A stretch of DNA of 64,000 bases. Source: Quercus robur (Eukaryota > Streptophyta > Magnoliopsida > Fagales > Fagaceae). The translations under genes and the position numbers were made by a program. The notes beneath the pieces were generated by a model. The model was not told where the DNA came from, made no database searches, and was given only the letters and a program-made list of their open reading frames with translations. Position 1 is the first letter of the stretch, and every line of letters begins with the position of its first letter. Of this stretch, positions 1 to 64,000 are shown one piece after another. Where the stretch lies: positions 55,406,290 through 55,470,289 of the forward strand of contig NC_065541.1 in assembly GCF_932294415.1 (NCBI RefSeq), given 5' to 3'.

Positions 1-111
1 TTGGGAATTTTTTCTTCACGTTCATCTTTTTATTCCCTAAACTTTAGCATTTTTTAGAAGTAGGCTCAATGTCAAACACTACCAAATTCAAAAAAAAACC
101 AAAATTATTGC
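1..111. repeat. Partial copy of the neighbouring element arm
   Basis: This stretch repeats the segment at about 256-390 almost base for base, including the block around CTCAATGTCAAACACTACC. It stops where the outer end of the palindromic element begins. It is probably part of a second copy of the same family that runs off the window edge. Confidence 0.6.
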
Positions 112-528
112 TAATCTATACTACTATTTAAGGGGCTGCACCTGTTTGGAACAGATTTTTTAGTTCCAAAGTACCCCTATTTTCCTAGGTTTAAGTAGAG
201 ACAAAACTAAAAGATAATTTGGAAAAATAGACAAACAGAGCACTCTTAAAATTAGGGATTTTTTTTTTTTCACGTTAATCTTTTTATTCCCTAAAATTTA
301 GCATTTTTTAGAAATAGGCTCAATGTCAAACACTACCAAATTATAAAAAAAATAAAAAATAAAATAAAATAAAAAACCGAAATTCTTGCTAATAATAACA
401 AACATTCCACCAAAAACCCACTGCATCACATATAAAAGTTAAAAAAGAAAAAGAAAAAGGCTGTTCACCTCACCAGTATTCAAATGTCTGCTATATCCTA
501 TCCCAAAAAAAATAATAATAATAATTAA

Positions 529-1396
529 GGGTGCGTTTGAATCGGCTTCAAACCAATTCCAGAAATCAATTTCCGGAAAATCACTGCGTTTGGCTGTCAC
601 GGAAAATATTATTTTCCGGAAATTGATTTCCTGTTGACCGAAATTTTCACCTTGACCACGGAAATGAATTTCTGCCTTCATTTTCACTTCAATTCATTTC
701 CGTGGCTTGCAAAACGCAGAGAGAGAGAGAGAGAAAAAATAGAGAACACAACACGAGAGCGAGAGAGAAAGAACAAAAAAAAAAAAACAATCGAAGAACA
801 CAACGATCCAACGAGCGAGATCACGAACCCCGATCCACGAACGAGATCGAAGCCAACGAGCGAGATCGAAGCCAACGAAGTGCGAGAGCTCCGATCGATC
901 CAGCCACCCAGAGCTCCGATCGCGATCTCCGCTTCGATCTTCGCGCGAAGCGTCGATCTTCGCGCGATCGCGATGTGCCGATCGGAGAGATCGCGATCGC
1001 GCGAACGCGTCGATCGCGATCGCAATCGACGCATCGCGCCGCCGAGCGCGATCGCGCCGACCGCTCCGATCACGATCGCGCCGATCGCGATCTCATCACG
1101 ATCGACGCATCGCGCCGCCGAGCGCGATCGCGAGCTCGCCTTCGTTTGTCCGGATTTGATGATTTTTTTTCTGGGTTTTGTTTGTGTTTTGATGAATAAA
1201 TGATATTATATAATCGTTTGGTAACCAAGAAAATGTGAGAAAATGTGTTTTCTATGCTATTTTCAAGAACACAAACAAACATCAGAAAATATTTTCCGAA
1301 ACATTTTTTGAAATGCAACCAAACACATGAAAACATTTTCCTTTCCGGAAAATATAATATTTTCCGGAAATACTTTTACACGAACCAAACACAGCC
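529..1396. mobile_element. PIF/Harbinger-type non-autonomous element (868 bp)
   Basis: The ends GGGTGCGTTTG and (reverse complement) GGCTGTGTTTG form terminal inverted repeats, followed inward by TTTCCGGAAAATA-type repeats. TAA flanks it on both sides (526-528 and 1397-1399). The matching place in the right arm of the host palindrome (about 4388-4400) reads ATTAAAACTTCTC with one TAA, so it is the empty site. A 3-bp TAA target duplication fits PIF/Harbinger. The interior has a GA-rich tract and a GATCGCG-rich block but no transposase. Confidence 0.85.
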
Positions 1397-1589
1397 TAAA
1401 ACTTCTCAGTTTCCCTCTCTTTTATCCTACTAATTCATTTATCCATTTCCCTCTCTTTCGCCTCCCACTAAACTCAGTAGTTATTATTTAAGATAACTAC
1501 TAAAAACTGACCATTTATACTCATCATTTTTTTCAACAGAAAGTGCCAAAACTGATTAATTTGAAAAAAAGAGAAAAATGGTACTCCAT

Positions 1590-2095
1590 AGTTAATCCAC
1601 CCTCTCACAAATCACAATTAGGTAACTCTCTCTCCTCTTGCACTCTCTTCCTTTCAATTTCATTTTCAGGTTTTTTTTTTCTTTAGTCATTTTGATAAAA
1701 TTTTCTTATAGTTATTTTTGGTTGATGCATTTTTCTTAAGGATATTTTTTATTGATGCATTTTGACAGGGAGAATTCAAAAAGACACATTTTGAAAGAGA
1801 TTAAATGGTGCTCTACAATTAATCCACCCTCTCACAAATCACAATTAGGTAACTCTCTCTCCTCTTGCACTCTCTTCCTTTCAATTTCATTTTCAGGTTT
1901 TTTTTTTTTTTCTTTAGTCATTTTGATAAAATTTTCTTATAGTTATTAAAGTTGATGCATTTTTCTTAAGGATATATTTTATTGATGCATTTTGACAGGG
2001 AGAATTCAAAAAGACACATTTTGAAAGAGATTAAATGGTGCTCTACAATTAATCCACCCTCTCACAAATCACAATTAGGTAACTCTCTTTCCTCT
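1590..2095. repeat. ~229-bp tandem sub-units, left arm
   Basis: The block beginning TTAATCCACCCTCTCACAAA recurs at about 1591, 1819 and 2048. The first two units are nearly identical in full and the third is partial. The units include TTGATGCATTTTGACAGGG. Confidence 0.8.
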
Positions 2096-2525
2096 CACGT
2101 TCTCTTACTTTTAATTTCATTTTTAGTTTTTTTTTTATATTTATTTCTTGAGTCATATTGATATAATTTTTTAAAGCTTTTTTTTTATTTTTTTTTTTTT
2201 TATGTATTTTGATAGAGAGAAGACGCATATTGAAAGAGATTATCATTGAGTGATTAGATTGATTGCGGAATAGTTGACGATGGTGATGAATCGGAGACAC
2301 AATATTACATAAACCCTTATTAAAGAGCCCTTATGAATGCAAAGGAGTATGAGACATCTAATTTCTTATTTTTTTTATTTTTATATCTTCATCTATTGTT
2401 GTTGACTTATATTCTTTGTTGGATTTCGTGAGGAAAAAAAATTGTAATTCTTTTTTTTTATGAGTTTTTTTTTTTTTTTTTTTTAAATTTTCCAGCAAGT
2501 TGATCTAAAAGATTAAGAAGAACTA

Positions 2526-2815
2526 GCCTCTGAGCACTCTCAGAGGCTCTTCTATTTTTTGGGTAAGGGTTAATTTAGAGCATTTCTTATAATTTGGGAT
2601 TACTACATTTTCCAATCACACAAAAAAAAAAAACCTAGGGGTGTGATGAGTATTATGTGTGGTGAAATAATTTTTCATCACACCCCTAGGTTTTTTTTTT
2701 TTGTGATTGGAAAATGTAGTAATCCCAAATTATAATAAATGCTCTAAATTAACCCTTACCCAAAAAATAGAAGAGTCGTTGATCACGCGCGTGAGCGCGT
2801 GCTCAGAGGCTAGTT
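2526..2815. mobile_element. Palindromic MITE with CTAGCCTCTGAGC ends (copy 1)
   Basis: Both ends read GCTCAGAGGCTAG in opposite orientation, and the halves are inverted copies meeting near AATAATTTTTCATCACACCC. The right end has a short GC-rich hairpin (ACGCGC, 4-nt loop, GCGCGT) about 9 nt before CTAGT. That resembles a Helitron 3' end, so a palindromic Helitron derivative is an alternative to a TIR MITE. Confidence 0.6.
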
Positions 2816-2997
2816 GGACTTAAAGTGGTTTGGAATGAAGGTCCAAGTTTGAATATTGCAATTGAAGCATTTTGCTTGTAAGTCCAGATCTAACGGGTAG
2901 GATATCACTATAATAACGTTTGAGAAGCCATTTTAGTTGCTCCCTCCTGCCCTTTTGAATTTTTTAATAATTAATACAACTATTTAAAAAATAAAGT

Positions 2998-3164
2998 AGC
3001 CTCTGAGCACACGCGTGGCTCTTCTATTTTTTTGATAAGGGTTAATTTAGAGTATTTATTATAATTTGGGATTACTACATTTTCCAATAAAAAAAAAAAA
3101 AAAAAAAAAACCTAGGGGTGTGATGAAAAATTATTTCACCACACATAATACTCATCACACCCCT

Positions 3165-3198
<34 letters not shown>

Positions 3199-3287
3199 AA
3201 AATGTAGTAATCCCAAATTATAATAAATGCTCTAAATTAACCCTTACCCAAAAAATAGAAGAGCCTCTAAGAGTGCTCAGAGGCTAG
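2998..3287. mobile_element. Palindromic MITE with CTAGCCTCTGAGC ends (copy 2)
   Basis: Same family and length as the copy at 2526-2815, in mirror position across the 182-bp spacer. A truncated relative lies at 25020-25168. Confidence 0.6.
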
Positions 3288-3689
3288 TTTTTCTTAATCT
3301 TTTAGATCAACCTGCTGGAAATTAAAAAAAAAAAAAAAAAAAAAAAAACTCATAAAAAATAGAATTACAATTTTTTTTCCTCACGAAATCCAACAAAGAA
3401 TATAAGTCAACAACAATAGATGAAGCTATAAAAAAAAAATAATAATAAGAAATTAGATGTCTCATACTCCTTTGCATTCATCGGGACTCTTTAATAAGGG
3501 CTTATGTAATATTGTGTCTCTGATTCATCACCATTGTCAAGTATTCCGCAATCAATCTAATCACTCAATGATAATCTCTTTCAATATGCGTCTTCTCTCT
3601 ATCAAAATACATAAATAAAAAAATAAGCTTTAAAAAATTATACCAATATGACTCAAGAAATAAATATTAAAAATAAAACTAATTGTAGA

Positions 3690-4200
3690 GCGTGAGAGGA
3701 AAGAGAGTTACCTAATTGTGATTTGTGAGAGGGTGGATTAATTGTAGAGCACCATTTAATCTCTTTCAAAATGTGTCTTTTTGAATTCTTCCTGTCAAAA
3801 TGCATCAATAAAAAATATCCTTAAGAAAAATGCATCAACTTTAATAACTATAAGAAAATTTTATCAAAATGACTAAAGAAAAAAAAAAAAACCTGAAAAT
3901 GAAATTGAAAGGAAGAGAGTGCAAGAGGAGAGAGAGTTACCTAATTGTGATTTGTGAGAGGGTAGATTAATTGTAGAGCACCATTTAATCTCTTTCAAAA
4001 TGTGTCTTTTTGAATTCTCCCTGTCAAAATGCATCAATAAAAAATATCCTTAAGAAAATTGCATCAACCAAAAATAACTATAAGAAAATTTTATCAAAAT
4101 GACTAAAGAAAAAAAAAACCTGAAAATGAAATTGAAAGGAAGAGAGTGCAAGAGGAGAGGGAGTTACCTAATTGTGATTTGTGAGAGGGTGGATTAACTA
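3690..4200. repeat. ~229-bp tandem sub-units, right arm
   Basis: This is the reverse-complement counterpart of the left-arm array. GAGTTACCTAATTGTGATTT recurs near 3704, 3934 and 4161, so both arms kept three copies of the anchor block. Confidence 0.8.
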
Positions 4201-4542
4201 TGGAGTACCATTTTTCTCTTTTTTCAAATTAATCAGTTTTGGCACTTTCTGTTGAAAAAAATGATGAATATAAATGGTCAGTTTTTAGTAGTTATCTTAA
4301 ATAATAACTACTGAGTTTAGTGGGAGGTGAAAGAGAGGGAAATGGATAAATGAATTAGTAGGATAAAAGAGAGGGAAACTGAGAAGTTTTAATTATTATT
4401 ATTTTTTTTCGGATAGGATATAGCAGACATTTGAATACTGGTGAGGTGAACAGCCTTTTTCTTTTTCTTTTTTCTTTTTTAACTTTTATACGTGATGCAG
4501 TGGGTTTTTGGTGGAATGTTTGTTATTATTAGCAAGAATTTC

Positions 4543-4583
<41 letters not shown>

Positions 4584-5016
4584 TAGTGTTTGACATTGAG
4601 CCTATTTCTAAAAAATGCTAAATTTTAGGGAATAAAAAGATGAACGTGAAGAAAAAAATCCCAAATTTTAGGAGTGCTCTATTTGTCTATTTTATCAAAT
4701 TATCATTTAGTTTTGTCTCTACTTAAATCTAGGAAAATAGGGGTACTTTGGAACTAAAAAAATCCGGTCCAAACAAGTGCAGCCCCTTAAATAGTAATAT
4801 AGATAAACTAACTTTGAGATTTTTATTATACATTTAACATAAAAAATTATGAAAAATTATATCTTTTTAATAAATACTATGCAAATAAACTATCGAAAAC
4901 TATTGTATACATATACCAAACGTAGACCCAATGATGCTCCATTTGATGATTTAAAGAATAGCTTATTTTGCACTATCTTTAAGGGTCCCTTTGGTTGGAG
5001 GGGTAAAAAATTGGAG

Positions 5017-6368
5017 CAGGGCCGGCTCAATAGGTGATGCAACTGATGCAATTGCCTAAGGCCCCCAAATAAAAGAAGGCCCCACTTGTAAAAAAAAAAT
5101 TTATATATATAATATATTTATTTATATATTTTAATTAAAAAAAAATTAAGCCCTTTCATTAGTCAATAAAATGCATTAAAAATGCCTCATTGTATCCTAA
5201 AATGCAAAAGATTAAAACGGAAAAAATAAAAATAGTCAAACTTCTGCTAACCAAATTAAATTTTAGGAGACAAATTTATTAATTCATTCTTGAAATATGC
5301 TAAAATCAAAATTAATAGCAGACAAATTCATTAATTGTCTTAAATTATACTAAAATAGAGATTATAAATTTCAAAAAAAAAAAAAAAAAAAACCTCTCAT
5401 CTCTCTATCTCTCTGCCTCTCCATCTATATTCTTACGGTCTCACCTTTCTTTTCTTCATCTTCATCTTGAATCCTTGATTCTTGATCTTTTTCCATAAAC
5501 TCAGTCGTCTGGCTTGAAATTTTTCTTTGTTGATTCCAGCATACCAGTCGGTAGTCACCAGAGGTATTCTTCTTCAGCTCTTCCCCTATTTCTTTTTGTC
5601 TTTCCAAAAACGAAGACTCAAAGTCTTCTATTTATTTAACTTAAATTATATATATTTTTAGTTTGTTTCACACTTCCATTGTAGTCTGCACAATTGTTTG
5701 ATGGGATGGGACACATTTTTCACTTTTTTGCTTTGGTAGCTTTTCTGCCCTAAGCCCCTGTTTGGACCCTTCTCTGCCATGAATTGATAGGATGATAGGA
5801 CACGTTTTGTCTTTAAAATTTAGCCATTGAATTGGACGATAGAACAGTGGAGTCTGACACAATGACACTTTATCTATTATTATAAATTATTATATCAATT
5901 AATAATTTGATGTATATCATAATAACTCATTTATATTATAGTGACATTAATTATTAAACCATTTATTAAATTAATTTTTATTTGTGCAGGTTTAAACTTT
6001 AAAGTGGTCACGACTTTAGAAATATTACAATAACCAGGTTCTATTATTCTATACTTTAAATTTTATTTTTAGTTAAATTATCATTTTTAATTATAAAATT
6101 GTGTTTTATTTATCTATAAATATTTTCTTATTATAAATGTTTACTAGAAAATATTTATCCAGATATGAAAAACTTCTAAAAAGAGAAAAATTGAAAAACA
6201 AATTGAATCTCAAAAAGGATTTATGGATAAATTTGTTACTACTGTTAAAAAAAACACAATAGAAAGTTTGGGTGAAAATATTACAAATGAACAAGAAACT
6301 TATCAAAAAGAACAAGGTCCTATTTAAAATTTTCGTTTAAGGCCCCAAAAGCTGTTGAGCCGGTCCTG
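5017..6368 (+). mobile_element. hAT DNA transposon remnant (1352 bp)
   Basis: The ends are CAGGGCCGGCTCAA and (reverse complement) CAGGACCGGCTCAA, typical hAT termini. They are flanked by AATTGGAG (5009-5016) and AATGGGAG (6369-6376), an 8-bp target duplication with one mismatch. The interior is AT-rich and keeps a piece of transposase near the 3' end. The element sits inside another TTTGGTTGGAGGGG-type repeat whose limits I could not find. Confidence 0.8.
6137..6327 (+). pseudogene. N-terminal fragment of a hAT (ZMYM1-like) transposase
   Basis: The frame from ATG at 6137 gives TRKYLSRYEKLLKREKLK. After a one-base shift the reading continues as EKQIESQKGFMDKFVTTVKK and ends at TAA 6325-6327. 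The pattern (RKY..GYEKLKKK..IESQKGALDKF) is what I know from the start of plant TTF/ZMYM1-like hAT transposases. Only about 60 codons remain and the frame is broken, so no active transposase is encoded. Confidence 0.6.
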
Positions 6369-6834
6369 AATGGGAGGATAGAAAATGGTGAGAGGATGAA
6401 AAATTAGGAGGATAGAAAAAATTTAATTTCCCCCCTTTTTTATTTCCTGGGAATGAAAAAGTAGAATGATAAAAAAAATGAGTTTATATAAACCTATTTT
6501 TGGGAAGAAACATCAAACTTGTAGGGTTTTCAAGATTTCTCATAAGTAGGAAGTGAAATAGTTGAAAACATAGGTTTATACAAACTCACTGAATTACTTG
6601 GTCTTTGAAGCTTTAAAAAAAAAAGTTTGTGCCAACACAACTTGCTTGGTAATTAGACAAAAGCTTGATCTTTTAAAGGACAATGTATTAATTTTGTCCA
6701 TAACTTATGTGTTAAAGTCTAATTGTGTCTCTAAAATATCAATTGTGTTAATTTAATTTATGAAATCTTGAAAACATTTTAATATACTTTTACAACCACT
6801 TTCAAGTAACTACTAAAATCTCTCCAATCATGCA
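6369..6834. other. AT-rich intergenic sequence
   Basis: The first ~100 bases continue the GGAGGATAGAAAA repeat interrupted by the hAT element. No gene, RNA or further element was recognised. Confidence 0.5.
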
Positions 6835-8807
6835 TGTAAGGGCAGGATTTAATCCCTTAGCCCAAATTAAAGGATTTAGGCCCAAAGAGCCTAATACAAT
6901 GAATTTGTAGATAATGAGTTCGAAAATTTTGCTCTAATGAGTCAAACAACAATTATAGTTGGCCCAGATGATAAGAAAGTAAAAATAAAATAGTTTAATT
7001 TAAAGAAAATCATCCTCGACTCAATTCGAGGAGACCTGTTTTTGTATATATCTCCATTGAATTTGGTTACAAGTCTAATTCTTATTCTTACAGTGTTTTT
7101 CTCTTACTTGTCTAAGCCCCTTGTCTCAGGGTCTTCTTTCTACTTTATACTATCTTCCCTCTTTCATCTCCACCCTTCACGTATAGATTAGATTGTTGGT
7201 ATTGATCCTTATACCATCAGCACCTTCTTGGAGTATTTGAAAGTAGCTGTAAGGTTGAAAATTCATGTTCAAGTATCACTTCCTCATTAATGCGGCTAGA
7301 GAGTAAACTACAGAATATTCAATACAGTGGTAGCAGCTTTCTCTTAAATATTTCATAGCTTTCCTTTGTTCTGTGCTTTTATGATGTGTATCCTTATCAA
7401 TAGAATCTCCTGAAACGTTACTTATGGATGGCAGACTGCACCTTCTTACCTCTGCTTTTCTCAGCTGAGGGAGCAATCTTCAAATAATAATTATAGTTGG
7501 CCCAGATGACAAGAAAGTAAAGATTAAATTGTTTAATTTAAAGAAAATCATTATCGGCTCAGTCCGAGGAGACCTATTCTTGTATATATCTCTTTTGAAT
7601 TTGGTTACAAGTCTAATTCTTATTCTTAAAATGTTTTTCTCTTACTTCTCCAATCCCCTTGTGAGAGGGTCTTCTTTCTACTTTATACTATCTTCCCCCT
7701 TTTATCTCCACCTTCCACGTATAGATTATATTGCTGGTGTTGATCCTTATCCCATCAGCATCTTCTTGGAGTCTTTAGGAGTCTTTCATCTCCACCATTC
7801 ACGTATAGATTAGATTGTTGGTATTGATCCTTATACCATCAGCACCTTATTGGAGTCTTTGAAAGTAGCTGTAAGGTTGAAAATTCATGTTCAAGTATCA
7901 CTTCTTCATTAATGCGGCTAGAGAGTAAACTGCAGAACATTCAATACAGTGGTAGCAGCTTTCTCTTAAATATTTCATAGCTTTCCTTTGTTCTGTGCTT
8001 TTATGATGTGTATCCTTATCAATAGAATCTCCTGGAACGTTACTTATGGATGGCAGACTGCACCTTCTTACCTCTGCTTTTCTCAGCTGAGGGAGCAATC
8101 TTCAAACAATAATTATAGTTGGCCCAGATGACAAGAAAGTAAAGATTAAATTGTTTAATTTAAAGAAAATCATTCTCGGCTCAGTCCGAGGAGACCTATT
8201 CTTGTATATATTTCTTTTGAATTTGGTTACAAGTCTAATTCTTATTCTTACAATGTTTTTCTCTTACTTCTCCAATCCCCTTGTGAGAGGGTCTTCTTTC
8301 TACTTTATACTATCTTCCCCCTTTCATCTCCACCTTCCACGTATAGATTAGATTGCTGGTGTTGATCCTTATCTCATCAGCACCTTCTTGGAGTCTTTAG
8401 GAGTAGCTTTAAGGCTGAAAATTTCTGTTCAGGTATTACTTCCTCATTAATGCGGCTAGAGAGTTAGCTACAGAGCATTCAATGTGATGGTAGCAGTTTT
8501 TTCTTAGATATTTCATAACTTTCCTTTGTCATGTGTTTTCATGATGTGTATCCTTATCAATAGAATCTCCTGGAATGTTGCTTCTGGATGGCAGACTGCA
8601 CCTTCTTACCTCTGTTTTTCTCAACCAAGGAAGCAATCCTCCTCGGACCACCTTCTTGGACCAGTATGACCAATCCTTTTTTTTGTATTCATTAGTGCCG
8701 ACTTCCATAATAACATTTACCCGTCCTCGGACTACTAGATGTCCTCGAATTGGGTCTCCGGCTCAACATATACATAGATATATACTACTAGGCCTATCAC
8801 CCCTACA
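6835..8807. mobile_element. Solo LTR (LTR retrotransposon fossil), 1973 bp
   Basis: It starts TGTAAGGG and ends CCCCTACA, the TG...CA inverted ends of an LTR, and is flanked by a perfect 5-bp duplication ATGCA (6830-6834 and 8808-8812). No internal coding region or second LTR is present, so recombination has left one LTR. Much of it is a ~0.6-kb tandem repeat. The family cannot be named from an LTR alone. Intact flanking duplications argue against great age. Confidence 0.75.
6945..8640. repeat. Three tandem ~0.54-0.62 kb units inside the solo LTR
   Basis: Units start near 6945, 7482 and 8104 at ATAGTTGGCCCAGATGA. The second unit is longer because it holds a further ~80-bp duplication near 7780-7850. 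Each unit includes GCACCTTCTTGGAGT and TTAATGCGGCTAGAGAGT blocks. Confidence 0.8.
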
Positions 8808-10740
8808 ATGCATATTTCGAACTATTTATATGTTGAATTGCCCGATTTTATAAAATAAAAAATTAATGAAAATCATTATGTTTAAAGAAAATTCAATGTT
8901 CTCATAAAAATAAATAAAATTAAATGTTGAATAATCGTTGAACACGTGTTAATATGAGCACGACACTTGTGTCATCTTTCTTGGTTTAAAAGAGAAAAAA
9001 GAAAAAGAGTAAGTGTACTCTTTGATTTGTATGAATAATTTTTCTTTTCCCATTGAGCTATAACCATATAGAAGAAATTGGATATTAGTATATTACAAAG
9101 CATCACAGCCTACCACCTACCATTTCCATTATTTGCTCTCACTATTTGGTTGGAATTCATAACATTCAGAGACTCGGAGGCAGAGACCATCTTTGCTTGT
9201 CCCACCACAGGGACAGGTAACATGATCAAGATTCAAGACTCATGATTAAATAGAGATGAGCCATTCCCATCATGATTCAACCCACTTCACTGGATTTTTT
9301 ATTTATTAAATATTCCTGGTTTTAATTTGAGGTAAATGTCAAATTTAATAAGAATGATTATAGGTTAATTTTTCTTAGATGAGTGCAAAAAAATGCTAAT
9401 AATAAAAAATAGTGTCATTGATATAAAAACTTTTACCTTTCCTTAAATTATTAAGGTGACATGTTATGATTGGTCATAATAAAAATGATGTGAGATCATA
9501 GAAACGTAATGTTATGCTACTCACAACTTGATATCTCACCAAATCTATATATATAATAATAGGTGAAACTGAGAGAAACTCAAATTACAGTTTCAATTTT
9601 ACGCCATGTGTTCTAAATTATTTATTCTTAAAGAGTTTTATTTATTAATTTTAGAATCAAATGTGGGACCATATTATAAATATTCATCTAAGTGAGTTAT
9701 TAAATACAAAAACCAAAGAGTTTAGAATAAATGAATTGTAAAAAGAAAAAAGAAAAAAGGTGCTTCACTATGAATTTTTTTTTTTTAAAATGGACAATTT
9801 ACATTTTATACCTAATAAATATCTTTACAAATTTTTTTAAAGAGCTAACAAAATATAAAAATGACTATCAATAGTATTTAAATTATATATATAGGAATTA
9901 TATTATGTATCTTATTATATATCTTTAAATGTATCCATACATATACATGAGATTACAAGCTAATTGTAAGATAAGTTATGAAAAAGTTTATGTTATGACA
10001 TTATTCAATGAAAAAATGGATGAAAATTAGGCATGGGTCTTTAGGTATTGTACTTTAAATTTTCTAATTAAATTTTATTGTGTACTTGTTTTGACTAATG
10101 GCTGAATATAAAATATTATTATTAACTTTTTTTACTTTTTTTGATGGAATTATTATTTAACTTTTTTAAAGGAAAGAATTTGACCAAAACCCAGTTTAAC
10201 TCGAAGCACATGCCAAATAATAATAAAACAACTCCCCTCTGTATTTCCAAAAAAATAATTTGGATTTGATGTTATTGTACTGTTCAATTATCACTTTGAT
10301 GTGAAAGAGAAAACTTAAAAAGGTTAAAGGTTAAAAGATTAAAAAATAAATTTAAACCAGTTATTGACATTAAAAGTGATTTTTTTTTTCAACCCTTGAA
10401 AGTATAATTGCATAGTTCAATAACGGCTATTGCACCGAAACTCAATCCACTATTCATATTTTAATATGCAGAATAGAACATTGATTTTTTTTTTTTTAAT
10501 GGGTTAATTGTAGTCCCCCTTTAATTATTGGCTTCACTTCAATTCTTTCCCTAAACATTAAAATCAACCAATGTTCCCTCTAAACTTTTGGAAATAGGCA
10601 AACCACCCTATCATTACAAAATTCCACTAAATTCATTTTAACACACAGTAATTTGCAAATTTCCAATACATAAGAGGCGACATTGCTTGGTTTTAAACTT
10701 TAAGGGGGGATTAGAGTAGACTCATAGTTAAGGGGGATCC
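8808..10740. other. AT-rich intergenic sequence, no gene seen
   Basis: No supported frame. TCTATATATATAATAATAGG at about 9544 resembles the 5' end of a plant Helitron family, but I found no matching 3' hairpin plus CTAGT nearby. About 10500-10735 has a loose inverted repeat of AGTCCCCCTTTAA type. Confidence 0.45.
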
Positions 10741-11139
10741 AACGGTAAGTCCGTGTTATGATTAATGTTTTAGAGAGGAGATAGAGGAAGTTGTGGGACT
10801 CCTGCAAAAATGCCAGACTCTGTTGGCAGTTTTGAGAGCAAGCTCAAAGAAAGAGAGAGGGGGGGGGGGGGGGGGGTAGATGAAGGTCGAGAGTGTGGAT
10901 GTTAGTGTTTCCAAGGATGTCAAAATTTCGAGCAATGGCCAGCACTAGGGAAAATGATATTGGATGCCTGTTCTACGGAACAAGCCTAGGTTATGAACCT
11001 CTTTTAGGAGGTGAGTTAGTTTTGGGATTAGCTACTTTGAAGGAGCTAGGCCTCCAAGAAAAGAGAAGGATAATTTAGAGAGAATTGAGAATGAAGAGTA
11101 GAACTTTATTATTATTTTGCTTAATGAGATTACAAGAGG
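10741..11139. other. Unassigned sequence with poly-G tract
   Basis: It holds a run of about 18 G at 10860-10877. A short frame at 10893-11078 has no recognisable features. Confidence 0.4.
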
Positions 11140-11905
11140 CTCAACCTGAAGTAGAGCTACTCTGAAGCTATTATTTCCATATTGGTGTCTATGAAAGTGT
11201 TGTGGAAGTCAAGACCAATAACAAAAATGTTGTGGAAGTCAAGTAAAGATTAGATCATTGTTTGTTTCGATGATCAGCATGGGTGATATGTTAATAAAGT
11301 ATAATTTATTACATATAAGTTTTGAAGAGTGACAAAAGCCTTGTTAGCTCAACTAGCACCTATGAGTGTTTCCAACGAAGACGTTTATGATTCAAATTCA
11401 TCCACCCCCAACTATTGAATTTTCAAAGAAAAGTTTTGAAGAATGATTATTATGTCAAGACTTTCCCACCATTTTCTTGGAGACAGGGTGGGAAAGGGAG
11501 GTGATCAGTGTGAGAAAAGCCTGCACTAGAAATCTGAAGACATTGTTTCTATGTTGTCGGTCCAAGAAATGCTTGCAGTAAAGGTTGTTATGGATGTTTT
11601 ATCAATAAAGCATCAATTTGTGAAATAGGGAGAAGTGCAAGAACTAACTTGTACAGTAGTTGGTGATGAGAACAAGTCCCTTATTCGGATTGTTAATGAG
11701 AATTACTTACTTTGGCCAAATGGGGTTGCTTTCTTTGTATCAAGTATAGGTATGGATTTGTGGTTGAGAGGTTGGTGCTTGGCTGATTCAGATTGGATAT
11801 GTCATCACCTGTAGGAAGCTACGTGAAACATGAACATTGTAGAAAAATAATTATTGAAATTGGGGAAGAAGGCTCTGTTAGTGGTCAAGAGTCATGGGAA
11901 CACTT
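11140..11905 (+). repeat. 3'-flank module, copy 0
   Basis: This is a diverged copy of the module found downstream of the three small paralogues (36.2, 44.3 and 61.8 kb). Shared blocks include GTAGAGCTACTCTGAAGC, ATAAAGCATCAATTTGTGAA and GCAAGAACTAACTTGTACAG. No paralogue coding sequence precedes it here, so only the flank was copied or the gene was lost. Confidence 0.75.
11332..11430 (+). mobile_element. tRNA-derived SINE in module copy 0
   Basis: A 99-bp insert has a tRNA-like A box (TTAGCTCAACTAGCACC) and a degraded B box (GATTCAAATTC). It is bounded by AAGTTTTGAAGAGTG (11317-11331) and AAGTTTTGAAGAATG (11431-11445). The same insertion is present at 44484 and absent from the modules at 36.4 and 62.0 kb. 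Confidence 0.7.
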
Positions 11906-12471
11906 CATTTTTTAATTGTTCTTCCCTATTTTCCCCCCCAAAGAAAAATTATTTCTCCCCTATTGCAACTGACTATGCTTGTTATTAATTTGGAAACAGA
12001 GCAGTGGATCCCCACTACGCATATGATTTCAAGTGAAAATGTAGCAGGTTGCACTGGGTTTTCAAGTGAAATTAATGATGTTTTCTTGACAGTGCAGCCC
12101 AACAAAAAAAAAAAGGTTGCCATCGAAAGAGAAACAGCTCATAGTAGGGGGCGAATCTAGTGAGGCTGATGCCTTATTTGAAGTAAGCCATAGGTTCTGG
12201 CATTGATGCTGAAATATATGGCCCCTGTTTGATCCCTTGCCTTGATTATAAGGAATAAAAGAAAAATGCATAAGAGAATAAGAAGAATCATGTAAAGCTT
12301 TGGCGCGTATGTGCGCACACACAGAAGAGAGACTGCATTAAGTAGAAATTGAATTACAATCTTACAAATAACAAGCTCAACTTACATTTATATATCACAA
12401 AAGTTTTAAGGCAACATAGAAAAATAGGGTAGGCTAGCTACCTGTCGCTTTGGTTGTAGTAAAAGGGCTGT
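11906..12471. other. 3' flank of EPSPS copy A
   Basis: Between the module and the EPSPS stop codon I see short frames on both strands with no recognisable product. Part should be the 3' UTR of copy A. Confidence 0.4.
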
Positions 12472-15400
12472 TCAATGCTTTATAAACCTCTGGAGGACTT
12501 CAAAGTATTCTGGGAATGATTTTCGGGTGCAACCAGGGTCGTTGATGATGACAGGAACATCTCCACAGGCAGCAAGTGAGAATGCCATGGCCATTCTGTG
12601 ATCATCATATGTGTCAATAGTTGTTACATTGAGATTCTCCGGTGGAGTGATCACACAATAATCTGGTCCTTCTTCAACTGTTGCTCCCAACTGAAATATG
12701 AAGCCCATATGTTTAGTGCAAATGATACTAGAAAAATAAAAGAATGGGAAAACAAAGCAGAGGGATTTCAAATGTAAAGAAAGCCAAATGAACTTACCTT
12801 CCTGAGTTCTGTGCAAATGGCAATCATTCGTTCTGTCTCCTTCACTCTCCAACTTGCCACTATAAAAATAGGAAAAACCAAGAGACTAAGGGTGTGTTAT
12901 CAGCCATAAATCCAAAATGTGCATGATATGATTTCTTATGATGCAGTAGCTTACTTAGATGATTATGTGTTTGTTCACAACTTCTACCTACTACAAGCAA
13001 AAAGTCCACTGTTCTCTAGAGTCTAGACTTGCCTTTTTTATACTTTTTTTTTTTAATTTAATTTTTTTATGTGAAGTTTCCCATTAATGAATAGGTCAAT
13101 TTGTTAGAATTAAAGGTGAGGGCCCACCATATGGTGGCTATATGTGCCTGCATCAAGTTTATGTTCACAGCCATTTTCTACAATAGAAGAGCCTAAATTA
13201 TACACCTATTTTCCAAAATGGAAAAGAAATGGAACCCCAAATGCTGAACACAAGTTCATTGTTAATGTTCCCTATGAAGTCATGAAGTACAAGGAGACTG
13301 GCAAATCCAAGGTTCAATGCATTTACCTTCACCACCACTTAACAAAGGCTAAAATACTCTTAATTTTTTCTCCACCACGAAAAGGCCCACATACCATCTC
13401 TTATAGCAGTCGGTCCATCAGCAAAAAGAGCAACTACAGCAAGAGTCATCGCAACATCTGGCATTTTGTTCATGTTGACATCAATAGCTCGCAAGTGTTT
13501 TCTTTTGGAAGAATCTTGAGGTGGTCCAGTTACTGTGACACTAGTCTCTGTCCAGGTAACTTTAGCACCCATCTTCTCAAGAACTTCCGCGAATTTTACA
13601 TCTCCCTTGAAAAACAAAAAAATATGGTAAAATGTTAGTTGATTTGGTCAATGCATGTGAAATATAAACAGACATGTAGCACAGAGTAGTCAAACTAATC
13701 AAGGTTGTGGTATTAAATCTGGGAGACATTATGAATCAGTAAGAGCTTCACAAGCAACATTGCATTTCTTCACTTAAGTGATATTACTAAATCAGGCTTT
13801 TGCCAATTGTCTAGGATTCCCCACTCCTGGCCCTTAATGGCCATGGGAGTCAGAGCCATGTCTCAATCACAGAGTGGTTGATCATCTGAAAAGATCAACT
13901 AAACACAATGGCATTTACTAGATCAACTACCCAATAATAAACATACTCATCAAACAGCACATTTTAGCTAACTCCAGGATTTGGCTCAAAAATGTTCAGC
14001 AGATTCACATGAGCCCAAATTAAGCACTAAATATTGGCATCCGTGATTTACCTGCAAACTGCTTGTCCCACAGCCTTCAACAGTAACTGTCCCACCGGTG
14101 ACTGCTGCACCAGCTAAGAAGTAACTAGCACTTGAAGCATCACCTTCAACATAAGCATTTCCAGGAGACCTAAAATATTTACTACTCTCAATTCTATAAC
14201 CTGATTTCACAAAGTGTTGGAACTATATATTATAGAACCTACTTGTACTTTTGACCTCCATGGATCAAGAACCGATCCAAGCTATCATTGTGTTCTACAG
14301 AGATCCCAAACCGTTCCACCAGCTTCAAAGTCATCTCAACATAAGGAGCGGAAATCAACCTGTCGATGATTTCAATTTCAACATCTCCAAGAGCCAGAGG
14401 AGCAGCCATGATCAAAGCAGTCAAGAATACACTACTAGTTGATCCAGAGAGCTTCACCTGCAAACAAAGACACAAAGCATGAAGGATCATGTTGGTTAAT
14501 CTTTGCACACAACACCAAAACAAAGTAATCTGTTAGACATGCTGACAAAAAACTTAATGAAAGTGGAAGGAAGGATGAAATGAGCGACATTTTAATTTTT
14601 TCAGGAATGAAAATAGAACATGTACTACATTTCAAAGATGAAAAGAATACTTTTGCCCAATTTTTTTCATCCCAAATGTTTTCCACAGCAATTGCAAATT
14701 GTAAATCATTACATTGATGGAATGTAACTGAAACAAACATATTTGACACTTGAGAATTGAAATCCATAATCCATACACTTAAAATTCCCTTAAATCCTGG
14801 AAGATTCTTTTTAAATTGCTAAATATGAACATTAGACGGCCAAGAGCTTAAAATCAAACAAATGAATCATCGACTTCAAGGGAGGAAAGACTTCACTCAG
14901 AAAGCTCTCCAAGAAGGATTTTGCCCCAACTCACTTGCCAGGTTACAAACCCAATTATCCATTCCTCTATACAAAAGGTAAAATCACTAGTTGAAATCTC
15001 AGTGTAGTTATGCTTATGCAGACCTAATCTTTCTGAACTCAGAATCGCATCACATTAAATTTAAACCTTGCTTCTCAAGGTTATATATCTTTTCAAACGC
15101 AAAGATACAATGCAGAAAAAGGACATGGTGTTGTCTTCTCAGATATCTTACAAAGAGAGGGAAAAAAGGGAATGGGAAACTCAACTCCTTATCAAACCAC
15201 ATTATACAGAACACTTGTGCAAAGAGATAATGCAGAACCTCACCTTACCCCCAGGAAGACCCCCCTTTCCAACTACACGCACAGGAGGACATTTTGTGCC
15301 AAGAAAACAGTCAGCATCTGCACCAAGCTGCTTAAGACCATCAACTAAATCCCCAATTGGTCTCTCTCTCATTCGGGGCACCCCATCAAGTATGTAGCTG

Positions 15401-18400
15401 AAATATATTGAATGGTATAAAAGGGTCAGTCAGTGTAGGAAGTATAACAGTAATCGAGACAAAAGACCATTTCTTACACACACACTCGGTGGGTCTTGAA
15501 CCCATGACCTCACCCTCCATCCCAATATTATGGTAGAAGGAAGTGCCAATCGAACATATCTTGGACTTGGACTCAATCTGAATATCAAGGCTAAAGAGGA
15601 ACAAAAAACAGTGTAGTATAAAGGTAAGAGTCCTATCTTGTAAAATCACAGCTTCCTTCTAGTGGGGCAGGAATTTCATAATTCCGGAATAATTTTGTTT
15701 CAAAAGGCAAATTCAGACAGACCTTGAATGTCCACCAGCAGTGGTAACTGCAGCTGTCAATGGCCGCATTACAGTTCCAGCATTTCCAAGGAAAAGTTGA
15801 ATTTCATCCCTTGATTGTTTACCCACTGGAAAGAGACCACCACAGCCTTCCACAATTGCTCTTTTTATTGCCTTGTCATCTTCCACATGTAGTCCTAGGG
15901 TTTTCAATGCACCAAGCATGTAATGAATATCTTCACTATCCAACAAGTTGTCTACAACAGTTGTTCCCTGAACAATGAATAAAAACAAAAATTAATGTAT
16001 GCCAAATGACTGCACTGTGCACTTGATTTTGATTTATGAATAAAACTTAAACAAGTTCATAATTTACAATCAATTTCTCTATCTAATGCATTTCTTTTTC
16101 ACCAAAACAGACAGAAGTAAATGATCTAAACAAAGACTACTTCAGAGTTCAAAGGACATTTCATGCCACGTTCCTCTATCCTGGGAAAACAAAGAAGGAT
16201 ACAAAACAATTTTTTTAAGGAAAAGGAATGAGGTGAGGCACATTAAGCCGCTGTTTGGAATAGAATTGAAAATGGACTGCTTGAAAAAGATGTTCCTAGA
16301 ACATAGAAGAATTTAGAAAGCTGTACTTGAAAAATCCAGTTATAAACCACCCCCCAAAACACACTGTCCCTTATTGTCCCATAAGTATGCTTCCTTTCCC
16401 ACTAACTGCTCTTAGCCAACGTTCATGGCAAGCCCCTCATCAATGGCCCTCAACCATATTCATCATACCACAGAGGGTTCAAAACAACCTAAGAGACCTT
16501 CAATACATATTCAATCCATGGAGAATCATAAAAAAAAATCTTGAGGGATCATACTTTGATTCATAATCACTATCAAAATTTTTGGGACAATAATTTATAT
16601 CTTCTCTTTTTGATAGGCATAAACAATTCACATATCCATATGAAACTGAAACCATGAGCTTACCCACCATCTATTGTTCACACGGGAAGCATATGTCATT
16701 TGTCCAAAGGATATGATATAAACTTAAAACTAAGCACATCAAATTTCTTGAGTTCTAAAACGACAAGGTGAACTCACCATTGAAGATGGAAAATAACTAC
16801 ATTAAGAACATGAATCAGAGTTTAATTTTTTTTCAAAATTTAAAGTAGAAATCATAATTCAGAAAGAGAGACACACCAATACACATCTATATCAAACTCA
16901 TCAAAGCCAATCTCCTATATTTCTTTCTTTTTAATGACTCTTCTTAGCAAGCAAACAGATACTCAATTTAATTTTAATAATGAACACACATCACAGGCTA
17001 CAACTACAATAATTTGGTTAGCAAAGCTAAAATGACCTGCACTCCTCTGGAACCATCAATTCCAAAAATTTAGCTAAATACCCTCTTTCCCCATTTCTCA
17101 TAAACTAAGCTCAGCCTAAATATTAAGAATTAAAATAAAATTATAAAAATTTAAATTATTAAAAAAAAAAAAAAAAAAAAAAAACTCCAGAACTTTCTCT
17201 TCTTTCCCTCACTCCTTTCCATATCCAAACAGAGAATTATTTAGGGCCTGTTTGGGTAAGGATTTTTCATCACTCAATTTCCGTCACTCAATTTCCATCA
17301 CTCATCACTCATCACTCATTTTTTCACACTCATTTGGCAACATCACTTTTATTTTCATCACTCAATTTTTTCACACTATTCATGGGTCCCACACCTGTCA
17401 GCCAGTACAGTTTTTTTTTTTTTTTTTTTAGTACCCAACTCACCGAAGCTAATATATATATATATATATTTATATAAAAAAAAAAATAAAAAAAAAAAAA
17501 AAAAAAAAAACCGAACAGCCAACCTAGGAAAAAAAAAAAAAAAAAACCAAACAGCCAACCCAGGAAAAGAAAAAAAAAAAGAACAACGGCGACCCAAAAA
17601 AAAAAAAAAAGTCAAAAGGTGGCCAAAAGTTGCGGCTGTGGGTCCCTCATGTGTGTTTATTTACGGAAATGCCATTGAGTTATGAGTTATGGAAACTGAA
17701 AACAGTCTTTTGTTGTTTTCAGTTTCCATAACTCATAACTCAAAAATCAGAGAATTGAGTGATGGAAACAAAGTTATGGAAACAGAGTTATCGTTTGGCC
17801 AAACAACCTTTTTACTATGGGTTCCACCATTTTTGAATTATGAGTTATGGAAACAGAGAATTGAGTTATCAAAAAACTCAATCCAAACAGCCTCTTAATT
17901 TCTAGCACAGCCCAGATACAAAGTAAACAACATATGCTATTCCCCCTCTCAACAACTCCATAAAAGTGTATAACCCAAGTACCAAAAATCATCTTCTTCT
18001 TAATTTTTTGGTAACAAAGGCCAGCATTAAAAACTAAAGAGTTTGATTACAAGACACGCTGTGTGTGTTATATTACATTCCCAAAAAGTCTAAATATTAA
18101 CAGTAGGGCTACATCAGAGGGGGGAATCAGAAACGACAAAATCTTGGGACCCCCTTCTTGCAAGTGCATCAGCACATTTGCTTGCTTCTCTGTAACAGTG
18201 CTTAATTATCTTCCTGCCCGTAAAACTGCATTCTCCTTAGGTCCCTCAATTTAAAAATGTTTGGTCTAGTCCTTAAAATTTTCAAAATGTAACAATTTAG
18301 TCCCTCCATCTATTTTTCCGTTAAGTGACTACCAGAATGCTAAGACCAAAATCAAAACAACCCCGTATTTTAGGGACAAAAAATGCAAGTAAGAAATGGA

Positions 18401-18865
18401 CGGAAAATAAACAAAGGTACTAAATTGTTTCAAAATTGAATTGACCCCATATTTGAGGGACCAGTCATGCAATTTACCCTACGGAAAACAGAAAAAATAG
18501 ATTATAATTTCCTGCATTTTCCTGCACGTTCTCAACAACCAAACATTGAATACCTCAGATAGAGCAGCCAGAAGCAGAATCCGATTTGACAGTGACTTGG
18601 ACCCCGGCAACGTGATAGTGCCGGAGATATCTTTGATGGGTTGCAACACGATCTCCGGTACCGTTGATGGCTTCCCAGCTGTGGCAACTGAAGCACAAAC
18701 TCTAAATGTACCAACTTTACCACCACCCACCATGCACACATGCTTGTGCTTCAAAGTCAAAGACTTTGATGAGCCCAAAAACTGTGACCCAAAAGAGAGT
18801 GAACTCAGAGATTTGGGTTTGTGGGCAACACTACAGATTTGGGTCGTTGATGATGACAGGAACAT
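12472..18865 (-). CDS. EPSPS: EPSP synthase copy A, 8 exons, recombined 5' end
   Basis: Encodes 3-phosphoshikimate 1-carboxyvinyltransferase, the plastid shikimate-pathway enzyme joining PEP to shikimate 3-phosphate. Exons (high to low): 18865-18554, 15967-15723, 15397-15244, 14457-14243, 14169-14052, 13605-13395, 12859-12798, 12690-12472. All introns are GT/AG, phases match, and the frame is 511 codons, a normal precursor length. Visible core motifs are [59 protein letters not shown] and [11 protein letters not shown]. The glyphosate-site Gly, Thr and Pro are the wild-type residues. Two oddities stand out. The usual SSQ (E. coli Gln171) is SSV. The native start is gone: exon 1 joins a truncated exon 8 of copy B at about 18839, which supplies an in-frame ATG at 18865 ([17 protein letters not shown]). 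The Ser-rich, Lys/His-containing N-terminus could still act as a transit peptide. No native promoter precedes it, so expression is uncertain. Confidence 0.93.
15475..15562 (-). mobile_element. Degraded tRNA-derived SINE in intron 2 of copy A
   Basis: Reading the minus strand, a tRNA-like A box (TTCGATTGGCAC) is followed by GGTTCAAGACCC as B box. The same SINE, better preserved, sits at the same place in copy B (31295-31635), so it predates the EPSPS duplication. Confidence 0.5.
17244..17894. mobile_element. PIF/Harbinger-like MITE in EPSPS intron 1
   Basis: The ends GGGCCTGTTTGGGT and (reverse complement) GAGGCTGTTTGGATTGAG form inverted repeats, flanked by TTA (17241-17243 and 17895-17897). 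The inside has repeated ATCACTCAATT blocks and A- and T-rich runs. Copy B lacks it at the matching site near 32335, so it arrived in copy A after duplication or was lost from B. Confidence 0.75.
18003..18240 (-). mobile_element. LINE 3' fragment with RNase H tail
   Basis: The minus strand reads [19 protein letters not shown] then [11 protein letters not shown] and a stop, the typical C-terminus of the RNase H domain of plant L1-type LINEs. An A-rich tail (GTTACCAAAAAATTAAG on the minus strand) follows. It is a 5'-truncated insertion in EPSPS intron 1. Confidence 0.65.
18241..18461. mobile_element. Small inverted-repeat element in EPSPS intron 1
   Basis: The ends GGTCCCTCAATTT and (reverse complement) GGTCCCTCAAATATGGG bound about 220 bp of non-coding sequence. 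No clear target duplication was seen. Confidence 0.5.
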
Positions 18866-18870
18866 CTCCA
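18835..18870 (-). other. EPSPS exon 1 / exon 8 recombination junction
   Basis: Below about 18839 the minus strand matches EPSPS exon 1. Above it, the strand matches exon 8 of a second copy (AAYGACCC of the INDPGC codons). Only a few bases (GGG) are shared at the join, which suggests end joining. In copy B's frame the join gives INDPNL then a stop; in copy A's frame it gives the upstream ATG. Confidence 0.85.
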
Positions 18871-19335
18871 CAGGCAGCAAGTGAGAATGCCATGGCCATT
18901 CTGTGATCATCATATGTGTCAGTAGTTGTTACGTTGAGATTCTCCGGTGGAGTGGTCACACAATAATCTGGTCCTTCTTCAACTGTTGCTCCCAGCTGAA
19001 ATATGAAGCCCATATGTTTAGTGCAAATGATACTAGAAAAATAAAAGAATGGGAAAACAAAGCAGAGGGGTTTCAAATGTAAAGAAAGCCAAATGAACTT
19101 ACCTTCCTGAGTTCTGTGCAAATGGCAATCATCCGTTGTCTCCTTCACTCTCCAACTTGCCACTATAAAAATAGGAAAACCAAGAGACTAAGGGTGTGTT
19201 ACCAACCAGAAATCCAAAATGGGCATGATATGGTTTCTAATGATGCAGTAGCTTACATAGATGATCATGTGTTTGGGATCAACTTATTTGCATAGTATTT
19301 ATATTATAAAAAAAGAGTTTTTGGTAACTTCCTTA

Positions 19336-21184
19336 TCTTATATATAAAAGCCGCTATGCCCGCTACAGTGCTTTGGTACTGTACATTCAGTGTGTTTGTA
19401 CTGTGCAAGCACTGTAGCGACTACAGTAATTTTTGGTGAGCACCATGCGGTTCTGTAGCTACAGTGCCAATCGGTACTGTAGCTACAGTACCTAAAGCCT
19501 TTTTTTCCCAGAGCAATCTTTTTTCTTTTTTTTTTTCTCGATTTCTTTTATTTTCTTTTAAATATTTATGTAAACTGATATATATATTATTATATTAACA
19601 TAACAAATTTCACAATATTTTTACAATTATTGACGTGTCAATTTTTTACAAGTCGAAATAAAATAATAAAATATGAGATTGTAATCAATTACAACTAAAA
19701 ATAAATGTTTTGAGGAAATGTTACAAAACTTATTATGCAATGCTTTTACTTTATTCAACTGGTATTGTAGTTACATTGCCTAAAGTTTTTTTTTTCCCCA
19801 GTAATCGGTTTATGTTTCTTTTTTTCCCTTTTAGATATTTATGTAAGCTGATATATATATTGTTATACTGACACAATAAATTTCACAATATTTTCACAAT
19901 TATTAACGTGTCAATTTCTTACAAGTCGAAATAAAATAATAAAATATGAGATTGTGACCAACCACAACTAAAAATAAATGTTTTGAGAAAATGTTACAAC
20001 CTTATTGTGCAGTGCTTTTGGTTTATTCAACTGGCATGGTAGTCACAGTGCTTATTTTTATTTTTATTTTCCAGTAATTGGTTTGTGTTTTTTTTTTAAA
20101 TATTTATGTAAGTTGGTATATATATTGTTATATTCACATAACAAATTTTACAATTATTGAAGTGTCAATTTCTTACAAGTTGAAATAAAATAATAAAATA
20201 TGAGACTGTGATCAACCACAACTAAAAATAAATATTTTGAGAAAATATTACAACACTTATTGTTATTACAATATTTTCACAATTGTTGAGATCCTAGTTT
20301 TTTATAGATCAAATAAAAAAATGCTAAGTCCACAACATTTTAACATTAATTTTTACAATGCCTAAAGTTTTTTTTTTTTTTTTTTAGTTATCGGTTTGTG
20401 TTTTTTTTTTTTTTTTTTTCCTTTTAAATATTTATGTAAGCTGGCATATCTATTTCTATTAACTATATAAATAGAGCCAAAGGTCCATGAATAGTATTTT
20501 TTTGGTTTATTCAATTAGTGAGGTGCACTTTTTGTTTTCTTTTCTTTTTTTCCTTTTTTTCTTTTTTCTTTTTTCCTTCAAGTATGCCAGCTGGTTTAAG
20601 TTTTGTTTTTGTTTTTGTTTTTTGTTTTTATTTTTTTTTTAAGATCTTTATATGTTTACTTTGTACTCGCAATGCAAGTTTACATTGTAAATACACAAAA
20701 GTGGTTAATATTATACACATTTGCACAAAAAATGGTAAATATTATACAAATTTAATTTGCCAATTTTTTTTATGTCTACAATATAAATTTACATTGTAAT
20801 TAAGTACAATGTATACATAGAGAGATTGTGAAAATGTTGTGATGCATGTGTCAATTCCTTATGGGTCAAAATAAAATAAGATAAAATAATAAAATATCAT
20901 ACCGAGATCTAGCACAACTAAAAATGTCGTGACATATTGTTGTTATTACAATATATTTACAACTATTGAGGTGTAAGTTATAGGTCAAAATAAAATAATA
21001 AAATATTAAACTGGGATCCGTAACGATCTTATACGAATGAGATTAACTTTTTATAACATAATTATCAAATTTTTTTAAATTAATGTCTCTTTTTATTTTG
21101 TAATACAAATAAACTTTAAAATTGATCATAATCATTTTTTTTTTCCATGGCTAGCACGTGCCTTACACGTGCTGCCTCAACTAG
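19336..21184 (+). mobile_element. Non-autonomous Helitron 1
   Basis: The 5' end TCTTATATATAAAAGC follows an A. The 3' end has the hairpin AGCACGTG-ccttA-CACGTGCT about 7 nt before CTAGT (21181-21185). No Rep/helicase frame is present. It contains ~250-280-bp tandem repeats and many CTACAGT motifs. Confidence 0.65.
19600..20330. repeat. ~255-275-bp tandem units, Helitron 1
   Basis: Blocks with GTCAATTTCTTACAAG followed by AAATAAAATAATAAAATATG recur near 19637, 19911 and 20166, each followed by AACCACAACTAAAAATAAAT. Confidence 0.75.
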
Positions 21185-21287
21185 TATTATAAAAGCTCGA
21201 ATGCCGCTACAGTGCTTCGGTACTGTGCACTCAGAGTGTTTGCACTGTGCAAGCATTGTAGCGGCAACAATGCTTTGGTGAGGCACT

Positions 21288-21329
<42 letters not shown>

Positions 21330-21789
21330 CAGCCTTCCGTTTGTATTTTTTTTTTTTACTGTTATATATATTGCTGTATTGACACAACAAATTTCACAAT
21401 ATTTTTACAATTATTGAGGTGTCAATTTCTTATAAGTTAAAATAAAATAATAAAATATGAAACTGTGACCAACCACAACTGAAAATAAATGTTTTGTAAA
21501 AAGAGACAATGCCACTACAGTTTGCACTGTTCATCTATAGTGTTATTTTGGTGAGCCTATCTTTGTTTTTTAAGTTTTGAACGGTAGTTACAATTCCAAA
21601 TGACACTATAGCTACAATAGCTACATTTTTTCTTTTAGTCTTCCATTTGTACTTTTTTTTTCCTTTTATATATATTGTTATATTGATACAACAAATTTCA
21701 CAATATTTTCACAATTATTGAGATGTCAATTTCATTTTGCTGCTTTAGTGTTTTAGCACTGTTCATCTACAGTGTCATTTTGGTGAGCC

Positions 21790-21834
<45 letters not shown>

Positions 21835-22506
21835 GAACAATAGTTACAGTACCAAGCGGCACTGTAGCTACAATACCAAGCGGCACTGTAGCTACAGTAG
21901 TAATACAAAATTTTTTTTTTTTTCAGTCTTCCGTTTGTACTTTTTTTTTTTCCCTTTTATATATATTGTTATACTGACACAACAAATTTCATAATATTTT
22001 CACAAGTGTCAATTTCTTATAAGTCAAAATAAAATAATAAAATATGAAATTTTGACCAACCACAACTGAAAATAAATCTATATATATAAAAGCACGAATG
22101 CACTAAATCACTGTAGCTACAGTGCTTTGGTTTCGTGAGCCACTTTTTTTTCCCAAGTTTTGAATAGTAATTGCAATGCCAAGTGGCACTGTAGCTATAA
22201 TAGCTGTAGTTTTTTTTTTTTTTTTTTTTTTTTTTTTCATGTAATCGGTTTGTGTTTTTTTTTCCTTTTAAATATTTATGTAAGTTGGTATATATATTGT
22301 TATATTGACACAACAAATTTTACAATATTTTCACAATTATTGACGTGCACGAATACACTACTATAGATACAGTGCTTTGGTTTCATGAGCCACTTTTTTT
22401 TCCCAAGTTTTGAATAGTAACTACAATGCCAAGTGGTACTGTAGCTACAGTAGCTACATTTTTTTTTTCTAGTAATCGGTTTGTTTGTTTGTTTGTTTGT
22501 TTGTTT

Positions 22507-22548
<42 letters not shown>

Positions 22549-24749
22549 CCTTTTAAATATTTATGTAAGTTGGTATATATATTGTTATACTGATACAACA
22601 AATTTCACAATATTTTCACAATTATTGGCATGCCAATTTCTTACAAGTCGAAATAAAATAATAAAATATGAGACTGACCAATCACAACTAAAAATAAATG
22701 TTTTGAGAAAATGTTACAACACTTATTGTGCAGTGCTTTTGGTTTATTCAACTGGTACGGTAGCTACCGTGCCTAAAGTTTTTTTTTTTTTTTTTTAGTA
22801 ATCGGTTTAATTTTTTTTTTAATATTTATGTAAGCTGGTATATATATTGTTATACTGACACAACAAATTTCACAATATTTTCACAATTATTGACGTGTCA
22901 ATTTCTTACAAGTCGAAATAAAATAATAAAATATGAGACTGTGACCAATCACAATTAAAAATAAATGTTTTGAGAAAATGTTACAACACTTATTGTGCAG
23001 TGCTTTTGGTTTATTTAACTGGCATGATAGCTACAATGCTTAAATATATATATATATATTTTTTCAGTAATAGGCTTATTTTTTTATTTTTTATTTATGT
23101 AAGCTGGTCTATATATTGTTATATTGACACAACAAATTTCACAATATTTTCACAATTATTGATGTGTCAATTTCTTACAAGTCGAAATAAAATAATAAAA
23201 TATGAGACTGTGACCAGCCACAACTAAAAATAAATGTTTTGAGAAAATGTTACAACACTTATCGTGCAGTGCTTTTGGTTTATTCAACTGGCATGGTAGG
23301 CCTAAAGTTTTTTTTTTGTTTTTTTTTTTATTTTTATTTTTAGTAATCGGTTTGTGTTTTTTTTTCTTTTAAATATTTATGTAAGCTGGTATATATATTA
23401 TCATATTGACACAACAAATTTCACAATTATTGACGTGTCAATTTCTTACAAGCCGAAATAAAATAATAAAATATGAGACTGTGACTAACTACAACTAAAA
23501 ATAAATGTTTTGAGAAAATGTTACAACACTTATTGTGTAGTGTTTTTGGTTTATTCAATTCGCACGGTAGCTACAGTGCCTAAATTATTTTTTTTTTCAA
23601 TAATCGGTTTGTTTTTTTTTTTTTTTTTTTTTTTTTAATATTTATATAAGTTGGTATATATATTGTTATACTGACACAACAAATATCATAATTATTGACG
23701 TGTCAATTTCTTACCAGTCGAAATAAAATAATAAAATATGAGACTGTAACCAACTACAACTAAAAATAAATGCTTTGAGAAAATGTTACAACTCTTATTA
23801 TTATCACAATATTTTTACAATTGTTGAGATCTCAGTTTCTTATACATCAAATAAAAAAATGCTAAGTCCACAACATTTTAACATTAATTTATACAGTGCC
23901 TAATTTTTATTTTTTATTTATTTTTTTTTTATCAGTTATCGGTTTGTGTTTTTTTTTTTCTTTTAAATATTTATGTAAGCTAGCATATATATTAACTATA
24001 TAAAAAGAGCCAAAGGCTCATGAATAGTAATTTTTTGGTTTATTCAATTAGTTAGGTGCACCTTTTCTTTTCTTTTTTCTTTTTCTTTCCCCTTCAAGTA
24101 TGCCAGTTGGTTTGAGTTTTGTTTTTGTTTTTTTTTTTAAGATCTTTATATGTTTACTTTGTACTTGCAATGCAAGTTTACATTGTAAATAGACAAAAGT
24201 TGTTAATATTATACACATTTGCACAAAAAATGGTAAATATTATACAAAGTTTGTAAATGTGTACAAAATTTGTCAATTTTTTTGTGTCCATAATATAAAT
24301 TTACATTGTAATTAAGTACAATATAAACATAGAGATATTATGAAAATGTTGTAACGCATGTGTCAATTCCTTATGAATTAAAATAAAATAAAATAAAATA
24401 ATAAAATATTATATCGAGATCTAGCACAACTAAAAATGTCGTGACATTTTGTTGTTATTACAATATATTTACAACTATTAAGGTGTAAGTTATAGGTCAA
24501 AATAAAATAATAAAATATTGGACTAAGATTTGTCACGGTCTTATACGATTGAGATTAACTTTTTATGACATAATTATCAAAATCCTTAAAATTAGTATCT
24601 CTTTTGATTAATGTAAATCTCTTTGTATTTTAAAAATCAAATGATTTATATTTATATTTTGTGATACAAATAAAATCTAAAATTGATCCTAATCACTAAT
24701 TTTTTTTCCCCATGGCTAGCACGTGCCTTGCACGTGCTGCCTTGACTAG
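21185..24749 (+). mobile_element. Non-autonomous Helitron 2, head-to-tail with Helitron 1
   Basis: It begins directly after the CTAGT of Helitron 1 with TATTATAAAAGCTCGAATG. It ends with a perfect 9-bp hairpin (AGCACGTGC-ctt-GCACGTGCT) and CTAGT at 24746-24750. Helitrons insert between A and T, and A19335 and T24750 fit this for the whole array. A further 5'-end-like motif (TCTATATATATAAAAGC, about 22078) suggests nesting. No Rep/helicase is encoded. Confidence 0.6.
22560..23830. repeat. ~265-bp tandem units, Helitron 2
   Basis: The unit (TATTTATGTAAGCTGGTATA, then TCACAATATTTTCACAATTA, then GTCGAAATAAAATAATAAAA) recurs near 22635, 22900, 23168, 23440 and 23705. T-runs of variable length lie between the units. 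Confidence 0.8.
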
Positions 24750-25019
24750 TTTACGTTAAAATGACAAAAAATTAAAAGTATTAAAAGTTCACTTATTTTC
24801 AAAAGGCTAAAAGTTAAATTATTTGCAAAAAACTTGAGACAAAAAGCGAAAATCAAGAAACAAATAAGCAAAAGCCAAACACAAAATAAAACTAGTTCAC
24901 CACTTCTACCAACTACAAGCAAAGAGTTCACTGTTCTCTAGACTAGCCCTTTAAAAAAAAAAAAAAGAATTTGTGAAGTTTCCCATTAATGAATAGATCA
25001 ATTTGTGGATTTTTGTATT

Positions 25020-25168
25020 CCATATATTGTGATGAGTGTTAAGCGTTTGTGGTGAAATAATTTTTTCATCACAGCCTTAGATTTTTTTTTTTTTTTTTTT
25101 TTTGTGATTGGAAAATATATTAATTTTAAATTATAATTTATACATATTATTATAATCAGAGGCTAGTG
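25020..25168. mobile_element. Truncated CTCAGAGGCTAGT-type MITE
   Basis: It shares GTGGTGAAATAATTTTTTCATCACA, here with small changes, and an end CAGAGGCTAGT with the elements at 2526 and 2998, but has only about half of one. It marks the left edge of the PPR block. Confidence 0.6.
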
Positions 25169-25199
25169 ATAATAATCAATATGGCATATGTATTTTTAC

Positions 25200-25424
25200 A
25201 AAGAAATGTGTGTTTGTTTTAATTTTAATATTTTTTTATAAATAGATAAAGCAATTTGAAAACCATTAGAAGAGTGGTCCTATTTTACAGGCAATGTTTT
25301 AGTGGGAGTTAAAAGAAATGTGTGTTTGTTTTAATTTTAATTTTCTTTATAAATGGATAAAGTAATTTGAAAACCATTAGGAAAGTGGTCCTATTTTACA
25401 GGCAATGTTTTAATGGGAGATAAA
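25200..25424. repeat. ~115-bp tandem duplication
   Basis: Two adjacent copies of a segment with AAATGTGTGTTTGTTTTAAT and CAGGCAATGTTTTA differ at only a few positions. Confidence 0.75.
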
Positions 25425-25515
25425 GAAACATTTTTACCAAGTTTGCCCCTACTTAAACGTAGGCTGTAGGAGTATTTTGAAGAAAAAAAATCCAGTTCAA
25501 ACGGGGGAAGCCCCT
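25425..25515. mobile_element. End fragment related to the palindromic element
   Basis: TTTGCCCCTACTTAAACGTAGG and TCAAACGGGGGAAGCCCCTT, read with a few changes, resemble the terminus of the element at 4700-4796. No partner end was seen. Confidence 0.4.
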
Positions 25516-25544
25516 TGAATCCCTGACTATGATTTTCATGAATT

Positions 25545-25792
25545 CTACGGTGCAGTTTGGATCCGGCTTTTTGCGCGTCTACGTTTTAAAATCACGTTTC
25601 GTTGTTTTTTTTTTTTTCAAGCCACAGTATTTGACTTTTCACGGGTCCCACAAACTTTACTTACTAACAATTTTTTTTATTAAAAATAGGTCTCACGGGA
25701 TTATTTACACATTTAAAAATTATTTTATTACAGTATTTTCAGTTTTTATTTTTCAGTTTCAATAAAATAAATTTTATCCAAACGGATCCTTG
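25545..25792. mobile_element. hAT-type MITE (248 bp)
   Basis: The ends CTACGGTGCAGTTTGGATCC and (reverse complement) CAAGGATCCGTTTGGATAAA are imperfect inverted repeats. They are flanked by an exact 8-bp duplication CATGAATT (25537-25544 and 25793-25800). Confidence 0.75.
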
Positions 25793-26350
25793 CATGAATT
25801 TAGAACTGATGACCCCATAATCTCATCAGGTTCAAATAATAATTAATTACTCTTATGCAACAGTGGATCATTAAATTTTTTTTTTTATTATTTTTTTGAG
25901 AAACTAGTGGATCATTAATTGATAGTCGTAGATGCATAAAAACCATTACATTTTTATAGTCCAAGCAACCAAAAACCACTCTTTTTCTGTAATTGGTACA
26001 GGCTTATTAAAAAGGTCCACAAAATTCCAAAACTACCCCACCAAAACCCAATCAATGTTCCCGACAACCGTTTCCTTTAAATTAATGGGGAGGAGGACTA
26101 AATAGTAAAATCGTTGTTCTAAACAGGAAAATAGAAGAAGAATGACTTGGTGAAGTGTGTACATTTTCAGCCGCCCCCTTCCCCAATTTTTTTATGCTCT
26201 CTCCCCATCAGATAACTGATCAGTAGCTTAGTTCAACTAAACTACCCTCAAAACCGACCGATTCTCTCTCTCTCTCTCTCTCTCAATTCTCAAACTCTAT
26301 CGTTTCGTTCTGATTTCCGCTGCCGAATTGTTTGCTGGATCTTCAGGAAA

Positions 26351-28287
26351 ATGGGTACGCTGCTTCGTACTTCCCTCACTTCTTTTCGTTCTTATTGTTA
26401 TTATACTCTTACTACTGCTAGTATTGTTAGTGCTAAAAAAATCACGAATCATAATCACAATCAGAATCAAAATCAATTCTTGAAATCTGTTAGAGATCAG
26501 TGCATATCTAGAAGCTTTAGGAATGTTGATCATGCCTTACACCTGTTTGATACAATGCTTCACATGCGCCCTTTGCCATCCATTGACGATTTTAATCACG
26601 TGTTGGGTGTCATTGCAAGATTGAAGCATTACCCAGTTGTCATTTCTCTAATTAAACGAATCGAATCATTTGGTATCTCTCCTGATGTTTATACTCTTAA
26701 TATTTTGGTTAACTGCTTCTGCCATTTGAACCGAGTAGATTTTGGGTTTTCTGTCTTGGCAACAATTTTGAAACTTGGTTATCACCCAAACTCTATTATT
26801 CTAAACACCCTTGTCAAGGGGCTCTGTCTTCAAGGTAACATTGCTGGAGCTGTGAGATTGGTAGAAGAAATGGAGAAGAAGGGGTATAAGCCTAATGCAA
26901 TTACTTGTGGAACAATACTGAATGCTCTGTGTAAGATTGGACAGACTAGTATGGCTATTAGATTGCTTAGGAAGATGGAAGAAGGGAATTTTGAGCTTCA
27001 TCTGTCAGCGTATAACACAATCATTGATAGTTTATGTAAGGATAGATTGGTAACTGAGGCTTTGTTTAGTTTCTATTTCTTTTAGCTCTTGATCTTCTTG
27101 TATTTGTTTCATTGTTCAAAGTGTTCACCATCGTGAACATGATGTTCAATTCTTTTAATAAAAGTCTTATTACCTATCAAAAAAAATTAACTGAGGCTTT
27201 GAACCTTTTATCTGAAATGATGAGTAAAGGCATTCAACCGGATCTTGTCACTTACAATTCCTTAATTCAAGGCCTATGCAATTTCAGCCTGTGGAGAGAG
27301 GCTATTACTTTGTTGAATGAGATGACACAGAGGAAGATCGTGCCATGTGTAAGGACCTTCAGTATATTGGTGGACACATATTGCAAAGAGGGGATGTTGA
27401 TAGAGGCGAAAAAAGTTTTTGATATGATGATTCAAAGAGGTATTGAGCCTAACGTAGTCTCTTATAATACTTTGATTGATGGATATTGTTTGCAAAATAA
27501 ATTGAAGGATGCCATCGAAGCATTGAACATGATGGTTGAGAGGGGTTGTTCACCTAATGTTATTAGCTATAACACATTGATTAATGGATTTTGTAAAAAG
27601 AAAAGAATTGATGGGGCAATGAATTTCTTTCATGAAATGTCCAATAAGGGAGTAACTCCTGATGTTGTGACTTACAACACTCTTATAGGTGGGTTTTGTC
27701 GAGTGGAGAGACATAAGGCTACTCTAGAGCTATTTCATAAGATGCAGGCTTGTGGTCAACCTCCATATCCCCAAACCTATGCTGTCTTGTTGGACAGCCT
27801 ATGCAAGAATGGACAAGTTGTTGAGGCAATAAAAGTGTTTCATGAGATGGAAGACAAAACATTGGGCAACAATATTGTGATTTACAACATTTTAATTGAC
27901 GGTTTGTGTAATGTTGGGAATCTTACAATTGCAAGAGAACTCTTTTATAGTCTACCTGCAAAAGGATTGCAACCCAATATTCGAACTTTCAATGTAATGA
28001 TCAAAGGGTTTTGCAAAGAGGGGCTAATTGATGAAGCGAGTGAGTTGCTAGAGAAAATGGATGGGAACCATTTCTCTCCTAATGATCGAACATATAACAC
28101 AATCATCCAAGGGTTGTTGCAACAGAGTGAGACAGTAAAGGCTATGGAACTTATTAAGATAATGATTGGCAAAGGTTTTTCAGCAAATGCAACCATTGCA
28201 TCCATGTTGGTTGACTTGCTATCTACAAATCCAGCAGATAAATCACTTCAAGAATTACTTATTAAGACTTTGCCAGTCAATCTATAA
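26351..28287 (+). pseudogene. RFL-type P-class PPR protein, broken by a retroposon
   Basis: PPR proteins bind organellar RNA; this P-class type resembles Restorer-of-fertility-like (RFL) mitochondrial proteins. The start at 26351 gives MGTLLRTSLTSFRSYCYYTL, a basic Ser/Thr-rich leader fitting a mitochondrial presequence. About 14 PPR motifs of 35 residues follow, for example NTLVKGLCLQGNIAGAVRLV and NTLIDGYCLQNKLKDAIEAL, then the end TLPVNL. Within motif 5 a 123-bp retroposon plus 14-bp target duplication adds 137 nt, giving stop TAG at 27083-27085. The motif frame resumes at 27189. Without the insert the frame would read straight on (DRLVTEALNLLSEM). A truncated protein with four motifs is possible. 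The gene lies on the opposite strand within EPSPS-B intron 6. Confidence 0.9.
27065..27187 (+). mobile_element. 5'-truncated LINE/retroposon tail in the PPR gene
   Basis: A 123-bp insert ends TTACCTATCAAAAAAAAT and is flanked by exact 14-bp repeats TAACTGAGGCTTTG (27051-27064 and 27188-27201). The sequence before the A tail (GTTCACCATCGTGAACATG..TTTTAATAAAAGTC) resembles the 3' tail at 61386-61577, so this is probably the 3' end of an L1-type LINE. Confidence 0.85.
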
Positions 28288-28584
28288 GGCATATGTATAT
28301 TTGTTGGAAGTGGTAATTTACTTTTTATGAAGTGATGTTTCTTTTCATATCATTGATGTTTTTTCCCTTTCAAACTTTATTGTCTTTTTTATTATTTATT
28401 TATTTATTATTTTTAATAATCTGTAATTAAATAGGTTTTATTTGAAGTGAAGATTTGGTTGACCCTCACAAGGAGTTATTGGATGGGAGGAGAACTTTAC
28501 TCTCTATGGAGTTGTGATAGATACAGAATAGGTCTTGGGAACCATATCACACATGAACAATGTGACATTCTCTCCTAAAATTAG

Positions 28585-28744
28585 AAGTGCTATGTCAACA
28601 ACATTTTCACAACAAATCATAAGTGGTAACTTATTATTGGTTTTAATTTGAATTTACCACTTAAATTACTTATTTGCTCACTAGTAACAACTTATAATAG
28701 TTTGCCACTTAAGATTTGTTGTGAAAGTGTTGTGGACAGAGCTT
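28585..28744. mobile_element. Short inverted-repeat MITE downstream of PPR gene
   Basis: AAGTGCTATGTCAACAACAT and (reverse complement) AAGCTCTGTCCACAACAC..TTTCACAACAAATC pair across ~160 bp. A related element is at 42470-42632. Confidence 0.6.
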
Positions 28745-28845
28745 TTCTCCTTCTAAAATAGCCATAAAAGTTGTAGCATGAAAGGAGTAAACTTTAATTT
28801 GATTCTATTCCAATCATTTATATATTCTATTGTTTTATAAACTTC

Positions 28846-28931
28846 AATTTGAATTGTCCAACATGGGAGAGGCTCCCTATTTTGTCACTTACTGCAGTCT
28901 TATAGGTGGGTTTTGTCGAGTGAAGAGACCC
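28846..28931 (+). pseudogene. Orphan PPR motif fragment
   Basis: It contains TGTCACTTACTGCAGTCTTA and TAGGTGGGTTTTGTCGAGTG, closely matching 27637-27713 of the PPR gene (VTYNTLIGGFCRV motif). It stops abruptly where EPSPS-B intron 6 sequence resumes at about 28932, so it marks the right edge of the inserted block. Confidence 0.8.
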
Positions 28932-29426
28932 CATTATACACAACCATTTTCTACAGTAGAAGGGCCTAAATTATACACCAATTTTCCAAAATGGAAAAGA
29001 AATGGAACCCCAAATGCTGAACACAAGTTCATTGTTAATGTTCCCTATGAAGTCATGAAGTACAGGGAGACTGGCAAATCCAAGGTTCAATGCATTTACC
29101 TTCACCACCACTTAACAAAGGCTAAAATACTCTTAATTTTTTCCCCACCATGAAAAGGCCAACATACCGTCCCATATAGCAGTCGGTCCATCAGCAAAAA
29201 AAGCAACTGCAGAAAGAGTCATCGCAACATCTGGCATTTTGTTCATGTTGACATCAATAGCTCACTAGTGTTTTCTTTTGGAAGAATCTTGAGGTGGTCC
29301 AGTGATTGTGACACTAGTCTCTAACCAGGTAACCCTAGCACCCATCTTCTCAAGAACTTCCGCAAATTTTACGTCTCCCTTGATAAACGAAAAATATGGT
29401 AAAACATTAGTTAATTTGGTCTATGC

Positions 29427-29465
<39 letters not shown>

Positions 29466-31294
29466 TCAAAGTAATCAAGACTGGGGTAATAAACATAGCA
29501 AATATTATGAATCAGTAATAGCTTTAAGAGCAACATTGCACTTGTTCACACGTGATATTGCTAAATCGAGCTTTTGCCAATCGTTTAGGATTCCCCACTC
29601 CTGGGGCCATGTCTCAATCGCAGAGAGGGTGATCATCTGAAAAGATCAGCTAAAGATCATTAGCATGGTTTACCAGATCAACTACCTAATACTACACATG
29701 CTCATCAAACATCAGATCTTAGCTTTCTCCAGAATAGGCCCAAACTGTTCAACAGTTTGCACACACCCAAATATTGGCACTTGTGATTTACCTGCAAACT
29801 GCTTGTCCCACAACCTTCAATAGTAACTGTCCCACAAGTGACTGCTGCACAAGCTAAGAAGTAACTAGCACTTGAAGCATCACCTTCAACATAAGCATTT
29901 CTAGGAGACCTAAAATATTTACTACTCTCAATAGTATAACTTGATTTCACAAATTACTGGAACTATATATTATAGAACCTACTTGTACTTTTGACCTCCA
30001 CGAATCAAGAACCGATCCAAGCTATCTTTGTGTTCTATGGAGATCCTAAACCGTTCCACCAGCTTCAATGTCATCTCAACATAAGGAGTGGAAATCAACC
30101 TGTCGATGATTTCAATTTCAACATCTCCAAGAGCCAAAGGAGCAGCCATGATCAAAGCAGTCAAGAATACACTACTAGTTGATCCAGAGAGCTTTACCTG
30201 CAAACAAAGACACAAAGCATAAAGGATCATGTTGGCTTAATCTTTGCACACAACACCAACACAAAGTGTTCTGTTAGACACTGGTAAAATACTTAACGAA
30301 AGTGAATGGAAGGACGAAATGACTGACATTTTCAATTTTTAGGAACAAAAATTGAACATGTACTATGTTTCAAGGACAAAAAGAATATTTTTGCCTAATA
30401 TCTTGTTTTGATAGGTAGATAGTGGGGAGGAGGGAGGTGGGGGTTTGAACCATAGATATGGGACACCACAAATGATGCCATTATTGCTGGCATGTTTTCC
30501 ACTACAATTGCGATTTGTAAATTATTACATTGATGTAATGTAACTGAAGCAAACAACAATATTTGACACTTGAGAATTGATATCCATACGCTCAAAATTT
30601 CCTAAAATACTTAATGACTCTTTTTAAAATTCTATACATAAGGATACACTGAAAAGAGCTTAAAGTCAAAAAAATAAATCATTAACTTCAAGGGAGGAAA
30701 GACTTCACTCAGAAAGTTCTCCAAGAACAAATATGCTCCACCTCACTTGCCAAGTTACAAACCCGGTTATATCCATACCTCCATACAAAAGATAAAATCA
30801 CTAGTTGAAATCTCAGTGTAGTTATGCAGACCTAATCTTTCTGAACTTGGAATGACATCACATTAAACTTAAAGTTGGCTCCTCAAGGTTATGGCTTCTA
30901 GGACAGAAAGACATCAATGCAGAAAAATGACATGACGTTGTCTTCTCAGATATCTCAGAAAGAGAGGAAAAAAAAGGGAATGGAAAACTTAATGTCTCAC
31001 GAAACCGCATTATATGGAAGACTTGCGCAAAAAGATAATGCACAACCTCACCTTATCCCTTGGAAGACCCCCATTCCCGAATACACATACAGGGAGACAT
31101 TTTGTGCCAAGAAAATAGTCAACATCAGCACCAAGCTGCTTAAGACCATCAACTAAATGTCCAATTGGTCTCTCTCTCATTCGGGGCATTCCATCAAGTA
31201 TGTAGCTGAAATATATTGAATGGTGTAAAAAAGTTTGTGTACAAATTTGTAAATGAGACATATCACATAAGACCATTTCTTGTCTAAATATCTT

Positions 31295-31635
31295 TTTTTA
31301 TTTTTATTGGCAAGTTACACATGCACTTGGTGGTCATGAACCATCCCGTTATTTATTTATATATTTTAAGTGGAGAAGAAGGATTTGAACCTTGGATGTC
31401 TCCATTGGAAACATCAAGAAATACCATTTGACCTAAAGAAGAGTTCTTTAGACTCACCTCTAGCTAGTAAACCTATGTGCAAATGACCCCACCCACCAGA
31501 ATCAGTTCCTAGGCAATCCGTGGGCATTCACCCCTAATGAGCTAAGTAGTTTATACTTATTCTCATGAGCACACCCTCCATCCCATTATTATGAGGAAAG
31601 GATGTGCCAACTGAGCTATAGCTCATTGGCTCTTA
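31295..31635 (-). mobile_element. tRNA-derived SINE in EPSPS-B intron 2
   Basis: On the minus strand: AGCTATAGCTCAGTTGGCAC (A box), an A-rich tail (CCAATAAAAATAAAAAAA), and exact 12-bp duplications TCTAAATATCTT at 31283-31294 and 31636-31647. Inside it, near 31360-31445, lies a second SINE of the 11332/44484 family (TTTCCAATGGAGAC, then GGTTCAAATCC). A ~115-bp segment at 31440-31560 recurs at 32835-32960. Confidence 0.6.
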
Positions 31636-32375
31636 TCTAAATATCTTGGACCTGGACTTAATCCAAATTTCAAGGCTAAAGAGAAAAAAATAAAATAAAA
31701 TAAAGGTGTAGTATAAAGGGAACAGTCCTATCCTGTTATGAATATCACAGCATTCCTTCTAATGGGGCAGAAATTTCATAATTCTGGAACAATTCTGTTT
31801 AAAAATGCAAATTCAGACAGACCTAGAATTTCCACCTGCAGCTGTCAATGGCCACATTGCGGTTCCAAAATTTCCAAGGAAAAGTTGTACTTCATCCCTG
31901 GATTCTTTACCCACTGGAAGGAGACCGCCACAACCTTCCACAATTGCTCTTTTTATTGCCTTGTCTTCTAACACACTAATTCCTAGGGTTCTCAATGCAC
32001 CAATCATGTAATGAATATCATCTCTATTCAACAAGTTGTCCACAACAGTTGTTCCAGAATAATAGATGAGAACAATTAATGTATGCCAAAAGACTGGACT
32101 TGATTACGAGTAAAAATGAAACAATTTAGTCATTTATCATCAATTACTTAATCTAATGCTTTTCTTTTTCACCTAAACAGACACCAGAAGTAAATCAATT
32201 CCAAAAATGAAATACTCTCTTCCCATATTTCTCATGAACTAAGCTCAATCTAAATATTAAGAATTAAAATAACCAAGAAAAAACCAACTCTCTCATCTTT
32301 CCCTTGTACCTTTCCACATCCAAACAGAGAGTTATTTTATTTCAAGCACTGGAAAACGGATTTGGCTTATGTTTA

Positions 32376-32522
32376 GTACTTTTTAACTGGAATCTCATTT
32401 TTTTTTTTAATGAGGAACTACCACATCACCCACTAACTAAATAAAATGTGAAGACTAAAATCAACTACCACTTACTATTGTGTATTTAAAATAAAATGAG
32501 ACCTCCAGTTAAAAAAATACTA
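32376..32522. mobile_element. Small MITE in EPSPS-B intron 1
   Basis: AGTACTTTTTAACTGGAATC and (reverse complement) AGTATTTTTTTAACTGGAGG form ~28-bp inverted ends around ~90 bp. Confidence 0.65.
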
Positions 32523-32669
32523 GAGGTAAGCCACACCCTAGGAAAACAAACAACATGTACTATTCCCCCTCTCCCCAACATCATAACCAACCAAACAAAA
32601 TGTCTATATTACATTTTCTAAAATTCTTAATTTATTAGGCCCACAAGCTAACAAAATGAAATACACAAT

Positions 32670-33230
32670 TGACAACAACAACAACATAGCCTTAGTCCCA
32701 AAATTTTGGGGTCGGCTATGGATCCTCAATAGACTACTAAGGGTCCTCCACATATATTATTTTCCGTCATTCTGGTATATCTCTTTGTTACCACCTATTG
32801 GACACGTCATTTTTTTTTATAACATAAGGAACTTTTTTCAAGAAGAGTACTTTGGACTTGCCTTTAGCCCATAAAACCTACTAGCAATTGACTCCACTCG
32901 CCATAACTAGTTGCCGAGTAATCTAGGGACATTCACCTTCGAAGGGCTAAGTAATAAAACCTACAAAAATGTCATTTTTTACTACTTTCTACTAATGTTA
33001 TTTTAGGTCTTTCATTATTTTTTTATACTTGACTTGAATCAACTCACTTCTTCTAAATGGCTCCACAATGCACATGAACAAGATCAGCTATCACAAGTCA
33101 TTTTTCATCAATAGTGCATCCTATCTTTATGTGAATTTCTCTATTTCAAATTCTACCTTTCTTTCTATTTCCACTTATCCATCTTCACATTCTCATTTAA
33201 GCTACACTAAATTTATAAAATACAAATTTT
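32670..33230 (-). mobile_element. RTE-type LINE 3' fragment in EPSPS-B intron 1
   Basis: The minus strand ends GTCGGC / CCCAAAATTTTGGGACTAAG / GCTATGTTGTTGTTGTTGTC. The widespread plant RTE-like LINEs have this GGGGTCGGCTA...(TTG)n tail, and upstream is a badly decayed stretch matching their C-terminal coding region in layout. A short dispersed repeat interrupts it at 32835-32960. Confidence 0.5.
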
Positions 33231-33666
33231 AACTAACTGAAAACTAAAATACAAAATTTTAAAATGAAGAATATAAAACTCCTAAATTTTCCTACACTTT
33301 CTCAACAACCAAACATTGTATATACCTCAGAGAGAGCAGCCAGAAGCAGAATTCGATTCGACAGCGATTTAGACCCCGACAACATGATAGTACCGGAGAT
33401 ATCTTTGATGGGTTGCAACACAATCTTCGGTGGCATTGACAGCTTCTCAGCTGTGGCAACTGAAGCTGAAACCCAAAAGGTACCAACTTTACCACTACCC
33501 ACCATGCACACATGCTTGTGCTTCAAAGTCCAGGACTTTGATGACCCTAAAAGTTGTGACCCAAAAGAGAATTTGGGTTTTTTGGAGTTTGGGATTGTTG
33601 TCAAAGACTTGGGTGTTTTGAGCTCCGCAACAAATTTTGCTTACTTGTCCTTCCATTGACAAAATC

Positions 33667-34159
33667 CAAGGCATGTTTGGTAGACTGTAATAGGCTCTGT
33701 AATGTAATAGTTATTCCTATGGTTTAGTTATTCTTTAGTTTGGTTATCTTTTTATTACAAGGAATAATCATTCCATATGAATAGCTATTCTTCAAAATGA
33801 GGAATAAATATTCCTCTTTAAAAGGTTGTATTAGCTATTCCTTAGTAAGTGCAATAATTTTAAAACTTAATATATTTCTAAGTAAACAAACTTTCCATAT
33901 ACATATAATAATTATAAAAATAAAAAATCATAAAAAATAACATATATCTCTCTTAAATTTAAAAATAATTTTTTTTAAGGAAATATAATTGTATGAGTAA
34001 GAAATTTCCTAAAATAAATGTTAAGTTTCATTCTAATGTTATAACTTGCAACCAAACTAATGAATAGGTTTAGTTATTACATTACAACACATTTTATTCC
34101 TAGTAATAAAGATTACAATTCCTATCGTAATCCCCATTCAGTGTACCAAACATACTCTT
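33667..34159. mobile_element. MITE directly upstream of EPSPS-B start codon
   Basis: The ends AAGGCATGTTTGGTAGACTG and (reverse complement) AAGAGTATGTTTGGTACACTG bound ~490 bp with matching inner AATAGTTATTCC / GGAATAACTA motifs. Its edge lies 11 bp above the ATG at 33655, so it replaces or separates the proximal 5' UTR and promoter. No clear target duplication. Confidence 0.65.
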
Positions 34160-34813
34160 AGTAAATTTGGATACTAATTTTTAATGAGGAAAAAAAAGAA
34201 TTTTAAGAATTATAAATTTAAAGGCAATTTGGCGGAAAAAAGAAAGAAAAAAAAATTGAAATAATAGTTATTTTTTATTATAAAATAACACGAAAACAAT
34301 CTTTTAATAATCTCAATTACAACATGATGTAATAATAAAGCCAATGTAAGAAAAAATTGACATTTTAATAGTTATTTATTTCACTTCCAAAACATGTTGT
34401 AATTGACATTATTAGTGAAAATAATCTCAATCACATCAATAGTGTCAGTGGCTTAGCTCAAAACATTTCAAAACTCCTGATTTCATTTGGTGTGAAAGTG
34501 AAAATTTAATAGGAAATTAGAAATGTAATTATTTTATTTTTTAATAAAAATGGATAGGCAATATTTTCCTTAATAAATAAGGCTATGAAGAATGCTAGTA
34601 AAAAAAGAATCTGACCAAAACCTATTTCAACTCAAACCCCACGCCCAAGTACCTCTCTCTATGCGCAATAAGTACAAATCCTATGTTCATTTTTCCTGGT
34701 CAAACTCAAAACGCTGGTTCCCATTTCTCAGGGTTTTGAAGAAGAATTTGTCTTCCTCTCACTCCTCCCATCTGGGTTTTACTTTCTCTCTCTCCCTCTC
34801 TCTCTTTGAATCA
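34160..34813. other. Intergenic / 5' flank of paralogue 1
   Basis: AT-rich with no element recognised up to about 34600, then a CT-rich leader just before the start of the gene at 34814. Confidence 0.5.
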
Positions 34814-35581
34814 ATGGAATCTCTCTCTAGACTCAACAATTGTCACCAAAGTCTCCACCACCTCTCACTCAATCACCACCGTCCCTCAGTCCCAAAACCC
34901 ATCTCTTCTCTCTTCCTCACAACCCCACCATCACCATCGCCACCACCATCATCGCCACCACCCATAAGAGCTTCATCCTCACCGGACCCACTTTCCCAAA
35001 ACCCCCAAAACCCACTCTCCCAAACCCTCAAATCCCTCCTCAAACTCACACTCCCCACCATAGCCTCCACAGCCACAGCCACAGCCACATTGTTCTTCAT
35101 TAGGTTCAACCCCAAGTCCCTCCTTGTCCCCACTACTACACAACCACAACCACAACAACAACCCAATGGTGTTATTACCTGCTCTGACCTCAAGGTCAAG
35201 CTGAAAATCGTTGACTATCTCATTGAACTCAAACCAGATGACCAAGCTTGGAGTTTGTTGAAGACCCAGATTAGGAATTATAGCCTAGAGCTTGATTCTG
35301 CTAGTTTTGGGTTCAGAGAGATACTCGACAAGGACTTGTTGTGTCACAAGCCTCATTGTGGGGACATAAGGGAGTGTTTGGAAATGGCTGATGAACTCAA
35401 AGACTTGTCTTTAGAAATCGAGGCTGCAATGGACAACTGTATTAGGAATTCGGATATCAAATTGCATTTGAGGGATTTCAAGTATTTGGTTGCGCGAGTC
35501 AGGGATTCTAAGAGGAAAGTTTTTGGTGCTTTGAAGTATTTTCAGGAGCTTGAGCAACGAGACCATAACTACAGGGACTAA
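34814..35581 (+). CDS. Small-family paralogue 1, unknown function (255 aa)
   Basis: I do not recognise this family. It is a single exon. I chose MESLSRLNNCHQ at 34814 because it follows a CT-rich leader; an in-frame ATG at 34592 would add 74 residues that look like UTR. The N-terminal ~110 residues are Ser/Pro-rich (SPSPPPSSPPPIRASSSP), fitting a transit peptide. A hydrophobic stretch (LLKLTLPTIASTATATATLF) may be a membrane anchor. After a Gln/Pro linker comes a ~130-residue charged, helical-looking domain with LLKTQIRNYSLELDSASFGF, REILDKDLLCHKPHCGDI and YFQELEQ, shared with the genes at 43172 and 60351. It is transcribed away from EPSPS copy B. It is open throughout and probably real; organelle location is inferred. 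Confidence 0.7.
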   Translation: MESLSRLNNCHQSLHHLSLNHHRPSVPKPISSLFLTTPPSPSPPPSSPPPIRASSSPDPLSQNPQNPLSQTLKSLLKLTLPTIASTATATATLFFIRFNPKSLLVPTTTQPQPQQQPNGVITCSDLKVKLKIVDYLIELKPDDQAWSLLKTQIRNYSLELDSASFGFREILDKDLLCHKPHCGDIRECLEMADELKDLSLEIEAAMDNCIRNSDIKLHLRDFKYLVARVRDSKRKVFGALKYFQELEQRDHNYRD

Positions 35582-35711
35582 ATAACAGAAAGGTGAAGTG
35601 GTTTTTCTTTGGACACTAAGTCAATCTCTCTCTTTTTGTTTAGGTTTGGTTAATGCATTTGGATGTGCTGTCTTAACTCTTAACTGTAAATTTTGGTTAA
35701 ATTATTCAAAT

Positions 35712-35772
<61 letters not shown>

Positions 35773-38700
35773 GGGGGGGGGTGGGGGGGGAGGCTCTGAG
35801 GAAGAATAATGTTTGGTGAATTGGTTGTATGTGTCTCTCAATATTTATATTAGAGGATACTGAGGGAGGGGAAATTATTTATACTGGTTACTTGGAGGGA
35901 GAAAAGAAATACTTACATTTCTAGTTTTGTCATCATTTAATCTAATGGCTTCAAGTGAATTGAATAAGTTTGATTTGTTGATATGTTGTCAAAGCACATT
36001 TGATCACATGGAAGTTGAAAACCTTCCCAGCTTAGGTTCTCTCTCTCTCTCTCTCTAAATATACATAAAGAAGTAATACATCTTTAGCTGTTTATCTTAT
36101 ACTGCAATTGTGCATTTTTGTTGTCATATCAATTCTTTACATCATTTTTGAGTTTGTTATTAAAACAAAAAGTGCTAGTAGAACTACTCTGAAACTATTA
36201 TTCTCCATGTTGACGATGCAAGAAAATGGGAACACAGGAGTGGGGGATTTTTTTTATTTTTATTTTTTGCGGTGGAAGCCAAGGGTCAAGAAGAAAAGAA
36301 AAAAAAAAGTTGTGGAAGTCAAGTAAAGATTAGATTTGTTCGTTTGTTTGGGTGATCAGTGTGGATGATATATTTATAAAGCATCAGTTTATAAAATTTT
36401 TTGAAGAATGATTATTATGCCAAGACCTCCCCACCATTTTCTTGGGGAGGGAGGTGATTGGTATGAAAAATGCCTGCAGTAGAAATCTGAAGGCCGTGTT
36501 TTCTATGTTGTTGGTCCAAGAAATGCCTGCAGTAAATGTTGGTGTGGACAGTTTATCCATAAAGCATCAATATGTGAAATAGGCAAATGGGCGAGAACTA
36601 ACTTATACAGTAGTTGGCCTTGAGAATAAATCCCTTATTCAGACTCTTAATTGGAACTACCCTTACTTTGGTCAAATATGGTTTTTTTGGTTTGTATAAT
36701 CTAGTATAGGTCCGGGATTTATGATTGAGAGCTTGTTGCTTGGCTGATTCAGATTTGATATGTGATATTCTGTTGGTAGCTATATGTAATAGGAAGAAGG
36801 CTCTGTTAATAGTCAAGAGTCATGGGAAGCTTCCTTGAGGACTTGCTCAGAAATCTGAGAATGAAAGAGGTTGAGATGTAAAGACTAAGGAGAGGACATT
36901 CATGTCATTAATCATATTGAATTTTATTGTTATTGAAGATAAGTACAGGTGGAGGATACAAAGCACTTGTATTTTTCATTTTCTAGAATTTCTTTCCATG
37001 TTTCCTTTGGAGCATTCCCTTGTTCAGCTCTATGAAGCTCCCCACCATGTCTATTCTGCAAATTTTAGTCTGTCTGAACGGATACTCAGACTACATATTG
37101 AATTATTGAACAGACTGCAGCAGGCACGCTTTGATGGGGTTGCCAATAGTTGATGGGTTGTGCTAATGTCTTGAATAACATGCTGGATGTCTATTGTGAT
37201 GAGTTGGTGAAATTGGTTAGTACCTGGTCTGATAACGCAACCTGCTCAGTCCTCACTGCTCACTAGTTGATTCAAGGGTGGGAAGGCACACTTGTCAACG
37301 GCATGCCTTCACATAATCCCTTTAATATGCAAAGTGGTGTGAGCCTGTGGAAGTTTTGAAGTTATGCCTATGTCAGGAATCAATTGCATGATTTGGCTGT
37401 GTTTCTCAAACTTGAGCATGTTGAAGAAAACAGGCTACTGCTGCTAAACTAATATAGCATAATTATAATAGAGGAATAAAATCTGCAGAAAATTTTGGGT
37501 TTTTCAGGTCCATGGGTGAATTGGTTCTAGGCTTCTGGCTGGATGGACTTGGACAACGGTAGTTAGACAACACTGATTCAGTCAGTTAGTACCCCTTATG
37601 CAGCAGTAACTTCAATATTGAGCATCTCAGAGAAGACAGGCTTTGGCTGCTAAACAAAATTTGCATAAATGCATTAGATTTTAGAGATATAAAATATGCG
37701 GAAAAAGTTGTGGCAATGCTGAACTAGACGACTCCTGTGCAGATAAACCAACCCGTGTAGGATGAAATTTTTAGTTGAAGCAAAATGTCTTTGTTTCTCC
37801 TGCTGCAGAGCCAAATTCGTTTAGTAAGATCCAACCAAGGTATACCACTAAAAATAGAACCCATTTCTTCCTGCTATGTGGTACTTGAATATCAAAAAGG
37901 TTTCTACCATCAACTAATGGATGGAATAGTATGATGTAGTAAAACTGAAACACTAGTAATAAGAAAAGTATGATGGGGTAATGTCAACATTTGTGTTTGA
38001 TTTTATTGTTTCTGTTTGCCACGTCATAAGCTTCGTTCACAAGACGATGGCAGAGACCTTTTTATAACATACTTAACAGGTCAAGGACTAAATTGAAACA
38101 TATGAAAGGTTAAAGACCATTTTGAAGACCATTTTGAAACATGGAATCCAGGTTAAGGATCAAGCGTGTAAATAAATCAAACTTTAAAATGTGCATGGAT
38201 GATCAACAAATACTATATCATCATTGTTGATGCATCTCATTTTACGTTATGTATTCGAACCTTTAAATTTTAGGTGAAACACCAAGAAGACATTTTAATT
38301 TACAAGCCACTAGCATCTTGTTTTCCACTTCTTTTTAATAATAATATGTACAGAATAATTTGAAAATTCTATGAAGGATTAGATTTCGTTGCTACTTGCT
38401 ACCATAAGCAATAAGCATGGCCAAGCATTTCTTCGCTTCCTTAATTAGCAACAACAAGCCAACTCTTTTCATATGACAAATTCATAATCTGCCGGTCAAG
38501 AATTTATCTTTGTATTTTATTTTTATTTTTATTTTTGAGAAACTGCCGATCAAGAATTTATCTATTTGAGGCTTTCAGTTCAGCTCACATAACATTAAAA
38601 AAAAAAAAAAAAATCGGTACAAAAAGTGAAAACCGTTTACTAACTAATTCATGCATCAAAGTGCTAAAATGACACGGATGAGAAGAAAAAGGTAAAAGAT

Positions 38701-39470
38701 AGTCCAATGAGGATGGCAAAACTGGATGTTATCATAGCTAGCGAGGTGAAGGAGTAGAAATTATTAGGCCTACTAGGAGAACCGTTGAAGTGGTCATTCT
38801 AACCAATAAAACACTGCTATTTATGCAAATATAACATTATCTAGTAGTTTTTTATTTTTACTTCTTGTGCTAATTAAGAATTTAACTCACGTTTGCATAA
38901 GTACTATTATTTCATTGATTGCGAAGACCATTTCAGCAGTCCTCTTAGTAGACTTAATAATTAGCATAATGGACTATATTATTATTATTATTATTTTTTT
39001 AAAATAAATTCGGATTGGATTTGGGCAATACCTAAAGCCAACTTGATAAATTTAGGTGTGGATAGAACTCGAACCGATTATGTTTACCCATTATTGATCA
39101 GGTAATACCCAGTATTTTTGGATCGAATCAGGTTGGATACCCATTATCCAATGGGTTTGGCCATCCCTACAACAATTGGAGCATGCAATTGTGGTCAACG
39201 GAGAGAACAAAAGAATCACTATTAAACCAGTAAGGGTTCTTTATGGTTGTACCTCTTGACCTCATCAATGTCATCAAACAATACATGTCCCATTAAGGCA
39301 CAACACATGGGTAGACTTCGGTAAACCGAATTAGCTTTCTCAACTGCATCGATTGAGAGGAACCAGATTATGTTAATGGATTTCTTTATTAGTGAAGTGT
39401 CATAAATTTACCAAATAAAATACTACACAAATTTAAAGCTATACTAAATGGTCAGTACACAGTTTTTGAA
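35582..39470 (+). repeat. 3'-flank module of paralogue 1
   Basis: Non-coding. It starts with a ~45-bp (AG)n run and poly-G (35713-35790). The module proper (about 36171-38290) shares long blocks with 44.3, 49.6 and 61.8 kb, such as GATTGAGAGCTTGTTGCTTG and AATCTGCAGAAAATTTTGGG. Near 36391-36412 it lacks the SINE seen in two other copies. The far end (TTTAAAGCTATACTAAATGG, ~39440) matches 57530, showing that the duplicated unit once spanned about 4.6 kb. Around 38990-39180 is an unassigned repeat. Confidence 0.7.
35713..35790. repeat. (AG)n microsatellite plus poly-G
   Basis: About 24 AG repeats followed by ~28 G with one T interruption, ~130 bp after the stop codon. Confidence 0.95.
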
Positions 39471-42400
39471 AGTTCAAATAGTGTGTAAAATATCTATGAG
39501 CGTTTAGACCCCTAATTTACAAATTACCAACACAAGCTTATAATCAAACAATGTATGTGCCGAATATGAAAATAAGCTAAAACAGAATTGGTAAAACAAT
39601 CTAAACCGAAATTAATCACAACCACAACAGTAATTAAAAGGCAAAAATTAAGGTAAGAGAGATGCAAACACAAAGACAACACAACGATGTGTTATTGAAG
39701 AGGAAACCGAAGTCCTCAGCAAAAAACCTCTCCGCTGCCCTCCAAGCGGTCAATAATCCACTAGAGAATAAAGTCGGGATACATGAATAGTAGAAGACCC
39801 TTTAAGCCTAATTTATTCAGTGCACCTAAGCCCTCTGTTGAGGGCCATTTGTGAGAGCCTAGGCAGAAAGAAAGAAAGAAAGCCCAATAACAAGGGCAAC
39901 AAGGAATTGACAAAATAGATAGCAAAAAACCATTAGCCCAAGCGGCAGGAATAATGGATTACAGGCCCAAGAAATAAACAAATGGGTCTTGAAGAGGCAA
40001 GTGGGCTCAAAGAAGCCCGGAAAGAAAGAAATAGCATCCCATGGGCAGTGTATGAGGTAGAAAAGCAAGAAAGGGCCGCCGCAGGCTCAAGGCAATGCAA
40101 ACTAAGAGAGTAAGGGGTTTATGGCAGGCCCATGAACCCCAAAGATGAGAATAAGGTTATTGGGCCAGGGAAGCCCAATGAAGTTAGTAAAAAGCTAATG
40201 GGAGTGTGGAATTAGTAAATGGGCCAAGGAAGGCCAAAGAAAGCAAATGGGCCGTGGATGCCCAAATGAAAGCCCAAAGGGACATGAGAGCCCATAAGTA
40301 AAAGCAAAACAGTGGCCATGACAAGCCACTGAAAGAAGGAATAAACGGCTGGCCCAAAAGAGGCCCAGCAGGATTAAGTTATTACGGTAGGAATAACAGT
40401 ACAACATTGCAAGAAATAAAGAGAACCAAGAGTGGGCCAAAGAAATGAAAGGCCCATCATCAGACAAAGTTCAGCTCTTGAATGGAGCGGGAAAACAAAG
40501 AAAAGCCCACATAAGAGGTCAAAAAACACGGACGGCGAGCCTCCAGATCACGGCAAACGCATGAGCAGCAGGCAGATTTTTGGACATATCTGAAAGGAAA
40601 GCACATGCAAGGCCTAGGCACCACCAGCCTGTACCCAGCCAATATGGGACGTGGTGGGGTCATGGGCCAAAGGTAAGAGGTAAATGGGGTATGGTTTGGT
40701 GGTGGGGAGAGGGGAAAAAACCTATTTTGCGGCTCCTGCCCAAGCCCTTTTGGGAGGTACATCCTGTTGGGATGACAGACCACCCAAAAGAGGCAAGGTT
40801 GAGGGGGGAACCGTTAGGTGCATGTCTTGAGGAAAAGAGAGAGAAAGCATTTATGTCGTAGCAGGAAAGAATGCTACGGTGGACTCAGGAATGAAACAAA
40901 CCTGCTTTTGTCTAGCAAGGGTGAGTGTCACACACCTTTGATGGTCGGCAAGTACGCCCAAACTAGACAAAGACGGTTAAGGGGTAAAGTGGTAAAAAAC
41001 TGGCCATGGCAGGCACTATAAAAGGACCCTTGTCGTGCCCTGAATGGGGGATCGAAAAACAGAGTATATTCACGGAGTAAAAAAAGAAAGCAGAGTAAAA
41101 GAAATCAAGAGAAGGAAAAGAAAAAGATAAGAGAGAAAACAGAGGAAAGAAGAGAGGAAATTGAGAAAAAAAAGAGAGAGATAACACAATGGGCATGCAC
41201 CAGTAAGTCGATTTCCCTCTCCCCCACTTTAAATCCTGCTCTCTTCCAAAACATAACAAGGATTCCTTTTAGGCATTAACCATTTAGGTCCGACTCCCTC
41301 AAAACCATTAATCCCCACAACAGGATCTTTTCCTAGAAGATTATTTGCATTGAGAGGAGGCGTTCTCCCCTCTTTGGTTTTGCTTCTGCGGACCAAACTT
41401 AAAACTTGACTTTATGCCCACTTTTGATTAGTTCATATTATTTTCTTTCTCCTTTACTTTCTCTATAAATGACATTATCACGACTGTAATCATGTTTTAT
41501 AAGTAGGGATTACTTGGCCATTTTTATAAAATAGTCAGAGTACTCTATTTTGTTATTATTATATCTGCTTGCCGTAACTCATCTGAAACAGTTCTGCTTG
41601 CCGTAAGCTTACTCCTGGCAAACGAGGTATAGTTTGTGCACAAACCGGCCCAAGTTGAGTTACAGTTGGATCGGTCCCAACTCCCTTACTCATAAACATT
41701 CGGGCCCATTACCGTAGGAGGCAGCCCAGCCCAACGTACAATATGCAAAAAAGGCCCCTACACCCTCCAAGTTTCTTGCTCCAACAGGGTTACGCCGAAC
41801 CTTATCTTCTTTAGTTTACCGAATCCCGCAATAGCTCATTGTATCAATCAAAATGAATTGGTCCATTCTAAACTGCTTTCCAAGCACCAAATAACTTCCT
41901 CACAAATATGGGTATAGTGAGATAAAGATTTGGCTAATGTACCTTTCAAGGATGTAACAATGGAGAGGGTGTGAGTAGAGAAATTTGGAGAATCAAAGGA
42001 TGAAGATTGTGGATGAGTTAATCTTGTTTTTCTTTAGGGTTTCTCTCTCAAAATTCTCTTTGGAAACTCTTTACATTTCGTGGGTATAATGATATTTATA
42101 ATAGGGTGAGTGAGGAATGCAAACAGTCAGTTTTCATCAAATAGGACATTCTGACGACTTGAGCTCGCGACTGGAATGAGTTACGAGCTAACTGTCTGGC
42201 CAATCTAGAAGTTTTGTCTGTGACCCTTCAGCTCCCCTGCATGCTTCACACGTGTACCACCTTTGACAACTCGCTAGTCGCGAGATCTAATCACGAGGCT
42301 CTTCTTGAGTGCACACTCTTGAGCTTTTCCGCACACTCTTTAATACACTACTCTTACATGATTCCCACCTAAATACAGGATTTCTAAATGCTGAATTACA
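39471..42400. mobile_element. Older LTR-type fossil hosting a solo LTR (tentative)
   Basis: The flanks of the solo LTR (39471-39835 and 41763-42400) read as one non-coding repeat when the insertion is set aside, with blocks such as TGTGTTATTGAAGAGGAAAC and CAGGGTTACGCCGAACC that suggest an old LTR-type element. No coding region is recognisable and its true ends were not found. Confidence 0.35.
39836..41762. mobile_element. Solo LTR (LTR retrotransposon fossil), 1927 bp
   Basis: It begins TGTTGAGGGCC and ends GGCCCCTACA, inverted TG...CA ends, with an exact 5-bp duplication CCCTC on both sides (39831-39835 and 41763-41767). It is rich in GGCCCA motifs and has no internal region. The CCCCTACA end is shared with the solo LTR at 6835-8807, so they may be related. 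Family not assigned. Confidence 0.8.
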
Positions 42401-42469
42401 TATAAATTTGGCATGGAATAAAGCCAACAAAATGATTGAAAAAAATTCAACCTTACAATTTTAATTAAG

Positions 42470-42632
42470 AAATGCTGTCTTTGTAACATTTTTGCAAACA
42501 CTTTCAAAACAAATTTTAAGTGATTGGTTATTATTAGTGGATAAAAAAATAATTTTAATTGTGGGTTTAAATTAAAATTAATAATAACTTACCACTTATA
42601 TTTTATTGTGAAAATATTATGGTAATAAAACT
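42470..42632. mobile_element. Short inverted-repeat MITE
   Basis: TTTGCAAACACTTTCAAAAC pairs loosely with TTTTATTGTGAAAATATTAT. The layout and the TAATAACTTACCACTT core match the element at 28585-28744, so the same family is likely. Confidence 0.5.
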
Positions 42633-43105
42633 TCTTTTTTTATTTACAAACTTAGGATTCAAACCCAACTTAATGAAAAAACCAATTTGTGTTTTGTCTT
42701 GATAATAAAGGATAATCTTTACCTAGTAAACATCTGATGAAATTTTTTTATTCTAAGGCATAATTTTCCTAGTAAATTTTGCAACTCACATGAATCCACT
42801 ATGTTTTTCACTTATCACAACTTAGTGGAAGCAAAAGTTGTAACATTGAACTTTTTTTTGTAAAAAATTACAAACCCCGAAAGACAAAAACCAACCACCA
42901 CAACAAAGAAAATGATTAAAAACAAAAGCAAAACAAAACAAAACAAAAAGGATCATATTAACAATATTGTTAATAGACCATTTAAAAAAAAAAAAGTCTA
43001 TATACTTCTTTTATAGAAAATTGAATAAGCTTTTTTTTTTTTTTTTTCTTTCTCCCTAAAATCTTTTCTAAAAGGACTTATTAACGACCAGCGGGCTCTA
43101 ACTTC

Positions 43106-43139
<34 letters not shown>

Positions 43140-43171
43140 ACACAGACAGCAGAACTCACCAAATCCGAAAA
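42633..43171. other. 5' flank of paralogue 2
   Basis: AT-rich; contains a poly-C run of ~29 at 43111-43139 some 30 bp before the start codon. No separate gene. Confidence 0.5.
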
Positions 43172-43891
43172 ATGCAGAGAGCCCCGACTCTCAAACGCTT
43201 CCACCCATCTCTCTACCACCTCAAAACCCTTACCTCCACCACCACCACCACCACCACTATCACAACCACCACCTCCATGCAACGCCCTTTCTCCACCACC
43301 ACCACCTCTTCCTCCTCCTCTGAGCTCCCCAAAATTAAACACCTCGCCTACACAGTTCTCCTCCTCTTCGGCGGTGCCATCACATACAACTCATTCTCTT
43401 TCCCCAAACACAATAAACCCCATATTACTCAACAACTACAACAACAACAACAACAACAACAGCATCCCAATAACTGGGACCTCAAGCTCAAGTTTAACGT
43501 CTTTGACCATTTCTTTGAACTCAAACACTTTCGCGACGAACAAGATTGGATTTTGTTGAAGACCCAGATTCGTAGTTACAGCCAAGAGCTCGATTCTGCT
43601 AAGTTTTGGCTCAAACAGATACTCGACAAGGACTTGTTGTGCCAAAACCCTCATTGTATTTGTGGGGACCTTATAAGGAAGTGTTTGGAAGTTACTGATA
43701 GACTCAAGGATTTGTCCCTTCAAATCGAGGCTACAATGGACTTGTGTGCGAAGAATTCGGATTTCCAGTTTTATTTTTTGAAGGATTTCAAGGTCATGGT
43801 TGCGCAATTCAGGCATTCTAAGAGGGTGGTTTTTGATGCATTGATTTATTTTCAGGAGCTTGAGCAACAACACCATTGGAGTAGTAAATAA
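43172..43891 (+). CDS. Small-family paralogue 2, unknown function (239 aa)
   Basis: Closest to the gene at 60351, with which it shares the start MQRA.TLKRFH and the leader context ACCAAA..GAAAAATGCAGAGAGCC. Order: a basic N-terminus; a Thr/Ser-rich tract (codons ~22-55) containing QRPFSTTTTSSSSS, whose RPFS looks like a mitochondrial processing site; the hydrophobic segment HLAYTVLLLFGGAITYNSFS (~62-81); a poly-Gln run (~92-102); then the shared helical domain with LLKTQIRSYSQELDSAKFWL, QILDKDLLCQNPHC and ALIYFQELEQ. A single exon with no disruptions. A mitochondrial inner-membrane protein is a guess from targeting features only. A strongly expanding (ACC)n/(CAA)n codon content marks the 5' half. 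Confidence 0.7.
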   Translation: MQRAPTLKRFHPSLYHLKTLTSTTTTTTTITTTTSMQRPFSTTTTSSSSSELPKIKHLAYTVLLLFGGAITYNSFSFPKHNKPHITQQLQQQQQQQQHPNNWDLKLKFNVFDHFFELKHFRDEQDWILLKTQIRSYSQELDSAKFWLKQILDKDLLCQNPHCICGDLIRKCLEVTDRLKDLSLQIEATMDLCAKNSDFQFYFLKDFKVMVAQFRHSKRVVFDALIYFQELEQQHHWSSK

Positions 43892-44483
43892 CACAAAGGT
43901 GAAGTGGGTTTTTATTTTCTTGGACTTCAAGTTCAATCTTTGCTTTTCTTTTAGTTTTGGTTAATGCCTTTGGATGTGCTCTCTTAACTGTAAATTTTGG
44001 TTAGATACAAATTAGAGTGAGTGAGATAGAGGCTCTGAGGAAGAGTAACGTTTGATGAATTGTTTGGAGGAAGAAATATTTACTACATTTCTAGTTTTGT
44101 AATCATCTGATTACTAAAAACTAAAATCTAATGACTTCAAAGTGAATTGGATGAATTTGATATGTTGTTAAAGCACAATTGATACACACGCACACACATC
44201 TCTACCGATCTTATCCTGCAATTGTGCATTCTTATTGTCATATCAGTTCTTTGCATCGATTATGAGTTTTTTATTAAATAAATGTAAGTAGAAGTAGAGC
44301 TACTCTGAAGCTATTATTTCCATGTTGGTGTAAGAAAGTGGGGGCAGAGGAGTGGGTTTTTTTTTGGCTGAAGTCAAGACCAATAACAAAAATGTTGTGG
44401 AAGTCAAGTAAAGATTAGATCATTTTTCTGTATGGGTGGTATATTAATAAAGCAATATTTTTATATACAAGTTTTGAAGAATG

Positions 44484-44587
44484 GCCAAGAGCCTCGTTAT
44501 CTCAACCGGCACCTCCCAGTATTTCCAATGGAGATGTATATGGTTCAAATCCACCCACCCTTACTCAACTATTGAATTATCAAAGAA
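44484..44587 (+). mobile_element. tRNA-derived SINE in module of paralogue 2
   Basis: A box TTATCTCAACCGGCACC and B box GGTTCAAATCC. Flanking direct repeats are AAGTTTTGAAGAATG (44469-44483) and AAGTTTTGATGAATG (44588-44602). It is the same insertion as at 11332-11430. Confidence 0.8.
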
Positions 44588-45759
44588 AAGTTTTGATGAA
44601 TGATTATTATGTCAAGACCTCCTCCACCATTTTCTTGGGGATGGAGGTGGGAGAGGGAGGTGATCAGTTTGAGAAATACCTGCCATAAATGTTGCAATGG
44701 ATGGTTTATCAATAAAGCATCAATTTGTGAAACAGGCAAAAGTGCAAGAACTAACTTGTATGGTAGTTGGTGATGGGAAAAAGTCTTGGAATGTTAATTG
44801 GAACTACTCTTACTTTGGCCAATGGGGCTGTTTTGTTTGTGTCATTAAGTATAGGTCTGGGATTTATGATTGAGAGATAGGTGCTTAGCTGATTCAGATT
44901 GGATATTTGATCATCTGTTGGAAGCTGTGTGTAACATGAACATGGTAGAAAAATATTTATTGAAATTGGGGAATAAGGCTCTTCTAGTGGGGTCTTGGGA
45001 TCCATCCTAAAGGACTTGCTCAGAAACTGAGAATGAAAAAGAGGCTGAGATTTAATGAGAGCCATAGAAAAGAGAGAGTCATTAAGTTACCGGATGCTTG
45101 ATGTCTTCCATGAAATAAATTGTATTGAATTTATTGTTATTGAGGATGGCTACAGGTTGAGGGTACAAACCACCTGTATTTTTCATTTTCTAGAAATTCT
45201 TCCTTGTGTCTTGTGGTATTCCATTCTGCAGCTCCCAACCATGCTATTTTGCAAATTGTAGTCTGTCTGAAAAAAGACTCAGACCACATGTTGAACAGAT
45301 CGCTGTAGACACACTTTGATGGGGTTGGCATGGGATGTGCTGATGTCTTGAATAACATGTTGGATGTCTATTGTGATTAGTTGGTGAAAACTTAAAACAA
45401 GGTCATTACCTGGGCTGATAAAGCAACCTGCTCAGTCCCCACTGCTCGCTAGTAATAGATTCAAGGGCAAGGCACGCTTGTCAACAGCAAGCCTTCAAGT
45501 AATCACTTTAACATGCAAAGTAGTGTGAGGCTGTAAAAGTCATGCCTTTGTGAGGAGTCCATTGCTTGATTTGACCATGTTGCTAAATCTTGAGGGTCTT
45601 GGAGAAGAGAAGACAGGCCACTTCTGCCTCAACAAATTCAGCATAAATGCAGTAGAGGAATAAAATCTGCAGACACAACTCTGTTTTTCTAGGGTGTGGG
45701 CAGGTCAGTTCAACTCCGTTTTTCTAACGACAGTTTTCCAGTCCATCCAACTTGAACTG

Positions 45760-47954
45760 GGAGTTGGCAAACCGCTTGAAAGAGGTTTTGGATAAGCTGA
45801 TATCCGAGTCTCAGAACAGTTTTGTTGGTGGTAGGCAGATATTTGATTCAATTCTTATTGCTAATGAGTGTGTTGATAGTAGGGTGAAGAATAAGAATCC
45901 GGAGGTTATTTGTAAATTAGATATTGAGAAAGCCTATGATCATGTGAACTGGGAGGCTCTTCTAGATTTGTTGAAGAGAATGAGATTTGGGGTGAGGTGG
46001 TGTAGGTGGATTTGCACATGCATATTTACAGTCCGATTCTTTGTCTTGTTTAATGGGTCTTTGGCCGATTTTTTTGGGAGTTCGAGGGGATTGAGACAAG
46101 GGGACCCGTTATCTCCCATGTTGTTTCTGGTTATGATGGAGGTCTTTAGTAAGATGATGAAAAGAGATGAAGGGGCTGGTTTGCTTTGAGGTTTTAGAGC
46201 TGATGGTAGACGGGGTGGAGGGGTTTGTGTCTCGCATCTTTTGTTTGCAAATGATACGATTCTGTTTTGCGATGCAGATGAGGAGCAGATTCTATATGTT
46301 CAGATGCTTCTTCTTTGTTTCCAGGCAGTGACAGGTTTAAAGGTTAATGCGCTGAAGAGTGAGATATTTCCCATTGGGGAGGTTTCTAATGTCCATGTCT
46401 TGGCAGAGATTTTGGGCTGCCGGATTGGGTCTCTGCCTATGACCTATCTTGGTATGCCATTGGGGGTGTTCCACAAGTCCTCTACTATTTGGAATCCTAT
46501 CTTGGAGAAAATTGAGCGAAAGTTGGCCGAATGGAAGAAGATGTATTTTTCAAAAGGTGGAAGACTAACGTTGCTTAAAAGCACATTATCTAGTCTCCCT
46601 ACATATTATTTATCTCTTTTTACCATCCCTACGCATGTGGCCAATAAAATTGAGAGGTTGCAAAGGGATTTCTTGTGGGGGGATTCCAAGACACATTTGG
46701 AGGGATGGGACAAGGTGTGTGCACCTTTGGAAAATGGTGGGTTTGGAGTAAGGAAATTAACTACTTTTTATAAAGCCTTACTAGGGAAGTGGTTATGGCG
46801 GTTTGGGATTAGGAGACAAGGCTTTGGAGAAGGGTTGTAGCTCTAAAGTTTGGGGAAGAATGGGAGGGATGGACATCCAAGCTAGCTAGAGGGGTACATG
46901 GGTGTGGCTTGTGGAGAAGTATCCAAACGGGTTGGGAGGAATTTAGCAAAAATATTCGGTTTGAAGTAGGGGGAGAGATAGAGTTAAGCTTTGGACAGAT
47001 CAATGGTATGGGGACTCTCCACTTCAATTGACTTTTCCAAGTGTGTTTGGGATTGCTTCCAATAAAGAGGCATTGGTGGCCTCTTCTCTTGAACAGTTGG
47101 AGATAGAGGAACGGAGAAGCTGGGATGTTCATTTTATTCGAAGACCAAGTGATTGGGAAATGGGTGGTGTGGATGAATTTCTCCGTACCTTGGGTTCAAA
47201 TCTACCTCCCACTGAAAATGGAGATCGTATGCGATGGAAGTTGACAAAGAATGAAGATTTTGATATCCAATCGTTTTATAATAAGTTAAGAAGTCCATTG
47301 CCCATTATTTTTCCTTGGAAAGGTGTGTGGAAGGTTAACGCTCCTCAGCATGTCTCCTTCTTTGTGTGGACTGCTGTATGGGATAAGATCCTTATAGGTG
47401 ATAATTTAAGGGGTAGAGGGATGGATTTTGTTGACTGGTGCATTATGTGCCGTTGTAATGGGACGACGGTGGATCATCTGCTACTTTATTGTGGTAAGGT
47501 ATATAGGTTGTGGAGTTTGGTGTTTAGATCTTTTGGGATTTCATGGGTCTTACCAAGAACGGTTGCGGATACTCTCTTCGGTTGGTGGAATTGGCCTAGA
47601 AAGCATTCGTCTTGCATTTGGAATTTAGCTCCATTGTACTTAATGTGGTGTCTTTGGAGGGAGTGAAATTGGAGGATGTTTGAGGACATGGAAAACTCGG
47701 ATGACCATCTATTGGCTTCTTTTAGTGGCTCTCTATTTGATTGGTCTAGGGCTTGTGGGGACTCACCTCTAGCGATTCTCTCCCTATGTTCCTTAGCTCT
47801 CTCCTTTGTAATTAGTATCTTTTCCTTTCTTTTTTTTCTTTCTTCTTTATCTTTTCTTTCTGTATTTTTCTCTTTGCCTTATGTTTTTCTACATATGGTA
47901 GTGTTCTTGAATATATATCGTTATTACTTATCCCAAAAAAAAAAAAAAAAAAAA
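45760..47954 (+). mobile_element. 5'-truncated L1-type LINE
   Basis: It begins inside the reverse transcriptase ([42 protein letters not shown]). It runs through the zinc-binding RT-associated domain (WKGVWKVNAPQHVSFFVWTA) and ends with ~20 A. Breaks include a stop after GAGLL (about 46187), a shift between 46840 and 47028, and a stop at ~47666. The catalytic motif usually FADD reads FAND, so the RT is dead. An inverted copy of the target lies at its 5' edge. Its RT differs clearly from the LINE at 51419. Confidence 0.9.
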
Positions 47955-48180
47955 CTGTCATTAGACATCATTGATTCATCCAGTCCCTTTGTTTGGCAAT
48001 GCTGAACTTGATTACTTCCATGAAAATAAACTTATCCTTGCAAGATGAAATTTTTAGTTAAATGCAAAATATCTTTGTTTCTCCTGCTGCAGAGCCCATA
48101 TGGAATATTTCTTAGTTTAATAAGATCCAAATAAGCTAAGCAATAGGGCCTAACTTCTGGTTGTTCAAGAATAGCAGAAT

Positions 48181-48391
48181 CTAAGCCCCAAGGGGTTAGC
48201 TTGATGGTTCCTAAGGACTCATGATATCCATGCGATCCTAAGTTCAAAACCTCTTGCCAACATCTTGGAGCCACCCTTATGGAATTTCTCCCTATAATAA
48301 CTTGGTGCGTGTGGGACAGGAGGACTGCATACACCTGAGGGAATAGTTAAATAATCGAAGAGGTCTAGACACCCTCGTTTGTAAAAAAAAA
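48181..48391 (+). mobile_element. tRNA-derived SINE (211 bp)
   Basis: A-box-like GGTTAGCTTGATGGTTCC, B-box-like AAGTTCAAAACCTC and a terminal A-run. It is flanked by AAGAATAGCAGAAT (48167-48180) and AAGAATAGCTGAAT (48392-48405). The matching spot near 63415-63430 in the paralogue 3 module lacks it. Confidence 0.8.
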
Positions 48392-50650
48392 AAGAATAGC
48401 TGAATATAAATTTGAGTTTCTCAACCCTTATGGGCCGTGAACTTCTTATTTGGAGAAGCAATGATAATATCTAGGGAATAAGTATTGGCTTATACCAAAT
48501 AGTTGCCTCGGGGTGGTGGGGCTTTCCTCTGTAGCTGTAAGAAGTCTAGGAATATGCAAAGTAGTGCGAGCCTGTGGAGGTTATGAAGTTAAGCCAATGT
48601 CAGGAGCCAATTGGCTGATTTGGCTGTGTTGCTCAACCTTGAGCATGTTGAAGAAGACAGGCCAGTGCTGCTAAACAAACTTAGCATAAATGCTGTAGAG
48701 GAATAAAATCTGCAGAAAAATTTGGATTTTCCAGGGCCATGGGCTAGTTTGTTCTAGGCTTCAGCTGGATGGACTTGGACAACGGTATTTAGACAAGATT
48801 GATTCAGTCAGCTAGTACTCTTTATGTAGCAATAACTTCAATATGCAAAATCTGTGAGCCTGTGGACGTTATGCATGTGTGAGGTGTCAATTGCTTGATT
48901 TGTCTATGTTACTCAATCTTGAGCATCTTGTAGAAGACCGGCCTTGGTTGCTAAACAAATTATGCATAAATGCATTAGATTTAGAGAGATAAAATATGCG
49001 GAAGAAGTTGTGGCAATGCTGAACTAGACGACTCCCATGCAGATAAACCAACTCCTGTAGGATGAATTTTTTAGCTGTGGAGCCAATATGCTTAATAAGA
49101 TCCAACCAGGGTGTACCACTCAAAATAAATCCCGTGTCTTCCTGCGCTGTCGTACTTTAACATTCTGCCTTTTCCTCTTCTGCCATCACTACATACCCTG
49201 AGTGAGAGTTCAAAGCTGAAGTGTTAATTACACTTTTGATTCTCAACACATTCCTCATATTTTAAAATGGTCTTTTACCTTTTAAAAGTTTTAGTTTGGC
49301 CCTTAATCTTTTATATTGTGTTAACAGATGTAAAAGTACAATGTAGCAAACTGAAGCATTAATAATAAGAAAAGTGTGATTGGCTAACGTTAACATTTGT
49401 ACTTGAATTTATTGTTTCTGTTTGCCAAGTCATACTTTACTTCACCAGTTGATGGCATAGACCTTTTTTACACACTTAACAGGTTAAGGACTAATTCGAA
49501 ACATAAGGTTAGAGGCCTTTTTGAAACATAGAACCAAGATTGAGTACCATATGTGTAAATATACCAAACTTAAAAAATAAGTGCATGGATAATTAACAAA
49601 TACTATATCTTCATTTCATGTCTATGCCTGCGGTGAAGGTTGCTATGTATGGTTTATCAATAAAGCTGAAATAGGCAAAAGTGCAAGAACTAAATTGTAC
49701 AGTAGTTGGTGATGAGAACTACTCTTGGACAGTTGAACTTAATTGGAACTACTCTTACTTTGTAGAAATGGGGCTGTTTTGTTTGTATCATTAAGTATAG
49801 GTCTGGGATTATGATTGAGAGCTAGGTGCTTAGCTGATTCAGATTGAATATTTGATCATCTTTTGGAAGCTATGTGTAACAAGAACATGGTAGAAAAATA
49901 TTCATTGAAATTGGGGAAGAAGGCTTTGTTAGTGCCTTAGTGGTCAAAAGTCATGGGAACCATCCTAAAGGACTTGCTCAGAAAACTGAGAATGAAAAGG
50001 ATGCTGAGATTTAAAGAGAACCATAGAAAGAGGGAGGGTTATTAAATCGTATTGAAGAGGATGCTTGATGTCTTGCATGTAATAAATCGTATTGAATTTA
50101 TTGTTTTTTGAGGATGGCTATAGGTGGAGGATACAAACCACCTTTGTTTTTCATTTTCTAGGAATTCTTTCCATGTGTCTCATGGCATTCCGTTTTGCAG
50201 CTCCCAACCATGGCTATTTTGCAAATTGTAGTCTGTCTGAACTCTGAACAAAGACTCAGACCACATGTTGAACAGATCTCTGTAGACACGCTTTGATTGG
50301 GCTGCCATGGGATGTGCTGATATCTTGAATAACATGTTGGATGTCCATTGTGATGAGTTTGTGAAAACTGAAAACAAGATCATTGCCTGGGCTGATATAG
50401 CAACCTGCTCGGTCACCACTGCTCACTAGTAGTAGATTCAAGGGCAAGGCACCCTTGTCAACTACATGCCTTCATATAATCAGTAATCACTTTGATATGC
50501 AAAGTAGTGTGAGTATGTGGAAGTCATGTCTTTGTGAGGAGTCCATTACTTGACTATCTATTTGCATTTGTAGGGGATATGCATTATCAGATAAGAATGC
50601 TAACTAGATGCCCTGAGTTGGAGTTAAAAGTTGAAGGAGTAATTACACTT

Positions 50651-50744
50651 TTCTTTTTTGGTTTCTCACGGGGTGTCGGGGCCAACTTACGTGCATCTCG
50701 ACTAATCCTGCTCGCGGTGGGAGCCTACTACTGGCCACAAGGAT
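50651..50744. mobile_element. Short dispersed insert (94 bp)
   Basis: Bounded by TAATTACACTT on both sides (50640-50650 and 50745-50755). The interior (CCAACTTACGTGCATCTCGA, CTACTACTGGCCACAAGG) resembles a widespread plant short repeat I cannot name with certainty, possibly a SINE. Confidence 0.5.
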
Positions 50745-51725
50745 TAATTACACTTATTGGTTCTCAACTTATTCCTCATAATTTAAAATGGTTCTTAACC
50801 TTTTAAATGTTTTAGTTTAGTCCTTAATCCTTTAAACTTGTGTCAAAAAGGTCTCTATTATCCACTAATAGATGGAAAAGTGTGATGTAGTAAACTGAAA
50901 CACTAATAATAAGAAAAGTGTGATGAGCTAAAGTGCTTAATTTATTATTTTTGCTTGCCACATTATATTTTTCATTCACCAGTCGATGGCAAAGACCTTT
51001 TTTAGACATACTTAAAAAAGTAAAAAGGAATTAATTGAAAATTTTCAAAGGTTAGAGAACATTTTAAAACATGAAGCAGGGATTGAGGATCATATGTGTA
51101 AATAAACCAAACTTAAAAAATAAGTGCATGGATGATTAACAAATACTATATCTTCATTTCATGTTAATGCATCTCATTTTACATGACGTATTTGAACCTT
51201 TAATTTCTAGGTGAAACACCATGAAGAAATTTCAATTTACAAGCCACTAGCATCTTTTTTTTTTTTTTTTGGTACTTCTTTTTAATATGTATGATATAAT
51301 TTGAAAATTCCATGAAGGATCAGGTTTCATTGCTACCATAAACATGGCCAACAGGCCAAGCATTGAACAATTACAAAAAATAGAAAGTGAAACATATTTA
51401 CTTACCAATTCATGCATGGAGTAAATCTCCATGACCAATTACCCAATTATCGAAGGGTCTCTCTGCCATTAAGAGATTAGGGGTTTTTCCCTTTTCTTTA
51501 GGCAGTAGTAGTTTTTGTCCATTCTGTGAAGGAGATTTTCTTTTCTTTTTTTCTTTTTTTTTTTGTCTGTTCTGATTTCATTATCCTTTCTAGCCTCTAA
51601 AGGGGTATCTCGAGACTAGTGGGGTATTCTGCTTTGTGGGGTTAGGGAAACACTTTTATCTTCTTTTCCTCATCTAAACTCTGTTCCTCCTTCTCATCGG
51701 TCCTCTATTTAAGCGTTTTCCCCTC

Positions 51726-53216
51726 ATGGAAGACTTAACTAAAGATTGGAGTAAGTTTTCGCTCTTGTAGAGGGAAAATACTGGCTTTGCTCTTCCACAA
51801 ATCCAAAAGTCTAGAGCGTTTGTTGTGGCGGCAAAGTTTCTCACCTCCCATTTTCTAGTAATGGAGGCCGTGGTACGCACCTTCAAGCAGTTATGGAGGT
51901 CACAAAATGGTTTCAAGATTCGCAATCTTAGCAACCATATAGTCCTATTTGAGTTTGATAATGTCCAAGATGTGAAAAGGATCCTTCAAAACCAATCTTG
52001 GACTTTTGACAAACACCTGATGGTCTTGAAAAGATACGAGGAAGGCTCACAGGTTAAAGATCTGATCTTTGATAAAGCTTGGTTCTGGGTTTAGGTGCAT
52101 GATATCCCTTTCAGCTTCATGTCAAGAAAGGTGGCGAAAAGTCTATGTGACATGGTCGAGGAGGTCTGTAGGTCCCCTAAGTCCACAGAGGATGATGGTG
52201 GGAATTTCTTTTGGGTTCGAGTGAATATTGATATATCACTTCCCTTGTGTAGGGGGAGGGTAATTACACTTGAGAATGGTGAAAAATCTTGGGTTCGCTT
52301 TCAATACGAGAGGCTTCCTAACATGTGTTACTGTTGTGGTCGCCTAGACCACGACAATAAACAATGCAAATTGTAGATTCAGAGTAAGGGATCACTATCA
52401 ACTGATAAACAACAGTTTGGTTCGTTCCCAAGAGTTGCTCTTTATCAGAGAGGGAGTAGGAATGTTTTTTATGTACCTGGGTGGTTTGAAAAGGAGACCT
52501 TAGGGTAGGAAAATGGGGAGGTGGTGGCCTCAGGTGTAGGGGAGGTTGGCAGGCCAAAGGGAGACTCGGCGATGCTACAGCCTGATTTGGTAACGGAATT
52601 GAGAGGAAACACCACTAATTCCAATCCTCTTTCTCATTTTGAGTTAGCCACTACATTAGGAAAAGACGAGTTTTAAAGGGAAGCGAGTGTTGGAAATAAT
52701 TTATCCCCGAATTTTCCTTCCACAAAATTCTCGGAGATGATTCCTAATGATTCTCTTTTCCTTTCCAAACTTGCTGAGATTGATGAGGGTATTAGGAAAT
52801 TTGATTCGGTGAATAGCGTGAAGGGGTTTACTTCCTTACCTGAGGCAGTTTCCCCTACTGACTACAGCTGTCCCCAAAGCCTTATGGGCATTCAAAACTC
52901 GGTGTTTCCTTCTGAACCTACTACGATAAATCAAAAGGAAAATCTGGCTCCCTAGGTTTTATGTGACATCACCAATATCAAATTTTCCCCTACCCATGCA
53001 CCTCTCCAGGGGAAATGGACACGGCTGGTGAGGACAATAGGTACAAGCCCATCTTTTCTTGAGGAGGGGCTTATTCCTGGATTGGGGAAAAGAAACCAAG
53101 ATGACAGTAGAGTTCTCTCTGAGTTACCAGGCAAGAGGCGCCAGGTTTCCAAGGGAGATGTTTCTCAAACTAAGATATTGGCGGAAGCTGGTCACCAGTT
53201 TTGCCAAATGCAATGA
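51726..53216 (+). pseudogene. LINE ORF1 (DUF4283 + CCHC zinc knuckle)
   Basis: It starts MEDLTKDWSKFSLL, as plant L1 ORF1 proteins do. A DUF4283-like region follows (AAKFLTSHFLVMEAVVRTFK, then LWRSQNGFKIRNLSNHIVLF), then a zinc knuckle CYCCGRLDHDNKQC. ORF1 binds the element's RNA. In-frame stops occur soon after the start (TAG at 51768-51770), at 52092-52094, 52374-52376 and later, so no full protein is made. Confidence 0.85.
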
Positions 53217-56200
53217 ATCTCCTAGTATGGAACTGTCGTGGGCTTGAGAACCTACGTACAGAGAAAGAGCTTGTAAGTATACTACGGGCAAAAGATCCCT
53301 CCGTCGTGTTTATAGCTGAGACATAGGCAGATGAAACAAGGCTAGACCGTACACTTAGTTACATTAATTTTGATCAGAAGTGGGTGGTACCAAGAACTAC
53401 CAGAGGGGGTGGCCTGGTTCTGTTTTGGAAAAATTCAATAAACTTGAAGGTAGTAGACTCCCACAGATATTGCATTGATGCTATTATTAATAAAAATGGT
53501 AGAGACGAGTGGAGGTTCACAGGCTTTTATGGTGAACCCGATACAACAAAAAGGAATGAAGCTTAGGCTAAGCTCAGAAGTCTGAACAGTAATTAAAACA
53601 TTCCTTGGTTGTGTGCCGGTGATTACAATGAAATTGCCTGACAAGAAGAAAAAAGGGGTGGAGCTTTAAGAAGTTTTAATCAGATGCAACTCTTCAGAGA
53701 CGTAATTGATGAGTGTGGGCTTATGGATTTGGGATTTGTGGGTCCAAAGTACACGTGGAGTAAAAATTTTGAGTCTAGTCAATCTATATGGGTCGTTTGG
53801 ATAGGGGTTTGGCAACGAACAATTGGTTTTTACTTTTCCCAGGTACAAAAATTCACCACCTACATTGTTACTCTTTAGATCATTTACCTTTATTTATTAA
53901 CTTGTTTGGCTTGGAGATTCCGGGGAAAAGGAAAGTGTTTAGATTCGAAGAAATATGGCTCTCAGATAATAGGTGTGGGGAAACTGTTGAAGCTGCCTGG
54001 ACAAGTATTGAAAATCTGGAACCTAGTAGTGTAATTCTAAAGAAGGTAGCTAAGTGTGAATAGGACTTAACTAGGTGGAATAATAATTGCTTCGAAAATG
54101 TGAGAAGGACATTGGCAGATAAGAAGAAGTTGTTGGCTGCTGCAAAATTGGAAGCGATGAGAACTAGCAACAACTCACATGTTCGTCTATTAAAAGCCAA
54201 GGTTAATGTTTTGATTGATAGAGAATCTAGATTGTGGAGCCAAAGATGTAGAGTTTTGTGCTTGAGTAAAGGAGATAGCAACAAAAAATTCTTTCACAGT
54301 AAAGCCACTAAGAGATTCCGGAAAAATTCAATCCTAGGTATTCGAGACCCTATTGGGAGGTGGCTAAATTAGACAGAGGATATTGGTTAGGCCTTTATCA
54401 ATTATTACACCGAGTTCTTCTCTTCCTCAAGTCCGGCTAGCCAGTGTGGAGCTCTAGACAAAATTCCCCAGGTAGTAACAGAAGAAATGAATGTTGATCT
54501 GGTTGGAGTTTTTCATGAATGGGAAACCTCGGAAGCTATTAAACAAATGGCGTCATTAAAAGCCCTTGGCCCAGACGGGATGCCTCCGTTGTTTTATCAA
54601 ACACTTTTGGCCTTTGGTGGATAAGGATATGACTAGCTCTGTCCTCATGTGGTTGAACTTAGGTATTTTGCCCTTCCCGATTAACTATACTTTCATTACT
54701 CTTGTCTCCAAGGTTGATAGTTCGGAATTGGTAACTGAATTTCGCCCTATAAGTTTGTGTAATGTTTTGTATAAAATCTTTTCAAAAGTCCTAGCAAATA
54801 GACTGAAGAAGTTTCTGCCTAACCTTATTACTGAGCACCAGTCAACATTTGCAAAAGACCGACTTATTACAAACAACATCCTAGTGGCTTTTGAAACATT
54901 ACATTGCATGAAAAATCAAACCTCTGGTAAAATAGGTTTCATGGCCCGCAAGTTAGACATGAGTAAGGCCTACAATAGGGTCGAATGGACTTACCTGGAA
55001 ACCCTCATGTTGAAAATGGGTTTTTGTGCAAAATGGATTACTCTAATTATGGCTTGTGTGAGATCTGTCACTTACTCGATATTGATTAATGGAGAACCCC
55101 AAGGCTTTATTACACCATCTAGAGGGATTAGCCAAGGAGACCCCCTCTCTCCCTTCCTATTCCTCTTATGCACGAAAGGGTTACATGGTTTGATTGAAGA
55201 TGCAGCTAGCTTGGGAGATCTCAGGGGTTTCTCTCTTTGCAAAAGAGGCCCTAAACTAACACATCTATTTTTTGCAGATGATAGTTTGTTATTTTGTATA
55301 GCCAATTTTGAGGAATGCAGCAACATTCTAAAGCTCCTTGGGGTGTATTAACAATCATCAGGCCAAAAGATCAATAAGGAAAAAACAACACTTTTCTTTA
55401 GTAAATCTACCCCACAAGCAACAAAAGATACTATCAAAGGACTTTTAAGAGTTCAAGAAATCAGGTTCTATGAGAAATACCTAGGGCTTCCATGTCTAGT
55501 GGGAAGAGGTAAGAAGGCTAGTTTTAATTACATCAAGGAGTGAGTTTGGAGAAAGTTGCAAGGTTGGGAAGGTAAGCTTTTGTCACAAGCTGGGCGAGAA
55601 GTTCTAATCAAGGCAATACTCCAAGCCATTCCGACCTTTGCTATAGGGTGTTTTAAGCTCCCTATGGGACTTTGTCATAAGATTGAAGCTATGGTCAAGA
55701 AGTTTTGGTGGGGACAACGAGGAGATAGAAGAAAAGTCCATTGGATGCGTTGGGATGTTCTAATCAAATCAAAGTCGGTAGGTGGCTTGGGCTTTAGAGA
55801 TCTAATTCATTTTAATGATGCACTTTTGGCAAAGAAAGCTTGGAGACTGTTGAACAATAGGGAATCACTTTTCTATAAGGTGTTCAAGGCCAAATTCTTT
55901 CCCCATTGCTCCATTTTAGATGCTAAGGACTTAGCTTCGGGTTCCTACGCTTGGAGAAGCATTCTTAAAGGAAGGGATGTCATCTTAGAGGGAGTGTGCT
56001 GGAGGGTTGGCAATGGCAGATCCATAAAGATTTGGCAACACCATTGGTTGCCAATTAAACATCCAACTAGAATTACTTCCCTAATGTTGGAGTCTATAGA
56101 GGAGGCGATTGTTGAGTGCTTGATTAACGCAGAAACTAGAAGCTGGAATGAAGGGATGATTGATGGTATATTTATTCCTCAGGAGGCTGAGCTTATTAAA

Positions 56201-57280
56201 AAGATCCCTCTGTCCCAGTTTGAGGCTGATGATTCTATTTTCTGGCCTTTGCCTCCAAATGGGCAGTACTCATGCAAACTGGGGTATTCGTTTCTGAGAG
56301 AAGAGGTGGACTTCAATCGGCTTAAAGAACCTCCAGATTATGAAAAAGGCTTGTGGAAGGCAGTTTGGTCTCTTAATGTCCCAAACAAAGTAAAACACCT
56401 TATTTGGAGAGCTTGCAAAAATTCCCTCCCTACTAAAAGGAATATAGTTCGTCGGCAAATTACCATTCTTGTGATAGATGTTCAGGTGGTAGGGAAGATA
56501 TTCTTCACGTGGTGTGGAGTTATGTAGAGCTTGATGGGGTTTGGGGAGCGATGGAGATGTGGGGGTTTCGGGCTCATATTTCTTTCCAATGCTTTGGTGA
56601 GCTAATGGCTTGGATTATAAATAATGACAGAGCTCCGGAATTGTTTGCAATGTTTGTTTGGTCCATTCGGACTCAATGAAATCAATTGAGGACCCAGTAG
56701 TCTTGTTGTTCCACAACCCTGTTGGCTCAGTTTGCAAAGGACAGGTTTAATGAGTTCAAAGCAATCCAACCAGCACCTCATCCTCGACAGAGATAGTAGC
56801 GGACCACTTGGTCTCCCCCTGCCTAGAATGTTTTCAAGATTAACTATGATGGAGCGCTCTTTTCCAGCACTAACAAGTCTGGTATTGGGGTGGTTATTCG
56901 TAATGGAGACGGCCTAGTGATCCCATCATTGGCCCAACTGTTGAACCAAGCATTCAAAGCAGTGGAGATTGAGGCTCTGGCTGCTTCCCAAGCTCGAGTT
57001 TGCTGCTGACATTGGTCTTGATAATGTTATATTGGAAGGTGATTCAATGGTAGTGACGCAAGCTCTGAACACAAAAGATGTGGGGCTGGTTGCTTATGGT
57101 TTGTTGATCAGGGATGCTTGTACCTTAGCAGGAAATTTCTTAGAAGTGTCCTACTCTCACACAAAGAGAGAGGGCAACAAAGTGGCACATTGTTTGGCTA
57201 AGTTAGTTGCAAAATTTAGCAGAGTGTGTAATTTGGATGGAAGAAGTTCCTCCTACCATCTATCATCTTGTTCAGGTTGA
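53213..57280 (+). pseudogene. LINE ORF2 (endonuclease-RT-RNase H)
   Basis: It starts MNLLVWNCRGLENLRTEKEL (AP-like endonuclease). It continues through GDYNEIA and the RT motifs KALGPDGMPPLFYQ, FRPISLCNVLYKIFSKVLAN, ISQGDPLSPFLF and FFADDSLLF (FADD kept), then the zf-RVT region (LWKAVWSLNVPNKVKHLIW). It ends with an RNase H domain (INYDGALFSSTNKSGIGVVI and HTKREGNKVAHCLAKLV). At least eight stops or frame changes break it, for example TAG after FIAET at ~53325, a shift near 53800 and one near 54600. Confidence 0.88.
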
Positions 57281-57348
57281 TTTGGCCCCTCTAGTTCAAT
57301 AAAGTTTGATGTCTTCTTTCTCAACCAAAAAAAAAAAAAAAAAAAAAA

Positions 57349-57959
57349 TCATGCATGAAACTATGAGAGTGCTAAAATGACAACCAATTGGTAGACTCAG
57401 GTGACTTGAATTCACTTTCTCAACCGCGTCGATCAAGAGGAATTGGATGTTGCTGATGAATTTCTTGACTAGTGAAGTGTTAGTCCTCACCTTGATTGTA
57501 TAATTTACCAAATAAAACAATACACAAATTTAAAGCTACGCTAAGCGGTCACCACACCGTAGCATTCAAACAGGTTTTATGAAAACTTCTTCATGTTATG
57601 TAAAATAAATGTGTACTTTTAGTCTTATGTTGTTTTTAATGAGTAATGTGTTTTTTTTGGGAGAAAAAATAAGTTATATGACTTATTTGAATAAGAGTCT
57701 TAAATGTATCCTTAAGATATTTGTTAATTGGTTATTTTGGGAAAATTTTAACACAAGAAATATAAAAAAACTGTTTAAAAAATTAGTTAGATCATTTACA
57801 TCAGTTTATGCAAAATTTTATATATAAAAACTTATTTTTTCTATTTTAGACACTCACTTTTCAAAACACTCAACATCAAATTATCTATTTTACACTACAT
57901 TTCATTAAAATATCAAATATTCTTGATTTTTTTAATTGTTTATCTTTCTTTACATACAA
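57349..57959. other. End of module, then AT-rich sequence
   Basis: 57349-57560 continues the paralogue 2 module (matches 39330-39460: GATGAATTTCTTGACTAGTG). 57560-57959 is AT-rich with nothing recognised. Confidence 0.5.
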
Positions 57960-58629
57960 CAACCATCATTCTTCTTTTATTTTCCGAATACGTAAAAAAT
58001 TAATAAAAAAATTAAATACAAAATGAATAATGTCATTGTAAATTTAAACTGTTACTGTAGCAATCATGTATTTTTATACAATTTTAGATGGACTTATATA
58101 GGTGAATTTTGGGCTTATTAGTTGGCCAAAATTTAATATTTTTTTTACTATATAAGCACTAATATGAGTATTCTTACTTTTTTTTTTTGTAAAATATTTT
58201 AAAAAATAATTAATAACTAATAAGGCATCTGTTATCTTTTTCCTCTAAATAATACATCTTACTTTATTCTTTTTCTATAAAATATTCTAAAAATAGTTAA
58301 TAACATGCTATCTTTTTCCTATAAATAATACAGTTAGATAACTATGTCCCAATTTTAATTACAATGCCCTGCTCATCTCTTAGCTTGCCATACCCAGAAT
58401 GTTGTTAGTTACGTAGCTTGGATAGAGAAAAATTCTATGGACAAAGTTTAACTGCAAAACCATTTGTAGCCTAAGGCTACAAACTATTCTAATAAACTGA
58501 CATGTGTAAAAAATGACATGTTCATTGCACATGATTACTTTAGTAGACTTAACCCAACTAACTCTAGTTAACTACACCACCTCTTAAAAAAATAAAAAAT
58601 AAAAACTAAAAGACTAAAACACTGATACG

Positions 58630-58720
<91 letters not shown>

Positions 58721-60200
58721 GCTTCTCTATAAACCTAGAAACCCAATCCCTCTCTATTTCATCGACTTCTCACCACTGGTCACCCCCTAATCACCATCCC
58801 TAATCACCATCTACACTTACCATGTCTCTCTCTCTCTCTCTTTCTCTCCGTTCTGCATTTATTTTTCAATGCCCACCAACTGTTTTGAAACAATGTCTAA
58901 ATCAGCATGCTTTTATTTTTCACCATTGTTATTGATTGAAAACTTTTCAAAGGTGATTATGACTTTGTTAGAATCATGGTGGGTTAACCACTGAATTTGT
59001 CTTTATTAATCCTAATTAGGATTAATAAAGAAAAGATATAAATAAAATTAGAATTAATAAAGACAAATTCAGTGGTTAACCCACCATGATTCTAACAAAG
59101 TCATAATCACCTTTGAAAAGGTTTTCAATCAATAACAATGGTGAAAAATAAAAGCATGCTGATTTAGACATTGTTTCAAAACAGTTGGTGGGCATTGAAA
59201 AATAAATGCAGAGTGGAGAGAGAGAGAGACTCACGTGGTAAGTGTAGATCGCGATTAGGAGGTGACCGGTGGTGAGAAGTCGATGAAATAGAGAGGGATT
59301 GGGTTTCTGGGTTTACAAAGAAGCCGGAGAGACAGAGAGAGAATATGTATTTATGTTTTAGTTTTTATTTTTTATTTTTTTAAGAGGTGGTGTAATTAAC
59401 TAGGGTTAGTTGGATTAAGTTTACTTAAGTAATCATGTGCAATGCACATGTCAGTTTATTAGAGCAGTTTGTAGCCTTAGGCTACAAATGATTTTGTAAC
59501 TAAATTTTGTCCAAATTTTATTATGATTGAGCCGGACTTTGATTCAAAATGTAATGTCTTTATTTTCTTCAAGTCACAATCTTTTCATCATAAAAAATTA
59601 AAAAAAAAAAAAAAAAAAAAACCGCCCATCCTATTGTAAAGAATTAATAAAAAAATTAAATGCAAAATAAATAGTATTATTGTAAATTTAAACAATTACC
59701 GTAGCAACTATGTATTTTTATACAATTTTAGATGAACTTATATAGGTGAATTTTGGGCTTATTAGTTGGCCAAAATTTAATACTTTTTCTACTATATAAG
59801 TACTAATACGAGTACTCTTACTTTATTTTTATTTTTTTCTGTAAAATATTTATAAAAATAATTAATAACTCAATAGGGCACCTGTTACTTTTTCCTCTAA
59901 ATAATTCATCTTACTTTATTCTTTTTTTTTTATATAAAATATTCTAAAAATAGTTAATAACATGCTATCTTTTTCCCTATAAATAATACAGTCAGATAAC
60001 TGTGTCCTAATTTTAATTACAACGTCCCAATTTTAATTACAATACCCTGACCATCTCTTTAGCTAACCATACTTTTAGCTTACCATACTTAATTACTTAA
60101 CTTATTACGTAACTTGCATAGAAGAAAATTCTATTATACTTGAGTAGACTTTGGTTCAAATGGTAATGTTTCTATTTTCTTCTTTAACAAAGTTACATTC
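57960..60200. repeat. ~0.6-kb tandem duplication, one copy carrying a foldback element
   Basis: 57975-58438 plus 59513-59625 matches 59630-60200 (for example ACTTATATAGGTGAATTTTG and GGGCTTATTAGTTGGCC in both). The first copy contains the insertion at 58439-59512; the second has the empty site near 60130. Confidence 0.8.
58439..59512. mobile_element. Foldback MULE-like element (1074 bp)
   Basis: Almost the whole element is an inverted repeat centred near 59010. Its ends are GGACAAAGTTTA and (reverse complement) GGACAAAATTTA, with AGCCTAAGGCTACAAA near each end. It is flanked by AAATTCTAT (58430-58438) and AAATTTTAT (59513-59521), a 9-bp duplication with one mismatch, typical of Mutator-like elements. 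The left arm has an expanded (TC)n run of ~80 bp (58637-58716). Confidence 0.8.
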
Positions 60201-60289
60201 TTTTCATCGTTAAAAAAATAACACCCATCCCCCCTTTCTGCTTCCATTTCTCAAAGTCCTAAACCCCCCTCTCCCCCCAAAACACACAG

Positions 60290-60337
<48 letters not shown>

Positions 60338-60350
60338 CCAAAACTGAAAA

Positions 60351-61055
60351 ATGCAGAGAGCCCTGACTCTCAAACGCTTCCACCACCACCACCACCACCA
60401 CCACTTCAAACCCCTTACCTCCACCACCACTATTATCCCTAAACCCCCTCTTAACCCCACCACCACTTCCACACAACACCCTTTCTCCACCACCACCTCT
60501 TCCTCCTCCTCCTCCTCTCAGCTCCCCAAAATCAAAAACCTCGCCTGCACAGCTGGTCTCCTCTTCAGCGGCGCCATCATTTACAACTCCTTCTCTTTCC
60601 CCAAACACAACAAACCCCAACAACCCAACTCCTATGACTATAACCTCAAGCTCAACTTTAAAGTCTTTAGCCACCTCATTGAACTCAAACGCGAACGCGA
60701 TGAACAAGCTTGGAAATTTTTGAAGACCCAGATTCGTGTTTACAGCCGAGAGCTGTATTCTGCCAAATTTGGGTTGACAGAGATACTCAACAGGGACTCC
60801 TTGCACCACATTCCTCCTTGTGGGGTCGCTATAAGGCAGTGTTTGGAAGCTATTGATGAAATGCAGAAAGCTTTACTAAAACTCGACACTACAATGGACG
60901 TGTGTATGAGGAGTTCGGTTACCAAGTTCTTTTATTTGAGGGAATTCAAGTACTGGGTTGCGAGAATCGGAAAATCTAAGAGGGAAGTTTTGAATCTTTT
61001 GGAGTATCTTCAGAAGCTTGAGCAACAAGAAACCAGGAGGAGTAGGGAATTCTAA
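60351..61055 (+). CDS. Small-family paralogue 3, unknown function (234 aa)
   Basis: Sister of the gene at 43172. It starts MQRALTLKRFHHHHHHHHFK with a poly-His run, then a Thr/Pro/Ser-rich leader (QHPFSTTTSSSSSSSQL), then the hydrophobic segment NLACTAGLLFSGAIIYNSFS (~65-84). The conserved domain follows, with FLKTQIRVYSRELYSAKFGL, EILNRDSLHHIPPCG and a C-terminal LEYLQKLEQ. It lacks the poly-Gln tract of paralogue 2 and is diverged at DKDLLC (NRDSLH). Open, single exon; a (CA)n run of ~38 bp (60296-60333) lies just above the start. Function unknown; organelle targeting is inferred from the leader. Confidence 0.7.
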   Translation: MQRALTLKRFHHHHHHHHFKPLTSTTTIIPKPPLNPTTTSTQHPFSTTTSSSSSSSQLPKIKNLACTAGLLFSGAIIYNSFSFPKHNKPQQPNSYDYNLKLNFKVFSHLIELKRERDEQAWKFLKTQIRVYSRELYSAKFGLTEILNRDSLHHIPPCGVAIRQCLEAIDEMQKALLKLDTTMDVCMRSSVTKFFYLREFKYWVARIGKSKREVLNLLEYLQKLEQQETRRSREF

Positions 61056-61385
61056 ATAACACAAAGGTGAAGTGGGGTTTTTTTTTTTTAGGACTTCAAG
61101 TTCAGTCTTTGCTTTTCGTTTAGTTTTTGTTAATGCCTTTGGATGTGCTCTCTTAACTCTGTAAGTTTTTGTTAGATACAAATTAGAGTGAGTGACAGAG
61201 AGGCTCTGAGAAAGAGTAATGTTTGGTGAGTTGGATGGAGGTAGAAATTGTTACTACATTTCTAGTTGGATGGAGGTAGAAATTGTTACTACATTTCTAG
61301 TTTTGTCATCATCTAATTACAAAAATCTAATGACTTCAAAGTGGATTGAATGGATTTGACATGTTGTTAAAGCACAATTAATTTG

Positions 61386-61577
61386 AAGTCTTTGTTAGTT
61401 GGGACTTTGTTTGGGTAGTATCATATTTGGGGTTTCACACAATGTATTTCTGTTTCTGATTTTGTGCAATCTGTTTTTGTTTCTGTTTGATTTGTTTGTA
61501 TTTGTTCCTAGTACTCAGTTCATCATCATGAACATGTTGTACTTTTTTTAATGAAAATATCTATTACCTATCAAAAA
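61386..61577 (+). mobile_element. LINE 3' tail insertion after paralogue 3
   Basis: The sequence ends ATCTATTACCTATCAAAAAAAA after TTTTTTAATGAAAA, read with a short gap. It is absent from the matching place in the paralogue 1 and 2 flanks and resembles the retroposon in the PPR gene (CATCATGAACATG..TTTAATAAAA..ACCTATCAAAA). No clear target duplication. Confidence 0.55.
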
Positions 61578-61664
61578 AAAGAATATATATATACACACAT
61601 ATACCTACATATATATGTATATGTATATATACATATACATATAATTTATATATATATGTGTGTG

Positions 61665-61705
<41 letters not shown>
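61578..61705. repeat. TA/CA-rich microsatellite tract
   Basis: Alternating ATAT and ACAC runs following the LINE tail. Confidence 0.85.
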
Positions 61706-61706
<1 letters not shown>

Positions 61707-61729
61707 TCTCTACCTGTCTTATCTTATTC

Positions 61730-64000
61730 TGCAATTTTGGGTGTTTTCGCTGTCACATCAATTCTTTGCATTGTTTACAAGTTTTCTATTAAAATGCTAG
61801 TAGTACTACTCCGATGCTATTATTTTCCATGTTGTTGGTGTAAGCAAATGGGGGCAGAGGACTGAGGAGTGGGTTCTTTTTTTTTTTTTTTTCTTTTTTT
61901 CCAGTGGGGGGTGTAGTCATGACTCATGAGTCTCATGAACAATGATAAAAATGTTTTGGAAGTAGAGTAAAGTTAGATTCATTTGATTGTTTGAGTGATT
62001 GGTATGGGTGATATATTAATGAAGCATCATTTTTTACATACAAGTTTTGAAGAATGATTATTATGTCAAGAACCTCCTTCCTTACTGTTTTCTTGGGGAT
62101 GGGTGAAGGTTGGGTGAGGAAGGTGATTGGTATGAGAAATGCCTGCACTAGAAATCTGAAGGCATTGTTTTCTATGTTGGTGGTTGAAGAAATGCCTGCA
62201 GTAAAGGTTGGTATGGATGGTTTACTGAGAAAGCATCAATTTGTAAAATAGGCAAAAGTACAAGAACTAACTTGTACGGTAGTTGGTGATGAGAACAAGT
62301 TCTTTATTTAGATTGTTAATTGGAAGTTTGGAACTACACTTAATTTGGCCAAATGTATTTTGTTTTATCATCAAGTATAGGTCTGGGATTTGTGACTGAG
62401 AGCTAGGTGCTTAGCTGATTCAGATTTGATATGTGATCATCTGTCAGAAGCTTTGTGTAATGTGAAATTGGTAGAAAAATAATCATTTTTTTACAATGAA
62501 GAATAGGTTGGACTGTTAATTGGAACTACTACTTTGGCCAAATCCCGTTTTGTTGGTATCATCAAGTGTAGGTTACAGATTTATGATTGAGTGCTAAGTG
62601 CTTAGCTGATTCAGATTGGATATATGATCATCTGTCGGAGGCTATATGTAACATGGTTGGAAAATAATCATTTAAATTGGAGAAGAAATCTCTGTTAGTG
62701 GACAAGAGTCTTGGGAACCATCCTAAAGGACTTGATCAGAAAACTGAGAATGAAAAAGAGGTTGAGATGTAATGGGAGCCATAGAAAGAGAGACAATTAT
62801 TAAGTTACAGGATGCTTGATGTCTTCCATGTAATAAATTGAATTGAATTCATTGTTATTGAGGATGGCTACAGGTGGAGGATACAAATCACCTTTATTTT
62901 TAATTTTGTAGAAGTTCTTTCCATGTGTCTCGTGGCGTTCCATTTTGAAGCTCCCAACCATTGCTATTTTGCAATTTGTAGTCTGTCTGAAGTCTATTGT
63001 GATGAGTTGGCGAAAACTTAAAACAAGGTTATTGCCTGTGCTGATAAAGCAACCTGCTTGGTCCCTACTGCTCACTAGTAGTAGATTCAAGGGCAAGGCA
63101 CCCTTGTCAATGACATGCCTTCAAATAATCACCTTGATATGCAAAGTAGTGTGAGGCTGTGGAAGTAATGCCGATCCTATGTGAGGAGTCAATTGCTTGT
63201 TTTAATTACAGGCCACTGCTGCTAAACAAATTCAGTTTAAATACAGTAGAGTAATAAAATCTGCAGAAAATCTCCATAGGGGTTTGGGTGGATCAGTTCT
63301 AGCTGGATAGACTGGAAGACTGTAGTTAGACATCATTGATTCAGTCAGTTAGTTCCTTTTATGTGGCTAAGATCCAAATAAGCTAAGCAATAGAGCCTAA
63401 CTTCAAGTTGTTCATGAATAGTAGAATAATAGCATTCAGTTTCTCAACCCTTATGGGTTGTGAACTTCTTTTTCCGGAGTAGCAATGATAGTATCTAAGG
63501 AACAAGCATTGGCTTATACCAAAGGGGGTGGGGAGGGTGTGTGGAAATGTTCCTGGTTCTCTTGTAGCTGGATCTTATCAAAACATAATAATCTTGAGTT
63601 AGAATGAAATTCCAATTTCAAGGCAAGGCAAACTTGCCAATGGCATCCTAGCATACAATCACTTCAATCTGCTTAGTATGTTGGCCTGTGGAAGTTATGC
63701 CTGTGTCAGGATACCGTTTGCTTTGTTACTGACTCAAGCTTGGGCATCTCGGACAAGACGTGTTAACTTTGGAATTTCCAAAGCTATGGTTGGGTCAGTT
63801 CTAGTTGGATGGCCTTGAAAACTGTAGTTAGGAATCGTTGAATATTGATCCAGCCAGGTGGTTCACTTTATGTGGCCATACTGAACCAGACCACTCTAAA
63901 AGAACATCTGTAGGATAAATTTATAGTTGAAGCAAAATGTCTTATATTTCTCCTACTACAAGAGGTGGTATTTGGTGTAACCGCGATATATAACATCTCT
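61730..64000 (+). repeat. 3'-flank module of paralogue 3
   Basis: Non-coding. It aligns with 36110-37900 and 44220-48500 through blocks such as GGTCTGGGATTTGTGACTGA and GCTTAGCTGATTCAGATT, the latter seen twice (near 62411 and 62600), so there is an internal ~200-bp duplication. It lacks the SINEs at 44484 and 48181. It continues past the window end. Confidence 0.7.

Follow-up and report, generated by a model that had tools for sequence, protein, structure and literature searches.

A tandem array of three copies of the gene for EPSPS (aroA, EC 2.5.1.19), an enzyme of the shikimate pathway, in Quercus robur, all on the minus strand and following one another in the transcription order B, A, C, contains a chimera: exon 8 of copy B runs into exon 1 of copy A, and copy A is itself a mosaic of B-type and C-type sequence. 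In the account that we consider probable, a B-type gene was duplicated from within exon 1 to within exon 8 and copy A took up sequence from copy C, which would leave B decayed, C working and A with little activity. Judged from its sequence, A is most likely a 5′-truncated, probably non-catalytic chimera. The window analysed is the whole stretch of 64,000 nucleotides in which A and B lie, and coordinates count from its first base (Table 1).

Table 1. Features of the EPSPS array (positions in the window, except for the first row)
Feature	Position	Strand	Remarks
Window	55,406,290-55,470,289 of NC_065541.1		68-Mb contig; genome of 786 Mb in 42 contigs
Copy A EPSPS, 8 exons	12472-18840	-	GT-AG borders, one open frame; PF00275, TIGR01356
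Copy A exon 1	18554-18840	-	5′-truncated
Copy A exon 2	15723-15967	-
Copy A exon 3	15244-15397	-
Copy A exon 4	14243-14457	-
Copy A exon 5	14052-14169	-
Copy A exon 6	13395-13605	-
Copy A exon 7	12798-12859	-
Copy A exon 8	12472-12690	-
ATG from exon 8 in another frame	18863-18865	-	511 codons, stop at 12474-12472
Out-of-frame upstream ORF	18831-18899	-	ATGs at 18899 (22 codons) and 18893 (20 codons)
Join of B exon 8 and A exon 1	18840-18841	-	from sequence comparison
Copy B exon 8	18841-18995	-	last 64 coding bases, including the stop, missing
Copy B exon 7	19103-19162	-	2-base deletion
Copy B exons 6 to 1	29168-33656	-	from exon comparison
Copy B exon 6	29168-29378	-	two stops
Copy B exon 5	29792-29909	-
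Copy B exon 4	29983-30197	-
Copy B exon 3	31052-31205	-
Copy B exon 2	31823-32055	-	acceptor AG lost, 12-base deletion
Copy B exon 1	33326 to ATG at about 33656	-	11-base deletion
First insert, B intron 6	19286-24895 (approximate limits)		repeat arrays, two Helitron-like 3′ ends
Second insert, B intron 6	25016-28920 (approximate limits)	+	interrupted PPR gene
B-type tract 1 (exon 4, intron 4)	14185-14443	-	A-B 94.2%, A-C 90.2%; 23/34 informative sites B-type
B-type tract 2 (intron 6)	13216-13389	-	A-B 97.7%, A-C 75.9%; 39/40 informative sites B-type
B-type tract 3 (intron 6 to exon 8)	12541-12972	-	A-B 96.7%, A-C 90.1%; 39/50 informative sites B-type
C-type tract, join to exon 4	14455-18836	-	A-C 96.4%, A-B 84.7% (pooled)
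Further C-type tracts in A	13399-14162 and 12973-13207	-

At the join, exon 8 of B reads down to 18841 and exon 1 of A takes over at 18840, the two abutting directly with no gap and with at most one base shared at the break. An earlier note on this DNA had placed this junction, between exon 1 of A and the middle of exon 8 of B, at about 18839, which agrees well with the position found. In A's own exon 8 the counterpart of 18841 is 12536, from where coding continues for 64 bases including the stop. With copy C as reference, exon 1 of A picks up at native codon 6/7, at the Lys/Ile of KICS, without a change of frame, in line with the claimed loss of the native start and promoter. The frame of B ends with TAG two codons beyond the join, also as claimed; it had already been lost before the join through the 2-base deletion in exon 7 and the two stops in exon 6. 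Copies A and B thus show the head-to-tail order and the internal join of two exons that characterise a partial tandem duplication. The lesions of B in exons 1, 2, 6 and 7 are independent of the join, and B, which differs from C by about 15%, is a pseudogene.

The sequence repeated at the join extends over 438 aligned bases at 96.1% identity, and a join by chance can therefore be set aside. A 501-base query spanning the join, searched against the 786-Mb genome, returned one full-length match and four partial ones, all within A, B or C, and the join between B exon 8 and A exon 1 is confirmed as real. An assembly error uniting two unrelated pieces is very improbable: the join is known to us from the assembled sequence, but the contig spans 68 Mb, the differences of 2.6% (B exon 8 versus A) and 4.9% (A exon 1 versus C) are larger than a repeated piece of one haplotype would be expected to show, and the order of the remaining array agrees with the join.

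Copy C, which the earlier note could not take in, lies to the left of the window, its ATG about 1 kb past the edge and 13.4 kb downstream of the copy A stop, and its own stop about 7 kb past the same edge. It is complete, with eight exons and 520 codons beginning at a native start (MAQVSKICSG), has Gln at the position of Escherichia coli residue 171 and matches the solved EPSPS 9war at 22 of 22 active-site positions; C is most likely an ordinary working EPSPS gene. When the C protein was run by tblastn across the window, matches fell in A and B and nowhere else, and a fourth EPSPS copy was rejected after the same search gave no match in the 10 kb beyond C. A whole-genome search for PF00275, made exon by exon with the best candidates scored, such that a very diverged copy could escape, yielded 22 matches from 26 candidates, 19 of them in the array and three at one other locus (C37:29.247-29.252 Mb). 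The latter was rejected as EPSPS on the scores of its 201-residue exon, 135 bits with murA and 40 with aroA (NCBIfam scoring covered this one of the three matches); it looks like a plant MurA gene matched in three pieces. As this locus is MurA-like and not EPSPS, C is the sole canonical EPSPS found in the genome.

The relation of A to its two neighbours changes along its length. Alignment of the three copies, with the two intron inserts of B and gap columns left out, gave pooled identities in the B-type tracts of 829/862 (96.2%) between A and B, 744/853 (87.2%) between A and C and 85.3% between B and C. In the C-type tracts, which exclude intron 1, A matches C at 2614/2713 positions (96.4%) and B at 2243/2648 (84.7%), with B-C identity at 85.2%; these tracts make up about three quarters of the compared A positions, intron 1 again left out. 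Intron 1 (A-C 94.9%, A-B 56%) did not enter the counts of tracts, runs and rates, as B can hardly be aligned there. At the 498 informative sites (143 B-type and 355 C-type) we counted 106 runs, whereas 10,000 shuffles gave 204.8 on average and never fewer than 167. Copy A therefore alternates between tracts that resemble B and tracts that resemble C, clustered beyond chance, as expected under gene conversion between paralogues.

This mosaic is not a clean one. In the first C-type tract 28 of the 246 informative sites are B-type, and six consecutive B-type sites in A exon 1 (18749-18713) form a tract of their own at one of two fit settings. B-type tract 1, which carries the Gln to Val change discussed below, is the weakest, with 11 of its 34 sites C-type. 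The 3′ flank of A, followed down to about 11904, matches C at 455/542 positions (83.9%), near the B-C distance, and from this comparison A probably retains the original 3′ end of a B-type gene. Since B-C identity stays at 85.3% and 85.2% in both sets of tracts, A appears to be the receiver of sequence. The 96% identity over exons 7 and 8 had also been considered as an A-to-B transfer; this was rejected by reasoning, as the stretch, once copy C is taken into account, agrees with a B origin for this portion of A.

The earlier note had proposed a simple head-to-tail duplication of one unit running from exon 1 to exon 8. The order and the join bear this out; that it is the whole story is not supported, as A is a mosaic with copy C. 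The note is also silent on the independent lesions that make B a pseudogene and on the change at an active-site position of A. Most of A being C-type (identity of 96.4% with C and 84.7% with B), a simple duplication with A and B as its two equivalent products does not suffice, and copying from C must be added to the order and join that such a duplication gives. Starting from the observed join, open frame, mosaic, complete copy C and lesions of B, we infer the following order of events. A unit of a B-type paralogue that began within exon 1 and ended within exon 8 would have undergone head-to-tail duplication, a step that would have made A without a native promoter or start and with a B-type 3′ end, and would have removed the last 64 coding bases of B. 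One such duplication inside a B-type gene could explain the B-A order, the join and the distance of the A 3′ end from C. At a similar age, corresponding to about 4% divergence, A would have acquired at least three tracts from C (one between the join and exon 4, one over exons 5 and 6, and one in part of intron 6), either by gene conversion or by template switching; the B-type and C-type tracts are equally diverged (3.8% and 3.6%), so that duplication and copying are inseparable in time. B would have decayed afterwards, and the frame of A would have been kept open, yet with the B-type Gln to Val change retained at an active-site position.

That same equality lends itself to a serious rival, a single replication-based event that left B exon 8, restarted in C exon 1, moved to and fro between the templates C and B through homology and ended through B exons 7 and 8, producing join and mosaic together. 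Identity of A to B in the B-type tracts (96.2%) equals that of A to C in the C-type tracts (96.4%), which would let all tracts share a single age; past the join A is C-type already at the first informative base (18836), and no more than one base is shared at the break. Three C/B alternations with smaller tracts of about 170-430 bases, lengths typical of gene conversion, are equally expected from repeated conversion, however, and one age is indistinguishable from several close ages in so little sequence. We regard a single event as rather unlikely, and less so than a second route to the same join, in which B and A were old, complete tandem genes fused later when the DNA between B exon 8 and A exon 1 was deleted. 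Copy C proves that a complete neighbouring copy exists, but a deletion would need further events to produce the mosaic, and the remoteness of the A 3′ flank from C (83.9%) set against the closeness of exon 1 (95.1%) argues that A is not a plain complete duplicate of C. This deletion is accordingly an improbable origin, and duplication within a B-type gene followed or accompanied by copying from C remains the preferred one.

As the earlier note had it, exon 8 read in another frame provides an in-frame ATG at 18865 from which 511 codons run to the stop at 12474-12472. The frame of A stayed open because exon 8 in this other frame gives ATGs and no stop ahead of the join, and it is open further upstream, a point that the earlier note does not make, with 526 codons from the ATG at 18910 and 527 from that at 18913. 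Exon 1 of A lacks 36 bases (12 codons) present in C, internal to the exon. Of the in-frame ATGs, that at 18913 has a weak context and that at 18910 a moderate one, whereas the out-of-frame ATGs at 18899 and 18893 both have a purine at -3 and G at +4 and open a reading frame that overlaps the ATG at 18865 and stops just beyond the join; further ATGs occur at 19013 and 19132. If a transcript began slightly above 18913, a scanning ribosome would meet 18913, 18910, 18899 and 18893 ahead of 18865. With four ATGs ahead of it, two of them out of frame and in good context, the start of the 511-codon frame is not the obvious one. As regards a possible plastid transit peptide, the first 70 residues from 18865 contain no Asp or Glu.

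The predicted A protein covers positions 2-417 of the 417 in the PF00275 profile (464 bits), that is, a full-length EPSP synthase domain, and scores 470 bits against TIGR01356 (aroA) with a cut-off of 287. Its active site is not fully conserved: A agrees with C at 20 of the 22 E. coli positions that we take to represent the active site. Both A and B have Val in place of the residue that corresponds to E. coli Gln171, which presumably contacts the substrate, while Gln is found in E. coli, in C and in 9war, 9uow and 8umj, the three closest solved EPSPS. At position 172, A and E. coli share Phe and C has Tyr. A literature search on the role of Gln171 in EPSPS found no paper.

Over the part that begins at residue 66, seven changes are common to A and B at sites where C and the three solved EPSPS agree (247, 248, 270, 284, 297, 378 and 463 in A numbering), the Gln to Val replacement among them; the change at 378 falls in a C-type tract. 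A alone differs at 170, 184, 497 and 500 (B is missing at the last two). A separate observation concerns the GNAGTAMRPL loop, where A has Val (15770-15772) for the conserved Ala after Gly-Thr; Ala stands there in B, in C and in the three solved EPSPS. We consider it most likely that A makes little or no active enzyme, and poor or no expression together with loss of catalysis would be expected.

All exons and splice sites of A are nonetheless intact. Had A decayed neutrally to its present divergence, it would have stayed intact with a chance between 0.04% and 20% according to the frameshift rate assumed, the low rate of 0.018 per substitution being a rough one taken from two frameshifting deletions in B exons, with the 10-base gap beside the B start omitted; some constraint on A is thus possible. 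Replacement and silent changes amount to 11 and 5 on the A branch and to 7 and 8 on the C branch (exons 1, 2, 3, 5 and 6, stop codons in B omitted), a difference that is not significant (Fisher p 0.29). Changes found in A only (16/992 in exons, 25/1447 in introns) and in C only (15/992 and 22/1447) do not separate the two by rate, the intron count comprising introns 2, 3 and 5 and omitting introns 1, 4, 6 and 7. As estimates from sequence, intactness and branch counts would neither prove nor exclude a use of A.

A working or re-purposed A that draws on a new promoter within the remnant of B or within the inserts, carries a chimeric N-terminus and is under selection would be compatible with any origin of the array. 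The intact open frame and splice sites and the range of neutral probabilities fit this reading, as does the precedent of PtrEPSP-TF (Xie et al. 2018, cited from PMC6172325), an EPSPS homologue of Populus that serves in a different role. In that account PtrEPSP-TF has an added helix-turn-helix N-terminus; A is likewise an EPSPS homologue with an altered N-terminus, but from 18865 that of A amounts to eight residues and part of a ninth, encoded by exon 8 in another frame. Against use of A stand the replacement of Gln by Val at a position that does not vary in the compared sequences, the changes at similar sites, the two out-of-frame ATGs in good context ahead of 18865 and the excess of replacements on the A branch (11/5 versus 7/8 on C, p 0.29, not significant). 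We hold it doubtful that A works. The more specific proposal that selection maintains an expressed A in the form of a non-catalytic or altered EPSPS-like protein, its start and first residues supplied by the exon 8 of a neighbour and its promoter by the pseudogene remnant or the inserts, is a speculation to which we attach little probability. Were A expressed, it would offer a natural test of another role for a plant EPSPS without the active-site Gln.

Conversion between working genes and pseudogenes is well known, for example between human CYP21A2 and its pseudogene. The oak array resembles that pair in having tracts of tens to hundreds of bases common to tandem paralogues, with changes of a decayed copy appearing in another copy; it differs in that the patchwork copy, A, is itself promoterless. 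Chimeric genes made by tandem duplications have been described in Drosophila yakuba, where, according to Rogers et al. 2017 (PMC5460883), duplication shuffles exons and regulatory elements into chimeric structures as it appears to do here. In contrast to that work, both breaks here lie in one gene family, the organism is a plant, and the product, known from sequence, is mixed with a third copy. Amplification of EPSPS in weeds, tied to glyphosate resistance in the abstracts of PMC3677901 and PMC10421919, likewise yields additional copies of the same gene; here B is broken and about 15% from C, A is 5′-truncated, and no role in resistance is indicated. Literature searches on EPSPS in Quercus, or on EPSPS tandem duplication with gene conversion, returned no such array in the titles or abstracts listed.

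Copy A is a clear example, probably without function, of chimeric gene formation by partial duplication and gene conversion. The array gives a well-preserved, copy-by-copy view of how a partial tandem duplication strips a gene of promoter and start codon, of how a neighbouring exon read in another frame is able to supply a start codon, and of the way in which sequence from a working gene and from a decayed neighbour comes together in a third copy. It also carries a warning for annotation, since automatic calls may label A as a second EPSPS, though C is the only canonical one found.

Several further elements were seen in and around the copies. In intron 1 of A, about 650 bases (17243-17895) are missing from C, with ends that are GGCCTGTTTGG-like and CCAAACAGCCTC-like by eye; this stretch is perhaps a mobile-element insertion. 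Credible homology between the 5′ flanks of B and C stops at the B start codon, where an adjoining segment (about 33665-34160) has MITE-like inverted ends by eye. The first insert in B intron 6 contains, among arrays of a repeat of about 270 bases, two Helitron-like 3′ ends (24719-24750 and 21155-21185), each a CACGTG palindrome pair followed by CTAGT, in keeping with the rule for Helitron ends. On the plus strand of the window, three open frames of 234-329 codons (34592-35581, 43172-43891 and 60351-61055) gave no Pfam match at E 0.001; they look related by eye and perhaps form a small local gene family. The PPR gene in B intron 6 (26351-28287, opposite in strand to B) consists of two frames. 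Between them stand about 120 bases with an A-run at the end and, judged by eye, a short direct repeat, AACTGAGGCTTTG, on either side, an interruption that resembles the insertion of a short retroelement. An 80-base PPR remnant lies at 28850-28929.
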